The position numbers and the translations under genes were made by a program. From the NCBI GenBank assembly GCA_022071945.1, contig JAJVIN010000001.1:124001-188000 (forward strand): 64,000 bases of DNA, read 5' to 3'. The DNA is from Thermoanaerobaculia bacterium (GTDB lineage Bacteria; Acidobacteriota; Thermoanaerobaculia; UBA5066). This document shows positions 1-64,000 of this stretch, piece after piece (positions within the stretch are counted from its first letter, which is position 1; each line of letters opens with the position of its first letter). The notes below the pieces were generated by a model. That model saw only the letters and a program-made list of their open reading frames with translations, had not been told where the DNA came from and did no database searches.

Positions 1-353
<353 letters not shown>

Positions 354-377
354 GATATCGAGCCTGACACAAACGGT

Positions 378-410
378 GCGCCGTCTCGTCCCACGCGGCC
401 GGGACGGCGC
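378..410 (+). terminator. hairpin after gap
   Basis: The arms GCGCCGT (378-384) and ACGGCGC (404-410) are perfectly complementary, with an inner TCCC/GGG pairing. It sits between gap and the next gene. There is no clean T-run, so it is only a candidate terminator. Confidence 0.4.
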
Positions 411-460
411 TCTCCTTGGCATCCGGGCCGGGCTACCGAATCGAGTGGCGAGAGGCCGTC

Positions 461-2344
461 ATGTTCTACACGGACGAGAAGCTGGCTGAAATCGCCAGGA
501 TGAAGAACGGGACACTTGAGACGACGCCGTACGCCGCCGTCCTGACCGCACTGGCGGTCTCCCAGGCCAATGCCGTGCTCGAAATCCAGCGTTCCAGCGT
601 GGTCCGCAGCGTGGTCTTCGATCTGGGTGTGCCCGTCGACTGCCGCACGAACACCATCTCTGATTCGCTCGGCCAGCTCCTCGTGTCGCGCGGCCGTCTG
701 ACCGACGAAAAGCGAACGGAGCTCTACGAGAGGGCACGGGCCGCCGGGAAGAGATTCGGAGAGATCCTGATCGGAGAGGGCCTCATCGATGCCGAGGAGC
801 TTTCCAAGCTCCTCATGCAGAGCCTGGCCAAGAAACTCCTCGGACCCTTCTCCTTCCTCGAGGGCCAGTTCCGCATCGCGCCAGACCAGCCCGAAGTCGA
901 AACCCCCATGAAGGTCAAGGTCCCCCAGCTCGTGCTGATGGGGATCGCTTCTTATGCCCGCCAGGAGCAGGTCGATGCCGCCGTCGGGTCGCTCGTGGGC
1001 AAGCGTCTGGGGCTCTATCCCCAGCCGTTCTTCGCCCTGGAAGACCTGAAACTGTCCCAGATCCAGATGCGGGTCGTCGAGTGCCTGGAGAAGCGTCAAC
1101 GCCTCGACGAGCTCGTCATTTCCACCGGGATCGACCTCGAGGAGCTCAGCCGCCTCACGTACGCGCTCTGCATCCTGAGGGTCGTGGCCACGGAGGACAA
1201 CCTACCCGCGGCCAAGCGAGTGGCCCCCGTCAGCGGCGCCTCGACGCGAACCGCTCCGATGTCCGCCGCCGCGATCTCTCAGGTGGTTTCGCCCCTGGCC
1301 CCCGCTCCCGTGGTTTCTTTCCAGCCGCCCGCCGCGCCCCAGCCGCCCGTCGCAACGCAGCAGCCCGCGGCACAACCCGTGCCGCCTCCGCAGCGGTCGG
1401 TTCCAACCGTGGAATACGTGGCCGTCCGGCCAGACCCGACCCCATCCCAGAACGTTTCGCGGCCTCCCGCCCCGCCCTCGCCGTCGGCTCCTCCGCCCGT
1501 TCCGCCTTCTCAGCGCATGTACCCGGCCGTCGAGTACGTGGCGGTGCGGCCAGACCCGACCCCGTCGGGCAGCTCCCAGCGCCCCGCCCAGGCTCCGCCC
1601 CCGGCCGTGTCTTCTCCACCGCCGGCGCCCCAGCAGCCAGGCCTGAAGGAACAACTCAGGGAGTCCTTCTTGAAGGCCTACCAGGACTACCTCAAGCAGG
1701 ATTCCCTGGGAGTCCTGGGGCTCGAGGAGGATGCGACTCCGGTCGCCATTCAGAGAGCCTTCATCGAGTTCTCCAGGAAGTTCGGCCCGTGGAACTTCGA
1801 GGATCCCGAGTTGTCGCCGCTTTCGTCCAAGGCCGAGGAGCTTTTCTGCGCCGGCGCCCGTGCCTACGCCGAGGTGTCGGACTTCGAGAAGTTCAAGGCC
1901 ATCGTCAACCGCAGAAGGACTGTCCGGACAGCCGCGATCAAGCCCAACTTCTCAGATCGCCACGTCATCAAGACCGATCTCTTCGACACCGCCGCACAGT
2001 TCCGGAATGCGCGTAACTTGATGGGTCAGCAGAAGTTCAGGGAGGCGATCACCGTCCTGGAGTTCATCTGTGACTGCGAGCCCGAGAATCCGGCGTTCCG
2101 CGCGGAGCTCGCCTGGTGCAGTTTTCTGAATAACCCGGTCGTGGGAAGTCAGCCTCTGAAGGACTTGGTCGAAGTCCTGCGGATGGATCCAGGGTGCGGC
2201 GTCGCCGCCTTTTATGCCGGCGAGATCGCCCGGAGAACCGGACGATTCGACGACGCGGAGCGGTTCCTCCGGCAGGCGGAGCGGCTGCTGCCCAGAGACC
2301 CGCGTCCAGCGGAGTCGCTGCGGCTCCTCCCGAAGCGCCGCTAG
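461..2344 (+). CDS. PATAN/DUF4388-like protein with J-like and TPR C-terminus
   Basis: A protein of about 627 residues of unproven role, probably an adaptor or signalling scaffold. Residues ~1-230 resemble DUF4388 (PATAN), including the typical SDSLGQLLVSRGRLTDE-type helix pair. Residues ~247-393 are a Pro/Ala-rich linker in which the 13-residue segment VEYVAVRPDPTPS occurs twice. Residues ~413-486 resemble a J domain (LGVLGLEEDATPVAIQRAF) but lack a clear HPD tripeptide. The last ~110 residues look like TPR helices. The ATG at 461 is preferred over an in-frame TTG at 416 because GAGAGG lies just upstream. DUF4388 proteins are common in delta-proteobacteria and Acidobacteriota; the partner here is unknown. 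Confidence 0.75.
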   Translation: MFYTDEKLAEIARMKNGTLETTPYAAVLTALAVSQANAVLEIQRSSVVRSVVFDLGVPVDCRTNTISDSLGQLLVSRGRLTDEKRTELYERARAAGKRFGEILIGEGLIDAEELSKLLMQSLAKKLLGPFSFLEGQFRIAPDQPEVETPMKVKVPQLVLMGIASYARQEQVDAAVGSLVGKRLGLYPQPFFALEDLKLSQIQMRVVECLEKRQRLDELVISTGIDLEELSRLTYALCILRVVATEDNLPAAKRVAPVSGASTRTAPMSAAAISQVVSPLAPAPVVSFQPPAAPQPPVATQQPAAQPVPPPQRSVPTVEYVAVRPDPTPSQNVSRPPAPPSPSAPPPVPPSQRMYPAVEYVAVRPDPTPSGSSQRPAQAPPPAVSSPPPAPQQPGLKEQLRESFLKAYQDYLKQDSLGVLGLEEDATPVAIQRAFIEFSRKFGPWNFEDPELSPLSSKAEELFCAGARAYAEVSDFEKFKAIVNRRRTVRTAAIKPNFSDRHVIKTDLFDTAAQFRNARNLMGQQKFREAITVLEFICDCEPENPAFRAELAWCSFLNNPVVGSQPLKDLVEVLRMDPGCGVAAFYAGEIARRTGRFDDAERFLRQAERLLPRDPRPAESLRLLPKRR

Positions 2345-2394
2345 GAGGGGAACTCCCCCGAGGTTCGGACGCACACTCGAACGGCCGGGTGCCT

Positions 2395-2883
2395 TCAGCG
2401 GAGCCGCTCGAAGACCCCGAGGTCGCGGTTCTTCCGGACGTTCTCCCAGTCGAAGAAACGGCCGTTCATGGCGATGTAGACGCCGTGAGGCAGCGCCTGC
2501 ACGAATGAAAGGGCGCTCCCGAGATTGAAGAGGCCGTCCGAGCTCCCGAAGGCGTAGGGGATCATCGCGCCGGTCAAGACGACGGTCTTGTCCTTGATCG
2601 CGGCCCCGAGGACGGCCGCCGTTTCGGACATCGTGTCCGTCCCGTGGGTGATCACGATCTGGGTCTCTGGGGCCCGGACGCAGTGCTGGAGGATCAGCTC
2701 CCGGTCGGCCTCGGTCATGTCGAGGCTGTCGACCATCATCACCGTCCTGACGACCACATCCAGGCGGCACCGGCCCAGCCGGAGCATTTCGTTCACGTGC
2801 GAGTCGCGGAAGTACAACCTTCCGTGAAGTTCGTCGTAAACCTTGTCGAAGGTTCCACCCGTGATGAGAAGTCTGATGGTCAC
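2395..2883 (-). CDS. short asparaginase-fold protein
   Basis: A ~162-residue protein related to the N-terminal domain of type I/II L-asparaginases. It shows the first catalytic-Thr motif TGGTFDKVYDE near the start and THGTDTM further on, both active-site signatures. Canonical asparaginases run ~320-350 residues with a C-terminal dimerisation domain, which is absent here. The GTG at 2883 is chosen because GGGGGAGG sits ~7 bases upstream and homology begins at once; the longer frame upstream has no similarity. Similar asparaginase-domain-only proteins are known, so this need not be a broken gene. Substrate is unknown. Confidence 0.8.
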   Translation of the reverse strand: MTIRLLITGGTFDKVYDELHGRLYFRDSHVNEMLRLGRCRLDVVVRTVMMVDSLDMTEADRELILQHCVRAPETQIVITHGTDTMSETAAVLGAAIKDKTVVLTGAMIPYAFGSSDGLFNLGSALSFVQALPHGVYIAMNGRFFDWENVRKNRDLGVFERLR

Positions 2884-3045
2884 AACGCCCGCCTCCCCCG
2901 ATACGATGACCGAAAGATCCGGTCTCGCCGTGATAATCTCACCCCCGGGGCGCCTGATGAATCCAGCTTTGACAAAAGCGGCGGAGGCGCAACGTTTCGG
3001 CCCGCTTCGTCCGGGCCAAATTTCTTCCCAAGACGGGGATTGATC

Positions 3046-3405
3046 ATGCGACCCGACACCCATCTTCTCGTCGCGAGCCAGACTCGAAGACGAGTCTTGA
3101 CCAGCCTTCTCGCTCTCACCCTCCTTCTGGCAAGCCTTCCCGCCGCCGCGCAACCCCAGGGGACCCTGCGCGGAATCGTCGTGACGGAGGCAGGCTCGCC
3201 CATCGCGGGCGCCACCGTCCGGGCCGGCGACAACGGTCCGGCCGTCATGACGGACGCGAGCGGCCTCTTCAACCTGAAAGTGCCCGCCAAGACCTACGAC
3301 GTCATCGTCTCGAAGAAGGGATTCGCCACCGAGCGTGTCCCCGGGGTCGCCGTCCCGGCTGGCAAGACGGCCGACATCTCGGCGCTCCTGAAACCAGGAA
3401 AGTAG
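3046..3405 (+). CDS. secreted carboxypeptidase-regulatory-like (CnaB-like) domain protein
   Basis: A 119-residue protein with an N-terminal Sec signal peptide (hydrophobic LTSLLALTLLLASLPAAA, cleavage probably after AAA). It is followed by a single beta-sandwich of the carboxypeptidase-regulatory/CnaB type: LRGIVVTEAGSPIAGATV, then DASGLFNLKVP, then YDVIVSKKGF. Such domains occur in surface or periplasmic proteins, often as one module of larger ones; here it stands alone. It is divergent from the asparaginase-like gene, with ~160 bases between starts. No catalytic residues are evident. Confidence 0.75.
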   Translation: MRPDTHLLVASQTRRRVLTSLLALTLLLASLPAAAQPQGTLRGIVVTEAGSPIAGATVRAGDNGPAVMTDASGLFNLKVPAKTYDVIVSKKGFATERVPGVAVPAGKTADISALLKPGK

Positions 3406-3408
3406 CTG

Positions 3409-3468
3409 CCTGACCCGGCGCCTGACCCGGCGCCTGACCCGGCGCCTGGCCCGGCGCCTGACCCGCTT
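3409..3468. repeat. 12-bp tandem repeat
   Basis: Four consecutive copies of CCTGACCCGGCG (3409-3456, the fourth with one A-to-G change), then a partial fifth copy. It fills the gap between two convergent genes. No known element is recognised. Confidence 0.85.
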
Positions 3469-3474
3469 GACCCG

Positions 3475-3867
3475 CTAGAGGCTCCGCGAAAACGCGGCAA
3501 GAGCGTCGACGGTGGTGAAGATCCCGACGGTGCGGCCGTCTTCCACGACCACGGCTGCGTCGAGCTTTTCCTCGGCCATCCGCGAAACGACGTCCCTCAG
3601 CGGCGTTTCCGGCCCCACGACGAACGGGGTGCAGCTCATGACAGTGCCCACCGTCACCCGCCTGGGGTCCACGTCGAGAAGGGAGAGGACGAGACCCACG
3701 TCCCGGTCAGAGATCATCCCCGCGAGTCCTTTCTCGTCGAGGATGGGAATGTGGCGGATCCGCTTCTCGCGCATGGTCTCGGCCGCCAGCGCGATCGAAT
3801 CGGTCGAGTGCATCGTCAATGGACATGGTGTCATGTGGGCCCTGACCGGCGACTCTCTGTCTTCCAT
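3475..3867 (-). CDS. CBS-domain pair protein
   Basis: A 130-residue protein consisting of two CBS motifs. The first covers the segment around TDSIALAAETMREKRIRHIPILD and ends in GMISDRDV. The second covers the segment from VGPETPLRDVVSRMAEEK to IFTTVDAL. Tandem CBS modules bind adenine nucleotides and act as cytosolic energy or ligand sensors. The ATG at 3867 is chosen because AAGGAG lies upstream and the domain starts soon after; an earlier in-frame ATG at 3918 has no visible ribosome-binding site. It is convergent with the CnaB-like gene across the tandem repeat. The target is unknown. Confidence 0.85.
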   Translation of the reverse strand: MEDRESPVRAHMTPCPLTMHSTDSIALAAETMREKRIRHIPILDEKGLAGMISDRDVGLVLSLLDVDPRRVTVGTVMSCTPFVVGPETPLRDVVSRMAEEKLDAAVVVEDGRTVGIFTTVDALAAFSRSL

Positions 3868-4005
3868 TGGCGAAAACCACTCCTTGCTGCCCTCGGGGCC
3901 CTTGGCCGGCCGGGGCATGGTGCCTATTCGCAACACCCAAGTTTAGAACAAGATGGAGCCGGGCGACATCCGGGGCGGCTCCTGAGGTCGGCTAGAATTT
4001 CCTCG

Positions 4006-4863
4006 ATGGCGCGGAGAACCAGCATCCGGGAGCTCTGGTCCCAGAAGGACGAACGGGACCTCGTTCTCTTCAGCGAGCGAGTCCAGAGCGGAAATCTCGC
4101 CGGCTCGCTGCACGCGATCGAGGGCGTCAGCCGGCGCGTGGAACAAGGCGACAACCGGCTCCTCGACTCCTGGGCCGAGAAGGTCCAGCGGGTTCTGCAG
4201 GCGGTTTCCCTGAAGGACTCCGTGGATCAGCAATCCGCCCTCTCGCGGATCCTGGGGATCGAGGCGGGTTTCAGGGGCGACATCGACGACTACTACGCGC
4301 CCCAGAACTCCCTCATTCACCTCGTTCTCACGAGGCGCCGCGGCATGCCGATACTCCTCTCCAGCATCTGGATCGAGGTGGGGCTCCGGGCGGGGCTCCC
4401 GGTCTCGGGCATCGGTTTGCCGGGACACTTCCTCGTTCGCGTGGGCGAGCCGCCCGGTGTCCTCTCCGACCCATTTCACGGGGGGGTCAGCATCAGCGTG
4501 GACGAGTGCAAGCGCCGCGTGAAGGACCTCTCGGGCGGCAAGATCTCCTGGAACAGCTCGTTCCTGTCACCTCAGCCCGTCGACAGGATCCTCGAGCGGG
4601 TTCTCAGAAACCTGGTCTCCTGTTTTCGCCAGTACGGAAACGCGGGCGGAGCGTTCCGGGCCACCGCGTATCTGGCGGCTCTCAGGCCCGACTCTCCCGA
4701 CTACCTCTTGCAAAAGGCCCAGGCGGCGGCTTTTGCCGGCGCCGGCGAGCTGGCCCGGTCGCTTCACGAAGAGCTCTTCGAGCGCTTTCCGGCGAGCGAG
4801 GAAGCAGAAACCGCGCTCGATTCCCTCGACGGAGAGCCGGGACCCGCCTCGCCCCTCAACTGA
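4006..4863 (+). CDS. SirB1/transglutaminase-like family protein
   Basis: A 285-residue protein matching the SirB1 N-terminal family (transglutaminase-like fold plus C-terminal TPR-like helices). Visible hallmarks are YYAPQNSLIHLVL, RRRGMPILLSSIWIEVGLRAGLPVSGIGLPGHFLV and SDPFHGG. These correspond to the region where SirB1-like proteins keep a modified transglutaminase core; the usual nucleophilic Cys position reads Ser/Ile here. The C-terminal third (YLAALRPDSPDYLLQKA onward) resembles TPRs. Biochemical function in this family is not established. Start is the ATG at 4006. Confidence 0.75.
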   Translation: MARRTSIRELWSQKDERDLVLFSERVQSGNLAGSLHAIEGVSRRVEQGDNRLLDSWAEKVQRVLQAVSLKDSVDQQSALSRILGIEAGFRGDIDDYYAPQNSLIHLVLTRRRGMPILLSSIWIEVGLRAGLPVSGIGLPGHFLVRVGEPPGVLSDPFHGGVSISVDECKRRVKDLSGGKISWNSSFLSPQPVDRILERVLRNLVSCFRQYGNAGGAFRATAYLAALRPDSPDYLLQKAQAAAFAGAGELARSLHEELFERFPASEEAETALDSLDGEPGPASPLN

Positions 4864-4884
4864 CTCCCGTCAGCCGGGGCCGCA

Positions 4885-5667
4885 TCACCTTCCGTTCGCG
4901 CTCGTCGCGAGTCTCTTGCGGACGGCTTCGCGGTCGAAAAACGCATCGGGGAGGCTGACCCTTTCGTACTCGAGGTACTCCACCACGGTCTTTCCCGGCT
5001 TGAGGACGTCGACGATCGTCATCTTCGAAATCCCGGGCTTGCCCCCGAAGAGCGCATAGGCGTCGAAGGTGATCTCCTTCGCCTTTCTGCCTGACGAAAG
5101 CAGGAACTCCGTCCTGTGAAACCGTGCCTCTTTCGGGTCCACCCAGAGACGGATGATGGGGAACTGGAGCTTGAGGCCTTCCTTGCTGATCAGCCGGTAG
5201 ACCTCGAGGTCGCCGTCCTTTCTCTCGAAGGTGGACTCGTAGTCTTCCGAAAAGCGGACGCGGGCGGCATCCGAGACACTGAACCCGCCCGCGACGCGGT
5301 GGCTCTTTGGTACCTTGATCGCGTTCTGGGTCTTGGGCAGAAGGAGCCACGCATCCTTGCCCTTCGTCACGAGGGCCTTGCGGTCCTTCTCGGCACCGAG
5401 GAACCAGACGAGTGAGAGGTCCTTCCCCTTGACGTAAACCGCGAACTCGCCCGCCTGGACCGGTTTACCCGGCGTCTCCGCCGTCACGCGCACCTTCAAC
5501 GCGGCCTCGTCCCAGAACGTCCTCACTTGATCCGCCCTGGCGATCAGGTCCCGCCCGGAAGCGGCCTCCTGCGTGCCACTCTGAGACGAGGCACCAGGCG
5601 GTACCCCGGCGAGGGAAGGGGCGAGGAGAGTGGCCAGAAGAGAGAGGGCGGCGATCCGTTCAAACAT
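4885..5667 (-). CDS. outer-membrane lipoprotein-sorting (LolA-like) protein
   Basis: A 260-residue exported protein with a clear signal peptide (ALSLLATLLAPSLAG). The beta-rich body resembles the LolA/LolB-fold family annotated as outer-membrane lipoprotein-sorting protein: VTAETPGKPVQAGEFAVYVKG, then LWVDPKEARFHRTEFLL, then VVEYLEYERVSLPDAFF. It is the last gene of a leftward set and its start overlaps the upstream permease stop by 8 bases. That context suggests a periplasmic carrier working with the adjacent LolD-like ATPase and FtsX-type permease. The cargo is not known, and it is probably distinct from canonical LolA. Confidence 0.75.
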   Translation of the reverse strand: MFERIAALSLLATLLAPSLAGVPPGASSQSGTQEAASGRDLIARADQVRTFWDEAALKVRVTAETPGKPVQAGEFAVYVKGKDLSLVWFLGAEKDRKALVTKGKDAWLLLPKTQNAIKVPKSHRVAGGFSVSDAARVRFSEDYESTFERKDGDLEVYRLISKEGLKLQFPIIRLWVDPKEARFHRTEFLLSSGRKAKEITFDAYALFGGKPGISKMTIVDVLKPGKTVVEYLEYERVSLPDAFFDREAVRKRLATSANGR

Positions 5668-6892
5668 GGGTCAGGGCTCCGACGGGGTCGAGGTTTGCGG
5701 CCCGCCGGGCCGGCCACCAGGACGCCACGAGCAAGGTCGACGTCATCAGCACGAAGCCGATGACGTAGGCCCCGGGAATGAAAAGCACGTAGAGGGTCGT
5801 TCCGTGTGTTCCACCGGGTGGAGGCGGGAGCTCGATCCCCGACACGTTCAGGGCCGACCGCAAGAGAAGCGACAGGACGGCTCCGATCGCCGACCCGATC
5901 GTGCCGAGCAGCAAACCCTCTAGCAGGAAGAGATTCCTCACGGAACTCCGCTCCATGCCGAGGGCGAGCATGACGCCGATCTCCCGGGTCCTCTCGAACA
6001 CGGACATCGTCATCGTGTTCGCGACGGCCAGGATGACGACGATCGCCAGGACGGCCCCCATGAACGAGAAGATCGTCAGGTAGAGAAGCCGGACCTGCCG
6101 GTAGAACGACGCGCTTTCGAACCACGTCTTCACGGCGGCGGGTATTCCGGCTTCCGAAAGACCCTTTGCGAGATCGCTGGCCGCCGCGTCCGTCTCGTCG
6201 GCCGACTTCAAGGTCAGGACCAAAGACGTGCACTTCCCCTCTGCTTTCAGGAGGTGAGCGGCCGCCCCGTACGGCATGATCAGGAGGCGGTCGTCGAGCT
6301 CCTTGATGGGGTACTGCAGGATGGCGACGATGGTCGCGTCCACCGCGTTCAACGTTCCGTCCGCCGTCGTCGTCATCACTGTGACGAGATCTCCGACCTG
6401 TGCGTCGAGCGCCCGGGCGATCCCGGAACCCAGCATCAGCTCGTCCGCCTCGGGATTCTTCATGAACTCGCCCGCGATCACGGTCTCGGCGGCCAGTGAA
6501 GCCTTCTTCTCGAGCTCCGGAATGCTGCCCGTCCCGAGATAGGCCGCGCTCTTTTCCCCTCTGACGACGAGCCCGAAAAACGAGAGGCGCGGCATGACCA
6601 TCGCCACCCTCGGATCCTTCCGGACCACGTCCCCAACACCTTCCCAGTTTTCCAGGAGCAGCTGGGCAGCCTCGTCGTCCGTCTTTCCCGCCGCCTCGCG
6701 ATTGAAGAGACGCAGGTGCCCTCCGAGCCCCTTGATCGTGGCCTCCTTGAGGGCAATAAAGGTCTGGGCGACGAAGCCCGCCGTCATCGTCGTCGCGACG
6801 AATCCGACCACGACGATGGATCCCGTCAAGAGCGTCCGCCTGCCGTGCCGGCCCAGGTTTCGAAAGGCGAGCCGCCACCAGTGAGCGGTCAT
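5660..6892 (-). CDS. MacB/LolC-type ABC transporter permease
   Basis: A 410-residue inner-membrane protein with FtsX/MacB topology. It has one TM segment near the N-terminus (TGSIVVVGFVATTMTAGFV) and a ~220-residue periplasmic MacB_PCD-like domain. Three C-terminal TM helices follow, with the conserved FtsX loop segment FERTREIGVMLALGM. Permeases of this kind do not form a channel; they pull lipoproteins or other substrates from the outer leaflet. The gene overlaps the ATPase gene upstream by 4 bases and the LolA-like gene downstream by 8 bases, indicating a three-gene translationally coupled unit. Confidence 0.85.
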   Translation of the reverse strand: MTAHWWRLAFRNLGRHGRRTLLTGSIVVVGFVATTMTAGFVAQTFIALKEATIKGLGGHLRLFNREAAGKTDDEAAQLLLENWEGVGDVVRKDPRVAMVMPRLSFFGLVVRGEKSAAYLGTGSIPELEKKASLAAETVIAGEFMKNPEADELMLGSGIARALDAQVGDLVTVMTTTADGTLNAVDATIVAILQYPIKELDDRLLIMPYGAAAHLLKAEGKCTSLVLTLKSADETDAAASDLAKGLSEAGIPAAVKTWFESASFYRQVRLLYLTIFSFMGAVLAIVVILAVANTMTMSVFERTREIGVMLALGMERSSVRNLFLLEGLLLGTIGSAIGAVLSLLLRSALNVSGIELPPPPGGTHGTTLYVLFIPGAYVIGFVLMTSTLLVASWWPARRAANLDPVGALTHV

Positions 6893-7581
6893 GAGCTTGC
6901 AACTCTCCGGTCCGAGATGATCTTCCCGTCCCTCAGGTCCACCTGGCGGTGGGCTCTCTCGATGATCCTCGGATCGTGACTGGAAAAGAGGATGGTCACG
7001 CTGGCCAACCTGTGGACCTCCTCGAAGAGGTCGAGAAGTTTCGTGGCCGTATCCGAATCGAGGGAGGCGGTTGGTTCGTCGGCGAGGATGAGGGCAGGCT
7101 CACCCGCCAGGGCCCTCGCGACGGCCACCCTCTGACGCTGGCCCCCCGACAGGGCGTCCGGACGCCTCCCTTCGAGCCCTGCCAGCCCGACGAGCTCGAG
7201 CATCCGCCGGGCCCGGGCCCGGCAGGTCTCCTCCGGCATCTTTCGAAGCCAGAGGGCGAAGGCCACGTTCTCCTCCGCTGAGAGAACGGGAATCAGCTGG
7301 TGTGACTGAAAGATGAAGCCGATCCGCTCCCGTCTCAGCCTCGCGCGCTCCGACTCCGACAGTTGAGCCGTCTCCCTTCCTTCGAAGAGGAGCGTCCCGG
7401 CAGTCGGACGGTCGAGGAGACCGAGAAGGTTCAAGAGAGTGGTCTTGCCGCTTCCGGAAGGGCCTGCGAGAACCGCCAGCTCACCCGGAGCCAGAACGAG
7501 GCTGGCCCCGGAAAGCGCGGGAACCTCCTCATTCCCGAGGCGGTAGGTCCGGCTGAGTTCGCGTGCCTCGAGAAGCCCCAC
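6889..7581 (-). CDS. LolD/MacB-type ABC transporter ATP-binding protein
   Basis: A 230-residue ATPase energising the neighbouring FtsX-type permease. Walker A GPSGSGKTTLLNLL, Q-loop FQSHQLIPVLSAEENV, signature LSGGQRQRVAVARAL and Walker B ILADEPTASLDS with an H-loop (SSHD) are all intact. The start is taken as the GTG at 7581 (VGLLEARELSRTYRLG), where homology begins. The ORF stays open upstream into the znuB region, but that part reads as znuB in another frame. It lies 26 bases after znuB, so it could be co-transcribed with the zinc system. Confidence 0.85.
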   Translation of the reverse strand: MGLLEARELSRTYRLGNEEVPALSGASLVLAPGELAVLAGPSGSGKTTLLNLLGLLDRPTAGTLLFEGRETAQLSESERARLRRERIGFIFQSHQLIPVLSAEENVAFALWLRKMPEETCRARARRMLELVGLAGLEGRRPDALSGGQRQRVAVARALAGEPALILADEPTASLDSDTATKLLDLFEEVHRLASVTILFSSHDPRIIERAHRQVDLRDGKIISDRRVASS

Positions 7582-7607
7582 GCTCGCAAGTATAGGGGAG
7601 CGCTCCG

Positions 7608-8423
7608 TCAGGCGGACCGGGGCCTCAGACGGTCGAAACCGACGGCCAGGACAAACAACAGGGTACCGAGCAAGATGATCGCGGCGCCCGGCGGAATGTT
7701 GAGAAGAACGGAGAAGAGGAGCCCTCCCACGACCATGACGACGGAAAGGACGACGGAGCCCGTGAGCAGCCCGGGCCAGTGAGCGAAAAGAGGCCGCGCG
7801 GCTGCGCCGGGCAGAACCAGAAGCGCCGACACCAGGAGGATTCCCGCGACCTTGAGGGCCACCACGACCGTGAGACCCAGAAGGCTCAAGGCGAGCAGAC
7901 GCATCCGATGGATGTCGACCCCGCAAGCCTGGGCTCCGTCCTCGTCGATCGAGGCGAAGAGCAAGGGGCGGAAATAGAAAACCAGGGCTCCGAGGACCAG
8001 CGCCGCGACCCCTCCCAGGAGAAACACGTCGGCAGCTCCGACCGTCAGGATGTTGCCGAACATCAGGCCGAAAAGGTCCACGTTGCTTCGAATGAAGCCG
8101 AGCGCGACCACACCGGCCGCCATCGCCGCAACGGTGAAGACTCCGACCGCTGCATCCTCCGAGACGGCCTTTCCCAGACGCGAGGAGCGGGAAGTGGCTC
8201 CCGCCACGGCCAGGGCGGCCGCCACCCCTCCGGCGAGGGGAGGCAGCCCGAACAGCACGGCAACTGTCACCCCGCCGAAGGCGGCGTGAGCGATTCCTGA
8301 TGCCACCAGGGCCAGGCGCCTGAGAAGAACGAAGAACGAGAGCGCGCCGCACAGGATGGCGACCAGGATCCCCGCCAGGAGAGCCCTCTGAAAGAAGGGA
8401 TACGAGAAGAACTCGATCAACAC
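7608..8423 (-). CDS. znuB: zinc/manganese-type ABC transporter permease
   Basis: A 271-residue polytopic inner-membrane protein of the ABC-3 family (ZnuB/MntB/TroC), with about 8-9 hydrophobic helices. A conserved loop is recognisable in ALLSLLGLTVVVALKVAGILL preceded by IDEDGAQACGVDIHRMR (split here across two motifs). It forms the channel for metal delivered by the adjacent ZnuA-like binding protein. The GTG start at 8423 overlaps the ATPase stop by 7 bases. Zinc rather than manganese is favoured by the His-rich loop of the binding protein. Confidence 0.85.
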   Translation of the reverse strand: MLIEFFSYPFFQRALLAGILVAILCGALSFFVLLRRLALVASGIAHAAFGGVTVAVLFGLPPLAGGVAAALAVAGATSRSSRLGKAVSEDAAVGVFTVAAMAAGVVALGFIRSNVDLFGLMFGNILTVGAADVFLLGGVAALVLGALVFYFRPLLFASIDEDGAQACGVDIHRMRLLALSLLGLTVVVALKVAGILLVSALLVLPGAAARPLFAHWPGLLTGSVVLSVVMVVGGLLFSVLLNIPPGAAIILLGTLLFVLAVGFDRLRPRSA

Positions 8424-9082
8424 GACTCCTCGAGGGACGCGGAGCCGTCGATGCGGTAGATCACGTCGGCTCCCCCCATGGCGCTGCTGTCGTGAGTGAC
8501 ATAGACAACGGCCTTTCCTCGCTCGACTTCCTCGGCGATGAGACGGCGCAACGTGCGCAGGCCCCCGGCGTCCAGGGCCGTGTCCGGCTCGTCCAGGATC
8601 AGGATCTGCGGGGAGCCGGCGAGCGTCCGGGCTAGAAGCACCCTTTGACGCTGCCCGCCCGAGAGCCTCCCGACCGGCACCGCCGAAAGCGAGGGGTCGA
8701 GCCCCGCCCGGTTCAGGGCTTCTCTCACCTCGGGAAGCGACCTCACTCGGATGGGCCAGCCCGCCCCCGGGAACAGCGAGAGAAAAACGACATCGAGGGC
8801 GGAAACGGGGGCGTCGGGGGCCAGCGTGGAGCGCTGCGGGAGGTAACCGATCCTCGGGCGCGCGATCTCGGTTCCCGACGGATCGAAGAACCGGATCGTG
8901 CCCGAATCGGCGCCCAGGAAGCCCAGGATCACCCGGACGAACGTGGTCTTCCCGCCCCCGTTCGGACCGACGATGGCGGTCCGAAGACCAGCCCGGATCG
9001 CCAGGCTGACGTTTCGAAGGACCGGCCGGTTGGAGAGCGAAACAGAGAGTCCTTCCGCTTCGATCAGGGGCGGGTGACTCAC
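8417..9082 (-). CDS. znuC: zinc-type ABC transporter ATP-binding protein
   Basis: A 221-residue ATPase of the metal-uptake ABC family. Walker A GPNGGGKTTFVRVILG, Q-loop GYLPQRS, signature LSGGQRQRVLLARTLAG, Walker B ILILDEPDTALD and H-loop VTHDSS are all present. GTG start. It overlaps znuA by 4 bases and znuB by 7, so the three are translationally coupled. It would power zinc import at the inner membrane. Confidence 0.88.
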   Translation of the reverse strand: MSHPPLIEAEGLSVSLSNRPVLRNVSLAIRAGLRTAIVGPNGGGKTTFVRVILGFLGADSGTIRFFDPSGTEIARPRIGYLPQRSTLAPDAPVSALDVVFLSLFPGAGWPIRVRSLPEVREALNRAGLDPSLSAVPVGRLSGGQRQRVLLARTLAGSPQILILDEPDTALDAGGLRTLRRLIAEEVERGKAVVYVTHDSSAMGGADVIYRIDGSASLEESC

Positions 9083-10086
9083 GATCCGCCTGCCTTTCTG
9101 GCGAGCCCCTTCTCGAACGCCGCCATGTTGAATCGCATCATCTCGACGTAGCTCATTCGCCCCGGCACGCCACCGATCGGGTCGACCAGGGCCAGCGAGA
9201 GTCCCGCGTCGGAGGCGATCGCCGTGGCCGCCGCCGTCGAGAACTGAGGCTCGGTGAAGAGCGTGGACGAGCCCCCCTTTCGCGCCCCATCGATCAGTTG
9301 CCGGATCTCCCAGGGCGAGGGATCGCGGCCGGGTGCCGGCTCGATCGACCCGATCTGGGTCAGACCATAGCGGAGAGCAAAGTGAGTCCAGGCCGGATGC
9401 GCCGAAACGAATCCCGTCCCCTTCCTCGGGGCAAGATGGCGCTCGATTTCGCCGTCCAGTTCCAGGATCGAGGCCTCGAGCTCCGCCGACCTCCGGACGT
9501 AGCCCGCGGCTCCGGCCGGATCGACCCTGGAAAGAGTGGCAGCCAGCTCCGGCAGCACTTCAACGGCGAGCCTGGGGGACAGCCACCAGTGCGGGTCGTG
9601 CCCGGCGGAATGGCTGTGAGCATGGGCGTGGCCGTGTTCGTCCTCGTCGTGGCTCTCCTCCGGGGCCAAGCCCAGGAACCCGGCCGTATCCAGGACTCGG
9701 GCCTTGCTGGCACAGGCTTCCACCATCTTCGTGATCCACGGATCGTATCCGCCCCCGACGGTGACGACGAGGTCGACGCGAGCCAGGCGGGCGGCATCGG
9801 AAGGCGTGGGCTCGAAGACGTGGGCCGAGATTCCCGGCGGAACGATCGTGTGAATGTCCCATCCCTCCCCGGCCACCGTCCGCAGGAGGCTCGAGAGGGG
9901 CGCGATCGAGGCCGCTCCTCGAAACCTCCCCGAGGGTTCGCCCTTTCTCGTACAGCTCGGCAAGCCCGCCACGAGAATCAGCGTCATAATCAGGGTGGCG
10001 AGGCGGCCCGGACCGTTCGGAGCCGCGAGCCGGGATCGAGAGGAGGGAGTCCATGAAGCAAGAGGAGAAAGAACCGGATTCCTCAC
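9079..10086 (-). CDS. znuA: zinc ABC transporter substrate-binding lipoprotein
   Basis: A cluster A-I metal-binding protein. It carries the segment GISAHVFEPTPSDAARL (first metal His), a long His-rich loop (HDEDEHGHAHAHSHSAGHD) and HPAWTHFALRYGL. A lipobox (LVAGLPSC) indicates membrane anchoring. The start is uncertain. GTG at 10086 has GGAGGGGAG 5 bases upstream but gives a 33-residue n-region and a 34-base overlap with the divergent small gene. ATG at 9987 gives a very short signal. The His-rich loop is typical of zinc rather than manganese binders. Confidence 0.85.
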   Translation of the reverse strand: MRNPVLSPLASWTPSSRSRLAAPNGPGRLATLIMTLILVAGLPSCTRKGEPSGRFRGAASIAPLSSLLRTVAGEGWDIHTIVPPGISAHVFEPTPSDAARLARVDLVVTVGGGYDPWITKMVEACASKARVLDTAGFLGLAPEESHDEDEHGHAHAHSHSAGHDPHWWLSPRLAVEVLPELAATLSRVDPAGAAGYVRRSAELEASILELDGEIERHLAPRKGTGFVSAHPAWTHFALRYGLTQIGSIEPAPGRDPSPWEIRQLIDGARKGGSSTLFTEPQFSTAAATAIASDAGLSLALVDPIGGVPGRMSYVEMMRFNMAAFEKGLARKAGGS

Positions 10087-10307
10087 AGAGCTCCCCTCCC
10101 TCTCCCACGGAGTCCTGTCCTCCCGCCGCGGAGCCCGCCATCACCGTCCAGGTGGACTGGCGGCACCCGAACGTCTGTGCCCCGGTCGAATGCTCCGGCG
10201 AGCATTCCAGTCCCGCCGTCAAGCACGGCGACCATCTCGACTACCACGTCGGGCATGCGCACCACCACCGGCACGGAGACCACTGCGACCTTCACGGCTG
10301 CTGCTGA
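10053..10307 (+). CDS. small His/Cys-rich putative metal-binding protein
   Basis: An 84-residue protein with a strong ribosome-binding site (AGGAGGGAG, 10041-10049, four bases before the ATG). The N-terminal half is acidic and Pro/Ser-rich. The C-terminal half is dense in metal ligands: CSGEHSS, KHGDHLDYHVGHAHHH, HGDHCDLHGCC. It has no signal peptide or TM helix. It lies divergent to znuABC with overlapping 5' ends, suggesting shared metal control. I recall similar HGDH-type small proteins near zinc transport genes but cannot verify this here. Role could be cytosolic zinc buffering or delivery. Confidence 0.7.
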   Translation: MKQEEKEPDSSQSSPPSPTESCPPAAEPAITVQVDWRHPNVCAPVECSGEHSSPAVKHGDHLDYHVGHAHHHRHGDHCDLHGCC

Positions 10308-10363
10308 GAGCCGGGCAGACCCGGTGAAGGCCGGGCACGGCTCGGCTCGTCAACGGATCGCCA

Positions 10364-11419
10364 TCACGAGCGGTTCCTGAGCCTGAGCGCTTCGAGCATG
10401 GCGCGCGCGATGATCCGCCGGATCGGTCCCTCGAAGGTGAACGAACTCGTCCACTGAAGGCCTCTCTCGGTGGCGATCGAGGCGTTCCAGGCATCGAGCG
10501 CCTTCGCTCTCTCCTCGACCCATTGAGCCGAGACCTCGCCCCTTTCCGCCAGATTCCTCAGACGCGCTCGTTGCTGCCCGCGGTCCCCGATTTCCGGGTG
10601 ATGGTTGACGCCCCAGACCCTCGGGCCGAAGCCGTCGGGGTCGCGGGCGAACTCGAGCATCGTGACCGCCTCGCCGGGCGAGTCCGGCCGGCCGTTCGAC
10701 TCGTAGGCGAGGACGTTGGCCTCGCCCCTTCCCGTGGGGATCAGGTCGAACAGCCTGGAATCGAGAACCTTGATGACGGGTCCTTTCCGGACCCTGTACA
10801 GGCCGGAAAACCACGGGTGGTGCTTGGCGGCGGCCGTCAGGACGTTCTGGACCGCCCCCATGCTCTTACCACCCTTCTCCTCGGGTCTGAGGACGGCCTC
10901 GGCCGCTCCCGACCAGCGAGCGAGAAGTCCGTACGAGTGACAGATCCCGAGGAGATGAACCTTCTCATCGGCGATGACGCGATCGAAAAGGTGGAAGAGG
11001 GGCGCCTCCCAGGCCGCGTCTTCCGCAACGCCCTGAGAGAAGCTCGCCTTCCCGTCGTTCAACCTCGGATCGAGGGCGCCGGGCCCTCCGGTTCCCACCA
11101 CGATCGTGAAGCGGGAGACGGGGCCCGCCGGCACGGCCATTCCCCTGCGGACGTCGTAGCTGACGACCCTGAACTTCGGGCTGTCCGTGTGGTTGAGGCG
11201 CTCCTCCCGGCCGATCCGGAGCAGTGTGTCGACGATCGACTCGTGCCCCAGGTTGAGAAAGCCGTGGTGCATGTCGAGAACGGCTGCTTCGAGCATGCCA
11301 GGAACGGGCGGCGGCTCGTCGCCAGGCCGGGAGACGCGAACGTAGGAAACGCCCGTGTCGTCCCCGCCGGGGCCTGCGGTTGTGGATTTGGGGGTCAGTT
11401 CGAAAGAATCAGTATCCAT
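10364..11419 (-). CDS. class I glutamine amidotransferase-like protein
   Basis: A 351-residue protein whose middle and C-terminal parts resemble type 1 glutamine amidotransferases. It has a nucleophile-elbow-like LLGICHSYGLLARW and a catalytic His/Glu-like NHHPEIG. The usual GxCxG elbow reads GICHS, so the Cys is kept but the following Gly is not. The ~100-residue N-terminal portion (SFELTPKSTT to FRVVSYDVRRG) is not recognised. The short C-terminal helix carries IIARAMLEALRLR. No synthetase partner lies beside it, so substrate is unknown; it could be a stand-alone hydrolase. It is monocistronic, ~50 bases left of gpsA. Confidence 0.65.
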   Translation of the reverse strand: MDTDSFELTPKSTTAGPGGDDTGVSYVRVSRPGDEPPPVPGMLEAAVLDMHHGFLNLGHESIVDTLLRIGREERLNHTDSPKFRVVSYDVRRGMAVPAGPVSRFTIVVGTGGPGALDPRLNDGKASFSQGVAEDAAWEAPLFHLFDRVIADEKVHLLGICHSYGLLARWSGAAEAVLRPEEKGGKSMGAVQNVLTAAAKHHPWFSGLYRVRKGPVIKVLDSRLFDLIPTGRGEANVLAYESNGRPDSPGEAVTMLEFARDPDGFGPRVWGVNHHPEIGDRGQQRARLRNLAERGEVSAQWVEERAKALDAWNASIATERGLQWTSSFTFEGPIRRIIARAMLEALRLRNRS

Positions 11420-11468
11420 CCGTGAAGAAAACCCAGGCTTTTAGCATAGCTCATCGTCCTCGACGGCC

Positions 11469-12473
11469 TCAGTCCCGCTCCCCCTTCAGGCGGCGGGTCA
11501 TCAGGAGGTAAACCGCGTCCCGGGCACTGATCTCGCCCCTGAGGATGCCGGCGACGGCCTCGGAGATCGGCATGACGACGCCGTTCTCCTTGGCCAATGC
11601 GACGATGGCGGGAGCCGAGGCCACGCCTTCGGCGACCTCTCCGCCGAGCGACGCGATCGCCTCCTCGACGGATCTGCCTTGCGCCAGAGCGAGACCCACG
11701 CGGCGGTTTCTCGAGAGGTCGCCTGTCGCCGTCAGGAAGAGATCGCCGGTCCCGGCGAGCCCGGCGAAAGTCTCGGCCTCACCTCCCAGCTTCGTCCCCA
11801 GCCTGCGGATCTCGGCGAGGGCTCTCGTCAAGAGCGCGGCTCGCGTGTTGTGGCCCAGGGCGAGGCCATCCACGATCCCGGCGGCGATCGCCACCACGTT
11901 CTTCACCGCCCCCGCGATCTCGACGCCGCGAACATCGGTCGAGCGATAAAAGCGGAAGGTCGGCGAGGAGAGCATGTTCTGCAGGCACTCCGAGAGAGCC
12001 TCGTCCCGCGAGGCGATGACGGCCGCCGTGGGAAGGCCCCTTGCGACCTCCGTGGCGAATGTCGGCCCGGAGAGGATGGCGAGCCCGTTTCGGCCCTTGC
12101 GGACAGACTCGATGATCTCGAGCGGCGTCATCTGGGACCCGATCTCGACGCCCTTCGACGTCATGACCAGGGGGACCTCCGCCGGCATGAACTCGTCGAG
12201 CCGGGTGATTTCGGCGCGCGTCGCCTGGACGGAGACGGCCCAGAGAATGGCCTCGGCTCCGGCGAAAGCCCCCACGGGATCGGCCGTCGGAACGATGGCC
12301 TCGGGGAGAACGATGTCGGCAGGCAGGCTCGGATGCCTCCGGCTGGCCGCGATCTCTTCGACCATCGAGGGACGGCGGCCGAGGAGGGAAACGGAGAGGC
12401 CCGTCCGGGCCGCGTGAATCGCCAACGCCGTCCCCCAGGTCCCCGTTCCGATGACCGCGATCTTCTTGCTCAT
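11469..12473 (-). CDS. gpsA: glycerol-3-phosphate dehydrogenase [NAD(P)+]
   Basis: A 334-residue cytosolic enzyme reducing dihydroxyacetone phosphate to sn-glycerol 3-phosphate for phospholipid synthesis. The Rossmann motif AVIGTGTWGTALA, the SGPTFATEVARG loop, AGAVKNVVAIAAGIVDGL (catalytic Lys) and GLAGTGDLFLTATGDLSRNRR are all intact, and the length is normal. It starts 4 bases after the cinA stop as the last gene of an ABC-F, cinA, gpsA operon. Confidence 0.95.
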   Translation of the reverse strand: MSKKIAVIGTGTWGTALAIHAARTGLSVSLLGRRPSMVEEIAASRRHPSLPADIVLPEAIVPTADPVGAFAGAEAILWAVSVQATRAEITRLDEFMPAEVPLVMTSKGVEIGSQMTPLEIIESVRKGRNGLAILSGPTFATEVARGLPTAAVIASRDEALSECLQNMLSSPTFRFYRSTDVRGVEIAGAVKNVVAIAAGIVDGLALGHNTRAALLTRALAEIRRLGTKLGGEAETFAGLAGTGDLFLTATGDLSRNRRVGLALAQGRSVEEAIASLGGEVAEGVASAPAIVALAKENGVVMPISEAVAGILRGEISARDAVYLLMTRRLKGERD

Positions 12474-12477
12474 CGGC

Positions 12478-13746
12478 TCAGCGCCCGGGCGAAAGCCGCC
12501 CCAGGAGGAAGTTTCGGAGAAGCAGGAGAGCAGCGGAGGTCGTCCACCTGCGGATCATCGCGCGGTCGCCGGGAAGGAGGAGCCGCTTGCCATGCCGGGC
12601 GCCGTCATCGGAATCGAGCGCGAGGAACACGGTCCCGACGGGCTTCTCGGGTGTGCCGCCGCCGGGACCGGCGATTCCGGTCACGGAGAGGCCGATCGAC
12701 GACCCGAACTGGCGTCTGACGCCCGCCGCCATCTCGCGGGCGGTTTCCTCCGAGACGGCGCCGAACTTCTCGAGCGTCGAGGGAGAGACGCCGAGCATCT
12801 CGACCTTCGCGGAGTTCGCGTACGTGATGGCGGCTCCGAGGAAGTAGTCGGAAGAGCCCGCCACGTCCGTCATGCGGCCCGCCAGGGTGCCACCCGTGCA
12901 CGACTCGGCCAGGGCCACAGTCTTCCCCTTCAGTCGCAGGAGTTCCCCCGCGACGCCCTCGAGCGTCTCCGTGTCTCGGCCGTAGATCTCGGCTCCCACT
13001 GCTTTCCTGAAGTCCGCCTCCAGGGCGTCGAGCTTCCTTGCGGCCTCCTCGGCGGATCCTCTCGCAGACAGGTGGAGCTCGATCTCGCCGCCCCCGGCCA
13101 GAATCGTGACCGGTTCCTCGGGATGCGCGGCGTAGACCGGCTTGATGAGCTCCTCAACGGCGCTCTCCGCCATGCCCGCGATCTTCAGCACGCGACGGTG
13201 AACTCCCGAGGCGCTCGTGTCCCTCCCGAGAAGAGGGCGGACCTTCTCTCCCCAGAGGGCCTTCATCTCTCTCGGGACGCCGGGCAAGAGAACGACGGTC
13301 TTCCCTGCCGCCTCGACCAGATATCCGGGCGCGGTCCCGACCGGGTTGTGCAGGACGACGGAACCCTCGATGACGTCGGCCTGCTTTTCGTTCACCTTCG
13401 GCATCTCCATCCCGCGCCGGAGAAACCTCTGCTTCAGCCGGCTGAGGATCTCGTCGTCGCGAAGGAGGCGCCGATCGAAGATGTGGGCAACGGCTTCCTT
13501 CGTCCTGTCGTCGGCCGTCGGTCCCAGACCCCCCGTGATGACGAGGAGAGGGGCGCGAGAAAGGGCGGTCGAGATCTCCGAGAGGAGCCCCTCCCAGTCG
13601 TCTCCCACGCAGGCCTTCCTCAAGACCGAGATCCCGAGGGTCTCGAGCTCGCCGGTGAGGAAGAGCGAGTTCGTGTCGAGTTTCGTCGTCCCGAGAAGCT
13701 CGCTCCCGACGGCCAGAATCGAGGCGGCCTCAATCGGCGCCGTCAC
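12478..13746 (-). CDS. cinA: CinA family protein (nicotinamide-nucleotide amidase)
   Basis: A 422-residue two-domain CinA. The N-terminal MoaB/MoCF-like domain (SILAVGSELLGTTKLDTNS, TGGLGPTADD) is linked to nucleotide pyrophosphatase activity. The C-terminal CinA domain carries the deamidase motif LAESCTGGTLAGRM and the core TYANSAK. Characterised members deamidate nicotinamide mononucleotide in NAD recycling. The start is the GTG at 13746. It overlaps the ABC-F stop in a GTGA and is preceded by GGAGG seven bases upstream, so the ~13 residues of open frame before it are not part of the protein. Confidence 0.92.
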   Translation of the reverse strand: MTAPIEAASILAVGSELLGTTKLDTNSLFLTGELETLGISVLRKACVGDDWEGLLSEISTALSRAPLLVITGGLGPTADDRTKEAVAHIFDRRLLRDDEILSRLKQRFLRRGMEMPKVNEKQADVIEGSVVLHNPVGTAPGYLVEAAGKTVVLLPGVPREMKALWGEKVRPLLGRDTSASGVHRRVLKIAGMAESAVEELIKPVYAAHPEEPVTILAGGGEIELHLSARGSAEEAARKLDALEADFRKAVGAEIYGRDTETLEGVAGELLRLKGKTVALAESCTGGTLAGRMTDVAGSSDYFLGAAITYANSAKVEMLGVSPSTLEKFGAVSEETAREMAAGVRRQFGSSIGLSVTGIAGPGGGTPEKPVGTVFLALDSDDGARHGKRLLLPGDRAMIRRWTTSAALLLLRNFLLGRLSPGR

Positions 13747-15692
13747 CGCGGCACCTCCTCGAGCCGGCGCGCCGCTTCTTCCCACAGCAGGATCCGGCCG
13801 TCCAGGCGTTTCCTCAGCTCGTCCCGCTGAAGAGTCACGGCCCTCGACCTCTCCCCGCTGAGGTAGACCTCCGGAGTGCCGAGGGCTTCCTCGAGCTGAC
13901 GCAGAGACTCCTCGAGGTTCGTGATCTCCACCTCGAGGTCTTTCACGTTCTTCTCGGCCTTCTGACGCTGACGCTCCAGGAGCTTGGCTTCCTTGCCCGG
14001 CCGCCTGACGGGCCCAGCGGGAGATTCCGGAGAGGGCTTCTTGACGGCCGCCGCCTGGGCAGCGCTGATCGCGCGCTGGCGGGCCAGGAGATCAGAGTAG
14101 TTCCCGAGGTGAACCTCGACAGTCCCCGAGCGGAACTCGAGAACCGAGGTGGCGATACGGTCGACGAACCACCGGTCATGAGAGACGAAGACGACGGCCC
14201 CCTCGAACTCCCCCAGGGCCTCCTCGAGGCGCTCCCGGGAATCGAGGTCGAGGTGATTCGTCGGCTCGTCGAGAAGCAGGAGATTCGCGCCGCCGAAGAC
14301 GATCCGGGCAAGCGAGAGCCGGCCCTTCTCGCCTCCCGACAGCGTCGAGACCTTCTGGAAGACCTCGTCGCCCCGAAAGTCGAACAGGGCGAGGAAGTCC
14401 CTCGCTTCCCCCTCTTTCATCAGGGGATCGAGGTCGAGGATCGCCTCGATGACGCGCGACCCCGTCGAGAGATCGGCCATCTCCTGGTCGTAGTACCCGG
14501 GCAGGACACCCGTGCCGAAGGCGGTCGAGCCCGAGAGCGGGGGCAAGAGCCGGGCGAGCGTCTTCAGGAGGGTCGTCTTGCCGCAGCCGTTGGGCCCCCA
14601 GAGCGCGACCCGGTCGCCCCTCCGGAGCAGGAGGTCGACGGGTGCGGTGAGGGGCCCCGTCTCCCTGTAGCCGGGAACGACTCCACGAGCCGTCAGGACC
14701 CTCTCGCCCGAAGCCCGGGCTTCCTCGAAGCGAAACGCCACATCAGTCGCGTCCTCTTTCGGGGCTTCGAGGCGCTCGAGCTTGGCCAGCATCTTCCTGC
14801 GGGACTGAGCCTGCTTCGTCTTCTGGCCCGCGATGTTCTTGCGGATGAAGTCCTCGGTACTCTCGACGAGCTTGCGCTGCTGTTCGGCGGCCTTGGCGCG
14901 GAGCTTTTCCCTCTCGTCCTTGAGCCTCCGGTACGTGTCGTAGTTCCCGGGATAATCCTCGATCTGTCCGTGCGAGCAATCGATGATCTGGTCGCAGACC
15001 GAGTTGAGGAAGTGGCGGTCGTGCGAGACGACGAGAGCCGCTTTCTGGGCGTCCTGCCGTCTCTCGACGAGCCAGTTCTCGAGGAACTCGATGCCCGAGA
15101 GGTCGAGGTGGTTCGTCGGCTCGTCGAGCAGGAGAACGGGTGCCCCGGTCAGGAGGAGGCGCGCGATCTGGGCCCGGTGCTTCTGCCCTCCCGAGAGCTC
15201 GCCGACCGGCCGCGGCCAGAGAGTCTCCGGAAGGCCCACGCCGGTCAGGACCCGGGCTAGCCGTGCCTCGGCGTCGTAGCCGCCCTCGCGCTCGAAGCGT
15301 TCGCGAGCCTCGTCGAGTTCGGCGAGAAGGGCCGAAAGCTCGGGCCCGGGATGACTCCGGGCCCGGAGAGAAACCGCGTCCTCGAGCCGCTCGATTTCAG
15401 CTTCCAGTTCCTTCAAGTAGTCCTGCGCGCGGGCCACGAAAGCGGCGAGCGGTTCGTCGCCCTCCGGCTCGACGGCCTGCTCGAGGGAAGCGAAAGTCAC
15501 GCCTCCGGCCACGAGGACCTTGCCGTCGTCGGGTTCGATGAGTCCCTGGATGATCCTCAGAATCGTCGACTTCCCGGCGCCGTTGCGTCCCACGAGGCCG
15601 ACGATGCGGCCCGGGTCATGCTGCCAGGTCACATCCTTGAGGACGTCCTTACCACCGAAAGACTTGCGGACACCTTGCAGGCGGTACAGCAC
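13743..15692 (-). CDS. ABC-F family ATP-binding protein
   Basis: A ~649-residue soluble protein with two ABC cassettes and no membrane domain. The first has GLVGRNGAGKSTIL, LSGGQKHRAQIARLL and LLDEPTNHLD. The ABC-F linker follows, with paired basic helices (QQRKLVESTEDF onward). The second cassette has WGPNGCGKTTLLKTL, LSGGEKGRLSLARIV and LLLDEPTNHLD. A C-terminal coiled coil (KEAKLLERQRQKAEKNVKD onward) resembles Uup/EttA relatives. ABC-F proteins act on the ribosome or nucleic acids. GTG at 15692 is favoured over TTG at 15710; neither has a convincing ribosome-binding site. Confidence 0.88.
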   Translation of the reverse strand: MLYRLQGVRKSFGGKDVLKDVTWQHDPGRIVGLVGRNGAGKSTILRIIQGLIEPDDGKVLVAGGVTFASLEQAVEPEGDEPLAAFVARAQDYLKELEAEIERLEDAVSLRARSHPGPELSALLAELDEARERFEREGGYDAEARLARVLTGVGLPETLWPRPVGELSGGQKHRAQIARLLLTGAPVLLLDEPTNHLDLSGIEFLENWLVERRQDAQKAALVVSHDRHFLNSVCDQIIDCSHGQIEDYPGNYDTYRRLKDEREKLRAKAAEQQRKLVESTEDFIRKNIAGQKTKQAQSRRKMLAKLERLEAPKEDATDVAFRFEEARASGERVLTARGVVPGYRETGPLTAPVDLLLRRGDRVALWGPNGCGKTTLLKTLARLLPPLSGSTAFGTGVLPGYYDQEMADLSTGSRVIEAILDLDPLMKEGEARDFLALFDFRGDEVFQKVSTLSGGEKGRLSLARIVFGGANLLLLDEPTNHLDLDSRERLEEALGEFEGAVVFVSHDRWFVDRIATSVLEFRSGTVEVHLGNYSDLLARQRAISAAQAAAVKKPSPESPAGPVRRPGKEAKLLERQRQKAEKNVKDLEVEITNLEESLRQLEEALGTPEVYLSGERSRAVTLQRDELRKRLDGRILLWEEAARRLEEVPR

Positions 15693-15710
15693 GCGCGGAG
15701 GATAGCCCAA

Positions 15711-16139
15711 ACGAACCAGGGGGCGGGAAGGCCGCCCGGGCGGCCGAGTTTCCTGGACGCAATCTCAAGATCCGGCGCCCGTCACTCTTCGCGGAAACTG
15801 GAGGGGAAAGGGGCGATGGAATCCCTACACTTTGATGCCATGGGCTCTGGCGCTTGCAAAAGTGCCGGGTTAGTATTAAAGGTTTTTCAGGATGATTGCG
15901 TCCGCTTCTCGTTCCCGGTTCCCGGAGCCCGCGCATCCTTCAGCGGTTCCGGTGGGCTCCCGGCCCCCTGAAGCCGCGATTTTCTTACCATCGGAGACTC
16001 GTCCCTGAATTTCGCCGGCGGCCGGAGGTTCCAGTTCAGGCTGAACGTCCGGTTTCTCGACTCCGGCACGAACCCGGAAGACGGATTCAGCAAATGTGTG
16101 TTGCGCCGTTATCAAGAAAGATGAGGTAGGTCACAGAGG
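15711..16139. other. intergenic region upstream of the ACIII operon
   Basis: About 430 bases between the divergent ABC-F and actA starts, and the only place for a promoter of the 12.5-kb respiratory operon. An AT-rich island at ~15870-15892 stands out from the GC-rich surroundings. A TTGCAA (15854-15859) lies before TATTAA (15874-15879), but the 14-base spacing is poor. AGGT lies just before actA. No small gene is convincing. Confidence 0.4.
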
Positions 16140-16796
16140 ATGGCTCAGGTCTTTCATCGAAGCATGAATATCCTCTCCCGGCTGTCGATCGCGGCGATCG
16201 GCCTTTTGGTCGCCGGCGGTCTGTCTGGGGTCATGGCCCTTGACTATTCCGGATTCAACCAGCGCAAGGGTGTGGTCCTGGAACAGCCGGTGCCTTTTTC
16301 TCACAAACACCATGTCCAAGATGTCGGGATCGACTGCCGCTACTGCCACACCTCGGTCGAGAGGTCGGCTCAGGCCGGCATCCCGCCGACACAGACGTGC
16401 ATGAACTGCCACAAGCAGATCTGGTCGGACAGCCCGATGCTGGCTCCGGTCCGCGAGAGCTTCCGGACGGGAGAGCCGCTCAACTGGAGCAAGGTTCACG
16501 ACCTTCCGGATTTCGCCTACTTCAACCACAGCATCCACGTGGCGAAGGGTGTCGGGTGTTTCAGCTGCCATGGGCGGGTCGACCAGATGCCTCTCGTACG
16601 TTCCGCTCATCCGCTCCAGATGCAGTGGTGTCTCGACTGTCACCGCAATCCGGAACCGAACCTCAGGCCGAAGGACCAGATCACGAGCATGACGTGGCGG
16701 TCGGAGGATCAGTCGAAGCTCGGCGCCGAGCTCGCCAAGATCCACAAGGTCCGTGGCAGCGCCTTCTTGACCTCGTGCAGCACCTGCCACCGGTAA
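16140..16796 (+). CDS. actA: alternative complex III pentahaem cytochrome c subunit ActA
   Basis: A 218-residue periplasmic, membrane-anchored cytochrome. One N-terminal TM segment (IAAIGLLVAGGLSGVMAL) is followed by five CXXCH haem sites: CRYCH, CMNCH, CFSCH, CLDCH and the terminal CSTCH. Further His residues (SHKHH, FNHSIH) can serve as distal ligands. ACIII is a quinol:cytochrome c oxidoreductase replacing cytochrome bc1. ActA passes electrons from the ActB Fe-S clusters towards ActE or the oxidase. It is the first gene of the ActA-F/Cox operon. Confidence 0.93.
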   Translation: MAQVFHRSMNILSRLSIAAIGLLVAGGLSGVMALDYSGFNQRKGVVLEQPVPFSHKHHVQDVGIDCRYCHTSVERSAQAGIPPTQTCMNCHKQIWSDSPMLAPVRESFRTGEPLNWSKVHDLPDFAYFNHSIHVAKGVGCFSCHGRVDQMPLVRSAHPLQMQWCLDCHRNPEPNLRPKDQITSMTWRSEDQSKLGAELAKIHKVRGSAFLTSCSTCHR

Positions 16797-16821
16797 GCGA
16801 TCGGGAGAAACAGACGCAATC

Positions 16822-19800
16822 GTGATGACAGATCCCACTCACCCGGACCTCGACGATTCCAGACAGTCCCCGCCGTCCCTAGCCGCCGGCTCTTCCCCTG
16901 GCGCGGATCCGGCCCTTCCCGCTCCCCCGCCCCTCGATCTGGAGGAGGTCAGGAAGACACTCGCCGAGCGTCGCGGACCCGCTTTCTGGAGGGGTCTCGA
17001 GGAGCTCGGCAACCAGGTCCGTTTCAGGGAATTCCTCGAGCAGAGCTTTCCCCAGCAACTCTCCGAGTGGGACGCAAGCCTCTCCCGCCGGCGGTTTCTC
17101 GAGCTTTCGACCGCTTCCATGGCGCTCGCGGGACTGACCGCCTGCACCCGTCAGCCGGTCGAGAAGATCGTCCCCTACGTCAAGCAGCCGGAGGAGATCG
17201 TTCCGGGAGTCCCGCTCTTCTTCGCCACCGCCTCGGTTCTGGGTGGTTACGCCCTGGGCGTCCTGGCAGAGTCGCACGAGGGCCGGCCGACGAAGCTCGA
17301 GGGCAATCCCGAACACCCGGCGAGCCTCGGCGCAACGGATGCCATCACGCAGGCTCAAACCCTCGGCCTCTATGACCCTGACCGGTCCCAGATCGTGACG
17401 CGACTCGGGTCGGTCGAGACCTACGCCCGTTTCTCACAGGCTCTCTCCTCGACGATCAGCGCCCAGGCTTCCCTGGAAGGAGCGGGCCTCAGGATCCTCA
17501 CCGAGACCGTCACCTCTCCGTCGATGGCGGCCCTTCTCGGACAGGTCCTGGCGAAGTTCCCGAAGGCGAAGTGGATCCAGTACGAGCCCGCGGGGCGCGA
17601 GGCCGCCCGCAAGGCTGCCCGATCGGTTTTCGGAAAGCCCGCGGAAGTCCGATATGACTTCGCAAGAGTGCAGGTCGCCGTCACCCTCGACGGCGATTTC
17701 CTCAGCGAGGGGCCCGGGCGGGTCCGGTACGCCCGCGACTTCGCCAACCAGCGCCGCCTGACGCGCGAGAAGCAGGACATGGCCCGCCTCTACGCGGCCG
17801 AGTCCGCCCTCACCAACGCCGGAGCCCTCGCCGATCACCGGCTTGCGGTCCGCTCGGGCGATATCCCGTCCGTGGCGCTCGCGCTCGCCTCCGAGCTCGG
17901 AGTGGCCGGCACCGAGAAGCCCTCGGGACTCGACCCCGCAGTCTCGAAGTGGGTCGCCGCAGTGGCGAAGGACCTCTCGGAGAACAAGGGCAAGTCCGTC
18001 GTCTACCCGGGCGAGTACAGCTCCGAAGCCACCCACGTCCTCGCGCACGCCATCAATACGGCACTCGGAAACGTCGGGCAGACCGTCCTGATCTCGGATC
18101 CCATCGAGGCTTCTCCGGCAGACCAGACCGCCGCCCTGCGTGAGCTCTCGGAGGAGATGGCCGCCGGCAAGGTCGACGCCCTCCTGATTCTCGAGGCCAA
18201 CCCCGTCTTTAGCGCTCCGCCGGAGCTCGACTTCGCCAAGGCGATGCTGAAGACCGGATTCCGGGTTCACCTGGGCCTCTACGCGGACGAGACCGCCGAG
18301 TATTGCCAGTGGCACATCCCGGCCGCGCACGCGCTCGAAACGTGGGGGGACGCTCGCGCGTTCGATGGAACGGTGACGATCCTCCAGCCCCTGATCGAGC
18401 CGCTCTACGACGGGAAGTCGCCGCTCGAGATCCTCAGCATCCTTGTGGACCAAACCCCGCGAACGGCCCACGACATCGTCCGGACCTTCTGGGAGGGAGC
18501 CTGGAAGTCGGGTTCCTTCTTCTCGGAGAAGCCGGCCTCGGCCACCTTCGACGCCTTCTGGCGGCGAAGCCTTCACGACGGCGTCGTCGCGGGCACAGCC
18601 CTGCCCCATCAGCCTTTTTCTCTGGCACAGGAAGCCGTCGGCAGGGCTGCCGGCGAAGCGAAACAGGCGTCGGCCAAGAAGGGCTCCCTGGAGCTGAACC
18701 TCAGACCGGATCCTTCTCTTCACGACGGACGGTTCGCCAACAATGGCTGGCTGCAGGAGCTGCCGAAGCCCCTCACGAAGATCGTCTGGGACAATGCGGC
18801 CCTGGTCGCGCCCTCGACGGCCAAGAAGCTCGGTCTCGCCAATGGTCAAGTCGTCGTCGTGACGTCCGGAAAGGCCACGGTCGAGCTTCCGGTCCACATC
18901 CACCCCGGCCAAGCTCCAGACTCGATCACCTCGCACATTGGATTCGGCCGCAAGCGGGCCGGCAGGGTCGGGAACGGAGTCGGTGTCAACGTGTTCCCGA
19001 TCCGGACGACGGAAAGGGCCTGGCACTTCCCCGCCGTGGGGATCGCGCAGGCCCACAAGGAGTACCGGATCGCGACGACGCAGCAGCACTTCCGCATGGA
19101 CCACTCCCCGGACGAGCGCCTGACCGAGATCCTCAGGACGGCGCCCCTTTCGAGGTATCGCAAGGAGCCCGACTTCGCGCGCAAGCTCGGAGTTCTGCCC
19201 GAAGAGAGTCTCTCGCTGCATCCTTCCTGGGAGTACAAGGAGAGAGCCTGGGGCCTCTCGGTCGACCTCGGCTCGTGCACCGGCTGCAATGCCTGTGTCG
19301 TCGCCTGTCAGGCCGAGAACAACATCCCCATCGTCGGCAAGGAGCAGGTGGCTCGCGGGCGCGAGATGCACTGGATCCGGGTGGACCAGTACTTCGAGGG
19401 GAAGGACCCGGACAACCCGGAAGCGGTGCACCACCAGCCCGTCATGTGCCAGCAGTGCGAGAAGGCACCCTGCGAAGTGGTCTGCCCGGTCGCGGCGACC
19501 GTCCACAGCGCGGAAGGCCTCAACGACATGGTGTACAACCGGTGCGTCGGGACCCGTTATTGTTCCAACAACTGTCCGTACAAAGTGCGGCGGTTCAACT
19601 TCCTCGAGTACAACAAGGAACAGACTCCCGTCACGCGCATGGGTAAGAACCCCGAGGTGACCGTCCGCTCGCGCGGCGTGATGGAGAAGTGCACCTACTG
19701 CGTCCAGCGGATCAACCGGGTCCGCATCGCGGCCGAGCGGGAAAACCGCGCGATCCGCGATGGAGAGATCCGGACCGCCTGTCAGCAGGTCTGCCCGGCC

Positions 19801-19962
19801 AGCGCCATCGTTTTCGGAAACATCAACGATCCGGTGTCCGAGGTTTCCCGTCTGAAGGCCGACTCGAGGACGTACTGGCTCCTCGACGAGCTCAACACTC
19901 GTCCCCGCACCAGCTACATGGCCCGGGTGAGAGCCCTCAACCCTGAACTGGAGGCCGTCTAG
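16822..19962 (+). CDS. actB: alternative complex III Mo-oxidoreductase-like/Fe-S subunit ActB
   Basis: A 1046-residue fused ActB. A twin-arginine motif (SRRRFLELST, ~residue 90) precedes a hydrophobic stretch ending LAGLTACT, compatible with Tat export and possible lipidation. Residues ~130-800 resemble the CISM molybdopterin-oxidoreductase fold, which in ACIII carries no Mo cofactor. From ~816 comes a ferredoxin-like domain with 4Fe-4S Cys motifs (GSCTGCNACVVACQ, CQQCEKAPCEVVCP, CVGTRYCSNNCPY, CTYCVQRI, CQQVCPA), enough for several clusters. The start may be GTG 16822 or the adjacent ATG 16825. It ends two bases before actC. Confidence 0.93.
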   Translation: MMTDPTHPDLDDSRQSPPSLAAGSSPGADPALPAPPPLDLEEVRKTLAERRGPAFWRGLEELGNQVRFREFLEQSFPQQLSEWDASLSRRRFLELSTASMALAGLTACTRQPVEKIVPYVKQPEEIVPGVPLFFATASVLGGYALGVLAESHEGRPTKLEGNPEHPASLGATDAITQAQTLGLYDPDRSQIVTRLGSVETYARFSQALSSTISAQASLEGAGLRILTETVTSPSMAALLGQVLAKFPKAKWIQYEPAGREAARKAARSVFGKPAEVRYDFARVQVAVTLDGDFLSEGPGRVRYARDFANQRRLTREKQDMARLYAAESALTNAGALADHRLAVRSGDIPSVALALASELGVAGTEKPSGLDPAVSKWVAAVAKDLSENKGKSVVYPGEYSSEATHVLAHAINTALGNVGQTVLISDPIEASPADQTAALRELSEEMAAGKVDALLILEANPVFSAPPELDFAKAMLKTGFRVHLGLYADETAEYCQWHIPAAHALETWGDARAFDGTVTILQPLIEPLYDGKSPLEILSILVDQTPRTAHDIVRTFWEGAWKSGSFFSEKPASATFDAFWRRSLHDGVVAGTALPHQPFSLAQEAVGRAAGEAKQASAKKGSLELNLRPDPSLHDGRFANNGWLQELPKPLTKIVWDNAALVAPSTAKKLGLANGQVVVVTSGKATVELPVHIHPGQAPDSITSHIGFGRKRAGRVGNGVGVNVFPIRTTERAWHFPAVGIAQAHKEYRIATTQQHFRMDHSPDERLTEILRTAPLSRYRKEPDFARKLGVLPEESLSLHPSWEYKERAWGLSVDLGSCTGCNACVVACQAENNIPIVGKEQVARGREMHWIRVDQYFEGKDPDNPEAVHHQPVMCQQCEKAPCEVVCPVAATVHSAEGLNDMVYNRCVGTRYCSNNCPYKVRRFNFLEYNKEQTPVTRMGKNPEVTVRSRGVMEKCTYCVQRINRVRIAAERENRAIRDGEIRTACQQVCPASAIVFGNINDPVSEVSRLKADSRTYWLLDELNTRPRTSYMARVRALNPELEAV

Positions 19963-19964
19963 AC

Positions 19965-21358
<1,394 letters not shown>

Positions 21359-21362
<4 letters not shown>

Positions 21363-21907
21363 GAACGGAGAAATCCCCGTCCGGGCCGTGGGGGGTGATG
21401 GCCTCGTTCGACTCGCCGGGCCAGCTCCTCTCGGCCATCGCGAGGGCGAAACAGGCCGGCTACAAGGACATGGAAGCCTACACGCCCTATCCCAACGAAG
21501 AGGTGATCGAAGCCCTGGGACACCATCACTCGAAGGTGCCCCTCCTGACCCTGGTGGCGGCTCTCGCTGGGGGCTGCGGGGGTTTCGCGCTCGCGAGCTG
21601 GGTGTCGATGCAGGCGTACCCGATGAACATCGGCGGGCGGCCTCTCATGAGCTGGGTCGCCTTCATCCCGGTCACGTTCGAGACGACCGTCCTGGCCGCC
21701 GGCCTGACGGCCGCAATCGGGATGATCCTCCTCAACGGGCTCCCGGAACCCTACCACCCCGTCTTCAATGCCCCGGGATTCGAGAGGGCCTCGCAGGACA
21801 GGTTCTTCCTTTGCATTGAGGCGACGGACCCCAAGTTCGACTCGAAGGAAGCGAGGAGCTTCCTTTCCACGCTCCATCCCATCGAGGTCGTTGACGTTGC
21901 GCCGTAA
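21359..21907 (+). CDS. actD: alternative complex III subunit ActD (DUF3341)
   Basis: A 182-residue membrane protein. Its N-terminal cytosolic part shows the DUF3341 pattern (GVMASFDSPGQLLSAI, KDMEAYTPYPNEEV). Two TM hairpin helices follow (LLTLVAALAGGCGGFALASWV and FETTVLAAGLTAAIGMILL). It then has a C-terminal segment with FNAPGFERASQDRFFLC. ActD packs at the ActC/ActF interface in known complexes. The actE start lies inside its last codons. Confidence 0.92.
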
Positions 21908-22526
21908 CACCTTTCTCCGCGCCGTTCCCGTCTTCCTATTCGGTCTTTTGGCCCTGGGATGCCGGCAGGGCATGTACAACCAACAAAAGTACAAGCCTCT
22001 GGCGGAAAGCTCGCACTACCCCAACGGCATGGCGTCGCGGTCCCTGCCTGCCCACACGGTTCCTCGCGGATTCCTGCGCGAGGATGCCGCGCTGTACAAG
22101 GGGCAGGGAGCGGACGGCAAGTTCGTCACGGCGTTTCCGGTCCCGGTGACGAAGGAACTCCTCGAGCGCGGCCAGCAGCGTTTCGAAATCTATTGCTCCC
22201 CCTGCCACTCCCGGCAGGGTGACGGACTCGGGATGGTGGTGCGGCGCGGCTTCAAGCAGCCTCCCTCCTACCACATCGACCGGCTCCGCCAGGAGCGGCA
22301 TGGGTACTTCTTCGACGTCATCACGAACGGGTTCGGCGAGATGAACGGATACGCGGCCCAGATCCCGCCCGAGGACCGCTGGGCCATCGTCTCTTACATC
22401 CGGACCTTGCAGTACTCACAGCACGTCAACACCAGCGAACTGGGGGCGGAAGACCGCCGGCTCGTCGAGGAAGCCGCGGCGAAGCCGGCTTCTCACCCGT
22501 CCGGATCTTCCCCGAAGGGGCACTGA
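21897..22526 (+). CDS. actE: alternative complex III monohaem cytochrome c lipoprotein ActE
   Basis: A 209-residue periplasmic cytochrome with a lipoprotein signal (VPVFLFGLLALGC). A single haem motif CSPCHSRQGDG occurs at ~residue 100, and a MNGYAAQIPPEDRWAIVSYIRTLQ tail is typical of cytochrome c folds (distal Met likely). The start is inferred as TTG 21897, in frame within the end of actD and preceded by GAGGT about nine bases upstream; no in-frame ATG fits the signal peptide. It overlaps actF by one base. Confidence 0.88.
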   Translation: MRRNTFLRAVPVFLFGLLALGCRQGMYNQQKYKPLAESSHYPNGMASRSLPAHTVPRGFLREDAALYKGQGADGKFVTAFPVPVTKELLERGQQRFEIYCSPCHSRQGDGLGMVVRRGFKQPPSYHIDRLRQERHGYFFDVITNGFGEMNGYAAQIPPEDRWAIVSYIRTLQYSQHVNTSELGAEDRRLVEEAAAKPASHPSGSSPKGH

Positions 22527-23725
22527 TGCAGGATCACTCGACAACCTTCATGCCGCCGGACGCGGATCTCGAAAGGATCGGTCGCCGCGGGCTCATCGTG
22601 GGGATCGCCGCGGCGGCCGTCCTCGTCGCGGGAGCCTTCGCAACCGGCAACCAGCAGCAGTTCTTCCGCTCGTACCTGACGGCCTTCACTTACGTGCTCG
22701 CGGGCGGCATGGGCTGCCTCGGCTTCTGGCTCGTCCACCTCCTGTCCCGCGGACAGTGGGGCGTGATGATCCGCAGGATCCTGGAGGCGGGCGCGAAGAC
22801 GATCCCGCTCCTCGGGATCCTCTTCATCCCGGTTCTCTTCGGACTTCACTCCCTCTACGAGTGGAGCCACAAGGACGTCGTGGCGGCTGATCCGATCCTC
22901 AGGCACAAGGCCGCCTACCTCAACGAGACTGGCTTTCTGATCAGGGGGCTCGGGTACTTCGTCCTCCTGACCGGGCTGGCCTTCGTTCTCACCTCGCTCT
23001 CCAGGCGCGAGGACGAGACGGGCGACCCGGCCGTCTCTCACCGCATGCAAGCGATCGCCGGACCGGGCCTCATCGCCTACTTCATCCTGCTCTCGCTTGC
23101 CGCGGTCGACTGGATGATGTCCCTGACCCCTCACTGGTTCTCGACGATCTACGGCTTTCTCTATGTCATCAGCATGGGGGTGACGGGCCTCGGCTTCGTC
23201 ATCCTGATGGCCCGCTGGCTGGGCCCGGAAGGGAAGAAGGCCGTCCCCTTCCAGGACCGTCACTACCACGACTACGGCAAGCTCCTCTTCGCGACCGCCA
23301 CCATCTGGGCGTACTTCCAGGCCTCGCAGCTCATCATCATCTGGTCGGGCAACCTGCCGGAGGAAACCCCCTGGTACGTGACCAGGCTGCACACAAACTG
23401 GAAGTGGATCACGATTGCCGTCGTCGTCCTGAACTGGGCGCTCCCGTTCTTCCTCCTGCTGTCGAGGGACCGCAAGCGGCGCGTGACGCGGCTGGCTCCC
23501 ATCGCGGCGCTCCTGATGGTGGCTCACTGGCTCGACATCCACTGGCTCATCGCGCCGGCCTTCTCACCCTCCGGGATCACGTTCCACTGGCTCGACTTCG
23601 TCGCGCCGGTGGCGCTGGGCGGAATCTGGTTCTGGTACTTCACCCTCCAGCTTCGCAAGCGTCCCGTCGTCCCGGTTCACGGCCCCTACCTCAAGGAGGC
23701 CCTGGAGGTGAGCCATGCACACTGA
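22526..23725 (+). CDS. actF: alternative complex III membrane subunit ActF
   Basis: A 399-residue polytopic protein related to NrfD and to ActC, with about ten TM helices. Recognisable segments are IPLLGILFIPVLFGLHSLYEW, DWMMSLTPHWFSTIYG and YGKLLFATATIWAYFQASQ. ActF is the second NrfD-like subunit of ACIII; in described complexes it lacks a clear quinol site and may aid proton movement. The ATG overlaps the actE stop (TGATG) and its end overlaps the next gene by 11 bases. Confidence 0.92.
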   Translation: MQDHSTTFMPPDADLERIGRRGLIVGIAAAAVLVAGAFATGNQQQFFRSYLTAFTYVLAGGMGCLGFWLVHLLSRGQWGVMIRRILEAGAKTIPLLGILFIPVLFGLHSLYEWSHKDVVAADPILRHKAAYLNETGFLIRGLGYFVLLTGLAFVLTSLSRREDETGDPAVSHRMQAIAGPGLIAYFILLSLAAVDWMMSLTPHWFSTIYGFLYVISMGVTGLGFVILMARWLGPEGKKAVPFQDRHYHDYGKLLFATATIWAYFQASQLIIIWSGNLPEETPWYVTRLHTNWKWITIAVVVLNWALPFFLLLSRDRKRRVTRLAPIAALLMVAHWLDIHWLIAPAFSPSGITFHWLDFVAPVALGGIWFWYFTLQLRKRPVVPVHGPYLKEALEVSHAH

Positions 23726-24164
23726 GCACGGACACGGCTCTCACAAGCCCCAGGTCCCGTTCGATTCGGAGATCAGCGTCTCGGGGATCGTCTGGTTCAA
23801 GGTGGGGCTCACAGTCCTGTCGGTCGGGGTCTTCGTCTTCCTCTGGCTCGCCTACAACCGCTACCAGACCCATCTCCTGGCCAGGAGCGGCGCTAGGTCG
23901 CAGCTCGCGGAGGCAAACGAGCCCCGTCCGCGCGCAGCGATCCGGGTCCAGGAGAACCCGTTGAAGGCGATGCAGGAGCTCTCCGCGAGGGACACGCAGC
24001 AGCTGACCACGTACGGCTGGGTCGACAAGCAGGCGGGCGTTGCCCGGATACCGATCAAGAGGGCCATGGAAATCGTCGCGGAGAAGGGGCTCCCGTCTCC
24101 GGCTCCCCCCGTGGAGACGGCGGGAGAGAAGCCTGCATCCGCGGCACCGGCGGGAGAGAAGTGA
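23715..24164 (+). CDS. small single-TM protein of the ACIII-cox cluster
   Basis: A 149-residue protein with a His-rich cytosolic start (MHTEHGHGSHK), one TM helix (VWFKVGLTVLSVGVFVFLWLA) and a periplasmic tail. The tail contains NPLKAMQELSARDTQQLTTYGWVDKQAGVARIPI in its middle and an Ala/Pro/Glu-rich end. The GWVDKQAGVARIPI-type segment recurs in small proteins between ActF and Sco genes in ACIII clusters. Role is unknown; assembly or bridging of ACIII with the oxidase is plausible. Coupled to both neighbours by overlaps. Confidence 0.7.
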   Translation: MHTEHGHGSHKPQVPFDSEISVSGIVWFKVGLTVLSVGVFVFLWLAYNRYQTHLLARSGARSQLAEANEPRPRAAIRVQENPLKAMQELSARDTQQLTTYGWVDKQAGVARIPIKRAMEIVAEKGLPSPAPPVETAGEKPASAAPAGEK

Positions 24165-25012
24165 CCAGAATCTCGATGCAGAAGGCGCACAACTCCCCCG
24201 CACTCTTGATCGGGGCCCTCCTCCTGGGTGGTCTGTCGCAAGCCGCGTTCTCGCAGCCGATCGTCCCGGCGCCCGTGATGAAGGAAGTCGGCTGGGAACA
24301 GCGAATCGGAAGCCGGATCCCGCTCGACGCGACGTTCCGCGACGAGAACGGCGACACCGTGAAGCTCCAGAAGTACTTCCGCGGCAAGCCGGTGATTCTC
24401 TCTTTCGCGTACTACGAGTGCCCGATGCTCTGCGGTCTGGCGCTCGAGGGACTCGCGGGCAGCCTGAAGGGCTTTTCCCTGACGGCCGGCAGCGAGTTCG
24501 ACGTGATCACGATCAGCTTCGATCCTCGGGAAAAGCCCGCGCTGGCCAAGGCCAAGAAGGCGAACTACGTCGACCGGTACGGGCGCGAGGGCGCGCGCGA
24601 AGGCTGGCACTTCCTCACGGGAGACGAGGCCGAGATCCGCGAGGTCACGGGCGCGGCCGGGTTCCGGTACCAGTGGGACGAAAAACAGCAGGAGTTCGCT
24701 CACGCGACCGGAATCGTCGTGCTCACCCCTGATGGCACCATCTCGCGCTACTTCTTCGGGATCGAGTACGCCCCGAAGGAGCTGCGCCTGGGCCTCTTCG
24801 AGGCCTCGCAGGGCAAGGTCGGCTCGGTGGTCGAGCAGCTCCTCTTGCTCTGCTACCACTACGATCCGGCCGTCGGTAAGTACACGGCCACCGTCCGCAC
24901 GATCCTGAAGGCGGCGGCGGCCTTCACCCTTCTGGCTCTCGGAACCCTCGTCGGCGGAATGCTCTACCGGGAGCGGTCCAGGAAGCGTCAGCAACTAGGA
25001 GCCAACGCCTGA
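24161..25012 (+). CDS. SCO1/SenC copper chaperone
   Basis: A 283-residue thioredoxin-fold protein with a signal peptide (LIGALLLGGLSQAAF) and a C-terminal TM helix (AAAFTLLALGTLVGGMLY). The copper site is visible as CPMLCG (CxxxC) with the distal His in EFAHATGIVVL. Sco proteins deliver copper to the CuA site of cytochrome oxidase subunit II, here the next gene. GTG start overlapping the preceding stop. The C-terminal anchor is longer than in many Sco proteins but common in ACIII-cox operons. Confidence 0.88.
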   Translation: MTRISMQKAHNSPALLIGALLLGGLSQAAFSQPIVPAPVMKEVGWEQRIGSRIPLDATFRDENGDTVKLQKYFRGKPVILSFAYYECPMLCGLALEGLAGSLKGFSLTAGSEFDVITISFDPREKPALAKAKKANYVDRYGREGAREGWHFLTGDEAEIREVTGAAGFRYQWDEKQQEFAHATGIVVLTPDGTISRYFFGIEYAPKELRLGLFEASQGKVGSVVEQLLLLCYHYDPAVGKYTATVRTILKAAAAFTLLALGTLVGGMLYRERSRKRQQLGANA

Positions 25013-25019
25013 GTCAGCC

Positions 25020-26011
25020 ATGACACCGAATACTCCCATCTTCCCTCAAGGCGCCTCTACCTACTCGACCGAGGTCGACATCCTGTTCTATGTCTACCTC
25101 GGCCTCGCGGCGTTTTTCACGGTCGCCATCTTCGGACTCGTCACCGTCTTCGCGGTGAAGTACCGGCGCAAGAAGGCAACGGATGTCGGCGTCGAACCTC
25201 AGGGCCACGCGACGGTCATCGAGGTCACCTGGACTGTTCTGCCCCTCATCCTGATGCTCGGGGCCGCCATCTGGGGCCTGAAGATCTACGTCCAGCAGCT
25301 GACCCCGCCCCCCAACGCCAAGGAGTACTACGTCGTCGGCAAGCAGTGGATGTGGAAGATCGAGCATCCGGACGGCCGGCGCGAGATCAACGAGCTTCAC
25401 GTTCCAAAGGGCGAGGACATCAAGCTGAAGATGACGTCCGAGGATGTCATCCACTCGTTCTTCATCCCCGCCTTCAGGATCAAGGTGGACGCGGTTCCGG
25501 GCCGTTACAACACGATGTGGTTCAACGCGGCCAAGACCGGCACGTATCACCTCTTCTGCGCGGAGTACTGCGGCGTCGACCATGCCCGGATGATCGGCCG
25601 GGTCGTCGTGATGGAGCCGCACGAGTACCAGGAATGGCTGTCGGGAACCAAGGTGCGCGCCGCGACGGCCACGGGCGAGGAGCTTTTCGTCGCCAAGGCC
25701 TGCAACACGTGCCACCGGCCGGACTCTTCCGCCCGGGCGCCCATCCTCAACGGCATATTCGGCAAGGAAGTCGCCCTTCTCGGCGGCAAGACGATCGTCG
25801 CCGACGATGAGTACATCCGCGAGTCGATCCTCAACCCCGGGGCCAAGGTCGTCTCGGGCTACCAGCCCATCATGCCCACCTTCAAGGGGCAGCTCTCCGA
25901 GGAAGAGATCATCCAGTTGATCAAGTACGTCCGCTCGCTTTCGCCGGGAGCCGATAAGGGCGTGCCGAAGACCGCGTCGCTTGCCTTTTCATCCTCCGCG
26001 GAGGCTCACCC

Positions 26012-26015
<4 letters not shown>
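25020..26015 (+). CDS. coxB: cytochrome c oxidase subunit II with fused cytochrome c
   Basis: A 331-residue caa3-type subunit II. Two N-terminal TM helices are followed by the CuA domain, with ligands in [13 protein letters not shown] and [13 protein letters not shown] fused C-terminal cytochrome c domain (CNTCH at ~residue 230, distal Met likely in [10 protein letters not shown]) follows. The fused haem lets the oxidase receive electrons directly from ACIII or a small cytochrome. It overlaps coxA by 4 bases. Confidence 0.94.
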
Positions 26016-27644
<1,629 letters not shown>

Positions 27645-27652
<8 letters not shown>

Positions 27653-28295
27653 GAACTCGACCCTGGCCCACCACTTCGACAGCTACGCCCAGCAGAAGGA
27701 GTCCGCCTCGCTGGGGATGTGGGTCTTCATCTCGCAAGAGATCATGTTCTTCGGCGGGCTTTTCCTGGCCTACACGATCTACCGGTGGCGCTTCCCGGAG
27801 GCCTTTGCCTATTCGAGCAATGAGCTCGACATCGGACTGGGGCTCTTCAACACCATCGTCCTGATCGGCAGCAGCCTGACGATGGCGCTGGCAGTCCGCA
27901 ACGCGGCCCTGGGCGAGAAGAACGGCACCGTGAGGAACCTCATCCTGACGATGCTCCTCGGGTCGGTCTTTCTCGTCGTGAAGGGCTTCGAGTATGCCCA
28001 CAAGTGGCAGCACCACTTGATCCCCGGGCCCAACTTCCAGTTTTCCGGGCCGGATCCGGTCCACGCCCAGCTCTTTTTCGTCCTCTACTTCTCGATGACG
28101 GGCCTTCACGCCCTCCACATGATCGTGGGCCTCGGGATCCTCGCCTGGCTGACCGCACAGGCCGCGAAGGGACGGTTCACTCCCGAGAACCACAACTACG
28201 TGGAGGGAGTTGGGCTCTACTGGCACTTCGTCGACATCATCTGGATCTTCCTGTTCCCGCTGCTCTACCTGTTCGGCCGGCACCACCTGACCTGA
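27645..28295 (+). CDS. coxC: cytochrome c oxidase subunit III
   Basis: A 216-residue membrane protein with about five TM helices. Subunit III hallmarks are [41 protein letters not shown] and [18 protein letters not shown]. The GTG at 27645 is chosen because AAGGAGG sits 10 bases upstream; the in-frame ATG at 27624 overlaps that ribosome-binding site. It overlaps the coxA stop by 8 bases. It stabilises the oxidase during turnover. Confidence 0.93.
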
Positions 28296-28311
28296 AACGA
28301 GGACGCCGCAG

Positions 28312-28647
28312 ATGTCTGTACATGTCGCTCCCCTCAAGACCTACATCTATGTCTTCCTCGCGTTGATGTTCTTCACGGTCCTGACCGTCGGCGTGGCCTT
28401 CGTGAACTTCGCCCACCACGCGCCGAAGGGGATCGGAAACGTCCTGAACGACGCCGTGGCGATGTCGATCGCCCTCACGAAGGCGGTCCTCGTGGTGGCC
28501 TTCTTCATGCACGTGAAGGGCTCGACGAAGATCACGCCGGTCGTGATCTGGGGAACCCTGATCTTCATGGTGATCCTGTTCGTCTTCACGGGGGCCGACT
28601 ACCTCACGCGCCCGATGACGACCTTCGTCCCGGTCATGAGCCAGTAG
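28312..28647 (+). CDS. coxD: cytochrome c oxidase subunit IV family protein
   Basis: A 111-residue membrane protein with three TM helices, matching the prokaryotic subunit IV (CtaF/CoxD-like) family. It shows YVFLALMFFTVLTVGVAFVNF, AMSIALTKAVLVVAFFMHVK and ILFVFTGADYLTRP. GAGGA lies before the ATG. It is the last gene of the respiratory operon and is followed by an intrinsic terminator. Confidence 0.88.
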   Translation: MSVHVAPLKTYIYVFLALMFFTVLTVGVAFVNFAHHAPKGIGNVLNDAVAMSIALTKAVLVVAFFMHVKGSTKITPVVIWGTLIFMVILFVFTGADYLTRPMTTFVPVMSQ

Positions 28648-28668
28648 CGCGCGCAAAACGGATTTCGG

Positions 28669-28709
28669 GAGGGGCGGGCCAGCCGGGCTCCGCCCCTCTT
28701 TTCGTTTTT
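28669..28709 (+). terminator. intrinsic terminator of the ACIII-cox operon
   Basis: A perfect 9-bp stem GAGGGGCGG (28669-28677) / CCGCCCCTC (28690-28698) with a 12-base loop is followed by TTTTCGTTTTT. It lies 22 bases after the coxD stop and is the clearest Rho-independent terminator in the window. Confidence 0.88.
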
Positions 28710-28745
28710 GGCAGCGCCCCGAGGCTGAGGGATGATGTCTCGCAT

Positions 28746-29213
28746 ATGGCCACCGCACCTCAATCCGTCGTCACGTTCCTTCGAGGGAAGCGCTTTGCCG
28801 TCGCCGGCGTCTCCCGGCAGAAGGGCCAACCCGCGAACGCCATACTCGAGAAGCTCCGGAAGAGCGGATTCGACGCCGTTCCCGTCAATCCGAACGCGGA
28901 ATCCATCGGAGGAGAACCCTGCTACCCCAGTCTCTCGGCCGTCCCCGGTCAGGTGGACGGAGTCGTGGTGGCCGTCCCCCCGGCCGCGGCCATCGGGGTG
29001 GTGCGAGACGCGGCTTCCGCCGGCATCCGGCAGATCTGGTTTCATCGTTCCTTCGGAGCCGGGAGCGTCTCTGACGAAGCGATCGAGGAGTGCCGCCGCC
29101 TCGGCATCGAACCGATCGTGGGCGGTTGCCCCTTGATGTACTGCGAGCCCGTCGACGTCTTCCACCGCTGCTTCCGCTGGTGGTTGAAGAGGGGAGGGCG
29201 CATTCCAGTCTGA
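28746..29213 (+). CDS. CoA-binding domain protein (YccU-like)
   Basis: A 155-residue protein with a Rossmann-like CoA-binding fold. Visible are RFAVAGVSRQKGQPANAIL near the start, the VPVNPNAESIGGEPCYPSL loop, VDGVVVAVPPAA and a C-terminal GGCPLMYCEPVD. This matches the YccU/CoA-binding family found in many bacteria; a firm biochemical role is not established. It is isolated between the oxidase terminator and the redox cluster. Confidence 0.82.
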   Translation: MATAPQSVVTFLRGKRFAVAGVSRQKGQPANAILEKLRKSGFDAVPVNPNAESIGGEPCYPSLSAVPGQVDGVVVAVPPAAAIGVVRDAASAGIRQIWFHRSFGAGSVSDEAIEECRRLGIEPIVGGCPLMYCEPVDVFHRCFRWWLKRGGRIPV

Positions 29214-29533
29214 AACGGGCCTTCCCGGCCGGCTTCGGCGCCCCCCTCTTCCACGACTGGACTTCGCGGCCAGCCGGTCTTTAGTCCTTGCCGAAGCCTT
29301 TCAAACTCCCTATCCTTCTTCCAGGAGAACGTCGTGACACTGCCAGGTGACGACCGACGTGACGTTCAACGGACGATGCGGGCCCTCCGTCGCGTGATCG
29401 TTCCCACCGCTCCCTGGTCCCCCGGTTCCCCATCCACTTCCGTCCATGACTCTCACGAGGGGTCTCCCCTGTCGTGGACGGGTCCCGCCACTGGAGTTCC
29501 AGGACTCCGGAGAGGTCCCGCCAGGAGCCAGAC
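29214..29533. other. intergenic region before the redox cluster
   Basis: About 320 bases without a convincing gene. The only sizeable reverse frame (29281-29535) is compositionally unlike a protein. An AGGAG at 29522-29526 serves the next gene. The promoter of the 29.5-39 kb cluster should lie here, but I see no clear -35/-10 pair. Confidence 0.45.
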
Positions 29534-30061
29534 ATGACCGTCGAACCGGTGACCCTGCGCTACGAGATGGTGAATGTGCGACCGGGTTATCTGATGATCG
29601 AGCAGGAAGAGCACACGCTGGTCCGCCGCTCCTACTTCGCGTCGGACCGCGTTCCGCCCTGGGAGGAGTACCGCGAGGGCAATGCGTTCTGGAGGCCGCA
29701 GGGAGCGGCTCAGACATTCCAGTTCGACGTCCGCGACACTGTCACGGGCGAGGTGGTGCCGTTCGGCGAGCTGGCCGGCCTTCTCTACTACGCATGCTGC
29801 TCCAGGGACAGCACCGTCTACCGGATCGGTGATCTGGCCCACGACCAGCGAATCTCGCTCTATGTCGCGATCTCCACCGAGGATGAGGAGGGGCCGGTTC
29901 TCATGCCCGCGGAAAAGGTCCGGGTCCTCAACGCCCTCTTCAACGAACGGCTGAAGAGCCCCGGGAAGAAGGTCCTGATCCTGCCCGACCTCTTCGGTTT
30001 GCACACACAGATCACCTACCAACAGATCGCCATCGACTTCGGCCTCACGTCCATGGAATGA
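29534..30061 (+). CDS. uncharacterised protein leading the redox cluster
   Basis: A 175-residue soluble protein I do not recognise. The start ATG at 29534 follows AGGAG with seven bases spacing; the open frame further upstream has no support. It is mixed alpha/beta, with no signal peptide or TM helix, two adjacent cysteines (YYACCSRDS) and the segments YLMIEQEEHTLVRRSYF and LILPDLFGLHTQITY. It ends ten bases before the first DRTGG-like gene and so is probably co-transcribed. A regulatory or structural role is inference from position only. Confidence 0.65.
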   Translation: MTVEPVTLRYEMVNVRPGYLMIEQEEHTLVRRSYFASDRVPPWEEYREGNAFWRPQGAAQTFQFDVRDTVTGEVVPFGELAGLLYYACCSRDSTVYRIGDLAHDQRISLYVAISTEDEEGPVLMPAEKVRVLNALFNERLKSPGKKVLILPDLFGLHTQITYQQIAIDFGLTSME

Positions 30062-30071
30062 GGAGCGCAAG

Positions 30072-30401
30072 ATGAAGGTTCAGGAACTCGCCGAGCGGCT
30101 CGAGCTTGTGGCCGCGACCAAACTCTTCGATCGGGACGTGACAGGGGTCTACATCTCGGACATGGTCAGCGACGTGATCGCCAACGCCAAGGCGGGCGAT
30201 CTTCTCGTGACTGCCCAGGCGCACGCGAACGTGATCGCCGCCGCCAACCTGGTGGACACCTGCGCGATCGTCATCACACAGGGCAAGCCCCTGGGCGAGG
30301 ACGTCGTCAAGATGGCCGAGAAGGCCGAAATATCCGTCTTCACGACGGCTCTGAACCGCTGGCAGGTGGCGACGAAACTGTACGAGGCCGGGGTTCGTTA
30401 G
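30072..30401 (+). CDS. DRTGG-like domain protein 1
   Basis: A 109-residue protein resembling stand-alone DRTGG domains. It shows the VTGVYISDMVSDVIANAK helix-turn, GDLLVTAQAHANVIAAAN and a terminal VFTTALNRWQVATKLYEAG. The eponymous motif reads DRDVTG. DRTGG domains accompany CBS domains and phosphotransacetylase, and small versions occur in bifurcating-hydrogenase operons. Ligand binding is suspected but unproven. GAG/GAGG lies before the ATG. Confidence 0.75.
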   Translation: MKVQELAERLELVAATKLFDRDVTGVYISDMVSDVIANAKAGDLLVTAQAHANVIAAANLVDTCAIVITQGKPLGEDVVKMAEKAEISVFTTALNRWQVATKLYEAGVR

Positions 30402-30432
30402 GCGGCTGCCCGGGGCGGCCGCGAGGTGAGGA

Positions 30433-30786
30433 ATGCTTCTCGCGGAGATCGTCTCGCTCCTTGGCTGCACGGAGCTTCTGGACCTCGAAGGGGCTGGCAA
30501 CCGTGAAATCACCGGCTGCTTCGCCGCTGACCTGATGAGCGAGGTCCTGGCTTTTTGCGGCCACGGTCCACTCCTCGTCACCGGGTTGACGAACGTGCAG
30601 TCGCTTCACACGGCGGAAATCGTGGACGTCAAGGCGATTCTCTACGTGAACGGAAAGTGCCCAGACGTCCAAGTCCTTGCCCTGGCAAGGGCCCGGGAGC
30701 TCCCTCTCCTGTCCACCACGATGACCATGTACGAGGCCTGCGGACGTCTCCACCGGGGCGGCTTGCCGGCCTCCACGAAGGTCTGA
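30433..30786 (+). CDS. DRTGG-like domain protein 2
   Basis: A 117-residue paralogue of the preceding protein. It shares the layout ITGCFAADLMSEVLAF, GPLLVTGLTNVQSLHTAEIVD and TTMTMYEACGRLHRGG, while the sequence is well diverged, so the duplication is old. It has three cysteines not matched in the first copy. Two divergent DRTGG-like proteins side by side suggest a heteromeric sensor. GAGGTGAGG lies just upstream of the ATG. Confidence 0.72.
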   Translation: MLLAEIVSLLGCTELLDLEGAGNREITGCFAADLMSEVLAFCGHGPLLVTGLTNVQSLHTAEIVDVKAILYVNGKCPDVQVLALARARELPLLSTTMTMYEACGRLHRGGLPASTKV

Positions 30787-30797
30787 CGAGGTCCGCG

Positions 30798-31226
30798 TTG
30801 AAAGAACCGCTCTATGCCGAGTCCTTCAAGATCAGGGGTGGCGACTTCGAACACGGCGGAGAAGTCGCCACGCGGATCAAGTCGATCTGCAAGGAGCTCG
30901 GGATACGGCCCGACCTCATCCGCAGACTCTCGATCGCGAACTTCGAGGCGGAGATGAACGTCATCATGTATGCCGACGAGGCGGACCTCTGCTTTCAGGT
31001 CTCGACCGAGGACGTGCGGGTCGTGGTGGCGGACCGCGGTCAGGGAATCTCGGACATCGAGCTCGCCATGACACCCGGATGGTCCACCGCCACCGCGGAG
31101 ATGCGCGCGCGGGGCTTCGGGGCGGGCCTGGGTCTGCCGAACATCAGGAACAGCGTGGACGAGTTCCGGGTCGATTCCAGGCCCGGAGCTGGAACCACCC
31201 TCACCTATGTCGTCCGCATCGCATGA
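30798..31226 (+). CDS. HATPase (anti-sigma/RsbW-like) domain protein
   Basis: A 142-residue GHKL ATPase without a phosphoacceptor domain. The N-box-like IANFEAEMNVIMYA, the G1 box VVVADRGQGISDIELAM and the G2 region GFGAGLGLPNIRNSVDEF are present. The form matches RsbW/SpoIIAB-like kinases, and HATPase-only genes also occur in bifurcating-hydrogenase operons. The start is TTG 30798 with GAGGT six bases upstream; nothing before it is homologous. It overlaps the next gene by 20 bases. Confidence 0.78.
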   Translation: MKEPLYAESFKIRGGDFEHGGEVATRIKSICKELGIRPDLIRRLSIANFEAEMNVIMYADEADLCFQVSTEDVRVVVADRGQGISDIELAMTPGWSTATAEMRARGFGAGLGLPNIRNSVDEFRVDSRPGAGTTLTYVVRIA

Positions 31227-32565
31227 CGTGCCCCTGGGCGACGCGCCAACTACGGTTGGCGCGCCCCTGACGAGACGTTCGATCGTCTTCGAGCCCCGGC
31301 GCTGCGTGGGATGTGTCGCGTGTTGCAAGGCGTGCCCGAGCGGAGCCATCCGCGTCCGCGGCGGCTGCGCCGTGGCCGACTCGGAGCTCTGCATCGACTG
31401 CGGTGAGTGCATCCGCTGGTGCCGGCACGGAGCCGTGCGCGCCGCCACGGCCAAACCCGCGGACCTGAAGCGGTTCAAGTACACGGTGGCGCTGCCCGCG
31501 CTGACGCTCTACTCCCAGTTCGGCAAGGACGTCGAACCCGGTCAGGTGCTGCGGGCCCTGAAGAGCCTCGGGTTCGATGAGGTCTACGACCTTTCGGCCA
31601 TGTGCGACATGCACGCGAGCGCGACGGACGCCTACCTTTCCGAGTGCCGCGGTCCCTGGCCGAAGATCTCGGTGACCTGTCCCGCCGTCATCCACCTCAT
31701 CCTCCTGCGCTATCCCGACATGATCGAGAACCTCCTGCCGATCGAGCCGGCCCGGGAGCTCGCCGCCAAGCTCCTGCGCCGGCGTCTCGCCGAGGAGAGA
31801 GGTCTCGATCCCACGGACATTGGACTGTTCTTCATCACCCCCTGCAGCGCCATCCTGCACTCCATCCACTCCCCCGTGGGCCTGGAATCCTCTTACCTCG
31901 ATGGTGCCTTCTCCATCGCCGAGTTCTACGGACCGCTGCTGCGGGCCATCAAGGCCCTCGGGCCCGTCGAGAACCCGCCTCCGATCAGCGCGCGCGGGCT
32001 CCTCTGGGCGATGGCGGGCGGGGAGATCGCCGGGCTGCGCGACGCCAACACGATCACGGTCGCGGGTGCCCGCGACGTGCTTCGGGTCTTCGACCACATC
32101 GAGGAAGGCAAGCTCCAGGCCGTCGACTTCATCGAGGCCTACATCTGCCCCGATGGATGCATCAGCGGTCCCCTGACCGTGGAGGGCCGCTACGCGGCTC
32201 GCCGGACCATCCAGCGGATCGTGCGACGTCACGGCCAGAGGGTCGGCGAGGGAAGCGTCATTCCCGAGGAAAAAGTGCGCGCCCTCCTCAGGGAGCACTT
32301 CTTCGACCTCGAGGAGCACTTGCAGGCCCGTCCGCTCCGTCCCCTGGGCCGCAATCTGAGGGAGGCCGTGGAGCGGAGGCGGGAGGTGCAGCGGCTCCTG
32401 TCGCGTTTGCCCGGCAAGGACTGCGCCGCCTGCGGAGCTCCCACCTGTGCCGCCCTTGCCGAAGACGTGGTAAGGGGAGAAGCCTCACTCAGCGATTGTG
32501 TGTTCGTTCGCATCGAAGGGTTGCTGGAGGCGGCCGCCTCCACGAAGGGACCTGGCCATGAGTAA
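31207..32565 (+). CDS. [FeFe]-hydrogenase-like Fe-S protein, non-catalytic type
   Basis: A 452-residue cytosolic iron-sulfur protein. Two 4Fe-4S motifs (CVGCVACCKACPSG, CIDCGECIRWC) precede a domain resembling the hydrogenase large-subunit C-terminal region. Four cysteines matching the H-cluster cubane ligands are present: C158 (VTCP), C213 (TPCSA), C314 and C318 (CPDGC). The proton-relay Cys of TSCCP is Thr, the Lys/Glu of MPCxxKxxE are missing, and the GGG after the last Cys is SGP. A C-terminal 4Fe-4S module (CAACGAPTC) completes it. This matches HfsB/sensory-type relatives, so a redox-sensing or electron-transfer role is likely, not H2 turnover. Confidence 0.8.
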   Translation: MSSASHDVPLGDAPTTVGAPLTRRSIVFEPRRCVGCVACCKACPSGAIRVRGGCAVADSELCIDCGECIRWCRHGAVRAATAKPADLKRFKYTVALPALTLYSQFGKDVEPGQVLRALKSLGFDEVYDLSAMCDMHASATDAYLSECRGPWPKISVTCPAVIHLILLRYPDMIENLLPIEPARELAAKLLRRRLAEERGLDPTDIGLFFITPCSAILHSIHSPVGLESSYLDGAFSIAEFYGPLLRAIKALGPVENPPPISARGLLWAMAGGEIAGLRDANTITVAGARDVLRVFDHIEEGKLQAVDFIEAYICPDGCISGPLTVEGRYAARRTIQRIVRRHGQRVGEGSVIPEEKVRALLREHFFDLEEHLQARPLRPLGRNLREAVERRREVQRLLSRLPGKDCAACGAPTCAALAEDVVRGEASLSDCVFVRIEGLLEAAASTKGPGHE

Positions 32566-32980
32566 GGAGATGCTCGTCCTTTCGCTGAGTTGCCCGCAGT
32601 GTCACGCCAGGCTCACCGAGGGCACACGGGTGCGCCTCGCGGGTCACGCCGGCCGGACAAACCAGCAAGGAGAGGTTTTGCTCAGCGCCGTCTTCGGCGG
32701 CGGGCGCGGGGACGAGGCGGACCTCGTTCTCGAAACGGATCTCACCCTCGAGAAGGGTGACGCCATCGACTTCTGCTGTCCCCGGTGCGAGGCGAGCCTG
32801 ATGCTCCCCGTGACCTGCAAGGTCTGTGGGGCCGCGCTGGCTTCCCTCGACATCGCCGGGGGCGGTTCCGTCGAGTTCTGCTCCCGGCGCGGCTGCAAGG
32901 CCCAGGCTCTCGGGGGCGCGGGCAACATAGACGAGATGATCAGCCTCGTGAATCGCATGTTCGACACGCCCTACGACTAG
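32558..32980 (+). CDS. zinc-ribbon-like small protein of the redox cluster
   Basis: A 140-residue soluble protein with paired Cys knuckles: SLSCPQCHARL at the start, then FCCPRCEASL, CKVCGAAL and CSRRGCKAQ. These could build one or two zinc ribbons. A Gly-rich acidic stretch (FGGGRGDEADLVLETDLTLEKGD split over the middle) separates the first pair from the rest. I do not recognise the family. It overlaps the end of the preceding gene and lies directly before the NuoE-like gene. Confidence 0.68.
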   Translation: MSKEMLVLSLSCPQCHARLTEGTRVRLAGHAGRTNQQGEVLLSAVFGGGRGDEADLVLETDLTLEKGDAIDFCCPRCEASLMLPVTCKVCGAALASLDIAGGGSVEFCSRRGCKAQALGGAGNIDEMISLVNRMFDTPYD

Positions 32981-33025
32981 GGCGGCCGCGCCCCCCGGCG
33001 CGGATGATTCGAAGGAGTCCGCTCG

Positions 33026-33493
33026 ATGGAAGCGACCCGGCCGTTCGACTTCGCGAACCTCCACTTCAAAGGTGAGGGCGGCACCCTGATCCCTCTCTTG
33101 CAGAAGGTCCAGACCGAAGAGGGCTACATCTCGAAAGAGCGGATCGAGGAGATCCACAGGAAGACCGGGGTCCCGCTCTCTCACATCTTCGGCGTGGCAA
33201 CCTTCTACGCGCAGTTCCGTCTGCGTCCGGTCGGAAGGAACATCATCAAGGTCTGCCACGGAACCGCCTGTCACGTGGCCGGGGCCAACGCGATTTCCGC
33301 CTCCTTGAAGGACATCCTCCAGATCGGCGACGGAGAAACCACCCCGGACCGCGCCTTCACCGTCGAGACGGTCTCCTGCCTCGGCTGCTGCAGTCTCGCT
33401 CCCGTGATCATGGTCAACAAGGACACCCACGGGAACCTCGCGCCCGCGGACCTGAGAAAGGCGCTCGCGCCCTACCGGAGCGGAAAGGCCTGA
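33026..33493 (+). CDS. NuoE/HydC-like 2Fe-2S thioredoxin-fold subunit
   Basis: A 155-residue subunit homologous to NuoE, HydC and HndA. The N-terminal helical part (LIPLLQKVQTEEGYIS, GVPLSHIFGVATFYAQF) precedes the thioredoxin-like 2Fe-2S domain. That domain has ligands CHGTAC and CLGCC. In diaphorase modules it sits beside the FMN subunit and passes electrons onwards. GGAG lies ten bases before the ATG. It is followed after 3 bases by the NuoF-like gene. Confidence 0.92.
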   Translation: MEATRPFDFANLHFKGEGGTLIPLLQKVQTEEGYISKERIEEIHRKTGVPLSHIFGVATFYAQFRLRPVGRNIIKVCHGTACHVAGANAISASLKDILQIGDGETTPDRAFTVETVSCLGCCSLAPVIMVNKDTHGNLAPADLRKALAPYRSGKA

Positions 33494-33496
33494 GGT

Positions 33497-35266
33497 GTGC
33501 TCGTGAAGATCCTGGTGGGACTCGGAACCTGTGGAATCGCGGCCGGTGCCGCGGCGACCTACGCCGCGGTCCTTTCGAGAACCGGACCGCTCGACGGCAG
33601 CTGCCGGGTGGAGAAGACGGGCTGCGCCGGCATGTGCTACCGGGAGCCGCTCGTCGAGGTCCGCGACGATGACGGGACCCGCTGGCAGTACGGCCAGATC
33701 ACGCCGGCGAGGGTCGACCGGCTCGTCTCCGAGCATGTCGTGAACGGCTCACCCGTCACGGACTGGCTCGTCTGGACGAGCGGAGGAAAGGGTCAGGAGC
33801 AGGCCTTCATCGACCGGCAGCACCGCATCGTGCTCGAGAACTGTGGCGTGATCGATCCCGAGAAGATCGAGGAGTACCTCGAGAAGGGTGGATATCAGGC
33901 GCTCGAGAAGGTCCTGGCTCGCAAGGATCCAGACGGCCTCATCGGCCAGATCATCGAGTCGGGCCTCCGAGGACGCGGCGGGGCCGGGTTCCTCACCGGA
34001 ATGAAATGGCGGTTCACGCGTCTGGCCCCGGGCAAACAGAAGTACGTGATCTGCAACGCCGACGAGGGCGACCCGGGGGCGTTCATGGATCGCTCGGTCC
34101 TCGAGAGCGACCCTCATGCCGTCCTGGAAGGGATGGCCATCGCGGGCCACGCGATCGGAGCAACGAAGGGCTACATCTATGTCCGCGCCGAGTACCCGCT
34201 CGCCGTGGAGCGGCTCACGATCGCCATCGCCCAGGCCGAGGCCCGCGGCCTTCTCGGAGACGGCATCCTCGGGACGGGGTTCGAGTTCCACGTGAGCCTC
34301 AAGGAAGGAGCCGGGGCCTTCGTGTGCGGAGAGGAGACGGCCCTCATCGCCTCGATCGAGGGCCGCCGCGGGATGCCCCGGGTGCGGCCCCCCTTCCCGG
34401 CGGTGAAGGGCCTCTGGGAGTCCCCCACCAACATCAACAACGTCGAGACCTTCGCGAACGTTCCCTGGATCGTGAGGAACGGGGCAGAGGCATTCAGCAG
34501 GCTCGGGACGGCGAAGAGCAAGGGGACGAAAGTCTTCGCCATGGCGGGCAAGATCAGGCGGGGCGGCCTCGTGGAGGTCCCGATGGGGATCTCCATTCGC
34601 GAGATCGTCCACGACGTCTGCGGGGGCATCAAGGAGAACCGCAAGTTCAAGGCGGTCCAGATGGGCGGTCCCTCTGGAGGGTGCATTCCGGCCGAGCTCG
34701 AGGACACGGTCATCGACTACGAGTCGATCAACAAGACCGGCGCCATCATGGGGTCGGGCGGGCTCGTCGTCGTCGACGAGACCACGTGCATGGTCGACAT
34801 GGCCCGCTTCTTCCTCGACTTCACACAGAGAGAGTCCTGCGGGAAATGCACCTTTTGCAGGATCGGCACGAGAAGAATGCTCGAGATCCTCTCCCGCATC
34901 ACCGCGGGCCAGGGAGTGGATGGAGACATCGAGAAGCTCGAGAGCCTGGCTCTCCTCGTCAAGAACAACTCGCTCTGTGGACTGGGACAGACGGCTCCCA
35001 ACCCCGTCCTGACAACCCTGAAGTACTTCCGGGCCGAGTACGAGGCGCACATCTCGAACCGGAAGTGTCCCGCCCATCAGTGCCAGGCCCTCCTCACCTA
35101 CACCATCAACGAGAAGTGCAACGGCTGCGGAGTCTGCGGGCGAGCCTGCTCCGCCAAGGCCATCACGGGCGAGAAACGCAAGCCTCACGTCATCGATCAC
35201 GAAAAGTGCATTCGCTGCGACGAGTGCTACAGGGCCTGCCGCTTCGACGCCATCACGAGGATGTGA
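33497..35266 (+). CDS. NuoF/HydB-like NADH-oxidising flavoprotein subunit
   Basis: A 589-residue HydB/HndC-type subunit. It has an N-terminal 2Fe-2S thioredoxin-like domain (Cys in GTCGIAAGA and GCAGMCYRE). The FMN/NAD core follows, with GRGGAGFLTGMKW, CNADEGDPGAFMDRS and FEFHVSLKEGAGAF. The cubane site is ESCGKCTFCRIGT. A C-terminal pair of 4Fe-4S motifs (CNGCGVCGRAC, CIRCDECYRAC) is absent from respiratory NuoF and typical of hydrogenase or formate dehydrogenase complexes that also use ferredoxin. GTG start at 33497. It would oxidise or reduce NAD(H). Confidence 0.93.
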   Translation: MLVKILVGLGTCGIAAGAAATYAAVLSRTGPLDGSCRVEKTGCAGMCYREPLVEVRDDDGTRWQYGQITPARVDRLVSEHVVNGSPVTDWLVWTSGGKGQEQAFIDRQHRIVLENCGVIDPEKIEEYLEKGGYQALEKVLARKDPDGLIGQIIESGLRGRGGAGFLTGMKWRFTRLAPGKQKYVICNADEGDPGAFMDRSVLESDPHAVLEGMAIAGHAIGATKGYIYVRAEYPLAVERLTIAIAQAEARGLLGDGILGTGFEFHVSLKEGAGAFVCGEETALIASIEGRRGMPRVRPPFPAVKGLWESPTNINNVETFANVPWIVRNGAEAFSRLGTAKSKGTKVFAMAGKIRRGGLVEVPMGISIREIVHDVCGGIKENRKFKAVQMGGPSGGCIPAELEDTVIDYESINKTGAIMGSGGLVVVDETTCMVDMARFFLDFTQRESCGKCTFCRIGTRRMLEILSRITAGQGVDGDIEKLESLALLVKNNSLCGLGQTAPNPVLTTLKYFRAEYEAHISNRKCPAHQCQALLTYTINEKCNGCGVCGRACSAKAITGEKRKPHVIDHEKCIRCDECYRACRFDAITRM

Positions 35267-35270
35267 GGCC

Positions 35271-38200
35271 ATGGAACTCGTCAAGCTCACAATCGACAGC
35301 AAGCGCGTGATCGCCGACAACCGGATGACCATCCTCGAGGTGGCCCGGGAAAACGGGATCACCACGATCCCCACGCTCTGCCACGACCCTCGCCTGGCGC
35401 CCTTCGCCGCCTGCTTCCTGTGTGTCGTCAAGGTTCAGGGCGCGCGCACCCTTCTCCCGGCCTGCTCGACGAGGGTGTCGGCCGGAATGGCCGTTCAGAC
35501 CGAGAACCCGGAGATCCGCCGCTCGAGAAAGGCCGCCCTCGAGTTGATGCTCTCCAACCACTACGCGGACTGCATCGGACCGTGCCAGCTGGCCTGCCCC
35601 GCGGGAGTGGACGTGCAGGGGTACATCGCGCTCGCCGCGCTCGACAAGCATCGCGATGCCATCGCCCTCATCAAGGAGCGGAATCCCCTGCCCGCGGTCT
35701 GCGGCCGGGTCTGCACGCGTCCCTGCGAGGTGAAAGGCTGCCGGCGAAATCTGCTCGATGAGGCCGTCGGAATCGACTACATCAAGCGCTACCTTTCCGA
35801 CCTCGATCTCGGCAGCCGGCAACAGTGGCGCCCCCAGCTTCCGCCTCCCAATGGCAAGAAGGCCGCCGTGGTGGGCGCGGGCCCCGCTGGACTGTCGTGT
35901 GCTTACTACCTCGCCCTGCGGGGCTACAAGGTCTCGATCCTGGAGGCCCAGCCCGAGGCGGGTGGAATGCTGCGCTACGGGATCCCGGAATACCGCCTGC
36001 CCAAGGACGTCCTCGACCTCGAGATCGATCAGATCCTCGATCTCGGCGTCGAACTCGCGACGAATGCGATGCTCGGACGTGACTTCACCATCACGAGCCT
36101 GAAACAGGGCGGACACGACGCGATCTTTCTCGGCATTGGGGCATGGGAGAGCTCGAAGATGCGCGTTGTGGACGAGGACACTCCGGGAGTGATCGCGGGG
36201 ATCGAGTTCCTCAGGCAGTTCGGCCTCAGACGAAGGATCGACCTCCACGGCAGAGTCTTCGTGGTGGGCGGTGGGAACACCGCCATCGACTGCGCCCGGA
36301 CGGCCCGCCGCCTCGGCGTGGCGGAAGTCCGCATCCTCTACCGGCGCACTCGCGCCGAGATGCCGGCCAACGAGATGGAGATCGTCGAGGCGGAGCACGA
36401 GGGCGTGAAGCTGGATTTCCTCGTCGCTCCGGTCCGCGTTGTTCGAGGAGAGGACGGGCGCGTGAACGGCATCGAGTGCATCCGGATGGAGCTCGGCGAG
36501 CCCGACCAGAGCGGGCGCCGCAGCCCGAAGCCCATCCGCGGGTCCGAGTTCCGTTTGGAGTGCGACTTCGTCCTGGCCGCCATCGGCCAGAACACACGGC
36601 TGCAAGAACTCGTGGATGGGCGCGTCCCGAACTTCCTGCCTCTCGGAGAGTCCCTCGGCCTCACACGCTGGCAGACCCTGCAGGTCAACGAGCGCACGTT
36701 CGAGACGACCGTGGATGGCGTCTTTGCGGGCGGCGATGTGGTCACGGGCGCCGCGACCGCCATCGAGGCCATCGCGGCGGGCCGCAAGGCGGCATACGCG
36801 ATCGACCGATACCTGATGACGGGCCGTGCCGAGGCCGAACCCGTGGAGGTCTACAGCCGCAAGGACACCCACCGCGCCGTGCGCTCCGAGGACCTTCCCC
36901 CGGGGTCCCCGGAAGGAAGGCGCCGGATGCCCGCTCTCCTTCCCGCCGACCGGATGCTGAGCTTCGCCGAGGTCGAGACGGGCTACGGCAGGGAGGACCT
37001 GAGGAAAGAGTCCGCTCGGTGCCTGGAGTGTGGGTGCAGCGCGTTCTTCACCTGCGACCTGCGGCGCTACGCGACGGAGTACGGAGCCGATGTCCAGGCC
37101 TTTCTCGGACGCGCGAACGAACACCCGGTCGACCGGCGGCACCCGCTCATCGTGCTCGATGCCAACAAGTGCGTGCTGTGCGGCCGCTGCGTGCGCCTGT
37201 GCAGCGAGCTTCTGGGAATTGCCGCGTTCGGCTTCGTTCACCGCGGCTTCGACACCATCGTGGCGCCCGCGCTCGATGGCTCCCTTCTCGAGACCGGCTG
37301 TGTCAGCTGCGGGCTCTGCATCGGCACCTGCCCCACGGGCGCCATCGCCGAGAAGCTGCCGCTCGCCAAGCCGGGACCCTGGAAAACCATCCGCGCCGAA
37401 TCGGTCTGTGACTCCTGCGGCGCGGGTTGCCGGCTCGGGTACGAGGTCTTCGGCACGACCCTGGTGCAGGTTTCACACGTCTCCAGCGACGCGCCCATCC
37501 TGGGCAATCATTGCAAGAAGGGACGCTTCGGCGCCCGGCACGTCCATTCGCCCGAGCGCCTCAAACGCCCCCTCGTCCGGCTCGGACGCGAGCTTCAGGA
37601 CGCGAGCCTTGACGAAGCCCTGCGCCACGCCGGCATGAGGCTCAGGGAGCTCGTTCGCCACACTCCGGGCGACCAGATCGCGGTGTTTCTCTCTCCCCGG
37701 CTCACCAACGAGGAGATCTACCTCGCCCAGAAGCTGGCCCGCCTGGCCCTGCACACGCCGAACGTCACATCCCTGGCCCGCACCGTGAACCGTGAGCTCG
37801 CCGCCCCGGAGGTCGTCTCCACCGCTTCCTACGCGGACGTCCGCGACGCCCAGGTGCTTCTCGTCGTCAACACGGCCCTCGACGAAGAGAGCTTTGCCGT
37901 GGACGTGGACTCCAAGCAGGCCATCCGCAAGGGAGCGCGCCTGATCTACGTCGGCCCCGAGGAGAACAGGACCTCCTCGGTTGCGGAACTCTGTCTGCGC
38001 TGCCGGCCTGGCGGGCAGGCCCACGCCATCCTCGGCATCCTGAAGAGCTACGCGGCGCTCTTGCCCGGCGCCCTGGACGACCATGCCTCACTGGCCGAGA
38101 TGCTCCGGGGCCTCACGCCGGAGCGCCTCGAGGAGCTTTCCGGCGTGGGGCGCGCGACCTTCGACGAGGCGGCCGGACTCCTGGCCAAGACCATCCTCAA

Positions 38201-39035
38201 GGTTCTGATTTTCAACAAGGACTACCGGGGGACGAGGCGGGCCCAGGACGAGCGGCTCTTCGCCGCGGCGGCGGGCGCGCTCGGCTGTTCGGTTCTGGCG
38301 CTTTGCGAGAAGGCGAATTCTCAGGGCCTCGCCGACATGGGGGCCGACCCGCTCTGGCTGCCAGGCTATGTCGACCCATCGCACGAGGAGGCGGTCGAGC
38401 AGATGGAAAGAAAGCTGGGAGTCGTCCTGCGCGATCTTCCCCGGCCGCGCGCGGACGTCGCAAGCCTTCTCCGCGAGAAGAGGATCAAGGTCGCCATCGT
38501 TCTCGGCGAGGATCCGGCCGGAGCCCCGGGCTTTCCCGGCGACCTGATAGAGGGGCTTTTCGCGGCCGACTTCCTGCTCGTGGGAGATCTGTTCCTGACC
38601 GCCACGGCAGCCCGGGCGGCGGTCGTGCTCCCCCTGTCGAGCACGGTCGAGACGAGCGGGACGATGACGAATGCCGAGCGGCGCGTGCAGCGACTGGAAC
38701 GCGCGGTTCCCCCGGCCGCCGGCACGGAGACCTGGGAGATCCTGAGCCACCTCGCGGGCTTGCTCGGCTACCGGTTCAAGCTGAAATACGCGTCCGCCCA
38801 GGACGTCACCGCGGAAATCCACAAGGTCGCGCCGATCTGGAACGGCCTGGACATCGGGAAGGCGGGTGCGATCTGGGACCGGCAGCGTATGCGACTACCC
38901 GAGGTCCCGTTCCGGGACCTCGGTGAGCCGGTGTCGCCGGTGGGGACCCTTGCCCTCGACACCCTGGAAGCCCGCTTTGCGGGGTGGTTCAAAGAGATCT
39001 TCGAGAAGGCACACCGGGACCTCACCGCCGCGTAA
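35271..39035 (+). CDS. 2Fe-2S/GltD-like flavoprotein/4Fe-4S/NuoG-FDH-like fusion
   Basis: A 1254-residue multidomain redox protein. Residues ~1-80 form a NuoG-type 2Fe-2S domain (CHDPRLAPFAACFLC). Residues ~100-560 are GltD-like: GIGP-type Fer4_20 Cys, FAD motif AAVVGAGPAGLSCAYYLA, NAD(P) motif VVGGGNTAIDCARTA, and AGGDVVTGAATAIEAIAAGR. Residues ~615-700 carry two 4Fe-4S motifs (CVLCGRCVRLC, CVSCGLCIGTC). From ~715 comes a molybdopterin-oxidoreductase domain with its cubane CDSCGAGC and CKKGRFG. At the Sec/Cys position of formate dehydrogenase the sequence is LARTVNRE (Val ~839), and the C-terminal Mo-dinucleotide domain is missing. So it is NuoG-like and not a formate dehydrogenase. NAD(P)H/ferredoxin electron transfer is inferred. 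Confidence 0.85.
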   Translation: MELVKLTIDSKRVIADNRMTILEVARENGITTIPTLCHDPRLAPFAACFLCVVKVQGARTLLPACSTRVSAGMAVQTENPEIRRSRKAALELMLSNHYADCIGPCQLACPAGVDVQGYIALAALDKHRDAIALIKERNPLPAVCGRVCTRPCEVKGCRRNLLDEAVGIDYIKRYLSDLDLGSRQQWRPQLPPPNGKKAAVVGAGPAGLSCAYYLALRGYKVSILEAQPEAGGMLRYGIPEYRLPKDVLDLEIDQILDLGVELATNAMLGRDFTITSLKQGGHDAIFLGIGAWESSKMRVVDEDTPGVIAGIEFLRQFGLRRRIDLHGRVFVVGGGNTAIDCARTARRLGVAEVRILYRRTRAEMPANEMEIVEAEHEGVKLDFLVAPVRVVRGEDGRVNGIECIRMELGEPDQSGRRSPKPIRGSEFRLECDFVLAAIGQNTRLQELVDGRVPNFLPLGESLGLTRWQTLQVNERTFETTVDGVFAGGDVVTGAATAIEAIAAGRKAAYAIDRYLMTGRAEAEPVEVYSRKDTHRAVRSEDLPPGSPEGRRRMPALLPADRMLSFAEVETGYGREDLRKESARCLECGCSAFFTCDLRRYATEYGADVQAFLGRANEHPVDRRHPLIVLDANKCVLCGRCVRLCSELLGIAAFGFVHRGFDTIVAPALDGSLLETGCVSCGLCIGTCPTGAIAEKLPLAKPGPWKTIRAESVCDSCGAGCRLGYEVFGTTLVQVSHVSSDAPILGNHCKKGRFGARHVHSPERLKRPLVRLGRELQDASLDEALRHAGMRLRELVRHTPGDQIAVFLSPRLTNEEIYLAQKLARLALHTPNVTSLARTVNRELAAPEVVSTASYADVRDAQVLLVVNTALDEESFAVDVDSKQAIRKGARLIYVGPEENRTSSVAELCLRCRPGGQAHAILGILKSYAALLPGALDDHASLAEMLRGLTPERLEELSGVGRATFDEAAGLLAKTILKVLIFNKDYRGTRRAQDERLFAAAAGALGCSVLALCEKANSQGLADMGADPLWLPGYVDPSHEEAVEQMERKLGVVLRDLPRPRADVASLLREKRIKVAIVLGEDPAGAPGFPGDLIEGLFAADFLLVGDLFLTATAARAAVVLPLSSTVETSGTMTNAERRVQRLERAVPPAAGTETWEILSHLAGLLGYRFKLKYASAQDVTAEIHKVAPIWNGLDIGKAGAIWDRQRMRLPEVPFRDLGEPVSPVGTLALDTLEARFAGWFKEIFEKAHRDLTAA

Positions 39036-39042
39036 GCGCAAC

Positions 39043-39060
39043 CCGGACCGGCAGGTCCGG
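39043..39060. terminator. hairpin between convergent genes
   Basis: A perfect 7-bp stem CCGGACC/GGTCCGG with loop GGCA lies in the 43-base gap between the redox fusion and the convergent thymidine phosphorylase gene. There is no T-run, so it is a possible bidirectional terminator. Confidence 0.5.
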
Positions 39061-39078
39061 CGGGCCGAACCCGTTCTC

Positions 39079-40386
39079 TCAGAGCCTCTCGACCATGAAA
39101 GGCAAGGGCGAGGCCTCGGATTCCGCGCCGATCGTGAAGGCGGATTCCACCTTCTTCATGTACCCCTCGGCGGGGTGGATCGTCGGGCCGAACTCGACCA
39201 GAAGGAGCGGCTCCCCCTTCTCGACCCGCTGGCCGGTCTTCTTGAGGATCCGGAAGCCCGAGGCGGGGTCGACCGGGTCGGTCTTCTTGGTCCGTCCGCA
39301 CCCGATCTCGATGGCGAGAAGGCCGAGCTCGCGAGTCGCGACGCTCGTGATCACCCCATCGGAGGGGGCAACGACGGGCTCTGTGCGAACAGGCTGGGGC
39401 AGGAGTTTCGTGTCCTCGCAGACTCTCGGGTCGCCACCCTGAGCCTCGATGGTGCGCGCGAACTTCTCGAGAGCCTCACCGCTTGCCAGGACGGCCGCGA
39501 GCTTCCTTCTGGCCTCATCCGTTCCGCTCGCCGCGCCCGCGGCCACCATCAGGTCGGCGCCCAGGAGCATCACGTTCTCGAGAAGGTCCGCCGGTCCGGC
39601 GTTCCTGAGAGCCTCGATCGACTCCTCGACCTCGTTGGCGTTCCCGATGGCGACGCCGATGGGGCGGTCCATGGCCGTGATGAAGCCGCTCGCCTTGCGG
39701 CCGGTCTCGCGCGTGGTCTCGACCAGTGCCTTGCCCAGCGCCCGGGCGTCATCGGTTCTCGCCATGAACGCTCCGTTGCCGGTCTTCACGTCGAAGACGA
39801 CGGCGTGCGCGCCCGTTGCGAGCTTCTTCGAGAGGATCGAGGCCGTGATGAGGGGTATCGACTCGACCGTTCCGGTGACGTCCCGGAGGGCGTAAAGCCG
39901 CCGGTCGGCCGGGGCGATCGACCCCGTCTGACCGATGAGCGCGCACCCCAGCGTCGACACGAGCCGGTCGAACTCCGGCTTGGCGAGCCCCGTCTTGAAG
40001 CCCGGAATCGCCTCGAGCTTGTCGAGCGTTCCCCCCGTGTGTCCGAGACCCCGGCCGGACATCATGCCCGTCTTCACACCCGCCGCGGCCAGCAGCGGAG
40101 CCAGGACGAGGGTCGCCTTGTCTCCGACCCCGCCGGTCGAGTGCTTGTCGGCAACGAACCCGTGCGGGTCGAGGTCCCACGTCTCGCCAGAACGCATCAT
40201 GGCGAACGTGAGGGCGGCGGTCTCGCGAGTGGACATGCCCCGGCAGCAGATCGCCATCAGCAGCGCCGCGGCCTGCTCGTCCGTGACGGTTCCCTCGGTC
40301 ACCCCGGTCACGAAATCCTGGATCTCGCCTTCCGAGAGCTCTCCCCCGTCTCGTTTCTTCACGATGGTTCTGACGATCAAACTCAT
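39079..40386 (-). CDS. deoA: thymidine/pyrimidine-nucleoside phosphorylase
   Basis: A 435-residue cytosolic enzyme splitting thymidine (or uridine) with phosphate into base and (deoxy)ribose 1-phosphate. The phosphate-binding KHSTGGVGDKATL, the family signature GRGLGHTGGTLDKLE and the C-terminal pyrimidine-phosphorylase domain are intact, and length is typical. The ATG at 40386 overlaps the amidohydrolase stop (ATGA); the long open frame upstream is the amidohydrolase gene in another frame. It is the last gene of the nucleoside operon. It could be a pdp-type enzyme with broader specificity. Confidence 0.92.
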   Translation of the reverse strand: MSLIVRTIVKKRDGGELSEGEIQDFVTGVTEGTVTDEQAAALLMAICCRGMSTRETAALTFAMMRSGETWDLDPHGFVADKHSTGGVGDKATLVLAPLLAAAGVKTGMMSGRGLGHTGGTLDKLEAIPGFKTGLAKPEFDRLVSTLGCALIGQTGSIAPADRRLYALRDVTGTVESIPLITASILSKKLATGAHAVVFDVKTGNGAFMARTDDARALGKALVETTRETGRKASGFITAMDRPIGVAIGNANEVEESIEALRNAGPADLLENVMLLGADLMVAAGAASGTDEARRKLAAVLASGEALEKFARTIEAQGGDPRVCEDTKLLPQPVRTEPVVAPSDGVITSVATRELGLLAIEIGCGRTKKTDPVDPASGFRILKKTGQRVEKGEPLLLVEFGPTIHPAEGYMKKVESAFTIGAESEASPLPFMVERL

Positions 40387-41900
40387 TTCTTCTTCTCCGT
40401 GGGCCGGGGAGCAGCGGGGGCGGGGAACGAAGGGACCGGCAGCGAGAGTTGTCCGGCGAGCTTCGTCCGCCACTCGGCGGCCTCGGCGAGGATCTTTTTC
40501 TGGTCGAGAGTCGGGAAGGACTTCCCGTCGTAGAGAACGCGTCCGTCCACCATCGTCAGCGTGACCGCCTGGCCGTCCGCCGTGTAGACGAGGGCGGAGG
40601 TCAGATCGTAGACGGGCTGGTATTCGGGAGCCGAGAGATCGACGGCGATGAGGTCCGCGGCCTTTCCGGGTTCGAGGGATCCGGTCACCGAGCCGAGGCC
40701 GATCGCGCGGGCGCCCTCGATCGTGGCCATGCGCAAGACATCCTTTGCCGGGAGCGCTGTCGGATCCATGGATCCGACCTTGGCGAGCTTGGCGGCGATG
40801 TCCATCGCCTCGAACATGTCGAGGTCGTTGTTGGAGGCGGCTCCGTCGGTCGCGAGACCGACGACGATCCCCGCCTTCCGGGTGGCGGGGACGGGCGCGA
40901 TTCCAGAGGCGAGCTTCATGTTCGACTCGGGGTTGTGCGCGGCCGTGACCTTCTTGGCCGCCAGGACCTTCATGTCCTCGGCGTCGATCCAGACGGCGTG
41001 AGCGGCCAGGACATTGGCGCCAAGGAACCCGATGGAATCCAGCCAGCGCGTGGGCGTCATCTGATAGCGCTCCTGGATCGTCTTCTGCTCGTCCTTCGTC
41101 TCGGAAAGGTGGATCAGGAGCGGCAGGCCGAACTCGTCGGCAATCGCCTTGGCGGCGAGCAAGGTCTCCTTCGAGCACGTGTAGGGAGCGTGGGGAGCCA
41201 TGGCGGGAACGATCCGCGGATGACCCTTCCAGCGTTTGGCGAACGCTCGCGAGACGGTCTTCGTTTCCTCGAGGTTGGCGTGGCCCGGCGCGGGAAAGTC
41301 GATCCAGGTCTCGCCCAGCACGCCGCGGAGACCGGCCTGATTGACGGCCTCGGCGACATCGGACTCGAAGTAGTACATGTCGGCGAAGGCCGTCGTGCCG
41401 GTCCGGATCATTTCGAGGGAAGCCAGGAGGGTTCCCGCCTTCACGAAGGCCGGTGACACGTTCTTGCCCTCGGCGGGAAAGATCGATTTCTCGAGCCACT
41501 CCATGAGGGGCTTGTCATCCGAGATCCCCCGCAGGAGGTTCATCGCGGCGTGCGTGTGCGAGTTGACGAGGCCCGGCATGACGACCTGGCCGCGCCGGTC
41601 GATCAGCTGGGATGTCCGGTATTCCTTCTCGATCTCTTCCTGTGTTCCGATCGCGACGATCCGGGTGTCGGCGATGGCCACGGCTCCCGACGGAATCACG
41701 CGATCGGAGGGGTCCATGGTGATGAGCTGCCCGGCCAGGACGATGGCATCGACGGGTCTTCGCGCGTCAGGGGCCGGCGCGTCGGGGGCCGGCGTCTTGG
41801 CGGCTGCGGGCTTCTTGGCGGCGACGGGTTTCTTGGCGTCGGTCGCAGCGGAAAACGCCAGCATCGCGAGAACAACGACTGCGGCTGCCGCCTTCTTCAT
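40383..41900 (-). CDS. exported metal-dependent amidohydrolase (MtaD/SAH-deaminase-like)
   Basis: A 505-residue TIM-barrel amidohydrolase of the adenosine/S-adenosylhomocysteine/chlorohydrolase deaminase type. Metal ligands are visible in NSHTHAAMNLLRG (HxH), HLSE and ATDGAASNNDLDM (Asp), with HAPYTCS and AAHAVW. Unlike most relatives it begins with a signal peptide (AAAAVVVLAMLAFSAATDA) and an Ala/Lys/Pro-rich linker, suggesting a periplasmic location. GAGGGG lies just before the ATG at 41900, which overlaps the cdd stop. Context suggests deamination of a nucleoside or base before uptake. Confidence 0.85.
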   Translation of the reverse strand: MKKAAAAVVVLAMLAFSAATDAKKPVAAKKPAAAKTPAPDAPAPDARRPVDAIVLAGQLITMDPSDRVIPSGAVAIADTRIVAIGTQEEIEKEYRTSQLIDRRGQVVMPGLVNSHTHAAMNLLRGISDDKPLMEWLEKSIFPAEGKNVSPAFVKAGTLLASLEMIRTGTTAFADMYYFESDVAEAVNQAGLRGVLGETWIDFPAPGHANLEETKTVSRAFAKRWKGHPRIVPAMAPHAPYTCSKETLLAAKAIADEFGLPLLIHLSETKDEQKTIQERYQMTPTRWLDSIGFLGANVLAAHAVWIDAEDMKVLAAKKVTAAHNPESNMKLASGIAPVPATRKAGIVVGLATDGAASNNDLDMFEAMDIAAKLAKVGSMDPTALPAKDVLRMATIEGARAIGLGSVTGSLEPGKAADLIAVDLSAPEYQPVYDLTSALVYTADGQAVTLTMVDGRVLYDGKSFPTLDQKKILAEAAEWRTKLAGQLSLPVPSFPAPAAPRPTEKKK

Positions 41901-42310
41901 TCCGGCCCCTCGAACTCGAAGGCCTCGGGGTAGAGCTGGCTCAACATCATGACCTTCCGCTTGCCGTTCAGGGTCGACATGACGACGACGATGTCCCGGC
42001 ACTGATCCCAGAGGACCTGGCGGCAGGCCCCGCACGGGGGTGTCGGGAGGTCCGCCCCGGTCACGACCGCGACGGCGGTGAACTTCCGCGCGCCCTCGGA
42101 GACCGCCTTGAAAACGGCGGTTCTCTCGCCGCAGACGGTGAGGCCGTAGGTCGCGCTCTCGACGTTGCAGCCGCCGAAGACGCGGCCGTCCTCGGCCAGG
42201 AGGGCCGACCCGACCTTGAAGCCGGAGTAGGGGGCGCGGGCGAACTCCCGGGCGGCCTTCGCGGCCTCGACGAGAGAGTCGAGGACGGAATCGTCGAGAG
42301 CGGCCGTCAT
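41897..42310 (-). CDS. cdd: cytidine deaminase
   Basis: A 137-residue homotetrameric-type cytidine deaminase converting (deoxy)cytidine to (deoxy)uridine. Zinc and catalytic residues are seen in GGCNVESATYGLTVCGERTA (Cys-x-Glu) and PPCGACRQVL. The N-terminal substrate segment APYSGFKVGSALL is normal. The ATG overlaps the pnp stop (ATGA) and the stop overlaps the next start. The C-terminal ~15 residues (LSQLYPEAFEFEGPE) fit the family. Confidence 0.94.
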   Translation of the reverse strand: MTAALDDSVLDSLVEAAKAAREFARAPYSGFKVGSALLAEDGRVFGGCNVESATYGLTVCGERTAVFKAVSEGARKFTAVAVVTGADLPTPPCGACRQVLWDQCRDIVVVMSTLNGKRKVMMLSQLYPEAFEFEGPE

Positions 42311-43218
42311 TTCTTCCCCGCCTTCGACTTCGGTTTCGGCTTCGGGGCCGTCTTCTTCTTCGGGAGGGCCTTGCCGCTCATCATCATGTCGCCCGAGCGC
42401 CCCTCGCCCAGGGCTCCACAGAGCGCCTTGAGGAGCCTCACGAAGCGGTCCTTGACCCGGGTCGTCGTCTCGAGAACCTCCGAGTGATCGAGCTTCTTTT
42501 TCAGGACGCCCGCGGCCATGTTGGTGATGCAGGAGATGCCCAGGACGCCGACCCCCATCTGGTTGAGGACGACGACCTCCGGAACGGTCGACATCCCGAC
42601 GGCGTCAGCCCCGAGCCGCCGAAACGCGCGGATCTCCGCCGGCGTTTCGTAGGACGGCCCGTGAACGCCGAGGTAGACCCCCGACTGCAGCGGAATCCTC
42701 TCGCGACGTGCCACGGTGGCGGCAAGTTTCCGGAGGTCCTTGCGGTAGGCGTCGCTCATGTCCGGAAACCGTGGTCCGAGGCGCTCGTCGTTCGGACCCA
42801 CGAGGGGATTCGTGCCGAAGAGGTTGATGTGGTCCTCGATGAGCATCAGGTCGCCCGGCTTGAAGGCCGTGTTGATGCCTCCGGCCGCGTTCGTGACGAT
42901 GACGGTCCGGCAGCCGAGAAGGCCCAGGACACGGGCCGGGAAGACGACCTCGTGCATCGGGTGCCCTTCGTAGTAGTGGATCCGCCCGGAGAGGACCACG
43001 ACGGGAGCATTGGTCACCGTCCCGCCGACGAGGAGGCCCGCGTGGCCCACGACGGAGGAAGAGGGGAACTCCGGGATCTCCGAGTACGGCAGCCGAACGG
43101 CACCGCTGATGGTCTCGGCGAATTCACCGAGCCCCGAGCCGAGGATGATGCCGAGAACCGGCGGGACGGGCAGGCGCTCTCTGAGGAACTGGGTGACGTC
43201 CAGGAGTCTCTGATCCAT
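42307..43218 (-). CDS. purine-nucleoside phosphorylase
   Basis: A 303-residue trimeric-type PNP cleaving (deoxy)inosine and guanosine to base and sugar phosphate. Signatures are ILGSGLGEFAE, SGRIHYYEGHPMHEV, VTNAAGGINTAFKPGDLM and GVHGPSYETPAEIRA. After the normal C-terminus (~residue 270) there is a Lys/Pro-rich tail (KKKTAPKPKPKSKAGKK) not needed for catalysis. It starts 3 bases after the nupC stop. Confidence 0.94.
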   Translation of the reverse strand: MDQRLLDVTQFLRERLPVPPVLGIILGSGLGEFAETISGAVRLPYSEIPEFPSSSVVGHAGLLVGGTVTNAPVVVLSGRIHYYEGHPMHEVVFPARVLGLLGCRTVIVTNAAGGINTAFKPGDLMLIEDHINLFGTNPLVGPNDERLGPRFPDMSDAYRKDLRKLAATVARRERIPLQSGVYLGVHGPSYETPAEIRAFRRLGADAVGMSTVPEVVVLNQMGVGVLGISCITNMAAGVLKKKLDHSEVLETTTRVKDRFVRLLKALCGALGEGRSGDMMMSGKALPKKKTAPKPKPKSKAGKK

Positions 43219-43221
43219 CTC

Positions 43222-44508
43222 TTACCCTTTCAGGATTCCGGCGATGGTGGCGCTCATGAAGGTGGCGAGAGAACCGGCAAGGAGGGCCCACAGGCCGAGG
43301 CGCGCGATGTCGCTCTTGCGGGAGGGGGCGAGGCCGCCGATCCCGCCAATCTGGATGCCGATCGAGGAGAAGTTCGCGAACCCGCACAGGGCGAAGGAGG
43401 CGATCAGGCGCCCCTTCTCCGTCCACTCCGACATCGGGATCTTGGACATCTCGGCGTAGGCCACGAATTCGTTGATGACCGTCTTGAACCCGATGAGACG
43501 CGCGACCTTGGAGCAGTCGGAGGCGGGAACCCCCATCACCCAGGCAAGCGGCCAGAGGAGCTTGGAGAAGAGCCACTGCACGGAGAGGGTGGTGATCGGA
43601 TCGACGCCCGGGCCCGGCGTGGCGAAACCGAGGTATGTGCCGATCCACCCGAGGAGTCCGTTGAACAGAGAGATGAGGGCGATGAAGGCGATCAGCATTC
43701 CGCAGATATTGATCGCGAGGGAGACGCCCTGAGAGGCCCCGGAAGCGGCGGCCTCGATGACGTTCGCCTGTTCGTGCTCGATCTTGACGGTGACGTGCCC
43801 GGCGGTGGCGGGCTCGTCCACCTCTGGCCGCAGGAGCTTGGCGATGACGATCGTCGCGGGGGCCGCCATGACCGAGGCCGTGATGAGGTAGCTGGCCGGG
43901 ATGCCCATGGCCGCGTAAGCGAGGAGGACGGCGCCAGAAATGTGCGCCATTCCGCCCGTCATCATGGTCAGCAGCTCGGACCGCGTCATCTTCGGGATGT
44001 AGGGAGCCACGATGATCGGAGCCTCGGTCTGCCCGATGAAGATGTTCGCGGCCACGGCGAGCGACTCGGCGCCCGAGACCTTGAGGAGCTTCGTCATCAC
44101 GATCGCGAAGACCTGGACGACTCTCTGCATGATGCCGAGGTAGTAGAGGATCGTGAAGAACGAGGCGATGAAGATGACGATGGGCATCACCTTGAACGCG
44201 AAGATGAAGGGAGAGAAGTCGACTCCGGTCGCTGCGCCGATCTTGCCGCCCGTTTCCGGGCTCGAGAGCCAGCCGAAGACGAACTCGGCGCCCTTGTCGG
44301 AGAAGGCGATGGCTCCCGTGATGCCGTCAGAAAATGCCTTCAGGGCGTTGGCTCCGGCTTCCCAGCTGATGACGATCCAGCCCAGCGCGAACTGCAGGAC
44401 GAGACCCCAGAGCACCGTCTGCCAGCGAATCCGGTTCCGGTTGGCGGAAAGGAGCCAGGCGACTCCGATGATGACGGCAAGGCCGATCAGGCCGGTGAAA
44501 CGCTCCAC
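43222..44508 (-). CDS. nupC: NupC-type concentrative nucleoside transporter
   Basis: A 428-residue inner-membrane symporter of the CNT family. It shows VFGWLSSPETGGKIG, GIMQRVVQVFAIVMTKLL, the nucleoside-site segment GQTEAPIIVAPYI, TGGMAHISGAVLLAYAAMGI and NEFVAYAEMSKI. It imports nucleosides with Na+ or H+. The GTG start at 44508 follows GGGGAG at a good distance. It is the first gene of the operon and feeds the enzymes encoded downstream. Confidence 0.93.
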   Translation of the reverse strand: MERFTGLIGLAVIIGVAWLLSANRNRIRWQTVLWGLVLQFALGWIVISWEAGANALKAFSDGITGAIAFSDKGAEFVFGWLSSPETGGKIGAATGVDFSPFIFAFKVMPIVIFIASFFTILYYLGIMQRVVQVFAIVMTKLLKVSGAESLAVAANIFIGQTEAPIIVAPYIPKMTRSELLTMMTGGMAHISGAVLLAYAAMGIPASYLITASVMAAPATIVIAKLLRPEVDEPATAGHVTVKIEHEQANVIEAAASGASQGVSLAINICGMLIAFIALISLFNGLLGWIGTYLGFATPGPGVDPITTLSVQWLFSKLLWPLAWVMGVPASDCSKVARLIGFKTVINEFVAYAEMSKIPMSEWTEKGRLIASFALCGFANFSSIGIQIGGIGGLAPSRKSDIARLGLWALLAGSLATFMSATIAGILKG

Positions 44509-44812
44509 GAAATTCTCCCCCTCACACTGACGTCAGATTCGAAGGCCCCCGGCCAGCCGGACCCTCTCTCTCCAGACATTCCGGCCCTGGATTCCATTGA
44601 CCCAGGTTGACCGGGCGAAGATGAAGGGAACGGCGAGCACGCGGAGGACGTGTCGAAAAACAACGGCAAGAGAATACCCGAGAAAGCGGTGGAAAACCGC
44701 TGGAACCGACGGGGAAGCTCTCTGAATGGAGGGTGTGGAGACCGGGGAGCGAACGCCGATCCGGGCGACGAGACTCAGCGCGAGGGAGGTGTCTCGGCCC
44801 GGATCGGAACGG
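44509..44812. other. intergenic region upstream of nupC
   Basis: About 300 bases between the nupC start and the stop of the YfgM-like gene. It must contain the nupC promoter. I see no convincing small gene, hairpin with T-run or -35/-10 pair. Confidence 0.4.
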
Positions 44813-45532
44813 TCACAGGCCCGAGATCTTCTGCTGCGCGTCCATCCGGACGGAGGACTTCGGGAACTCGCTCACGATTCGCTGGTAGCAGGTCTTGGCC
44901 TCGGCGGGCTGGCCGTTCTTCTCGTACAGCTGGGCAATCGTGAAGAGTAGGACGTCCTTGGGCAGGGGCGAGGAGGACGAATCGAGGTACTTTCGTCCGA
45001 GCTCGATCGCTTCCTTGGTCTTCCCCTCGGCGGCTTTCGCGTCGATGGCGGCGGCCGCGGCGAACCCGGCGGCGATGGACCCGGAACCGGACGAGGCGAG
45101 CGACCGAAGCCGGTCGACCCCTTCGGCCGAGAGCGCCTTCTGTCCCTCGAGGGAAAGGACCATCATGGAAGCTGACTTCCCGGCCTTGGAGCCCGGGGCA
45201 TCGCTCGCGAGCGCCTTGAGTTCCTTGAGGACGGCGTCCTTCCTTTCCTGCTCGGACTTGAAGGCGGGCAGGTTCCCGGCGGGTTTTTCCGTTCCCTGAA
45301 TGATCGGGGCCTCATAGAGGGCCAGGGCGTTGGAGAACCGGGTGGAGAGACGGTTGTTCCGCCAGGTGATCCCGCCCCAGATCAGGGCGACGACGGCCAC
45401 GGCGCCGGCCGCGATGGCGATCCACTTCTTCGTCTCCTGCTGGTGCTCGGAGATGTAGTGCTGGGCGCCCACGAGGGCGTCCTGCAGTTCGTCGTGTCGA
45501 AGCTCTTTTCTCGAAAGGTGGTCCTTGGACAT
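44813..45532 (-). CDS. YfgM-like TPR membrane protein
   Basis: A 239-residue protein with a short cytosolic N-terminus (KDHLSRKELRHDELQDAL), one TM helix (WIAIAAGAVAVVALIWGGITW) and a periplasmic TPR-like domain. Its last repeat reads DVLLFTIAQLYEKNGQPAEAKTCY in two overlapping helices. The build matches YfgM/DUF2133 proteins, which assist envelope protein folding with the Sec translocon. Start ATG at 45532, with GGAG upstream. Confidence 0.75.
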   Translation of the reverse strand: MSKDHLSRKELRHDELQDALVGAQHYISEHQQETKKWIAIAAGAVAVVALIWGGITWRNNRLSTRFSNALALYEAPIIQGTEKPAGNLPAFKSEQERKDAVLKELKALASDAPGSKAGKSASMMVLSLEGQKALSAEGVDRLRSLASSGSGSIAAGFAAAAAIDAKAAEGKTKEAIELGRKYLDSSSSPLPKDVLLFTIAQLYEKNGQPAEAKTCYQRIVSEFPKSSVRMDAQQKISGL

Positions 45533-45563
45533 CCCTACTCCCGTGTACTGGGCCCTGCTGGAC

Positions 45564-45881
45564 TCAGCAGAATGCCGCGAAAGCGGCATCCGGGTGGTCC
45601 AGCCAGAAGCCTTCGGATTCTGGTCTCTCGTCGTAGTCGATCGTCGCGCCGGTGAGGTGCGCGCGCGCATAGGAATCGAGGGCCGCTCTCACCCCGCCCG
45701 GCGTCTCCACGAGCTCCAGGTCTTCAGGAGCGTCCTCCTTGAAAGTGATCCGGTAGCCCGTCCCCCCGCAGCCGAGTATGTGCTGGATGATGACGGTCCC
45801 CGAGGCCGGGTCGAATCCCTGATCGCGCATGGCGGCCAGGGCACGCTCGGTGACTTTCAGCGGAGGGTTCGCCCTCTCCAT
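45564..45881 (-). CDS. HesB/IscA-like protein lacking the CxC tail
   Basis: A 105-residue protein with the A-type Fe-S carrier fold: LKVTERALAAMRDQ, IIQHILGCGGTGYRITF, a central ETPGGVRAALDSYA loop and a final beta segment. The first conserved Cys (GCGG) is kept. The C-terminal CGCG of IscA/ErpA is replaced by DHPDAAFAAFC, leaving a lone terminal Cys, so classic cluster binding is doubtful. The ATG at 45881, with GAGGAG upstream, is preferred to a long low-complexity extension. Confidence 0.65.
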   Translation of the reverse strand: MERANPPLKVTERALAAMRDQGFDPASGTVIIQHILGCGGTGYRITFKEDAPEDLELVETPGGVRAALDSYARAHLTGATIDYDERPESEGFWLDHPDAAFAAFC

Positions 45882-46065
45882 TTCGACCACGTTCTCCTCG
45901 CTCGTTGCGTTCTTCCGGAACGGTCCGGGCTCGACCGGCTCACTCCGCGCCCCCGACGGACACGGCCGGATCTGCCCGGTCTGCGGACGGGGCCCGGCCT
46001 GTGGACGGGGCCCGGTCTCCGGACAAGGCGCCATAGGATAGCAGGGGAAACGCTAAACTGGCGCC

Positions 46066-46875
46066 GTGGGAAAGCCCGTCGTTTTGACAATCGGGGGTTC
46101 GGACTCGAGTGGGAGTTCGGGAATCCAGGCCGATTTGAAGACCTTCGAAGCCCTGGGCGTCTTCGGGGCGAGCGCCATCACCGCCGTCACGGCCCAGAAC
46201 ACCCGGGAGATTTCCGAGGTCCACGACCTCCCGGCGGGGATCCTCAAGGCCCAGATCCGGTCCGTCCTGTCGGACATGGCGCCCCGAGCGGTGAAGGTGG
46301 GCCTGCTCACGACGGTTCCGGCGATCCGGACGGTCGGAGGGCTTCTCGAGAACGTCGATGCCGACATCGTCCTCGATCCGGTTCTCGTGGCTCGTGACGG
46401 GTTTCGGTATCTGCGTCCAGCGTCCGTGAACACGTTGATCCAGGAGCTCCTGCCCCGCGCGACCCTCGTGACGCCGAACTCGGCGGAGGCGGCGATTCTC
46501 TCGGGACTTCCCATCGCGAGCGAGGGAGACGCGAAGGCCGCGGCGAGGAAGATCCAGAGCTTCGGACCGAGGGCGGTGCTCATCAAGGGCGGACACGCGG
46601 AGGGGGAGCGCGTGAGCGCCGGGCTTCTGGACGGGCGCGAATGGCTCCTCTTCACGCATCCCCGGATCGAAACCGAGTGCACGCTCGGAACGGGCTGCAC
46701 GCTCTCCGCCGCCATCACGGCGTACCTCGCCCTGGGAGAGACGCTGCCCGACGCGGTCAGCCGGGGGATTGCGTTCGTTCGCCTGGCGATGCAGTGCGGC
46801 TCCCGGCTGGGGCACGGGCAAGGGCCCCTGGCTCAACACGAGGCGGGCCTCGAGATCTCGCCCGAGAAGGGCTGA
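46066..46875 (+). CDS. thiD: hydroxymethylpyrimidine/phosphomethylpyrimidine kinase
   Basis: A 269-residue ribokinase-fold enzyme making HMP pyrophosphate for thiamine synthesis. The substrate-binding GGSDSSGSSGIQADLKTF, TAVTAQNT, DPVLVARDG, IKGGHAEG and the anion-hole/catalytic GTGCTLSAAI are present. GTG start at 46066. It is divergent from the IscA-like gene and convergent with the next. No thiE, thiC or TPP riboswitch is visible beside it. Confidence 0.93.
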   Translation: MGKPVVLTIGGSDSSGSSGIQADLKTFEALGVFGASAITAVTAQNTREISEVHDLPAGILKAQIRSVLSDMAPRAVKVGLLTTVPAIRTVGGLLENVDADIVLDPVLVARDGFRYLRPASVNTLIQELLPRATLVTPNSAEAAILSGLPIASEGDAKAAARKIQSFGPRAVLIKGGHAEGERVSAGLLDGREWLLFTHPRIETECTLGTGCTLSAAITAYLALGETLPDAVSRGIAFVRLAMQCGSRLGHGQGPLAQHEAGLEISPEKG

Positions 46876-46885
46876 GGCGTGAGGC

Positions 46886-47359
46886 TCAGCCGGTGGGAGC
46901 GACTCTCCTCACGTGCTCGGCGAATCGATCGGGCGCATCCACCGAGAGGAGCAAGGAGAAGCCCTCGGTGGTCGGAAGATAGATCACCCGGTCGGTGGCG
47001 GTGAGGTAGATCAGGGCCTTCTCGCCGTTCTGGAGCTTGAACCAGCCGCTGCGGTAGCCCGGAACGGCGGTGCCCGCGGTGCGCCGCTTCAGGGCGAGTC
47101 CGGGCTCGGTTTGAAGATTGACGATCCGGACGGCGGCCCCCCTGAGGTGCGAGGCCGGGATCGTGCGTCCCCACAGATCGCCCTTGAGGGTGAGTCCCGA
47201 GGGGGAAAGCTCGAAGGTCGAGTGCCGGGCTCCCGCGATCGTCTTGGCGATCATGAACCCGGTGACCGCGAAGACGACGATCAGGATCGCCGGGATGAAC
47301 CAGAGCGCATTCGTGGCTTTCCCGACGGGCGGGATCATCGTGTAGACGGCTGAGTCCAT
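46886..47359 (-). CDS. membrane-anchored protein with possible PH-like domain
   Basis: A 157-residue protein. The ATG at 47359 follows GGAGGTGCGC. A TM helix (ALWFIPAILIVVFAVTGFM) near the N-terminus is followed by a beta-rich domain (FELSPSGLTLKGDLWGRTI to VIYLPTTEGFSLLLSV). This resembles bacterial PH-type domains. The C-terminal segment SVDAPDRFAEHVRRV fits such domains. Function is unknown. Confidence 0.65.
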   Translation of the reverse strand: MDSAVYTMIPPVGKATNALWFIPAILIVVFAVTGFMIAKTIAGARHSTFELSPSGLTLKGDLWGRTIPASHLRGAAVRIVNLQTEPGLALKRRTAGTAVPGYRSGWFKLQNGEKALIYLTATDRVIYLPTTEGFSLLLSVDAPDRFAEHVRRVAPTG

Positions 47360-47541
47360 GCGCACCTCCGAGGGCGAGATCATGTCTCATTCAACGGAGG
47401 CGGTCGAGATGTTCCGGATCCAGGAACTCAACTGCGGTTATCGAACAGTTCCTCCAGGAGCAGCCGGCACCTTACCGGGAGGCGCTCCGGCGGGCAATGG
47501 TCCAGAAGGTCAGCTCACGCCGCGCCCACCAGGCTGGCGAT

Positions 47542-49311
47542 TCACTCCACCACCTTCAGCATCCTCACATCCACATCGAGGCGCTCTCCCCCGCCACCCA
47601 CGTAGATCGTTCCCGAAGTCGGGGTCGCGTCGACATAGGTGCGGCCGACCGCGACGCGAATGTGATCGGTCTGGGTGAGGATCCCGTTCGTCGGGTCGAA
47701 GCCCTTCCAGCCGATCTCGGGCAGGTAGACCTGGATCCAGGCGTGAGAGGCCTCGGCCTGCCTCTGGTTCGGATGCTTCGGTCCCGTGTAGATGTACCCG
47801 CAGACATAGCGGGCCGGCACTCCGAGAAGGCGCGCCAGGCAAATGAAGAGGTTCGTGAAGTCCTGACAGACGCCCTTCCGGTTCACATACACCTCGAAGG
47901 GCGTCGTGTAGACGTTCGTCGCCCCTTGCCTGTACTCGTACTCCTTGAAGATCGTGGAGTTGATGTCGAGGAGCGTGTCGAAGAGGTCGAAGTCGTTCCT
48001 CTTCGCAAAGCTCATCGCGTAATCGACGAGCTCCGACAGCTCGCTCTCGGGCAACTCCTGTGGCAGCAGGAACGGTTGCAGAACTTGCCGCTGCCAGGGC
48101 ATCCAAACGAGAGGGATCGTCGTGCGGGCATGGATGGGCCGGAAGCTGAGGGGGTCAGTGTCGAGCACCTCAACCGTCGAGGCTGACTCGATCGTCAGGA
48201 CGCTGTACGGCCGCTCGATCACGACCTTGCGGGTCCGGTTCCCGAAGACATCCTCGAACTCGCCCCGGACTCCGTTCGGTAGCTTCTCTCCGTCCACGGT
48301 GATCGTCAGCTGGTTATTGATCAGCGTCTGCAACCGGTCGTGAACGGGCAACAGACGGAACGCGTGCGAGCTCCTCTCGACGGCCTTCGAGTAGTTGTAC
48401 TCGGTTCTGTGGGTCACGAAGAAACGCTGGATCTCCGCCACCTTGGGCCGCTTCTGAGCCGAATGCGAGCTCAGTGCCGGGGTGTCAGGGCTTCCCTTCC
48501 CCGGTTTCACGTCCGGTGCGATCTCGGTCCGGATCTTCCCCTGCCGGATGACGAGGAGGTGTCCCGGTTCGAGCTGCCTCCACGGAATCGGATTGCCGCC
48601 CGGGGCCGGCTCGAGCTGGTCGGAGCAGAGGATGACACCCTTGCGGCTCCTCACTCCCCGCCTCGTCAGATCGATCCTCAGGTCGGCGTCCCCGAACTCG
48701 AGGTTCCCGTAAGGGGGAAGGAGCTCCCAGACGTAGAGCTTACCGACCTCGTTGATGTCAGCGTAGGCGCAAAGGTCGTGGCCGTCCGTCAGGAGGGTCG
48801 TGACCGTGCCATGGCGATTGAGCTCGGCGAACCACTCCCTGAGAGTGGCGGGATCCGCCTCGCCAAGGCTCTTCCACCCCTTCTTCGCCATCCGGTTGAG
48901 CAGCTCGCAAAACATGGTCTCGGTGTCCGTCGACCCGACCGGTTCGAACGGAGAACTGGCATCGGGGGTGAGACGGTCCCTCAGGCTCCCGCCGTGGGCC
49001 AGGAGCCAGTCGCGGCCGCCCCAGCTGCGCGAGAACGGCTGCGTGTTGGCATCGCTGATGTGGCCCCATGTGGCGATGCGGATGTGGAGCAGGAACAACG
49101 AGGAAGCCAGATGTTCCCAGGCCTTCACGAGCTCGCTCCGGATGCTCCCTTCCGGCGGTGTCGGTTCTTTCAGGACCGAGGCCGAGGGCTCGCCGCCGGG
49201 GTAGTACCCGATTCCCCAGCCATCAGGCGGCTTTCGTCCGGGTCTCAGGCAATGGAGATCGAATGACGGAGCGAGCTCCCCCTCGAAGGACATCCCGAGG
49301 TAGTTCGGCAT
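47542..49311 (-). CDS. pseudo-class II amidotransferase/transglutaminase fusion
   Basis: A 589-residue fusion. Residues ~1-270 have the class II glutamine amidotransferase NTN fold (DGWGIGYYPG, HIRIATWGHISDANTQPF, GSTDTETMFCELL). The nucleophile Cys expected at position 2 is Pro (MPNYLGMS), and the oxyanion-hole HNG reads HGG, so the domain looks inactive. Residues ~295-589 carry a bacterial transglutaminase N-domain (THRTEYNYSKAVERSSHAF) and a core with an intact triad: Cys in KGVCQDFTN, His in ASHAWIQVYLP, Asp in FDPTNG. Such proteases/transamidases accompany alpha-E and ATP-grasp amidoligases, found here 10 kb to the right. Confidence 0.85.
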   Translation of the reverse strand: MPNYLGMSFEGELAPSFDLHCLRPGRKPPDGWGIGYYPGGEPSASVLKEPTPPEGSIRSELVKAWEHLASSLFLLHIRIATWGHISDANTQPFSRSWGGRDWLLAHGGSLRDRLTPDASSPFEPVGSTDTETMFCELLNRMAKKGWKSLGEADPATLREWFAELNRHGTVTTLLTDGHDLCAYADINEVGKLYVWELLPPYGNLEFGDADLRIDLTRRGVRSRKGVILCSDQLEPAPGGNPIPWRQLEPGHLLVIRQGKIRTEIAPDVKPGKGSPDTPALSSHSAQKRPKVAEIQRFFVTHRTEYNYSKAVERSSHAFRLLPVHDRLQTLINNQLTITVDGEKLPNGVRGEFEDVFGNRTRKVVIERPYSVLTIESASTVEVLDTDPLSFRPIHARTTIPLVWMPWQRQVLQPFLLPQELPESELSELVDYAMSFAKRNDFDLFDTLLDINSTIFKEYEYRQGATNVYTTPFEVYVNRKGVCQDFTNLFICLARLLGVPARYVCGYIYTGPKHPNQRQAEASHAWIQVYLPEIGWKGFDPTNGILTQTDHIRVAVGRTYVDATPTSGTIYVGGGGERLDVDVRMLKVVE

Positions 49312-49411
49312 CGCCGAGAGCGTAACCCGAGACGAGCTTCGCTGGCGTCGGGCCCTGCCACGTCTCTCTCATTCGCGGCGCCCGAGCCACGCGCGGGGAT
49401 TCCCTGACGGT

Positions 49412-50047
49412 TTACGAGCCTGCCGCGCGGCAGTAAGACGCGTTGATTTCCGCCTCATCCCGGCCGGAGACGCCGAGATCGACGAGGAGTCCGTCTGTCA
49501 GGCCATAGATCCAGCCGTGGATCGCAAGCGAGTGCCCGCGAGCCCAGGCATCCCGAACTACCGTGGTGTTCGAGACGTTCCGCACCTGCTCGATGACATT
49601 CAACTCACAGAGGCGCGCGTATTCGTCGTCCTCTGCGAGAGAAGCAAGACGGTGGCGGTGCTTCTCCCGGACGTCTCCGATATGCCTCAGCCAGTTGTCG
49701 ACAAGGCCGTGCCGCTCGCCCACGAGAGAGGCGCGAATTCCCGAACAGCCATAGTGGCCGCATACGATCACGTGAGAGACCTTCAGCACGTCGACGGCGA
49801 AGTGAAGGGCAGACAGGGCATTCAGGTCGCTGTGGACGAAGATGTTCGCGATGTTGCGGTGAACGAAGAGCTCCCCGGGGCGCAGGCCCACGATCTGATT
49901 GGCGGGAACACGGCTGTCAGAGCAGCCGATCCAGAAGTAGGGCGGTGCCTGCTGCCGGCACAGGCGGGTGAAGAACTCCGGATCCGACTTCCGGAGCTCG
50001 CCGGCCCAGACTCGGTTGTTCTCGAAGAGCTGGGGAAGGTGCTTCAT
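49412..50047 (-). CDS. can: beta-carbonic anhydrase
   Basis: A 211-residue zinc enzyme interconverting CO2 and bicarbonate. Zinc ligands and the active-site Asp/Arg pair are in WIGCSDSRVPANQI and VCGHYGCSGI. The NIANIFVHSDLN and SLAIHGWIYGLTDGLL regions match the Can/CynT type. Start ATG at 50047. An alpha-E-like remnant lies directly behind the start. Confidence 0.95.
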   Translation of the reverse strand: MKHLPQLFENNRVWAGELRKSDPEFFTRLCRQQAPPYFWIGCSDSRVPANQIVGLRPGELFVHRNIANIFVHSDLNALSALHFAVDVLKVSHVIVCGHYGCSGIRASLVGERHGLVDNWLRHIGDVREKHRHRLASLAEDDEYARLCELNVIEQVRNVSNTTVVRDAWARGHSLAIHGWIYGLTDGLLVDLGVSGRDEAEINASYCRAAGS

Positions 50048-50050
50048 CGC

Positions 50051-50158
50051 GGGCCCTTTCTGATCACGCTGCGGATTCCGGCCGTCTCGTCGACGACGTG
50101 GGTCAGGACGTCGTGGATGCCCGCGGGGTTCGACCCGGCCTTCTGGGCGCGGAGAAGA
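50051..50158 (-). pseudogene. 3' fragment of an alpha-E gene, copy 1
   Basis: Read leftward, this ~108-base stretch translates to a near copy of the alpha-E C-terminus at 58.9 kb ([19 protein letters not shown] versus [19 protein letters not shown]). It starts directly at the hicB stop codon and has no start of its own, so it is a remnant and not a gene. Confidence 0.75.
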
Positions 50159-50380
50159 TCACGCGACTTCCTGCATGGGCCGCACTCGAGGCGCCGGGAG
50201 GGTGCGGCCTTCCGATTCGAAATGCTGGATGACCTGATCGACGACCTCGCACAAGTCGTGGTAAACGCGAACGGGATCGTCGCCGTGAATCCCCGTTATG
50301 AGGTCCGGGCACTTCCCGAGATAGGCATTGTCCTCCTCGCTCCATTCCACCCACTTGTGATACCGATCGCTCGCTTTCAC
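50159..50380 (-). CDS. hicB: HicB-like antitoxin
   Basis: A 73-residue HicB-type protein, the partner neutralising HicA. It shows the partial RNase H-like fold VEWSEEDNAYLGKCPDLIT, GIHGDDPVRVYHDLCEVVDQ and a short tail. The C-terminal DNA-binding domain of longer HicBs is absent. The GTG at 50380 follows GGAGG seven bases upstream and overlaps the hicA stop (GTGA). A truncated second copy lies at 50833-51005. Confidence 0.75.
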   Translation of the reverse strand: MKASDRYHKWVEWSEEDNAYLGKCPDLITGIHGDDPVRVYHDLCEVVDQVIQHFESEGRTLPAPRVRPMQEVA

Positions 50381-50577
50381 CTCGATACCTCCTCGACTGC
50401 GTGGCGAGCCTGCTTCTCCTGATAGGGCTTGGCGTCGTCTCCGGGGCTGCCCCTGATCGTGACGGCGCCAGGGAAACGAATGTGCGTGAACGTGCGATGC
50501 GAGCCCTTGCCTCCGCACTGGGTTTCCATGAACCCCGCGCTGATCAGATCCCTTATCAGGTCTCGAACTCTTCGCAC
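50377..50577 (-). CDS. hicA: HicA-like mRNA interferase toxin
   Basis: A 66-residue protein of the HicA dsRBD-like fold: VRDLIRDLISAGFM, the catalytic-His segment GGKGSHRTFTH and VTIRGSPGDDAKPYQEKQA. HicA toxins cleave mRNA when free of HicB. The toxin-first order and the 4-base overlap with hicB are typical. Start is GTG 50577. The active-site His is kept, so it may be functional. Confidence 0.75.
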   Translation of the reverse strand: MRRVRDLIRDLISAGFMETQCGGKGSHRTFTHIRFPGAVTIRGSPGDDAKPYQEKQARHAVEEVSR

Positions 50578-50712
50578 GACGCCATCAGCCCGCGCCCGCC
50601 GAGAAGTCGAAGCGTCCGGGTTGGGTGAGTCTCATCGGCCTAAAAAGTACTCACCGGCGGGACCGAATGTCAAGGAAGTGACCCGCCTGGGACCGCCTGC
50701 CCGCGAGACCCA

Positions 50713-50832
50713 CCCCACCCCGAGACGCTCATCCCGGATCAGGTTGCAGATCCCCGCTGTCTCGTCGACCACATGGGTGCGGAGCTCATGGAAGCCCGCG
50801 GGCTTCAACGGGGCCCTCCGGGCGCGGAAGAG
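50713..50832 (-). pseudogene. 3' fragment of an alpha-E gene, copy 2
   Basis: The leftward translation ([20 protein letters not shown], ending LGVG) matches the alpha-E C-terminus at 58.9 kb, with the native stop codon changed to a Trp codon. As in copy 1, it abuts the stop of a hicB sequence. No upstream alpha-E sequence is present. Confidence 0.75.
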
Positions 50833-51005
50833 ATCAAGCGACATCCTGCATGAGCCGGACTCGAGCCACCGGGCTGGTGCGGCCTTCCGCACCTGAACGA
50901 AGCGAGAACTCATCGACGACCTCGCACAAGTCGTCGTGATCACGAACGGGATCGTCGCCGTGAATTCCGTTCATGAGGTCCGGGCTCTTCCCGAGACAGG
51001 CATCT
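50833..51005 (-). pseudogene. 5'-truncated hicB copy
   Basis: Reading leftward to the TGA at 50833-50835, about 54 codons align with the C-terminal three quarters of hicB (GIHGDDPVRDHDDLCEVVDE versus GIHGDDPVRVYHDLCEVVDQ). The frame is open, but the N-terminus and hicA are missing. Confidence 0.78.
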
Positions 51006-51082
51006 CGCCCTTTGGGTGCCCGTGGCGAGTGGTCGAGCGTCTCGAGCCGCCCTTCCGTCTCCGAGCCGGGGAGACCAGATCT

Positions 51083-53821
51083 TCAGTGCGCGGGGCGGTT
51101 CGCGCTCGCGAGAGCTTCGTCAACCAGAACGGCTGGCAGCAGCCCTTTCCGGAGGAGCTTTCGAAGGCTTCGTCCAGTCTGCTGCGCCCTGTCGAGTTGC
51201 CCAGTGGCGACCAGTGCCTGTACTTGCAGGGCGCGGGCGAGTTCGAGGGTTTGGCGGATCATGAAGTCGTCACGAGAGCGAACTTCCCACGTCTCGACGG
51301 TCCGGGTGATCTCACCCAGTGATTCTCGGCTCCGGCCCAAGCCGAGAAGGACGGCGCAACGAGCGAGCGCGATTTCGAGGGCGGCGTCAGGGCTGTCGCG
51401 AAGGGAACTCTCGAGCAAGACGAGATCGTCCGGATTCGTCCTTCCCAGGCGCCAGCGGGCGAGCACGGCGATGGCATCACCTTCGGGGAAGTAGGCCCAC
51501 GAGCGGACCGCGGTGTCGGCTTCCGTAATCTGGTCCCACCAGAGGTGCGCCCGCGCGTGGTAGCACCCCTGCTGAGAGGGAGAAATGAAACCTGCGGTTC
51601 GCCGTTCGAAGCTCGAGACAGTAGCCGCCAACGGGGTGTTCTGGCGAAGTTCGGTGTGGATTCGCAGGAGAAAGTGATAGGCATCGTACTGACCCCGAAA
51701 CGACGGGGTCTGGCGTGTCAGCTCGGCGAGGAGTTCGGAAGAAGTCTCCAGGTCTCCCGCCAGCGCCTGCATGTGAGCGAGCCAGAACGTGACTTCCTGG
51801 GTTTGCCGCCCCTGAACACGATCGGACAGGAGAAGGTCACGAGCCTTCAACGGGCTTCCCGTCCTTGCCAAGGCTCGCGCTGCCGCCACGGTCAATGCGG
51901 CTCGATAGGGACGCTCGCGGAGGAGCGGGGCTGCCTCGACCGTGATCCGAGCGATCGCGTTCTCGACATCCACGGGCCCGGGGGTGACGTCGCCGCGATA
52001 CAACTCGGCGAGGCGGTCCAGGAACCACAGCCTGAGAGCTGACAGATCTCGCATCGCGTTGGGTCCGGCGACAGGGTTTCCGAATCGATCCAAGGAGACC
52101 CGCGATCCCACAGGGCCGAGGAGGACCCTGTCCGGCGTGATGCTAGCGATGGGGAGGGAGCCAGCTTCGGGACCGTCCTGCAGAATCGTGTACCAGAGCA
52201 TCCGGACCTCACCATCATTGAGAATGCGGAAGTCAGGGCGAATGAGGACGTGTCGTTCCGCTGGCGGCTTGGGATTCCGGCCCGGCGTGGGAATCAGCAT
52301 CTCCATCATCGATAGGCCGTGGCCAAGGCGGTTATTGACGGCGGTCACGATGAGGTGTTGAGGGCTGTTCCGAGCGGCTCGCGCGTCCCGGATTACACCC
52401 GAGTGCAGGAGTACAGTCTCCCACACGCGCTGGACGGGCCAGTAGACTATGAGCGCGTTCGGATAGAACACGCGATGCCTGGCCTTCACGATCACCTCGC
52501 TGACACCGTCACCGTCGATGTCGTCGAGAAGCGCTTCGGGCCAGAAAGCCTTCGCGAAATCGAAGCTCCATTCGGTCACCAGGTCCTCGAGTTTCACATC
52601 CTCGATGACGGCGCCCCAGGCGTCCAGAATCAGGACCCGGGAAGGGCGGAAGACTTCATCGGTCTTGAGGGGAGGAGGGCTCAGGCACAGCACGGTTCCC
52701 TTCCCTCCCAATCGCGGAAGACGAGCCTCGAGCGCCTGAGTAATCGGCAAGTCGAAACGTCGCTCCCAGACGACCCGTCCCGCTTTCCGCTGACCCCTTG
52801 CCATGGTCTCGGCGAGAACGACCTCCTCCGCCTTCGAGAGATCCCTCCAGGAAATCCAAGATGCCGCGATCAGAAGGCTCATGATCAGGAAGGCAGCTGC
52901 TCGGAGGCGCCCGCGCCTCAGGGCCCGTTTGATGGATCGGGTGACTCTTTGAGCCTCGAGCGCGGCCAGTGCGGCGGCCGCCGTCTGGAACCGGTCCTCT
53001 GGACGCTTTTCGAGAAGCCGACCGACGAGCGCCACGAGCCATTTCGGGCAGTCGGGCCTCAGAGCCCGGAGGTTCGGTGGTGGATTTGTCCGGTGCTTGC
53101 GGGCAATCTCGAAGACCGAACCGCCCTCGAAGGGGAGCCTGCCCGTGAGCAAATGAAAGAGGGTGACGCCCAGGGAGTAGATGTCGGACCTTTCGTCAGG
53201 ATGCCGTCCCTCGAACACCTCCGGGGGGAGATACGCCGGCGTCCCTGCCTCCGTAACCGTCTGGGAGACCTCACTTCCCGCGGGAAGAGGACGAGCGAGG
53301 CCGAAGTCTCCGAGCTTGATCGCCCCGCCTGAATCCAGAAGCAGATTCGAGGGTTTGATGTCGCGGTGCACGACGCCCTGCGCGTGCAGATAGGCGATGG
53401 CCTCGAGCGTCTGCCGCGCGATCGCGATCGCTTCGTCGATGGGGAGCGGCCCGGACCGCAGGCGCTCTGTGACGGCGCCGCCGGGGATCCATTCCATGAC
53501 GATGGCGGGCGAGCCACCGCCATCCAAGAACTCGAAGATCCGGACCAGTCTCTGGTGAAGAAGCGTTCGGCCGAGCCGAACCTCACGCTTCAGCCGCTCG
53601 CGCCCGATATCGTCGAGCCCCGAACGGTAGACCTTGATGGCGACGAGGCCGCCGATTTCACTGTCCCTGGCGAGGTAGACGTCAGCCTGCCCGCCCGACC
53701 CGATCTTTCTGAGGATCTCCCAGCGGGGTGCCAAAGTCGGGGGGCGCGAACGGTCCTGCGCGCCAGGCTCTGGCGACCAGGTTTCCGTCTCGAATGAACC
53801 GATCGGCCTGTCCGGGGACAC
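51083..53821 (-). CDS. Pkn-type Ser/Thr kinase with extracytoplasmic TPR-like domain
   Basis: A 912-residue membrane kinase. Residues ~33-295 are a complete Hanks-type kinase: glycine loop IGSGGQADVYLA, VAIKVY (Lys), VVHRDIKPSNLLL, GDFGLARP and TPAYLPPEVF. A TM helix (AAAFLIMSLLIAASWISW, ~residue 320) separates it from a ~570-residue extracytoplasmic part. That part includes an FG-GAP/EF-like DDIDGDGVSEVIV and then helical TPR-like repeats (LARTGSPLKARDLLL, MQALAGDLETSSELLAEL). GTG start. The ligand is unknown; neighbours are the dockerin/cohesin pair and a hicAB module. Confidence 0.88.
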   Translation of the reverse strand: MSPDRPIGSFETETWSPEPGAQDRSRPPTLAPRWEILRKIGSGGQADVYLARDSEIGGLVAIKVYRSGLDDIGRERLKREVRLGRTLLHQRLVRIFEFLDGGGSPAIVMEWIPGGAVTERLRSGPLPIDEAIAIARQTLEAIAYLHAQGVVHRDIKPSNLLLDSGGAIKLGDFGLARPLPAGSEVSQTVTEAGTPAYLPPEVFEGRHPDERSDIYSLGVTLFHLLTGRLPFEGGSVFEIARKHRTNPPPNLRALRPDCPKWLVALVGRLLEKRPEDRFQTAAAALAALEAQRVTRSIKRALRRGRLRAAAFLIMSLLIAASWISWRDLSKAEEVVLAETMARGQRKAGRVVWERRFDLPITQALEARLPRLGGKGTVLCLSPPPLKTDEVFRPSRVLILDAWGAVIEDVKLEDLVTEWSFDFAKAFWPEALLDDIDGDGVSEVIVKARHRVFYPNALIVYWPVQRVWETVLLHSGVIRDARAARNSPQHLIVTAVNNRLGHGLSMMEMLIPTPGRNPKPPAERHVLIRPDFRILNDGEVRMLWYTILQDGPEAGSLPIASITPDRVLLGPVGSRVSLDRFGNPVAGPNAMRDLSALRLWFLDRLAELYRGDVTPGPVDVENAIARITVEAAPLLRERPYRAALTVAAARALARTGSPLKARDLLLSDRVQGRQTQEVTFWLAHMQALAGDLETSSELLAELTRQTPSFRGQYDAYHFLLRIHTELRQNTPLAATVSSFERRTAGFISPSQQGCYHARAHLWWDQITEADTAVRSWAYFPEGDAIAVLARWRLGRTNPDDLVLLESSLRDSPDAALEIALARCAVLLGLGRSRESLGEITRTVETWEVRSRDDFMIRQTLELARALQVQALVATGQLDRAQQTGRSLRKLLRKGLLPAVLVDEALASANRPAH

Positions 53822-54080
53822 CGGCGAATTCTATCGGAGGGGGGATGCACAGGCCGCGGCCAGCGTGCGGAAGTCAGGTCCGAGATTGGACTGTAAACGC
53901 CCTTTACAGGATGTTCGGTTTCCTACCAGGAACCGCCAGCGAGAAGCCACTGAATCCGGCATGTCGATTGCGCACCAGCTTTCGGGAGTCATCGCCGGAC
54001 GTCATGGTGAGCCGCGGCCGTGCGTGCGGGAAGCGACCGAATTCGCAGCATCCCTTGCGGGAGAAAGTAGAGGAGTGCCG
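53822..54080. promoter_or_regulatory. divergent intergenic region with a 7-5-7 palindrome
   Basis: This separates the divergent kinase and dockerin genes. CTGTAAA (53891-53897) and TTTACAG (53903-53909) form a perfect inverted repeat around CGCCC, in an otherwise GC-rich tract. It could be an operator or a short hairpin. AGAGGAG before 54081 sets the next start. Confidence 0.4.
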
Positions 54081-55712
54081 ATGGTACATTTTCAACGAAC
54101 GAAGCAGGGACACGGGCGCCATCTCAATCCTTCTCGCGCCATGGCAGTGGTGCTTCTCTGGCTCGCGACGGTGGCCCCGGACGCCGGAGCGCAGACAGTT
54201 CTGCTTTCGGACAACTTCAACACGATCTCGGGCAGCACCTGGCAGGGCAATTCCTACTACACGGTATCGAGCGGCGTACTGCAGTGCGTCGGTCCGCAGA
54301 GAAGCTCCATCTGCGAACTCGACACGATCCAAACCTTCTCCCCTCCCCTCCGGATATCGTCAAGAATGAAGATCTCGGGGGGATGCAACTGTGGTGTGAC
54401 CGAAATCGTGTTCGGGATGAGCGGGAGCTCGGCCTATCGGGCTGGGTTGTACTGTGATGGCTGGGGGCTCGATTGCGCTCACATCGCAATAGAGGAGGGA
54501 CTCTCGTCACCGACCGTACTGCTGAACTCGCCCACTCCAGGGCTCGGCTGCCTGAGTTGGTACGATGTGGTCATTACCTGGGAGGCCACGAGAATCACGG
54601 TTCAGGTCACAGGTCCGGCGCCCCTGGGCTCGAAGACGGTCTCCTACGATGGAGACTTCAGTCGCCCCGGGAGAATCCAGCTATTCGGGTACGATTGCGA
54701 CGGTGGTTCTGCTTTCGACTGGATTACGGTCGAATCCCTGGTATCGCAGTGCACGTATTCCCTCGATCCGTCGAGCTCGAGCCTTCCCGCGGCGGGGGCA
54801 TCGGGCCGCTCGTTCCAGGTTCAGTCTTCGACAGGGTGCGCCTGGACGGCCTCCTCCAACTCCTCATGGATAACCATCACAGGAGGCGCTTCGGGCAATG
54901 GCAGCGGCGCGGTCACGTATAACGTCGCCTCCAATCCAGGCCCCGCGCGAACGGGGACCATCACGGCCGCGGGGCAGACCTTCACCGTTTTCCAGGATGG
55001 GGGGTGTAGCTACACTCTGTCTCCGAGTTCCGCGACCGCTCCCGCCGTCGGTGCGTCGGGCTCAACGCTCCAGATCCTCACTTCCTCTGGCTGCCCTTGG
55101 TCGGCCTCTTCGAACAACTCCTGGATCAGAGGCGGGACATCGGGAAGCGGAACGGGAGTGGTAACTTTCGACGTCGCGCCAAACGCCGGCGCCGCGCGAA
55201 CGGGGACCATCACGGCAGCCGGGCAGACCTTCAGCGTTTTCCAGGACGGAGGGTGTAGCTACACTCTGTCGCCGAGTTCCGCGAGCGCTCCCGCCGTGGG
55301 TGCGTCGGGCCTGACTTTCCAGATTCTGACCTCCACGAGTTGTGCCTGGTCGGCCTCTTCGAACAACTCCTGGATCACGCTCAGAGGCGGGACATCGGGA
55401 AGCGGAACGGGAGTGGTAACTTTCGACGTCGCACCGAATTCTGGCTCCGCGCGAAGCGGCACGATCTCGGCCGGAGGACAGACGTTCACGGTCAGCCAAG
55501 CGAGCCCCGGACCACCGTGCCGCCGAGGCGACGTGAATGGGAACGGTTCCGTCAGCGCGCTCGACGCCTCGCTGGTCCTCCAGGCGGTTGTCGGGGCGAT
55601 CGTTCTCGACACCACCCAGACATGCGCCGCGGACTTCAATCAGAACGGAAGCGTCACGGCGCTCGACGCATCGCTCATTCTGCAATGCATCGTGACCTCC
55701 ACCTGCCCGTGA
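54081..55712 (+). CDS. secreted BACON-repeat protein with dockerin-like C-terminus
   Basis: A 543-residue exported protein. The signal peptide (AVVLLWLATVAPDAGA) is followed by a ~190-residue beta-sandwich of LamG/glucanase type (VLLSDNFNTISGSTW to FDWITVESL). Three BACON-like repeats follow (YSLDPSSSSLPAAGASG, TGCAWTASSNSSWITI types). A dockerin-like pair of Ca-binding loops (DVNGNGSVSALD and DFNQNGSVTALD) closes it. GAGGAG precedes the ATG by six bases. The adjacent gene encodes cohesin-like domains. BACON domains often bind carbohydrate or mucin; no catalytic domain is evident. Confidence 0.8.
   Translation: MVHFQRTKQGHGRHLNPSRAMAVVLLWLATVAPDAGAQTVLLSDNFNTISGSTWQGNSYYTVSSGVLQCVGPQRSSICELDTIQTFSPPLRISSRMKISGGCNCGVTEIVFGMSGSSAYRAGLYCDGWGLDCAHIAIEEGLSSPTVLLNSPTPGLGCLSWYDVVITWEATRITVQVTGPAPLGSKTVSYDGDFSRPGRIQLFGYDCDGGSAFDWITVESLVSQCTYSLDPSSSSLPAAGASGRSFQVQSSTGCAWTASSNSSWITITGGASGNGSGAVTYNVASNPGPARTGTITAAGQTFTVFQDGGCSYTLSPSSATAPAVGASGSTLQILTSSGCPWSASSNNSWIRGGTSGSGTGVVTFDVAPNAGAARTGTITAAGQTFSVFQDGGCSYTLSPSSASAPAVGASGLTFQILTSTSCAWSASSNNSWITLRGGTSGSGTGVVTFDVAPNSGSARSGTISAGGQTFTVSQASPGPPCRRGDVNGNGSVSALDASLVLQAVVGAIVLDTTQTCAADFNQNGSVTALDASLILQCIVTSTCP
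54943..55446 (+). repeat. near-identical BACON-coding repeats
   Basis: Two consecutive units, 54943-55191 (249 bases) and 55192-55446 (255 bases), are almost identical at the DNA level. They differ by a 6-base gap (about 55128, ATCAGAGG versus ATCACGCTCAGAGG) and a few changes. The likeness indicates recent duplication or conversion. Confidence 0.85.
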
Positions 55713-55731
55713 GACTGGAGAGCATTCGACC

Positions 55732-56913
55732 ATGACCTCACGCACGGTTCGTCTCGCGCTCGCCATCCCGGCTGCCTTGCTTCTGCTTCCGGCGTTCCAG
55801 CAGGCCCGGGCAGCCACCCTTACTGTCGCGTCCGTTTCGGCTTCCTGTGGGAGTCAGGTGACGGTCCCTGTCACGATCGACTCCGTATCTGGGCTCCTCG
55901 CCGCGCAGTTCCAGGTCGCCTATGACCCATCGCGGCTCACTCCCGGCAACCCGGCGGCCGCCGCGGGAATCCTGACGGCTGGCTTTTCCATCTCCTCCAA
56001 TGCCTCGGGCGGCGCGATCACGATCGCGATGGCATCGGGGACGGCTATATCCGGTAGCGGAACGGTCGCGCTTCTGAACTTCACGGTCGCCGCGAACGCT
56101 CCGCCCGGGCCGATCCTTCTCTCGATCAGCAAGGCTTTCGTCAACGACGCCGCCACTGGGACTCATGAAGGTGCCGTCAATGTGTCCTGTGGGGCGAGCG
56201 GGGGCCCGAGAATCTCGATCGGAACGGTCTCGGCCAAGTGCGGCGATCAGATCTCAGTTCCGGTTGTGATCGATGGAGTCTCGGGCTTCCTTGCCGCCCA
56301 GTTCAGAGTGGCGTACGACCCCTCGAGACTCACTCCCGCCTCCCCCGCGGCGGCCGTCGGGAGCCTGACCTCAGGTTTCTCGATCTCCTCGAGCGTCTCC
56401 GCGGGCGCCGTGACCGTCGCGATGGCCTCGGGGTCCCCAGTCTCCGGTTCCGGCACGATCGCCGTGTTGCCGTTCACCGTTGCCGGCGGAGCTTCAGGCT
56501 CGATACCGCTCGACATCAGCCAGGTTCTCGTGAACGACCAGCCAGTCGCCGCGACCGCGGGGGCTGTCGACCTCCTCCCGTGCGGCTCGGACCAGGATCT
56601 GCTCCTTTCCCAGGGCCGAGTCGCCGCGACCCTCTCGTGGCGGAACCAGTACAACGGCAAGACCGGCATCGGAACCCCGGTCAAGCAACTTGATCAGTAC
56701 GGCTATTTCTGGTTCGACTCGAACTCCAACCCGGAGGTCTTCGTCAAGGTCCTCGATTTCGGAGGATCCAGCTTCCTCGTCTTCCACTCCGCCCTCTCGG
56801 ATCTCGAATACACCGTGAGCTTCAAGGTTCTGAGGACCGGCCAGGTCTACTCGTTCAGGAGGGATGCGGGTTCCGTCTGCGGACTCGCGGACGGACAGAC
56901 GGTGAAGAAGTGA
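55732..56913 (+). CDS. secreted protein with two cohesin-like domains
   Basis: A 393-residue exported protein. The signal peptide (LAIPAALLLLPAFQQARA) precedes two cohesin-like beta-sandwiches, ~residues 29-145 and ~163-280. Both show the pattern VTVPVTIDSVSGLLAAQFQVAYDPSRLTP and a later SGSGTVALLNFTVA (each quoted in part). The last ~110 residues (ATLSWRNQYNGKTGIG, YGYFWFDSNSNPEV) resemble a beta-sandwich seen at the end of many Acidobacteriota secreted proteins. It follows the dockerin-bearing gene by 19 bases and ends at an inverted repeat. Confidence 0.8.
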   Translation: MTSRTVRLALAIPAALLLLPAFQQARAATLTVASVSASCGSQVTVPVTIDSVSGLLAAQFQVAYDPSRLTPGNPAAAAGILTAGFSISSNASGGAITIAMASGTAISGSGTVALLNFTVAANAPPGPILLSISKAFVNDAATGTHEGAVNVSCGASGGPRISIGTVSAKCGDQISVPVVIDGVSGFLAAQFRVAYDPSRLTPASPAAAVGSLTSGFSISSSVSAGAVTVAMASGSPVSGSGTIAVLPFTVAGGASGSIPLDISQVLVNDQPVAATAGAVDLLPCGSDQDLLLSQGRVAATLSWRNQYNGKTGIGTPVKQLDQYGYFWFDSNSNPEVFVKVLDFGGSSFLVFHSALSDLEYTVSFKVLRTGQVYSFRRDAGSVCGLADGQTVKK

Positions 56914-56943
56914 AGAGAGAACTCTAGCGGCGGTGGCTCTCAC

Positions 56944-56987
56944 CGGCATCGAGTGAAGCGGCTCTCTCAACCCTTCACTCGATGCCG
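56944..56987. terminator. 15-bp inverted repeat across the 3' ends of convergent genes
   Basis: CGGCATCGAGTGAAG (56944-56958) and CTTCACTCGATGCCG (56973-56987) are perfectly complementary around a 14-base loop. The right arm includes the last codons and TGA of the FHA regulator. It lies 30 bases past the cohesin gene stop. A bidirectional terminator is likely though no T-run follows. Confidence 0.6.
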
Positions 56988-58801
56988 TACTCCGTGATCT
57001 TCGCGTAGAGAGTCGGGCGGGAAATGCCCAAGAGTTCCGCCGCCCGAGAGCGATTGCCCCTCGTCTTCTCCAGGGCTTGCCGGATGAGACGCGATTCGAG
57101 TTCGGACACGTTCCGGCCCAGATCGAGGCCAGGCGGAGGGTTGGGGGCTTCCTCAGCGGCCCCGAGGAGCTTTTCGAGAAGCGCCGTGTCGATGACTCCC
57201 CCTTCCGGACAGGCATAGACCATCCGGTGAACCTCGTGCTCCAGCTGCCTGACGTTCCCCGGCCAGCGGGACCGGCTCAGCCTCTCGAGTGCCCGGGCGG
57301 TCACGCCCCTGACTCGCTTCTTGAGGTCCGCGCACTGCCGGTTGAGGAAGTGCTCCACGAGCGCTGGGATGTCCTCCGGACGATCGCGAAGGGGCGGAAC
57401 CTCGAGCGTCCAGCCCGCGAGCCGGTAGTACAAGTCCCGCCGGAGCTTTCCTGCCTGGATCAGGGCGTCGGGATCCGAGTTCGTCGCGCTCAAGATGCGA
57501 ACGTCCACGCGGAGGGCCCTCCGCCCGCCGACGGGCATGACCTCGAACGTCTGGAGAGCCCTCAAGAGTTTCGGCTGAAGCGGCAACGGCATGTCGCCAA
57601 CCTCATCCAGGAAGAGCGTCCCTCCGTCCGCCATCTGGATCAGCCCTGTTCGCTCCAAGACTCCGGTGGCCGATCCCTTCTCCACTCCGAACAGTTCCGC
57701 TTCGAGGAGATCCGCGGGCAAGGCGGCACAGTTGATCGCCTGAAACGGGCCCGCGGACCGCGAGCCCGACGAGGCGTGGAGAATCCGGGCGAGCACGTCC
57801 TTTCCGGTTCCGGTTTCGCCGGTGATGAGGACGGGGATGCGGCCGGGCGCGACGACGAGCACTTGGTCCAGCACATCCGTCATGCCGCAGGAACTCGGGA
57901 TGGCGAAATCCGGGGGGAGTGTCAGGGAGGGAACCGCTTGAACGCGCATCGATCGCCTCACCGGGCCAGCGCCCGGCAAGAGAACCAGCTGCAGAACGGC
58001 GAGCAAGAACGGCCGGAGTTCGCCCGCCGCGCTGCCAGCCGCCGTCCGGACGAGGAGCCCCATCGCAGATTCCCGATTCCCCGGGGCTATTGCCCCCGTT
58101 ATGCGACGGCCGGAACTCGTTTCCTGTCTCGTAAACGTTTGGCCCATGTCCCCTTCGCTGGCCCTGGAGACGGCCGCAAACCACTCCCGAGTTTCCAGGA
58201 GTTCGGCGGGGAGCGCGGGCACGCCGAGGAGGGTTTGAATCGCCGGTTCCCCCTCGCCGTTCCATCCAAGGAAAGCGACAGCATCAGACCCGGTCAAATC
58301 CTTGAGCCGTTGCAGACCCGCGGGCCGTGCCGAGGACCCGCACGCCGCGAGTTCGGAGGCGAACCACGCGAGAAAACGAAACAACCTTCCGCCACCAGGG
58401 GTTCCTGATTCCGTCGCCGTCCAACCAACCCCTGGCATCTCGGCTCCGCCGAGTTCCGGTTCTGCGTCATCCCTGCGGATCCCGAGGTGGCGAACCTCCT
58501 CCGCCACGCTTGCGAGCTTCAGTTCGATCGGGCCGAAACCGAGGCTGTCTCCCTCCCGAACCCTACCTTTCTCCACCCGCGCACCGTTGAGATAGGTCCC
58601 ATTCTTGCTGTCCAAGTCCTCGACCGTGATCCCCTCGCCGTCGACGAGGACTCGGGCGTGGTACCGCGAAACGGTCCGGTGCGGGAGGCAGATCGTGTTG
58701 TCTTCGGCGCTTCCGATCGACGACTGGCCGGGAAGCAGGAAGAACACGCAGAGCTTGCCCTCGATCGAGCCCGTGAGCTGGAAGCCGGCCTGCGCGGACA
58801 T
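56975..58801 (-). CDS. FHA-domain AAA+ regulator of the sigma-54 activator family
   Basis: A 608-residue cytosolic regulator. An N-terminal FHA domain (SSIGSAEDNTICLPHRTVSRYHARV, given in part; SKNGTYLNG) binds phosphothreonine. A ~170-residue GAF-like middle and the AAA+ core follow, with Walker A GETGTGKDVLARI, Walker B GGTLFLDEVGDMPL and an Arg finger region. A Fis-type HTH (NRSRAAELLGISRPTLYAKI) closes it. The GAFTGA sigma-54 contact loop reads GSATGV. The ATG at 58801 is preferred to the adjacent TTG. The neighbouring Ser/Thr kinase could supply the phosphothreonine signal; this is inference. Confidence 0.88.
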   Translation of the reverse strand: MSAQAGFQLTGSIEGKLCVFFLLPGQSSIGSAEDNTICLPHRTVSRYHARVLVDGEGITVEDLDSKNGTYLNGARVEKGRVREGDSLGFGPIELKLASVAEEVRHLGIRRDDAEPELGGAEMPGVGWTATESGTPGGGRLFRFLAWFASELAACGSSARPAGLQRLKDLTGSDAVAFLGWNGEGEPAIQTLLGVPALPAELLETREWFAAVSRASEGDMGQTFTRQETSSGRRITGAIAPGNRESAMGLLVRTAAGSAAGELRPFLLAVLQLVLLPGAGPVRRSMRVQAVPSLTLPPDFAIPSSCGMTDVLDQVLVVAPGRIPVLITGETGTGKDVLARILHASSGSRSAGPFQAINCAALPADLLEAELFGVEKGSATGVLERTGLIQMADGGTLFLDEVGDMPLPLQPKLLRALQTFEVMPVGGRRALRVDVRILSATNSDPDALIQAGKLRRDLYYRLAGWTLEVPPLRDRPEDIPALVEHFLNRQCADLKKRVRGVTARALERLSRSRWPGNVRQLEHEVHRMVYACPEGGVIDTALLEKLLGAAEEAPNPPPGLDLGRNVSELESRLIRQALEKTRGNRSRAAELLGISRPTLYAKITEYGIE

Positions 58802-58918
58802 CAACTCGAGCTTACCCCGCTCCCGCTAGCAGGCCAGCTGGCCTCCCGCTCAACCATGAAGTCAGACCCCGGCTCTCGGCCGATGCCAATCCTGGCGGCA
58901 TTAGGTGTCGCCGGGTCG

Positions 58919-59872
58919 CTACCCCACTCCCAGGAGCTCCTTCCGGATCACGTTGCAGATCCCCGCCGTCTCGTCGACCACATGGGTGAGGAGGTCGTGG
59001 ATGCCCGCGGGTTTCAACCCGGCCTTCTGGGCGCGGAGCCAGTGCTCGAGCTCCTTGAGTCTTTCCTCCGTCCCGGCTCCCGGAAGCGCGTGTTCGGCCG
59101 GCGGCCGGATCTCGTGGAATCGCCACAGGGCCGCGTGGAGCCCGTAGCGGATCGAGCGCGGGAATCTCGGCTCGAAGATCAGGAAGGACGCGACGGCTTC
59201 TCCCGTCACGGATCCCTGGTGCCGCTTCATGAAGGGCTCGAAGCCCGAACAAGACCGCAAAAGGGACAGCCACAGCGAGGTCTCGACAACCTGGTGCGCC
59301 TCCTCGATCTCGGTGAACGCGTGGTGATGGACATCCAGCGTGCGCGCGGTCTGCCCCACCCGCTCGAGCAGGACACCGAGCCAGATGAAGTTCAGCGGAG
59401 CGTCGTGAAGCATCGTCGACCGGAGAAGACCGAGACACAGCTGCGAAACGAACCGGATGTGCCGGAAGAAGCCGTACCGGTGGTTCCTGTACTCGGCCGC
59501 CGCCGCGGGACTGTTGATCCAGAGGTGGAGCTCGTTGGCGACCTCCCACACCTCGAGACTGATCACTTCCCGGATCGAGCGCGCGTTCTCCCTGAGGAAC
59601 TCGATCGACCTCTTGATGCCCGAGTAGTTCTCCTCATCCCACGTGAGGTAACCCTGCACGGCCTCCGCATCGGCCATCGCATCGCTGCCGTGGCTCGAGA
59701 CAAAGGAGCGCTCCTCACCCGAGACGATGATGAGAGGACGCCAGCACTGGCGGGCCGACAGCTCGCCGTCGAGGGCCAGGTTCTGCGTGACGAGGAGCAT
59801 CCGGGCGGTCGACTCCGTCCTCTCGAGATAGCGGCCGAACCAAAAACAGTGATCGGCGACCCGGGAAATCAT
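58919..59872 (-). CDS. alpha-E domain protein
   Basis: A 317-residue all-helical alpha-E (DUF403) protein. It begins [19 protein letters not shown] and contains YFLTWDE-like [38 protein letters not shown] and [15 protein letters not shown]. The conserved C-terminus [16 protein letters not shown] recurs as two fragments near 50 kb. Alpha-E proteins are partners of circularly permuted ATP-grasp amidoligases. The ATG at 59872 overlaps the ATP-grasp stop (ATGA), with GGGGGAGG before it. The upstream open frame is not part of it. Confidence 0.9.
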
Positions 59873-61341
59873 GCCTCCCCCTTCTGGACCCAGGTGTCCT
59901 TCGATCCACCGCCCTGGGAGGAGTTCACGACGTACGAACCAGAGACAAGGGCCACGCGAGTCAGCCCTCCCGGGAGAACCCACGGCCCCGCCGGGCTCGT
60001 CAGGATGTAGGGACGAAGATCGACTCTCCTCGGCTCCACCCTCCGCGCCTCGGGAATCCAGGTCGGGCAGGTGGAAAGCTCCACGCGCGGCTGGGCGATG
60101 TAGCGCCTCGGCTCCGATTCGATCCTCTTGCGGAACGCCTCGCGCTCGCTCGCTGTGGCCTGCGGTCCCATCAACATCCCGTATCCACCCGCCTCGTCGA
60201 CCGCCTTGACCACCAGCTCGGAGAGGTGCTCGACCACGAACCGGCGGTCTTCTTCCCGCGCGCAGACGTAGGTCGGGACCTGCTCGAGGATCGGCTCCTC
60301 GGAGAGATAGAACCGGATCATCTCCGGGACGAATGGATAAACGGCCTTGTCATCGGCAACGCCGTTCCCCAGAGCGTTGGCGACGGCGACATTCCCCTTC
60401 GCGTAGGCTCGAACGAGTCCGGGGACACCCAGCATGCTGTCCGGCCGGAAGACCTCCGGGTCGAGGAACGCCTCGTCGGTCCGGCGGTAGATGACGTGAA
60501 CGCGCCGCGGTCCGCGCGTCGTACGGACGAAGACACAGTCGTTTTCGACGAAGAGATCCGGCGCCTGGACGAGTTCCACCCCCATCGTCCGGGCCAGGAA
60601 GCTGTGCTCGAAATACGCGGAGTTGTACGGCCCCGGCGTCAGGACGACAACCGCGGTCTCGGCTGCATCGACAGGCGAAACCGAGCGGAGCGTCTCCGCC
60701 AGACGGCTCGGATACAGATCGACTCGCTGGATCCGGGCCCTGTCGAAAGCCTGCGGGAAGACTTTCTTCGTCACGAGGCGGTTCTCGATCACGTACGAGA
60801 CGCCAGAAGGCGTTCTCAGGTTGTCCTCGAGAACCCGGAAGACCCCACCGGGATCGCGGATGAGGTCGATGCCCCCGATGTGGACCCGCACGCCCCCCGC
60901 CGGCCGGATCCCCCGGAGCATCGGCAGATAGTGCTTGGCCCCGAGAACGAGTTCCTGCGGGATCCTCTTCTCCTGAAGGATCCTCTGCCCATCGTAGATG
61001 TCCGAAAGGAACATCTCGAGCGCTCGCATCCGCTGGCGGAGCCCCTCGTCCAGATGCTTCCAGTCGCGGGACGAGATGATCCGCGGGACCAGGTCGAACG
61101 GGAAGATCTTCTCAGTGCCCCGGTTGTCCGAGTAGACCGAGAACGTGACCCCCTGATTCAGGAGCGCTCGCTCCGCCAGCGCCTGACATCTCTGGAACTC
61201 GTCCACCGACGAGGTGCTCAAAGACGCCACCGCCTGGCGGAACTCCGGGCGTACCGTCCCCGCTCCCGAGAAGTACTCGTCAAAAGTCCCAGAAAGCAGA
61301 CTGTACGATCCGAATAATCCAGAGCTATCAGAAATACTCAT
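59869..61341 (-). CDS. circularly permuted ATP-grasp amidoligase
   Basis: A 490-residue CP_ATPgrasp_2-type (DUF404/DUF407) protein. It has [15 protein letters not shown] near the start, [12 protein letters not shown], a Gly-rich loop [14 protein letters not shown] and the final [17 protein letters not shown]. These enzymes are predicted to form peptide-like amide bonds with ATP. Start is taken as ATG 61341 (a TTG lies two codons upstream). It is co-transcribed with alpha-E. Substrate unknown. Confidence 0.9.
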
Positions 61342-61400
61342 CGTCAATCCCGATTATTGCCACAGGCAATCTGAAATGTAAAAACGGGATACTTATTCTT

Positions 61401-64000
61401 CTATTCTTCCTCCTCGGTCCGGGGCATGGGGCGATCCAGTGGGAGCCTCCTGAGGTCGAGGGTGTACGGGGCGTCTGGGTGGGGGCACGCCGGCCGAGGT
61501 CCGGCCAGCCCCGCGCCCGCCGGGTACGGCATCGCGCCTTCCACCGTGAACCTCTGGGCCCGCCGGGCGGAGGCCTCGAACTTCGTGAGCGGCGCGGTCT
61601 CGAACGCCCGGCCTTCCGGGTGCCACACGTGGTAAGCGCAGGCTCCCAGAGACCGCTTCGCCCACGTGTCCAGGACGTCCAGTTTGACCGGGTGGTGAAT
61701 CCCGAGGTGGGCATGGAGGGAATGCGCGGGGGCCCAGGCCCGGAATCTGACCCCTCCCACGAACTCTCCCGCCGTGCCTGTCGGTCTCATCGGGAGGAGA
61801 TGCCCGTTCACGAGCACGGCGTGCCGTTCGGGCACCAGACCCTCGACGCGGACCTCGATGCGCTCGATGGACGAGTCGACGAATCGGGCCGTCCCGTAGC
61901 TCGTCAGCTCCTCTCCCAAGACCATCCAGGGCTCGAGGGCGTTGCGCACCTCGACCATCACGTCGCGAGCGACCGTCCGGCCCGCGACCGGGCAGCGGAG
62001 CTCGAGGAACGCCCGATACGCCTCCTCCGGGAGCGGCAGGCCGCGTCCCCCCAAATACGAGAGGACATCCTCGAAATCTCTCCAGAGGTAGTGGGGCAAC
62101 AGGAACCGGTCATGAAGGGCCTGGCCCCAGCGAACCAGCTCTCCCTGGTAGGGCGCTTCCAAGAAGGCGGTCAGGAGTGAGCGAAGAAGCAGCGCCTGGG
62201 CCGAGACCATCCTGGGGTGCGGAGGCATCTCGAACGCGCGGAACTCGACGAGACCTTGCCGGCCGTGCGCCGTCGCAGGGTCGAACAGCTTGTCGATGGA
62301 AATCTCGGCTCTGTGCGTGTTGCCCGACAGGTCGACCAAGAGATGCCGGAAGAGCGAGTCGGAAAGCCACGGTGGGACCGGCTCCCCTTTCTTTCCGAAT
62401 GCGTGCTCGAGGGCGATCTCGAGCTCGTAGAGCGACTCGTGGCGGGCCTCGTCGACCCTGGGCGCTTCGGATGTCGGCCCGATGAAGAGACCCGCGAAGA
62501 GGTACGACAGCGACGGATGGTGCTGTGTGAAGGTCAGGAGGCTCGCGAGGAGATCCGGAAACTTCACGAACGGACTCTCGAGCGGCGTGCGGCCTCCGAA
62601 CGTGAAGTGGTTTCCCCCTCCGCTCCCCGAGAGCCGGCCATCGAACAGGTACTTCTCCGAGTGGAGCCCCGCGTGGAGCGCGGCATCAAAGACCTTCTCG
62701 AACAGGAGGTTGTGCTCGCCAAACGATTCCGTCGGCGGGATGTTCACCTCGAGAACCCCCGGATCGGGGGTCACCGAGAAGCGCGTCAGGTCCGGCGAAG
62801 AAGGCGGCGGGTACCCCTCGAGCTCGACCGCGAAGCTCGCCCGGGCCGCGGCTTCGTTCACGACCCGGACAAGCGCCAGGAAGTCCTCGGCCCCCGCAAC
62901 CGGCGGGAGGAAGACGAAGAGCCGGCCCTCCCGCGCTTCCACGCAGAGCGCCGTGCGAACGCCTCGGTGCCGCGCGGCCTCGAGTCTCCGCTTTCTCTCC
63001 GCCCTGGGAAGCTCGCGCCTCGGATCGGGCGGCTCGCTTTCCGCCTCGGGCGGCTCGGGGATGAACCCGGGCCCCAGCGAGCCCAGCGGAAGACGGAGGC
63101 CGATCGGGCTGTCACCCGGAATCAAGAAGAGGTGCCGCCTCCGGAACGTCCAGTGTTCGCTTCGCCAGCCGTCCCCCTCTCGAACCAGGGGCAGAACGTA
63201 CCCCGCTTCCGCTCGCAGACCCCGGTTCAGCACTTTTGCCAGCCGCCGCCGCTCCTCGGGGTCCTTCAGGTCTTCACGGAGGGGATCGATGTCGACCGGA
63301 ACCCGGGCCTCCTCCGACAGGAAGTGCCAGGGATCCTCGAAGGCCGGCACGAGAAACCTGGAGAGCCCGAGGCGCAAGGCGAGAACGGCCGAGAAGAAAC
63401 GAGCTGTTCCGAGGTCCGCGGCCTCCCGCTCTTCCCGTTCCGTCCAGATGGGCTCCTGGTCCCGTCTCCCGATGACGTCCAGGGCCCATCTGGGCATCGA
63501 TTCGCCCGGATAGAGCTTTCCGGTGCGGTGAAAGACCAGGCCACCCGGTGCGAGGCGGTCCCGGAGCGCCCTTGCAAGCCGCCTGGCGTGCGTCCACTTC
63601 GTCGGCCCGAGGGCGGCGGAATTCCACTCGGGCTCGTCCGGGTGCTCCCTGGAGTTGAAGGTCGGCTCCCCACCCATCGTGAGGACGACACCCAGGGACA
63701 GGAGCTTCTCGTCAACGCGCTCACCGGCCTTCAAAACTTCGGCCCAGACCTCGTCCGTGTAGGGGCGCGTGGGCCGCGGCTCGTGGCCGAGGCGGCCGAT
63801 CTTCATCTCGAACGTGACGTTCGCCGCCTCGGAGTCGCTCGTCCCCTCGAGCGGAGCGGCGAGCCGGGGGGATGCCGTCGCGGCCAAGGGGATGTGGCCC
63901 TCTCCGCACATGAGGCCGCTCGTCGCGTCCAGTCCGATCCAGCCGGCGCCCGGGAGGTAGACCTCCGTCCAGGCGTGAAGGTCCGCGACGTCGTGCGAGA
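61401..64000 (-). CDS. transglutaminase-DUF2126 protein, 5' end beyond window
   Basis: This is the C-terminal ~865 residues of a large protein of usual length ~1100. The right edge reads through a transglutaminase core whose His and Asp are seen in ADLHAWTEVYLPGAG and GLDATSG; the catalytic Cys lies beyond the window. DUF2126 follows: VLTMGGEPTFNSREHPDEPEW, then LVFHRTGKLYPGESMPRWAL, VTPDPGVLEVNIPPTESF and LFDGRLSGSGGGNHFTFGG (parts quoted separately). Together with ATP-grasp and alpha-E it forms the known amidoligase/transglutaminase gene set. The frame stays open to position 64000. The stop is 60 bases before the ATP-grasp start. Confidence 0.9.
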   Translation of the reverse strand, partial: SHDVADLHAWTEVYLPGAGWIGLDATSGLMCGEGHIPLAATASPRLAAPLEGTSDSEAANVTFEMKIGRLGHEPRPTRPYTDEVWAEVLKAGERVDEKLLSLGVVLTMGGEPTFNSREHPDEPEWNSAALGPTKWTHARRLARALRDRLAPGGLVFHRTGKLYPGESMPRWALDVIGRRDQEPIWTEREEREAADLGTARFFSAVLALRLGLSRFLVPAFEDPWHFLSEEARVPVDIDPLREDLKDPEERRRLAKVLNRGLRAEAGYVLPLVREGDGWRSEHWTFRRRHLFLIPGDSPIGLRLPLGSLGPGFIPEPPEAESEPPDPRRELPRAERKRRLEAARHRGVRTALCVEAREGRLFVFLPPVAGAEDFLALVRVVNEAAARASFAVELEGYPPPSSPDLTRFSVTPDPGVLEVNIPPTESFGEHNLLFEKVFDAALHAGLHSEKYLFDGRLSGSGGGNHFTFGGRTPLESPFVKFPDLLASLLTFTQHHPSLSYLFAGLFIGPTSEAPRVDEARHESLYELEIALEHAFGKKGEPVPPWLSDSLFRHLLVDLSGNTHRAEISIDKLFDPATAHGRQGLVEFRAFEMPPHPRMVSAQALLLRSLLTAFLEAPYQGELVRWGQALHDRFLLPHYLWRDFEDVLSYLGGRGLPLPEEAYRAFLELRCPVAGRTVARDVMVEVRNALEPWMVLGEELTSYGTARFVDSSIERIEVRVEGLVPERHAVLVNGHLLPMRPTGTAGEFVGGVRFRAWAPAHSLHAHLGIHHPVKLDVLDTWAKRSLGACAYHVWHPEGRAFETAPLTKFEASARRAQRFTVEGAMPYPAGAGLAGPRPACPHPDAPYTLDLRRLPLDRPMPRTEEEE

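Follow-up and report, generated by a model that had tools for sequence, protein, structure and literature searches.

A StnC-like transhydrogenase subunit with a formate dehydrogenase-like domain that has lost its molybdenum site, encoded in a nine-gene operon of a Thermoanaerobaculia bacterium

StnABC of S. ovata uses electrons from NADPH to reduce NAD+ and ferredoxin in a coupled reaction; formate is not oxidized (PMC7483475). In the cryo-EM structure of this enzyme electrons follow the path FAD-C7-C6-C5-C4-C3-StnB with clusters C1/C2 off the path, Lys170 of StnC modulates cluster C7, Arg239 is located at the FAD site, and the FdhF-like domain of StnC is catalytically inactive and also off the electron path (PMC10482914). 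Deletion of this domain or Cys-to-Ala changes at C1/C2 break assembly of the complex, and the domain is required to form the tetramer of heterotrimers, which it holds together (PMC10482914). Loss of the Mo site in the StnC family is published knowledge; the S. ovata StnC chain carries the deposition name ‘formate dehydrogenase-O’ in 8oh5. Other relatives are Nfn-ABC of Caldicellulosiruptor saccharolyticus (9bov/9bp5; the title of 9bov reads electron bifurcating Nfn-ABC) and the Nfn-BfuABC of Thermococcales (T. sibiricus, PMC9304861), in which a GltD-containing BfuA is joined to a BfuBC core and with which the solved 9n5u NfnA/NfnB is grouped here. BfuA of T. sibiricus is about 200 residues shorter than its S. 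ovata counterpart and has no ligands for cluster A4 (PMC9304861).

Here we analysed a window of 64,000 nucleotides from a Thermoanaerobaculia bacterium (contig JAJVIN010000001.1, assembly GCA_022071945.1), in which one reading frame of 1254 codons, with an ATG start, a TAA stop and no interruption, encodes a fusion of redox domains (Table 1). A sequencing or assembly artefact can be dismissed, since the layout recurs in orthologs that share 80% and 74% identity. For this protein, the domain order, the residue losses, their sharing among relatives, the operon context and the relaxed but purifying selection were read directly.

Table 1. Features of the operon and of the StnC-like protein; coordinates refer to the window
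Feature	Coordinates	Strand	Remark
First gene of the operon	29534..30061	+	conserved, family unassigned
DRTGG-domain protein 1	30072..30401	+	
DRTGG-domain protein 2	30433..30786	+	just below Pfam gathering score
HATPase_c	30780..31226	+	histidine-kinase-like ATPase
M2e/HydS-type [FeFe]-hydrogenase-like protein	31207..32565	+	degenerate
Cys-rich protein	32552..32980	+	conserved, zinc-ribbon-like, no Pfam match
StnA / HydC / NuoE-like subunit	33026..33493	+	[2Fe-2S]
StnB / HydB / BfuB-like subunit	33497..35266	+	FMN, NADH, Fe-S; predicted bifurcation site
StnC / Nfn-BfuA-like subunit, 1254 aa	35271..39035	+	Fer2 - GltD-type FAD/NADP(H) - NuoG-type 4Fe-4S - inactive FDH-like domain
Lys172 (StnC Lys170 of S. 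ovata)	35784..35786	+	invariant in 20-row alignment
Arg242 (StnC Arg239 of S. ovata), FAD site	35994..35996	+	invariant in 20-row alignment
CxxCxCxxxxxC (C584-C595) and two 4Fe-4S motifs (C634-C644, C677-C687)	37020..37370	+	NuoG-like wire
FDH-like domain, residues about 706-1167	37386..38772	+	Fe4S4 cubane kept, Mo site lost
LARTVNRE, residues 835-842	37773..37796	+	Val839 replaces Sec/Cys, Asn840 replaces His
Cys1012	38304..38306	+	aligned with FdhF Arg333, unconserved

Pfam domains follow one another as Fer2_4 (3-79), Fer4_20 (103-178), Pyr_redox_2 (197-504), Fer4_Nqo3 (625-692), Molybdop_Fe4S4 (710-760) and Molybdopterin (763-1162). An earlier note on this DNA had described a five-module fusion with two 4Fe-4S motifs; the domain order stands, and the cluster count does not, since the conserved Cys/His set, which includes the motifs HxxxCxxxCxxxCP (H97/C101/C105/C109) and CxxCxCx(n)C (C584/C587/C589/C595), fits one [2Fe-2S] and six [4Fe-4S] clusters as in S. 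ovata StnC. The 20-row alignment shows these Fe-S ligands to be fully or almost fully conserved.

The best PDB matches of the protein are chain A of 9bov (1.6e-250), 8oh5_C (3.2e-216) and 9n5u (8e-196, in an alignment that covers residues 2-759 only). With S. ovata StnC (8oh5/8oh9; PMC7483475, PMC10482914) it shares the domain order, the upstream StnA and StnB genes, the Fe-S ligand motifs, the equivalents of Lys170 and Arg239, and a FDH-like domain without a Mo site; its C-terminal tail is longer. C. saccharolyticus Nfn-ABC is the best-scoring solved relative for both StnC and StnB, and differs in organism, in operon and in a large subunit that is about 76 residues shorter. Cys114 of StnC is not a defining feature of the family, where its conservation is not strict. 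This cysteine, which stands beside cluster C7 in S. ovata, is not kept here (Val115), and Val or Ile occupies the position in two homologs (PMC10482914). Assignment to NuoG of complex I was not supported, as TIGR01973 scored 242 bits against a cut-off of 470 and no nuo membrane-arm genes were found among the flanking genes sampled around the locus. Nor does the protein belong to an NfnAB pair: no NfnA partner adjoins it, and its neighbours are NuoE/NuoF-like genes and a HydS-like cassette. Judged from these sequence comparisons, it is very probably StnC/Nfn-BfuA, the NADPH-binding subunit of a StnABC electron-bifurcating transhydrogenase, and hence a member of the known Stn / type 1 Nfn-Bfu family. 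The earlier note had missed that the gene comes third, after NuoE and NuoF, among the subunit genes of a NuoE-NuoF-StnC operon, that this is a known transhydrogenase family, and that the loss is published as family-wide (PMC10482914, PMC7483475).

The genes directly upstream encode the expected partners. StnB is of the BfuB type, i.e. NuoF-like with an N-terminal thioredoxin-like domain and a C-terminal 2x4Fe-4S region, and is co-encoded with a BfuC-type, NuoE-like StnA. It matches 9bov_B with 851 bits, 9n5u_B with 841 and 8oh5_B with 826, and these matches span the whole protein, cluster regions at both the N and the C terminus included. Across 80 named loci, several of them on incomplete contigs, most have these partner genes upstream of StnC, with NuoF present in 74 and NuoE in 65. 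The same three subunits might instead form a non-bifurcating NADPH:NAD(P)/acceptor oxidoreductase or a Nso/Sfr-like reductase, with no coupled reduction of ferredoxin. StnB-like proteins do occur in non-bifurcating enzymes (PMC9304861) and the host genome has heme-copper oxidases, but StnB is most similar, from end to end, to the B chains of bifurcating enzymes, the triad recurs in relatives, and several POR genes for ferredoxin reduction are present, so that we regard such an enzyme as unlikely.

The C-terminal part of StnC has the domain fold and the cubane cysteines of FDH alpha subunits (FdhF, FdsA, HDCR FdhF), and unlike them it has no active-site Sec/Cys, His and Arg and no PF01568. Active-site residues were mapped onto E. 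coli FdhF by MAFFT L-INS-i: Val839, Asn840 and Cys1012 take the places of Sec140, His141 and Arg333, while the counterparts of Cys8/11/15/42 and Lys44 are kept. The loss of Sec/Cys in LARTVNRE had been proposed in the earlier note and is confirmed, slightly understated in that His141 and Arg333 are lost as well; the cubane cysteines, said there to remain, are indeed present and invariant in 20 rows (C713, C716, C720 and C748). The absence of the C-terminal molybdopterin-dinucleotide-binding domain, also claimed there, holds: PF01568 was not found in StnC by Pfam search, where a tail of about 90 aa stands in its place. This absence does not reflect poor sensitivity, because the same domain was recovered at E<1e-28 in two Cys-retaining Vibrionaceae relatives.

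These losses bear on whether the domain could be a cryptic active FDH, or another Mo/W enzyme with an alternative ligand. It is still FDH-like: scored alone, it is closer to FDHs than to S. ovata StnC, and TIGR01591 (formate dehydrogenase alpha) gives 230 bits. That score is, however, far under the 666-bit cut-off. Cys1012, near the aligned position of Arg333, was rejected as a compensating Mo ligand because it is unconserved, being Arg in the 80% relative and His in the 74% relative. Moreover, S. ovata Stn oxidizes no formate (PMC7483475). With all three catalytic residues replaced and PF01568 missing against a working positive control, an active FDH was ruled out, and any cryptic Mo/W activity is exceedingly improbable. 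The earlier expectation that the domain does not bind Mo catalytically is thus borne out, and it cannot be a FDH catalyst.

Despite the lost site, the fold is predicted to be intact, because an AlphaFold monomer model of residues 586-1254 is confident (pLDDT 91.3, pTM 0.92) and its top Foldseek matches are NAD-dependent FDHs, 9bov and 8oh5. Relative to the two nearest orthologs, dN/dS of the FDH-like domain is 0.24 and 0.34, vs 0.11 and 0.14 for residues 1-703. The domain is therefore under relaxed yet purifying selection, as expected of a structural part. Recent pseudogenisation was ruled out by these values together with the invariant cubane ligands. The same invariance could suggest that the domain itself conducts in a NuoG-like manner, with the C713/C716/C720/C748 cubane on the main electron route, but it equally suits a structural cluster, and in solved StnABC the electrons do not run through C1/C2, although the complex cannot assemble without them (PMC10482914); we consider conduction through the domain very unlikely. 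Hence, of the earlier proposal of an electron-transfer scaffold, the scaffold is retained and the electron transfer is not, since in the solved enzyme electrons bypass the domain, without which the complex neither assembles nor forms tetramers (PMC10482914).

We are highly confident that StnC is best explained as part of a StnABC bifurcating/confurcating transhydrogenase in which the FDH-like domain is structural. In this enzyme, the GltD-type FAD domain of StnC would exchange hydride with NADPH, single electrons would travel via the N-terminal and NuoG-like Fe-S clusters to FMN in StnB, and there they would be split between NAD+ and ferredoxin. In the reverse direction, NADP+ would be reduced jointly by NADH and reduced ferredoxin. 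The FDH-like domain would have shed its Mo-binding residues and the C-terminal pterin domain early in the history of the family and been kept as a structural/assembly module. For the cofactors, electron path, bifurcation and in vivo direction of this StnABC, we infer from the solved and assayed homologs. Direction and bifurcation could differ from those of the characterised members, because these come from strict anaerobes while the host genome has heme-copper oxidases.

Of the 396 genomes sampled from the phylum, 31 carry a StnC homolog at E<1e-200, and a GTDB contig scan added 80 loci from Bacillota, Bacteroidota, Eisenbacteria, Zixibacteria and further groups. The loss is shared: about 100 aligned homologs have no Cys/Sec at the Mo position, save two from Vibrionaceae, Photobacterium sanctipauli (L103) and Aliivibrio sp. 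(L105). These GltD-NuoG-FDH fusions have the domain order of StnC at 35-36% identity, but both CARLCH and PF01568 are retained in them and NuoE/NuoF are not encoded next door; they are predicted to be active formate enzymes. In the FDH-domain tree, the Stn domains are all found on the same side of one branch, whose SH-aLRT is 85 and becomes 99 once L106 is left out, the StnC studied here belongs to an 11-row clade with support of 100, and both Vibrionaceae proteins group with FdhF. One ancestral loss of the Mo site is compatible with the FDH-domain trees. It is not proved, since in the N-terminal tree, where the outgroup is distant, the Vibrionaceae fusions move to a long branch next to Cloacimonadota. 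With the two trees in disagreement, such fusions may or may not be ancestors of the Stn type.

The operon of StnC is unusually long, and it adds a HydS-like/HATPase/DRTGG cassette to what is found in S. ovata. The order ORF29534 - DRTGG - DRTGG - HATPase - HydS-like - Cys-rich - StnA - StnB - StnC was seen in G000, G098, G021, G185, G161, G231, L040 (Eisenbacteria) and L041 (Terriglobia). L045, from the same StnC clade, has within 8 kb just the Cys-rich gene and the triad; distant Stn loci have the triad alone, or in Delongbacteria partial cassettes. A promoter/terminator scan returned nothing beyond chance. What looks new is clade-specific, a conserved nine-gene operon of Acidobacteriota and one Eisenbacteria genome.

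Like the Group D / M2e HydS-type protein Tam HydS (PMC8163306), the HydS-like protein has two N-terminal 4Fe-4S motifs, a CX2CX4CX16C tail and a flanking HATPase gene, and it keeps the H-cluster cubane (Cys158/213/314/318). Unlike Tam HydS, the Stn-linked copies have no PCxxK lysine, which is Ile in our protein and Ile or Met (PCSAI/M) in each of the eight copies aligned and also in one from G176, whereas true hydrogenases of sister genomes G021 and G231 retain it (PCxAKK). The HydF maturase was not found in five of the seven clade genomes, and in those five the operon gene is the sole Fe_hyd_lg_C gene. With the lysine lost and HydF mostly absent, the protein does not qualify as an M2e/HydS [FeFe]-hydrogenase, and it may be a degenerate sensor or adaptor.

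Respiratory genes are found upstream as well, where the region 16822-28647 encodes a cytochrome oxidase and proteins resembling those of alternative complex III. Of the seven clade genomes, five carry COX1; a tie of Stn to oxygen respiration in general was ruled out by its absence from the other two sister genomes. PntA was not detected in six of seven clade genomes, and the host genome gave no match at 1e-30. POR-type oxidoreductases of the host could feed ferredoxin, and StnABC may plausibly supply NADPH here from NADH and reduced ferredoxin. We suggest, as a tentative proposal somewhat short of probable, that in the Acidobacteriota/Eisenbacteria clade StnABC could be stably coupled to a regulatory module of the cubane-keeping, diiron-less HydS-like protein, HATPase and DRTGG proteins, which would respond to a redox or ferredoxin signal by adjusting transhydrogenase activity or expression, in bacteria many of which have oxygen-respiring oxidases and lack PntAB.

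The inactive FDH domain is explained and published, and therefore no new theory is needed for the fusion. The Mo-site loss is family-wide across many phyla including Acidobacteriota, beyond the Firmicutes acetogens, and the two site-keeping Vibrionaceae fusions offer a natural comparison for a catalytic domain becoming a scaffold. Moreover, the operon places a putative sensor, derived from a hydrogenase-like protein and degenerate, beside a transhydrogenase, often where oxidases are encoded and PntA is not, so that bifurcation could be tested in bacteria other than strict anaerobes.

Upstream along the window, an alternative complex III-like cluster comprises a cytochrome c, NrfD and a Molydop_binding/Fer4 protein resembling ActB. 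ActB is another Mo-oxidoreductase-like protein and is not known to carry Mo. Within the Stn operon, the HydS/M2e-like protein has lost the PCxxK lysine and retains the cubane cysteines, and HydF was not found in the genome of the window. Among the seven clade genomes tested, PntA was matched only in the same-family genome G098, ∼2.5 kb from the stnC homolog.

Features of the window and of related loci
Feature	Source	Position
Alternative complex III-like cluster, then SCO1 and COX2/COX1/COX3	window	16822-28647
[FeFe]-hydrogenase relative, HydS/M2e-like	window	31207-32565
PntA-like gene	G098:C155	1011-2120
stnC homolog	G098:C155	4620-8375
GltD-NuoG-FDH fusion	Photobacterium sanctipauli, L103	7998-12191
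GltD-NuoG-FDH fusion	Aliivibrio sp. S3MY1, L105	8001-12158
StnC-like fusion	Deltaproteobacteria bacterium ALJrbin.12, L106	8001-11705

Elsewhere in the window, a BACON-dockerin protein adjoins a cohesin protein (53865-56913), and the two form a cellulosome-like pair in a genome presumed to be that of an Acidobacteriota member. A class-II glutamine amidotransferase/transglutaminase-like fusion may form a peptide-ligation cluster with two proteins encoded later in the window, an ATP-grasp protein of the circularly permuted type and an amidoligase of the DUF2126 family (47542-49311 and 59869-63911).

The deltaproteobacterial fusion, the basal branch of the inactive clade, reads Ser-His (PEGQSH) at the Mo position, and no NuoE/NuoF was found upstream of it. 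Both Vibrionaceae fusions share the GltD-NuoG-FDH layout with StnC of the window, keep CARLCH and PF01568 intact and have no adjoining NuoE/NuoF genes; they are predicted to be single-polypeptide, pyridine-nucleotide-linked formate dehydrogenases.
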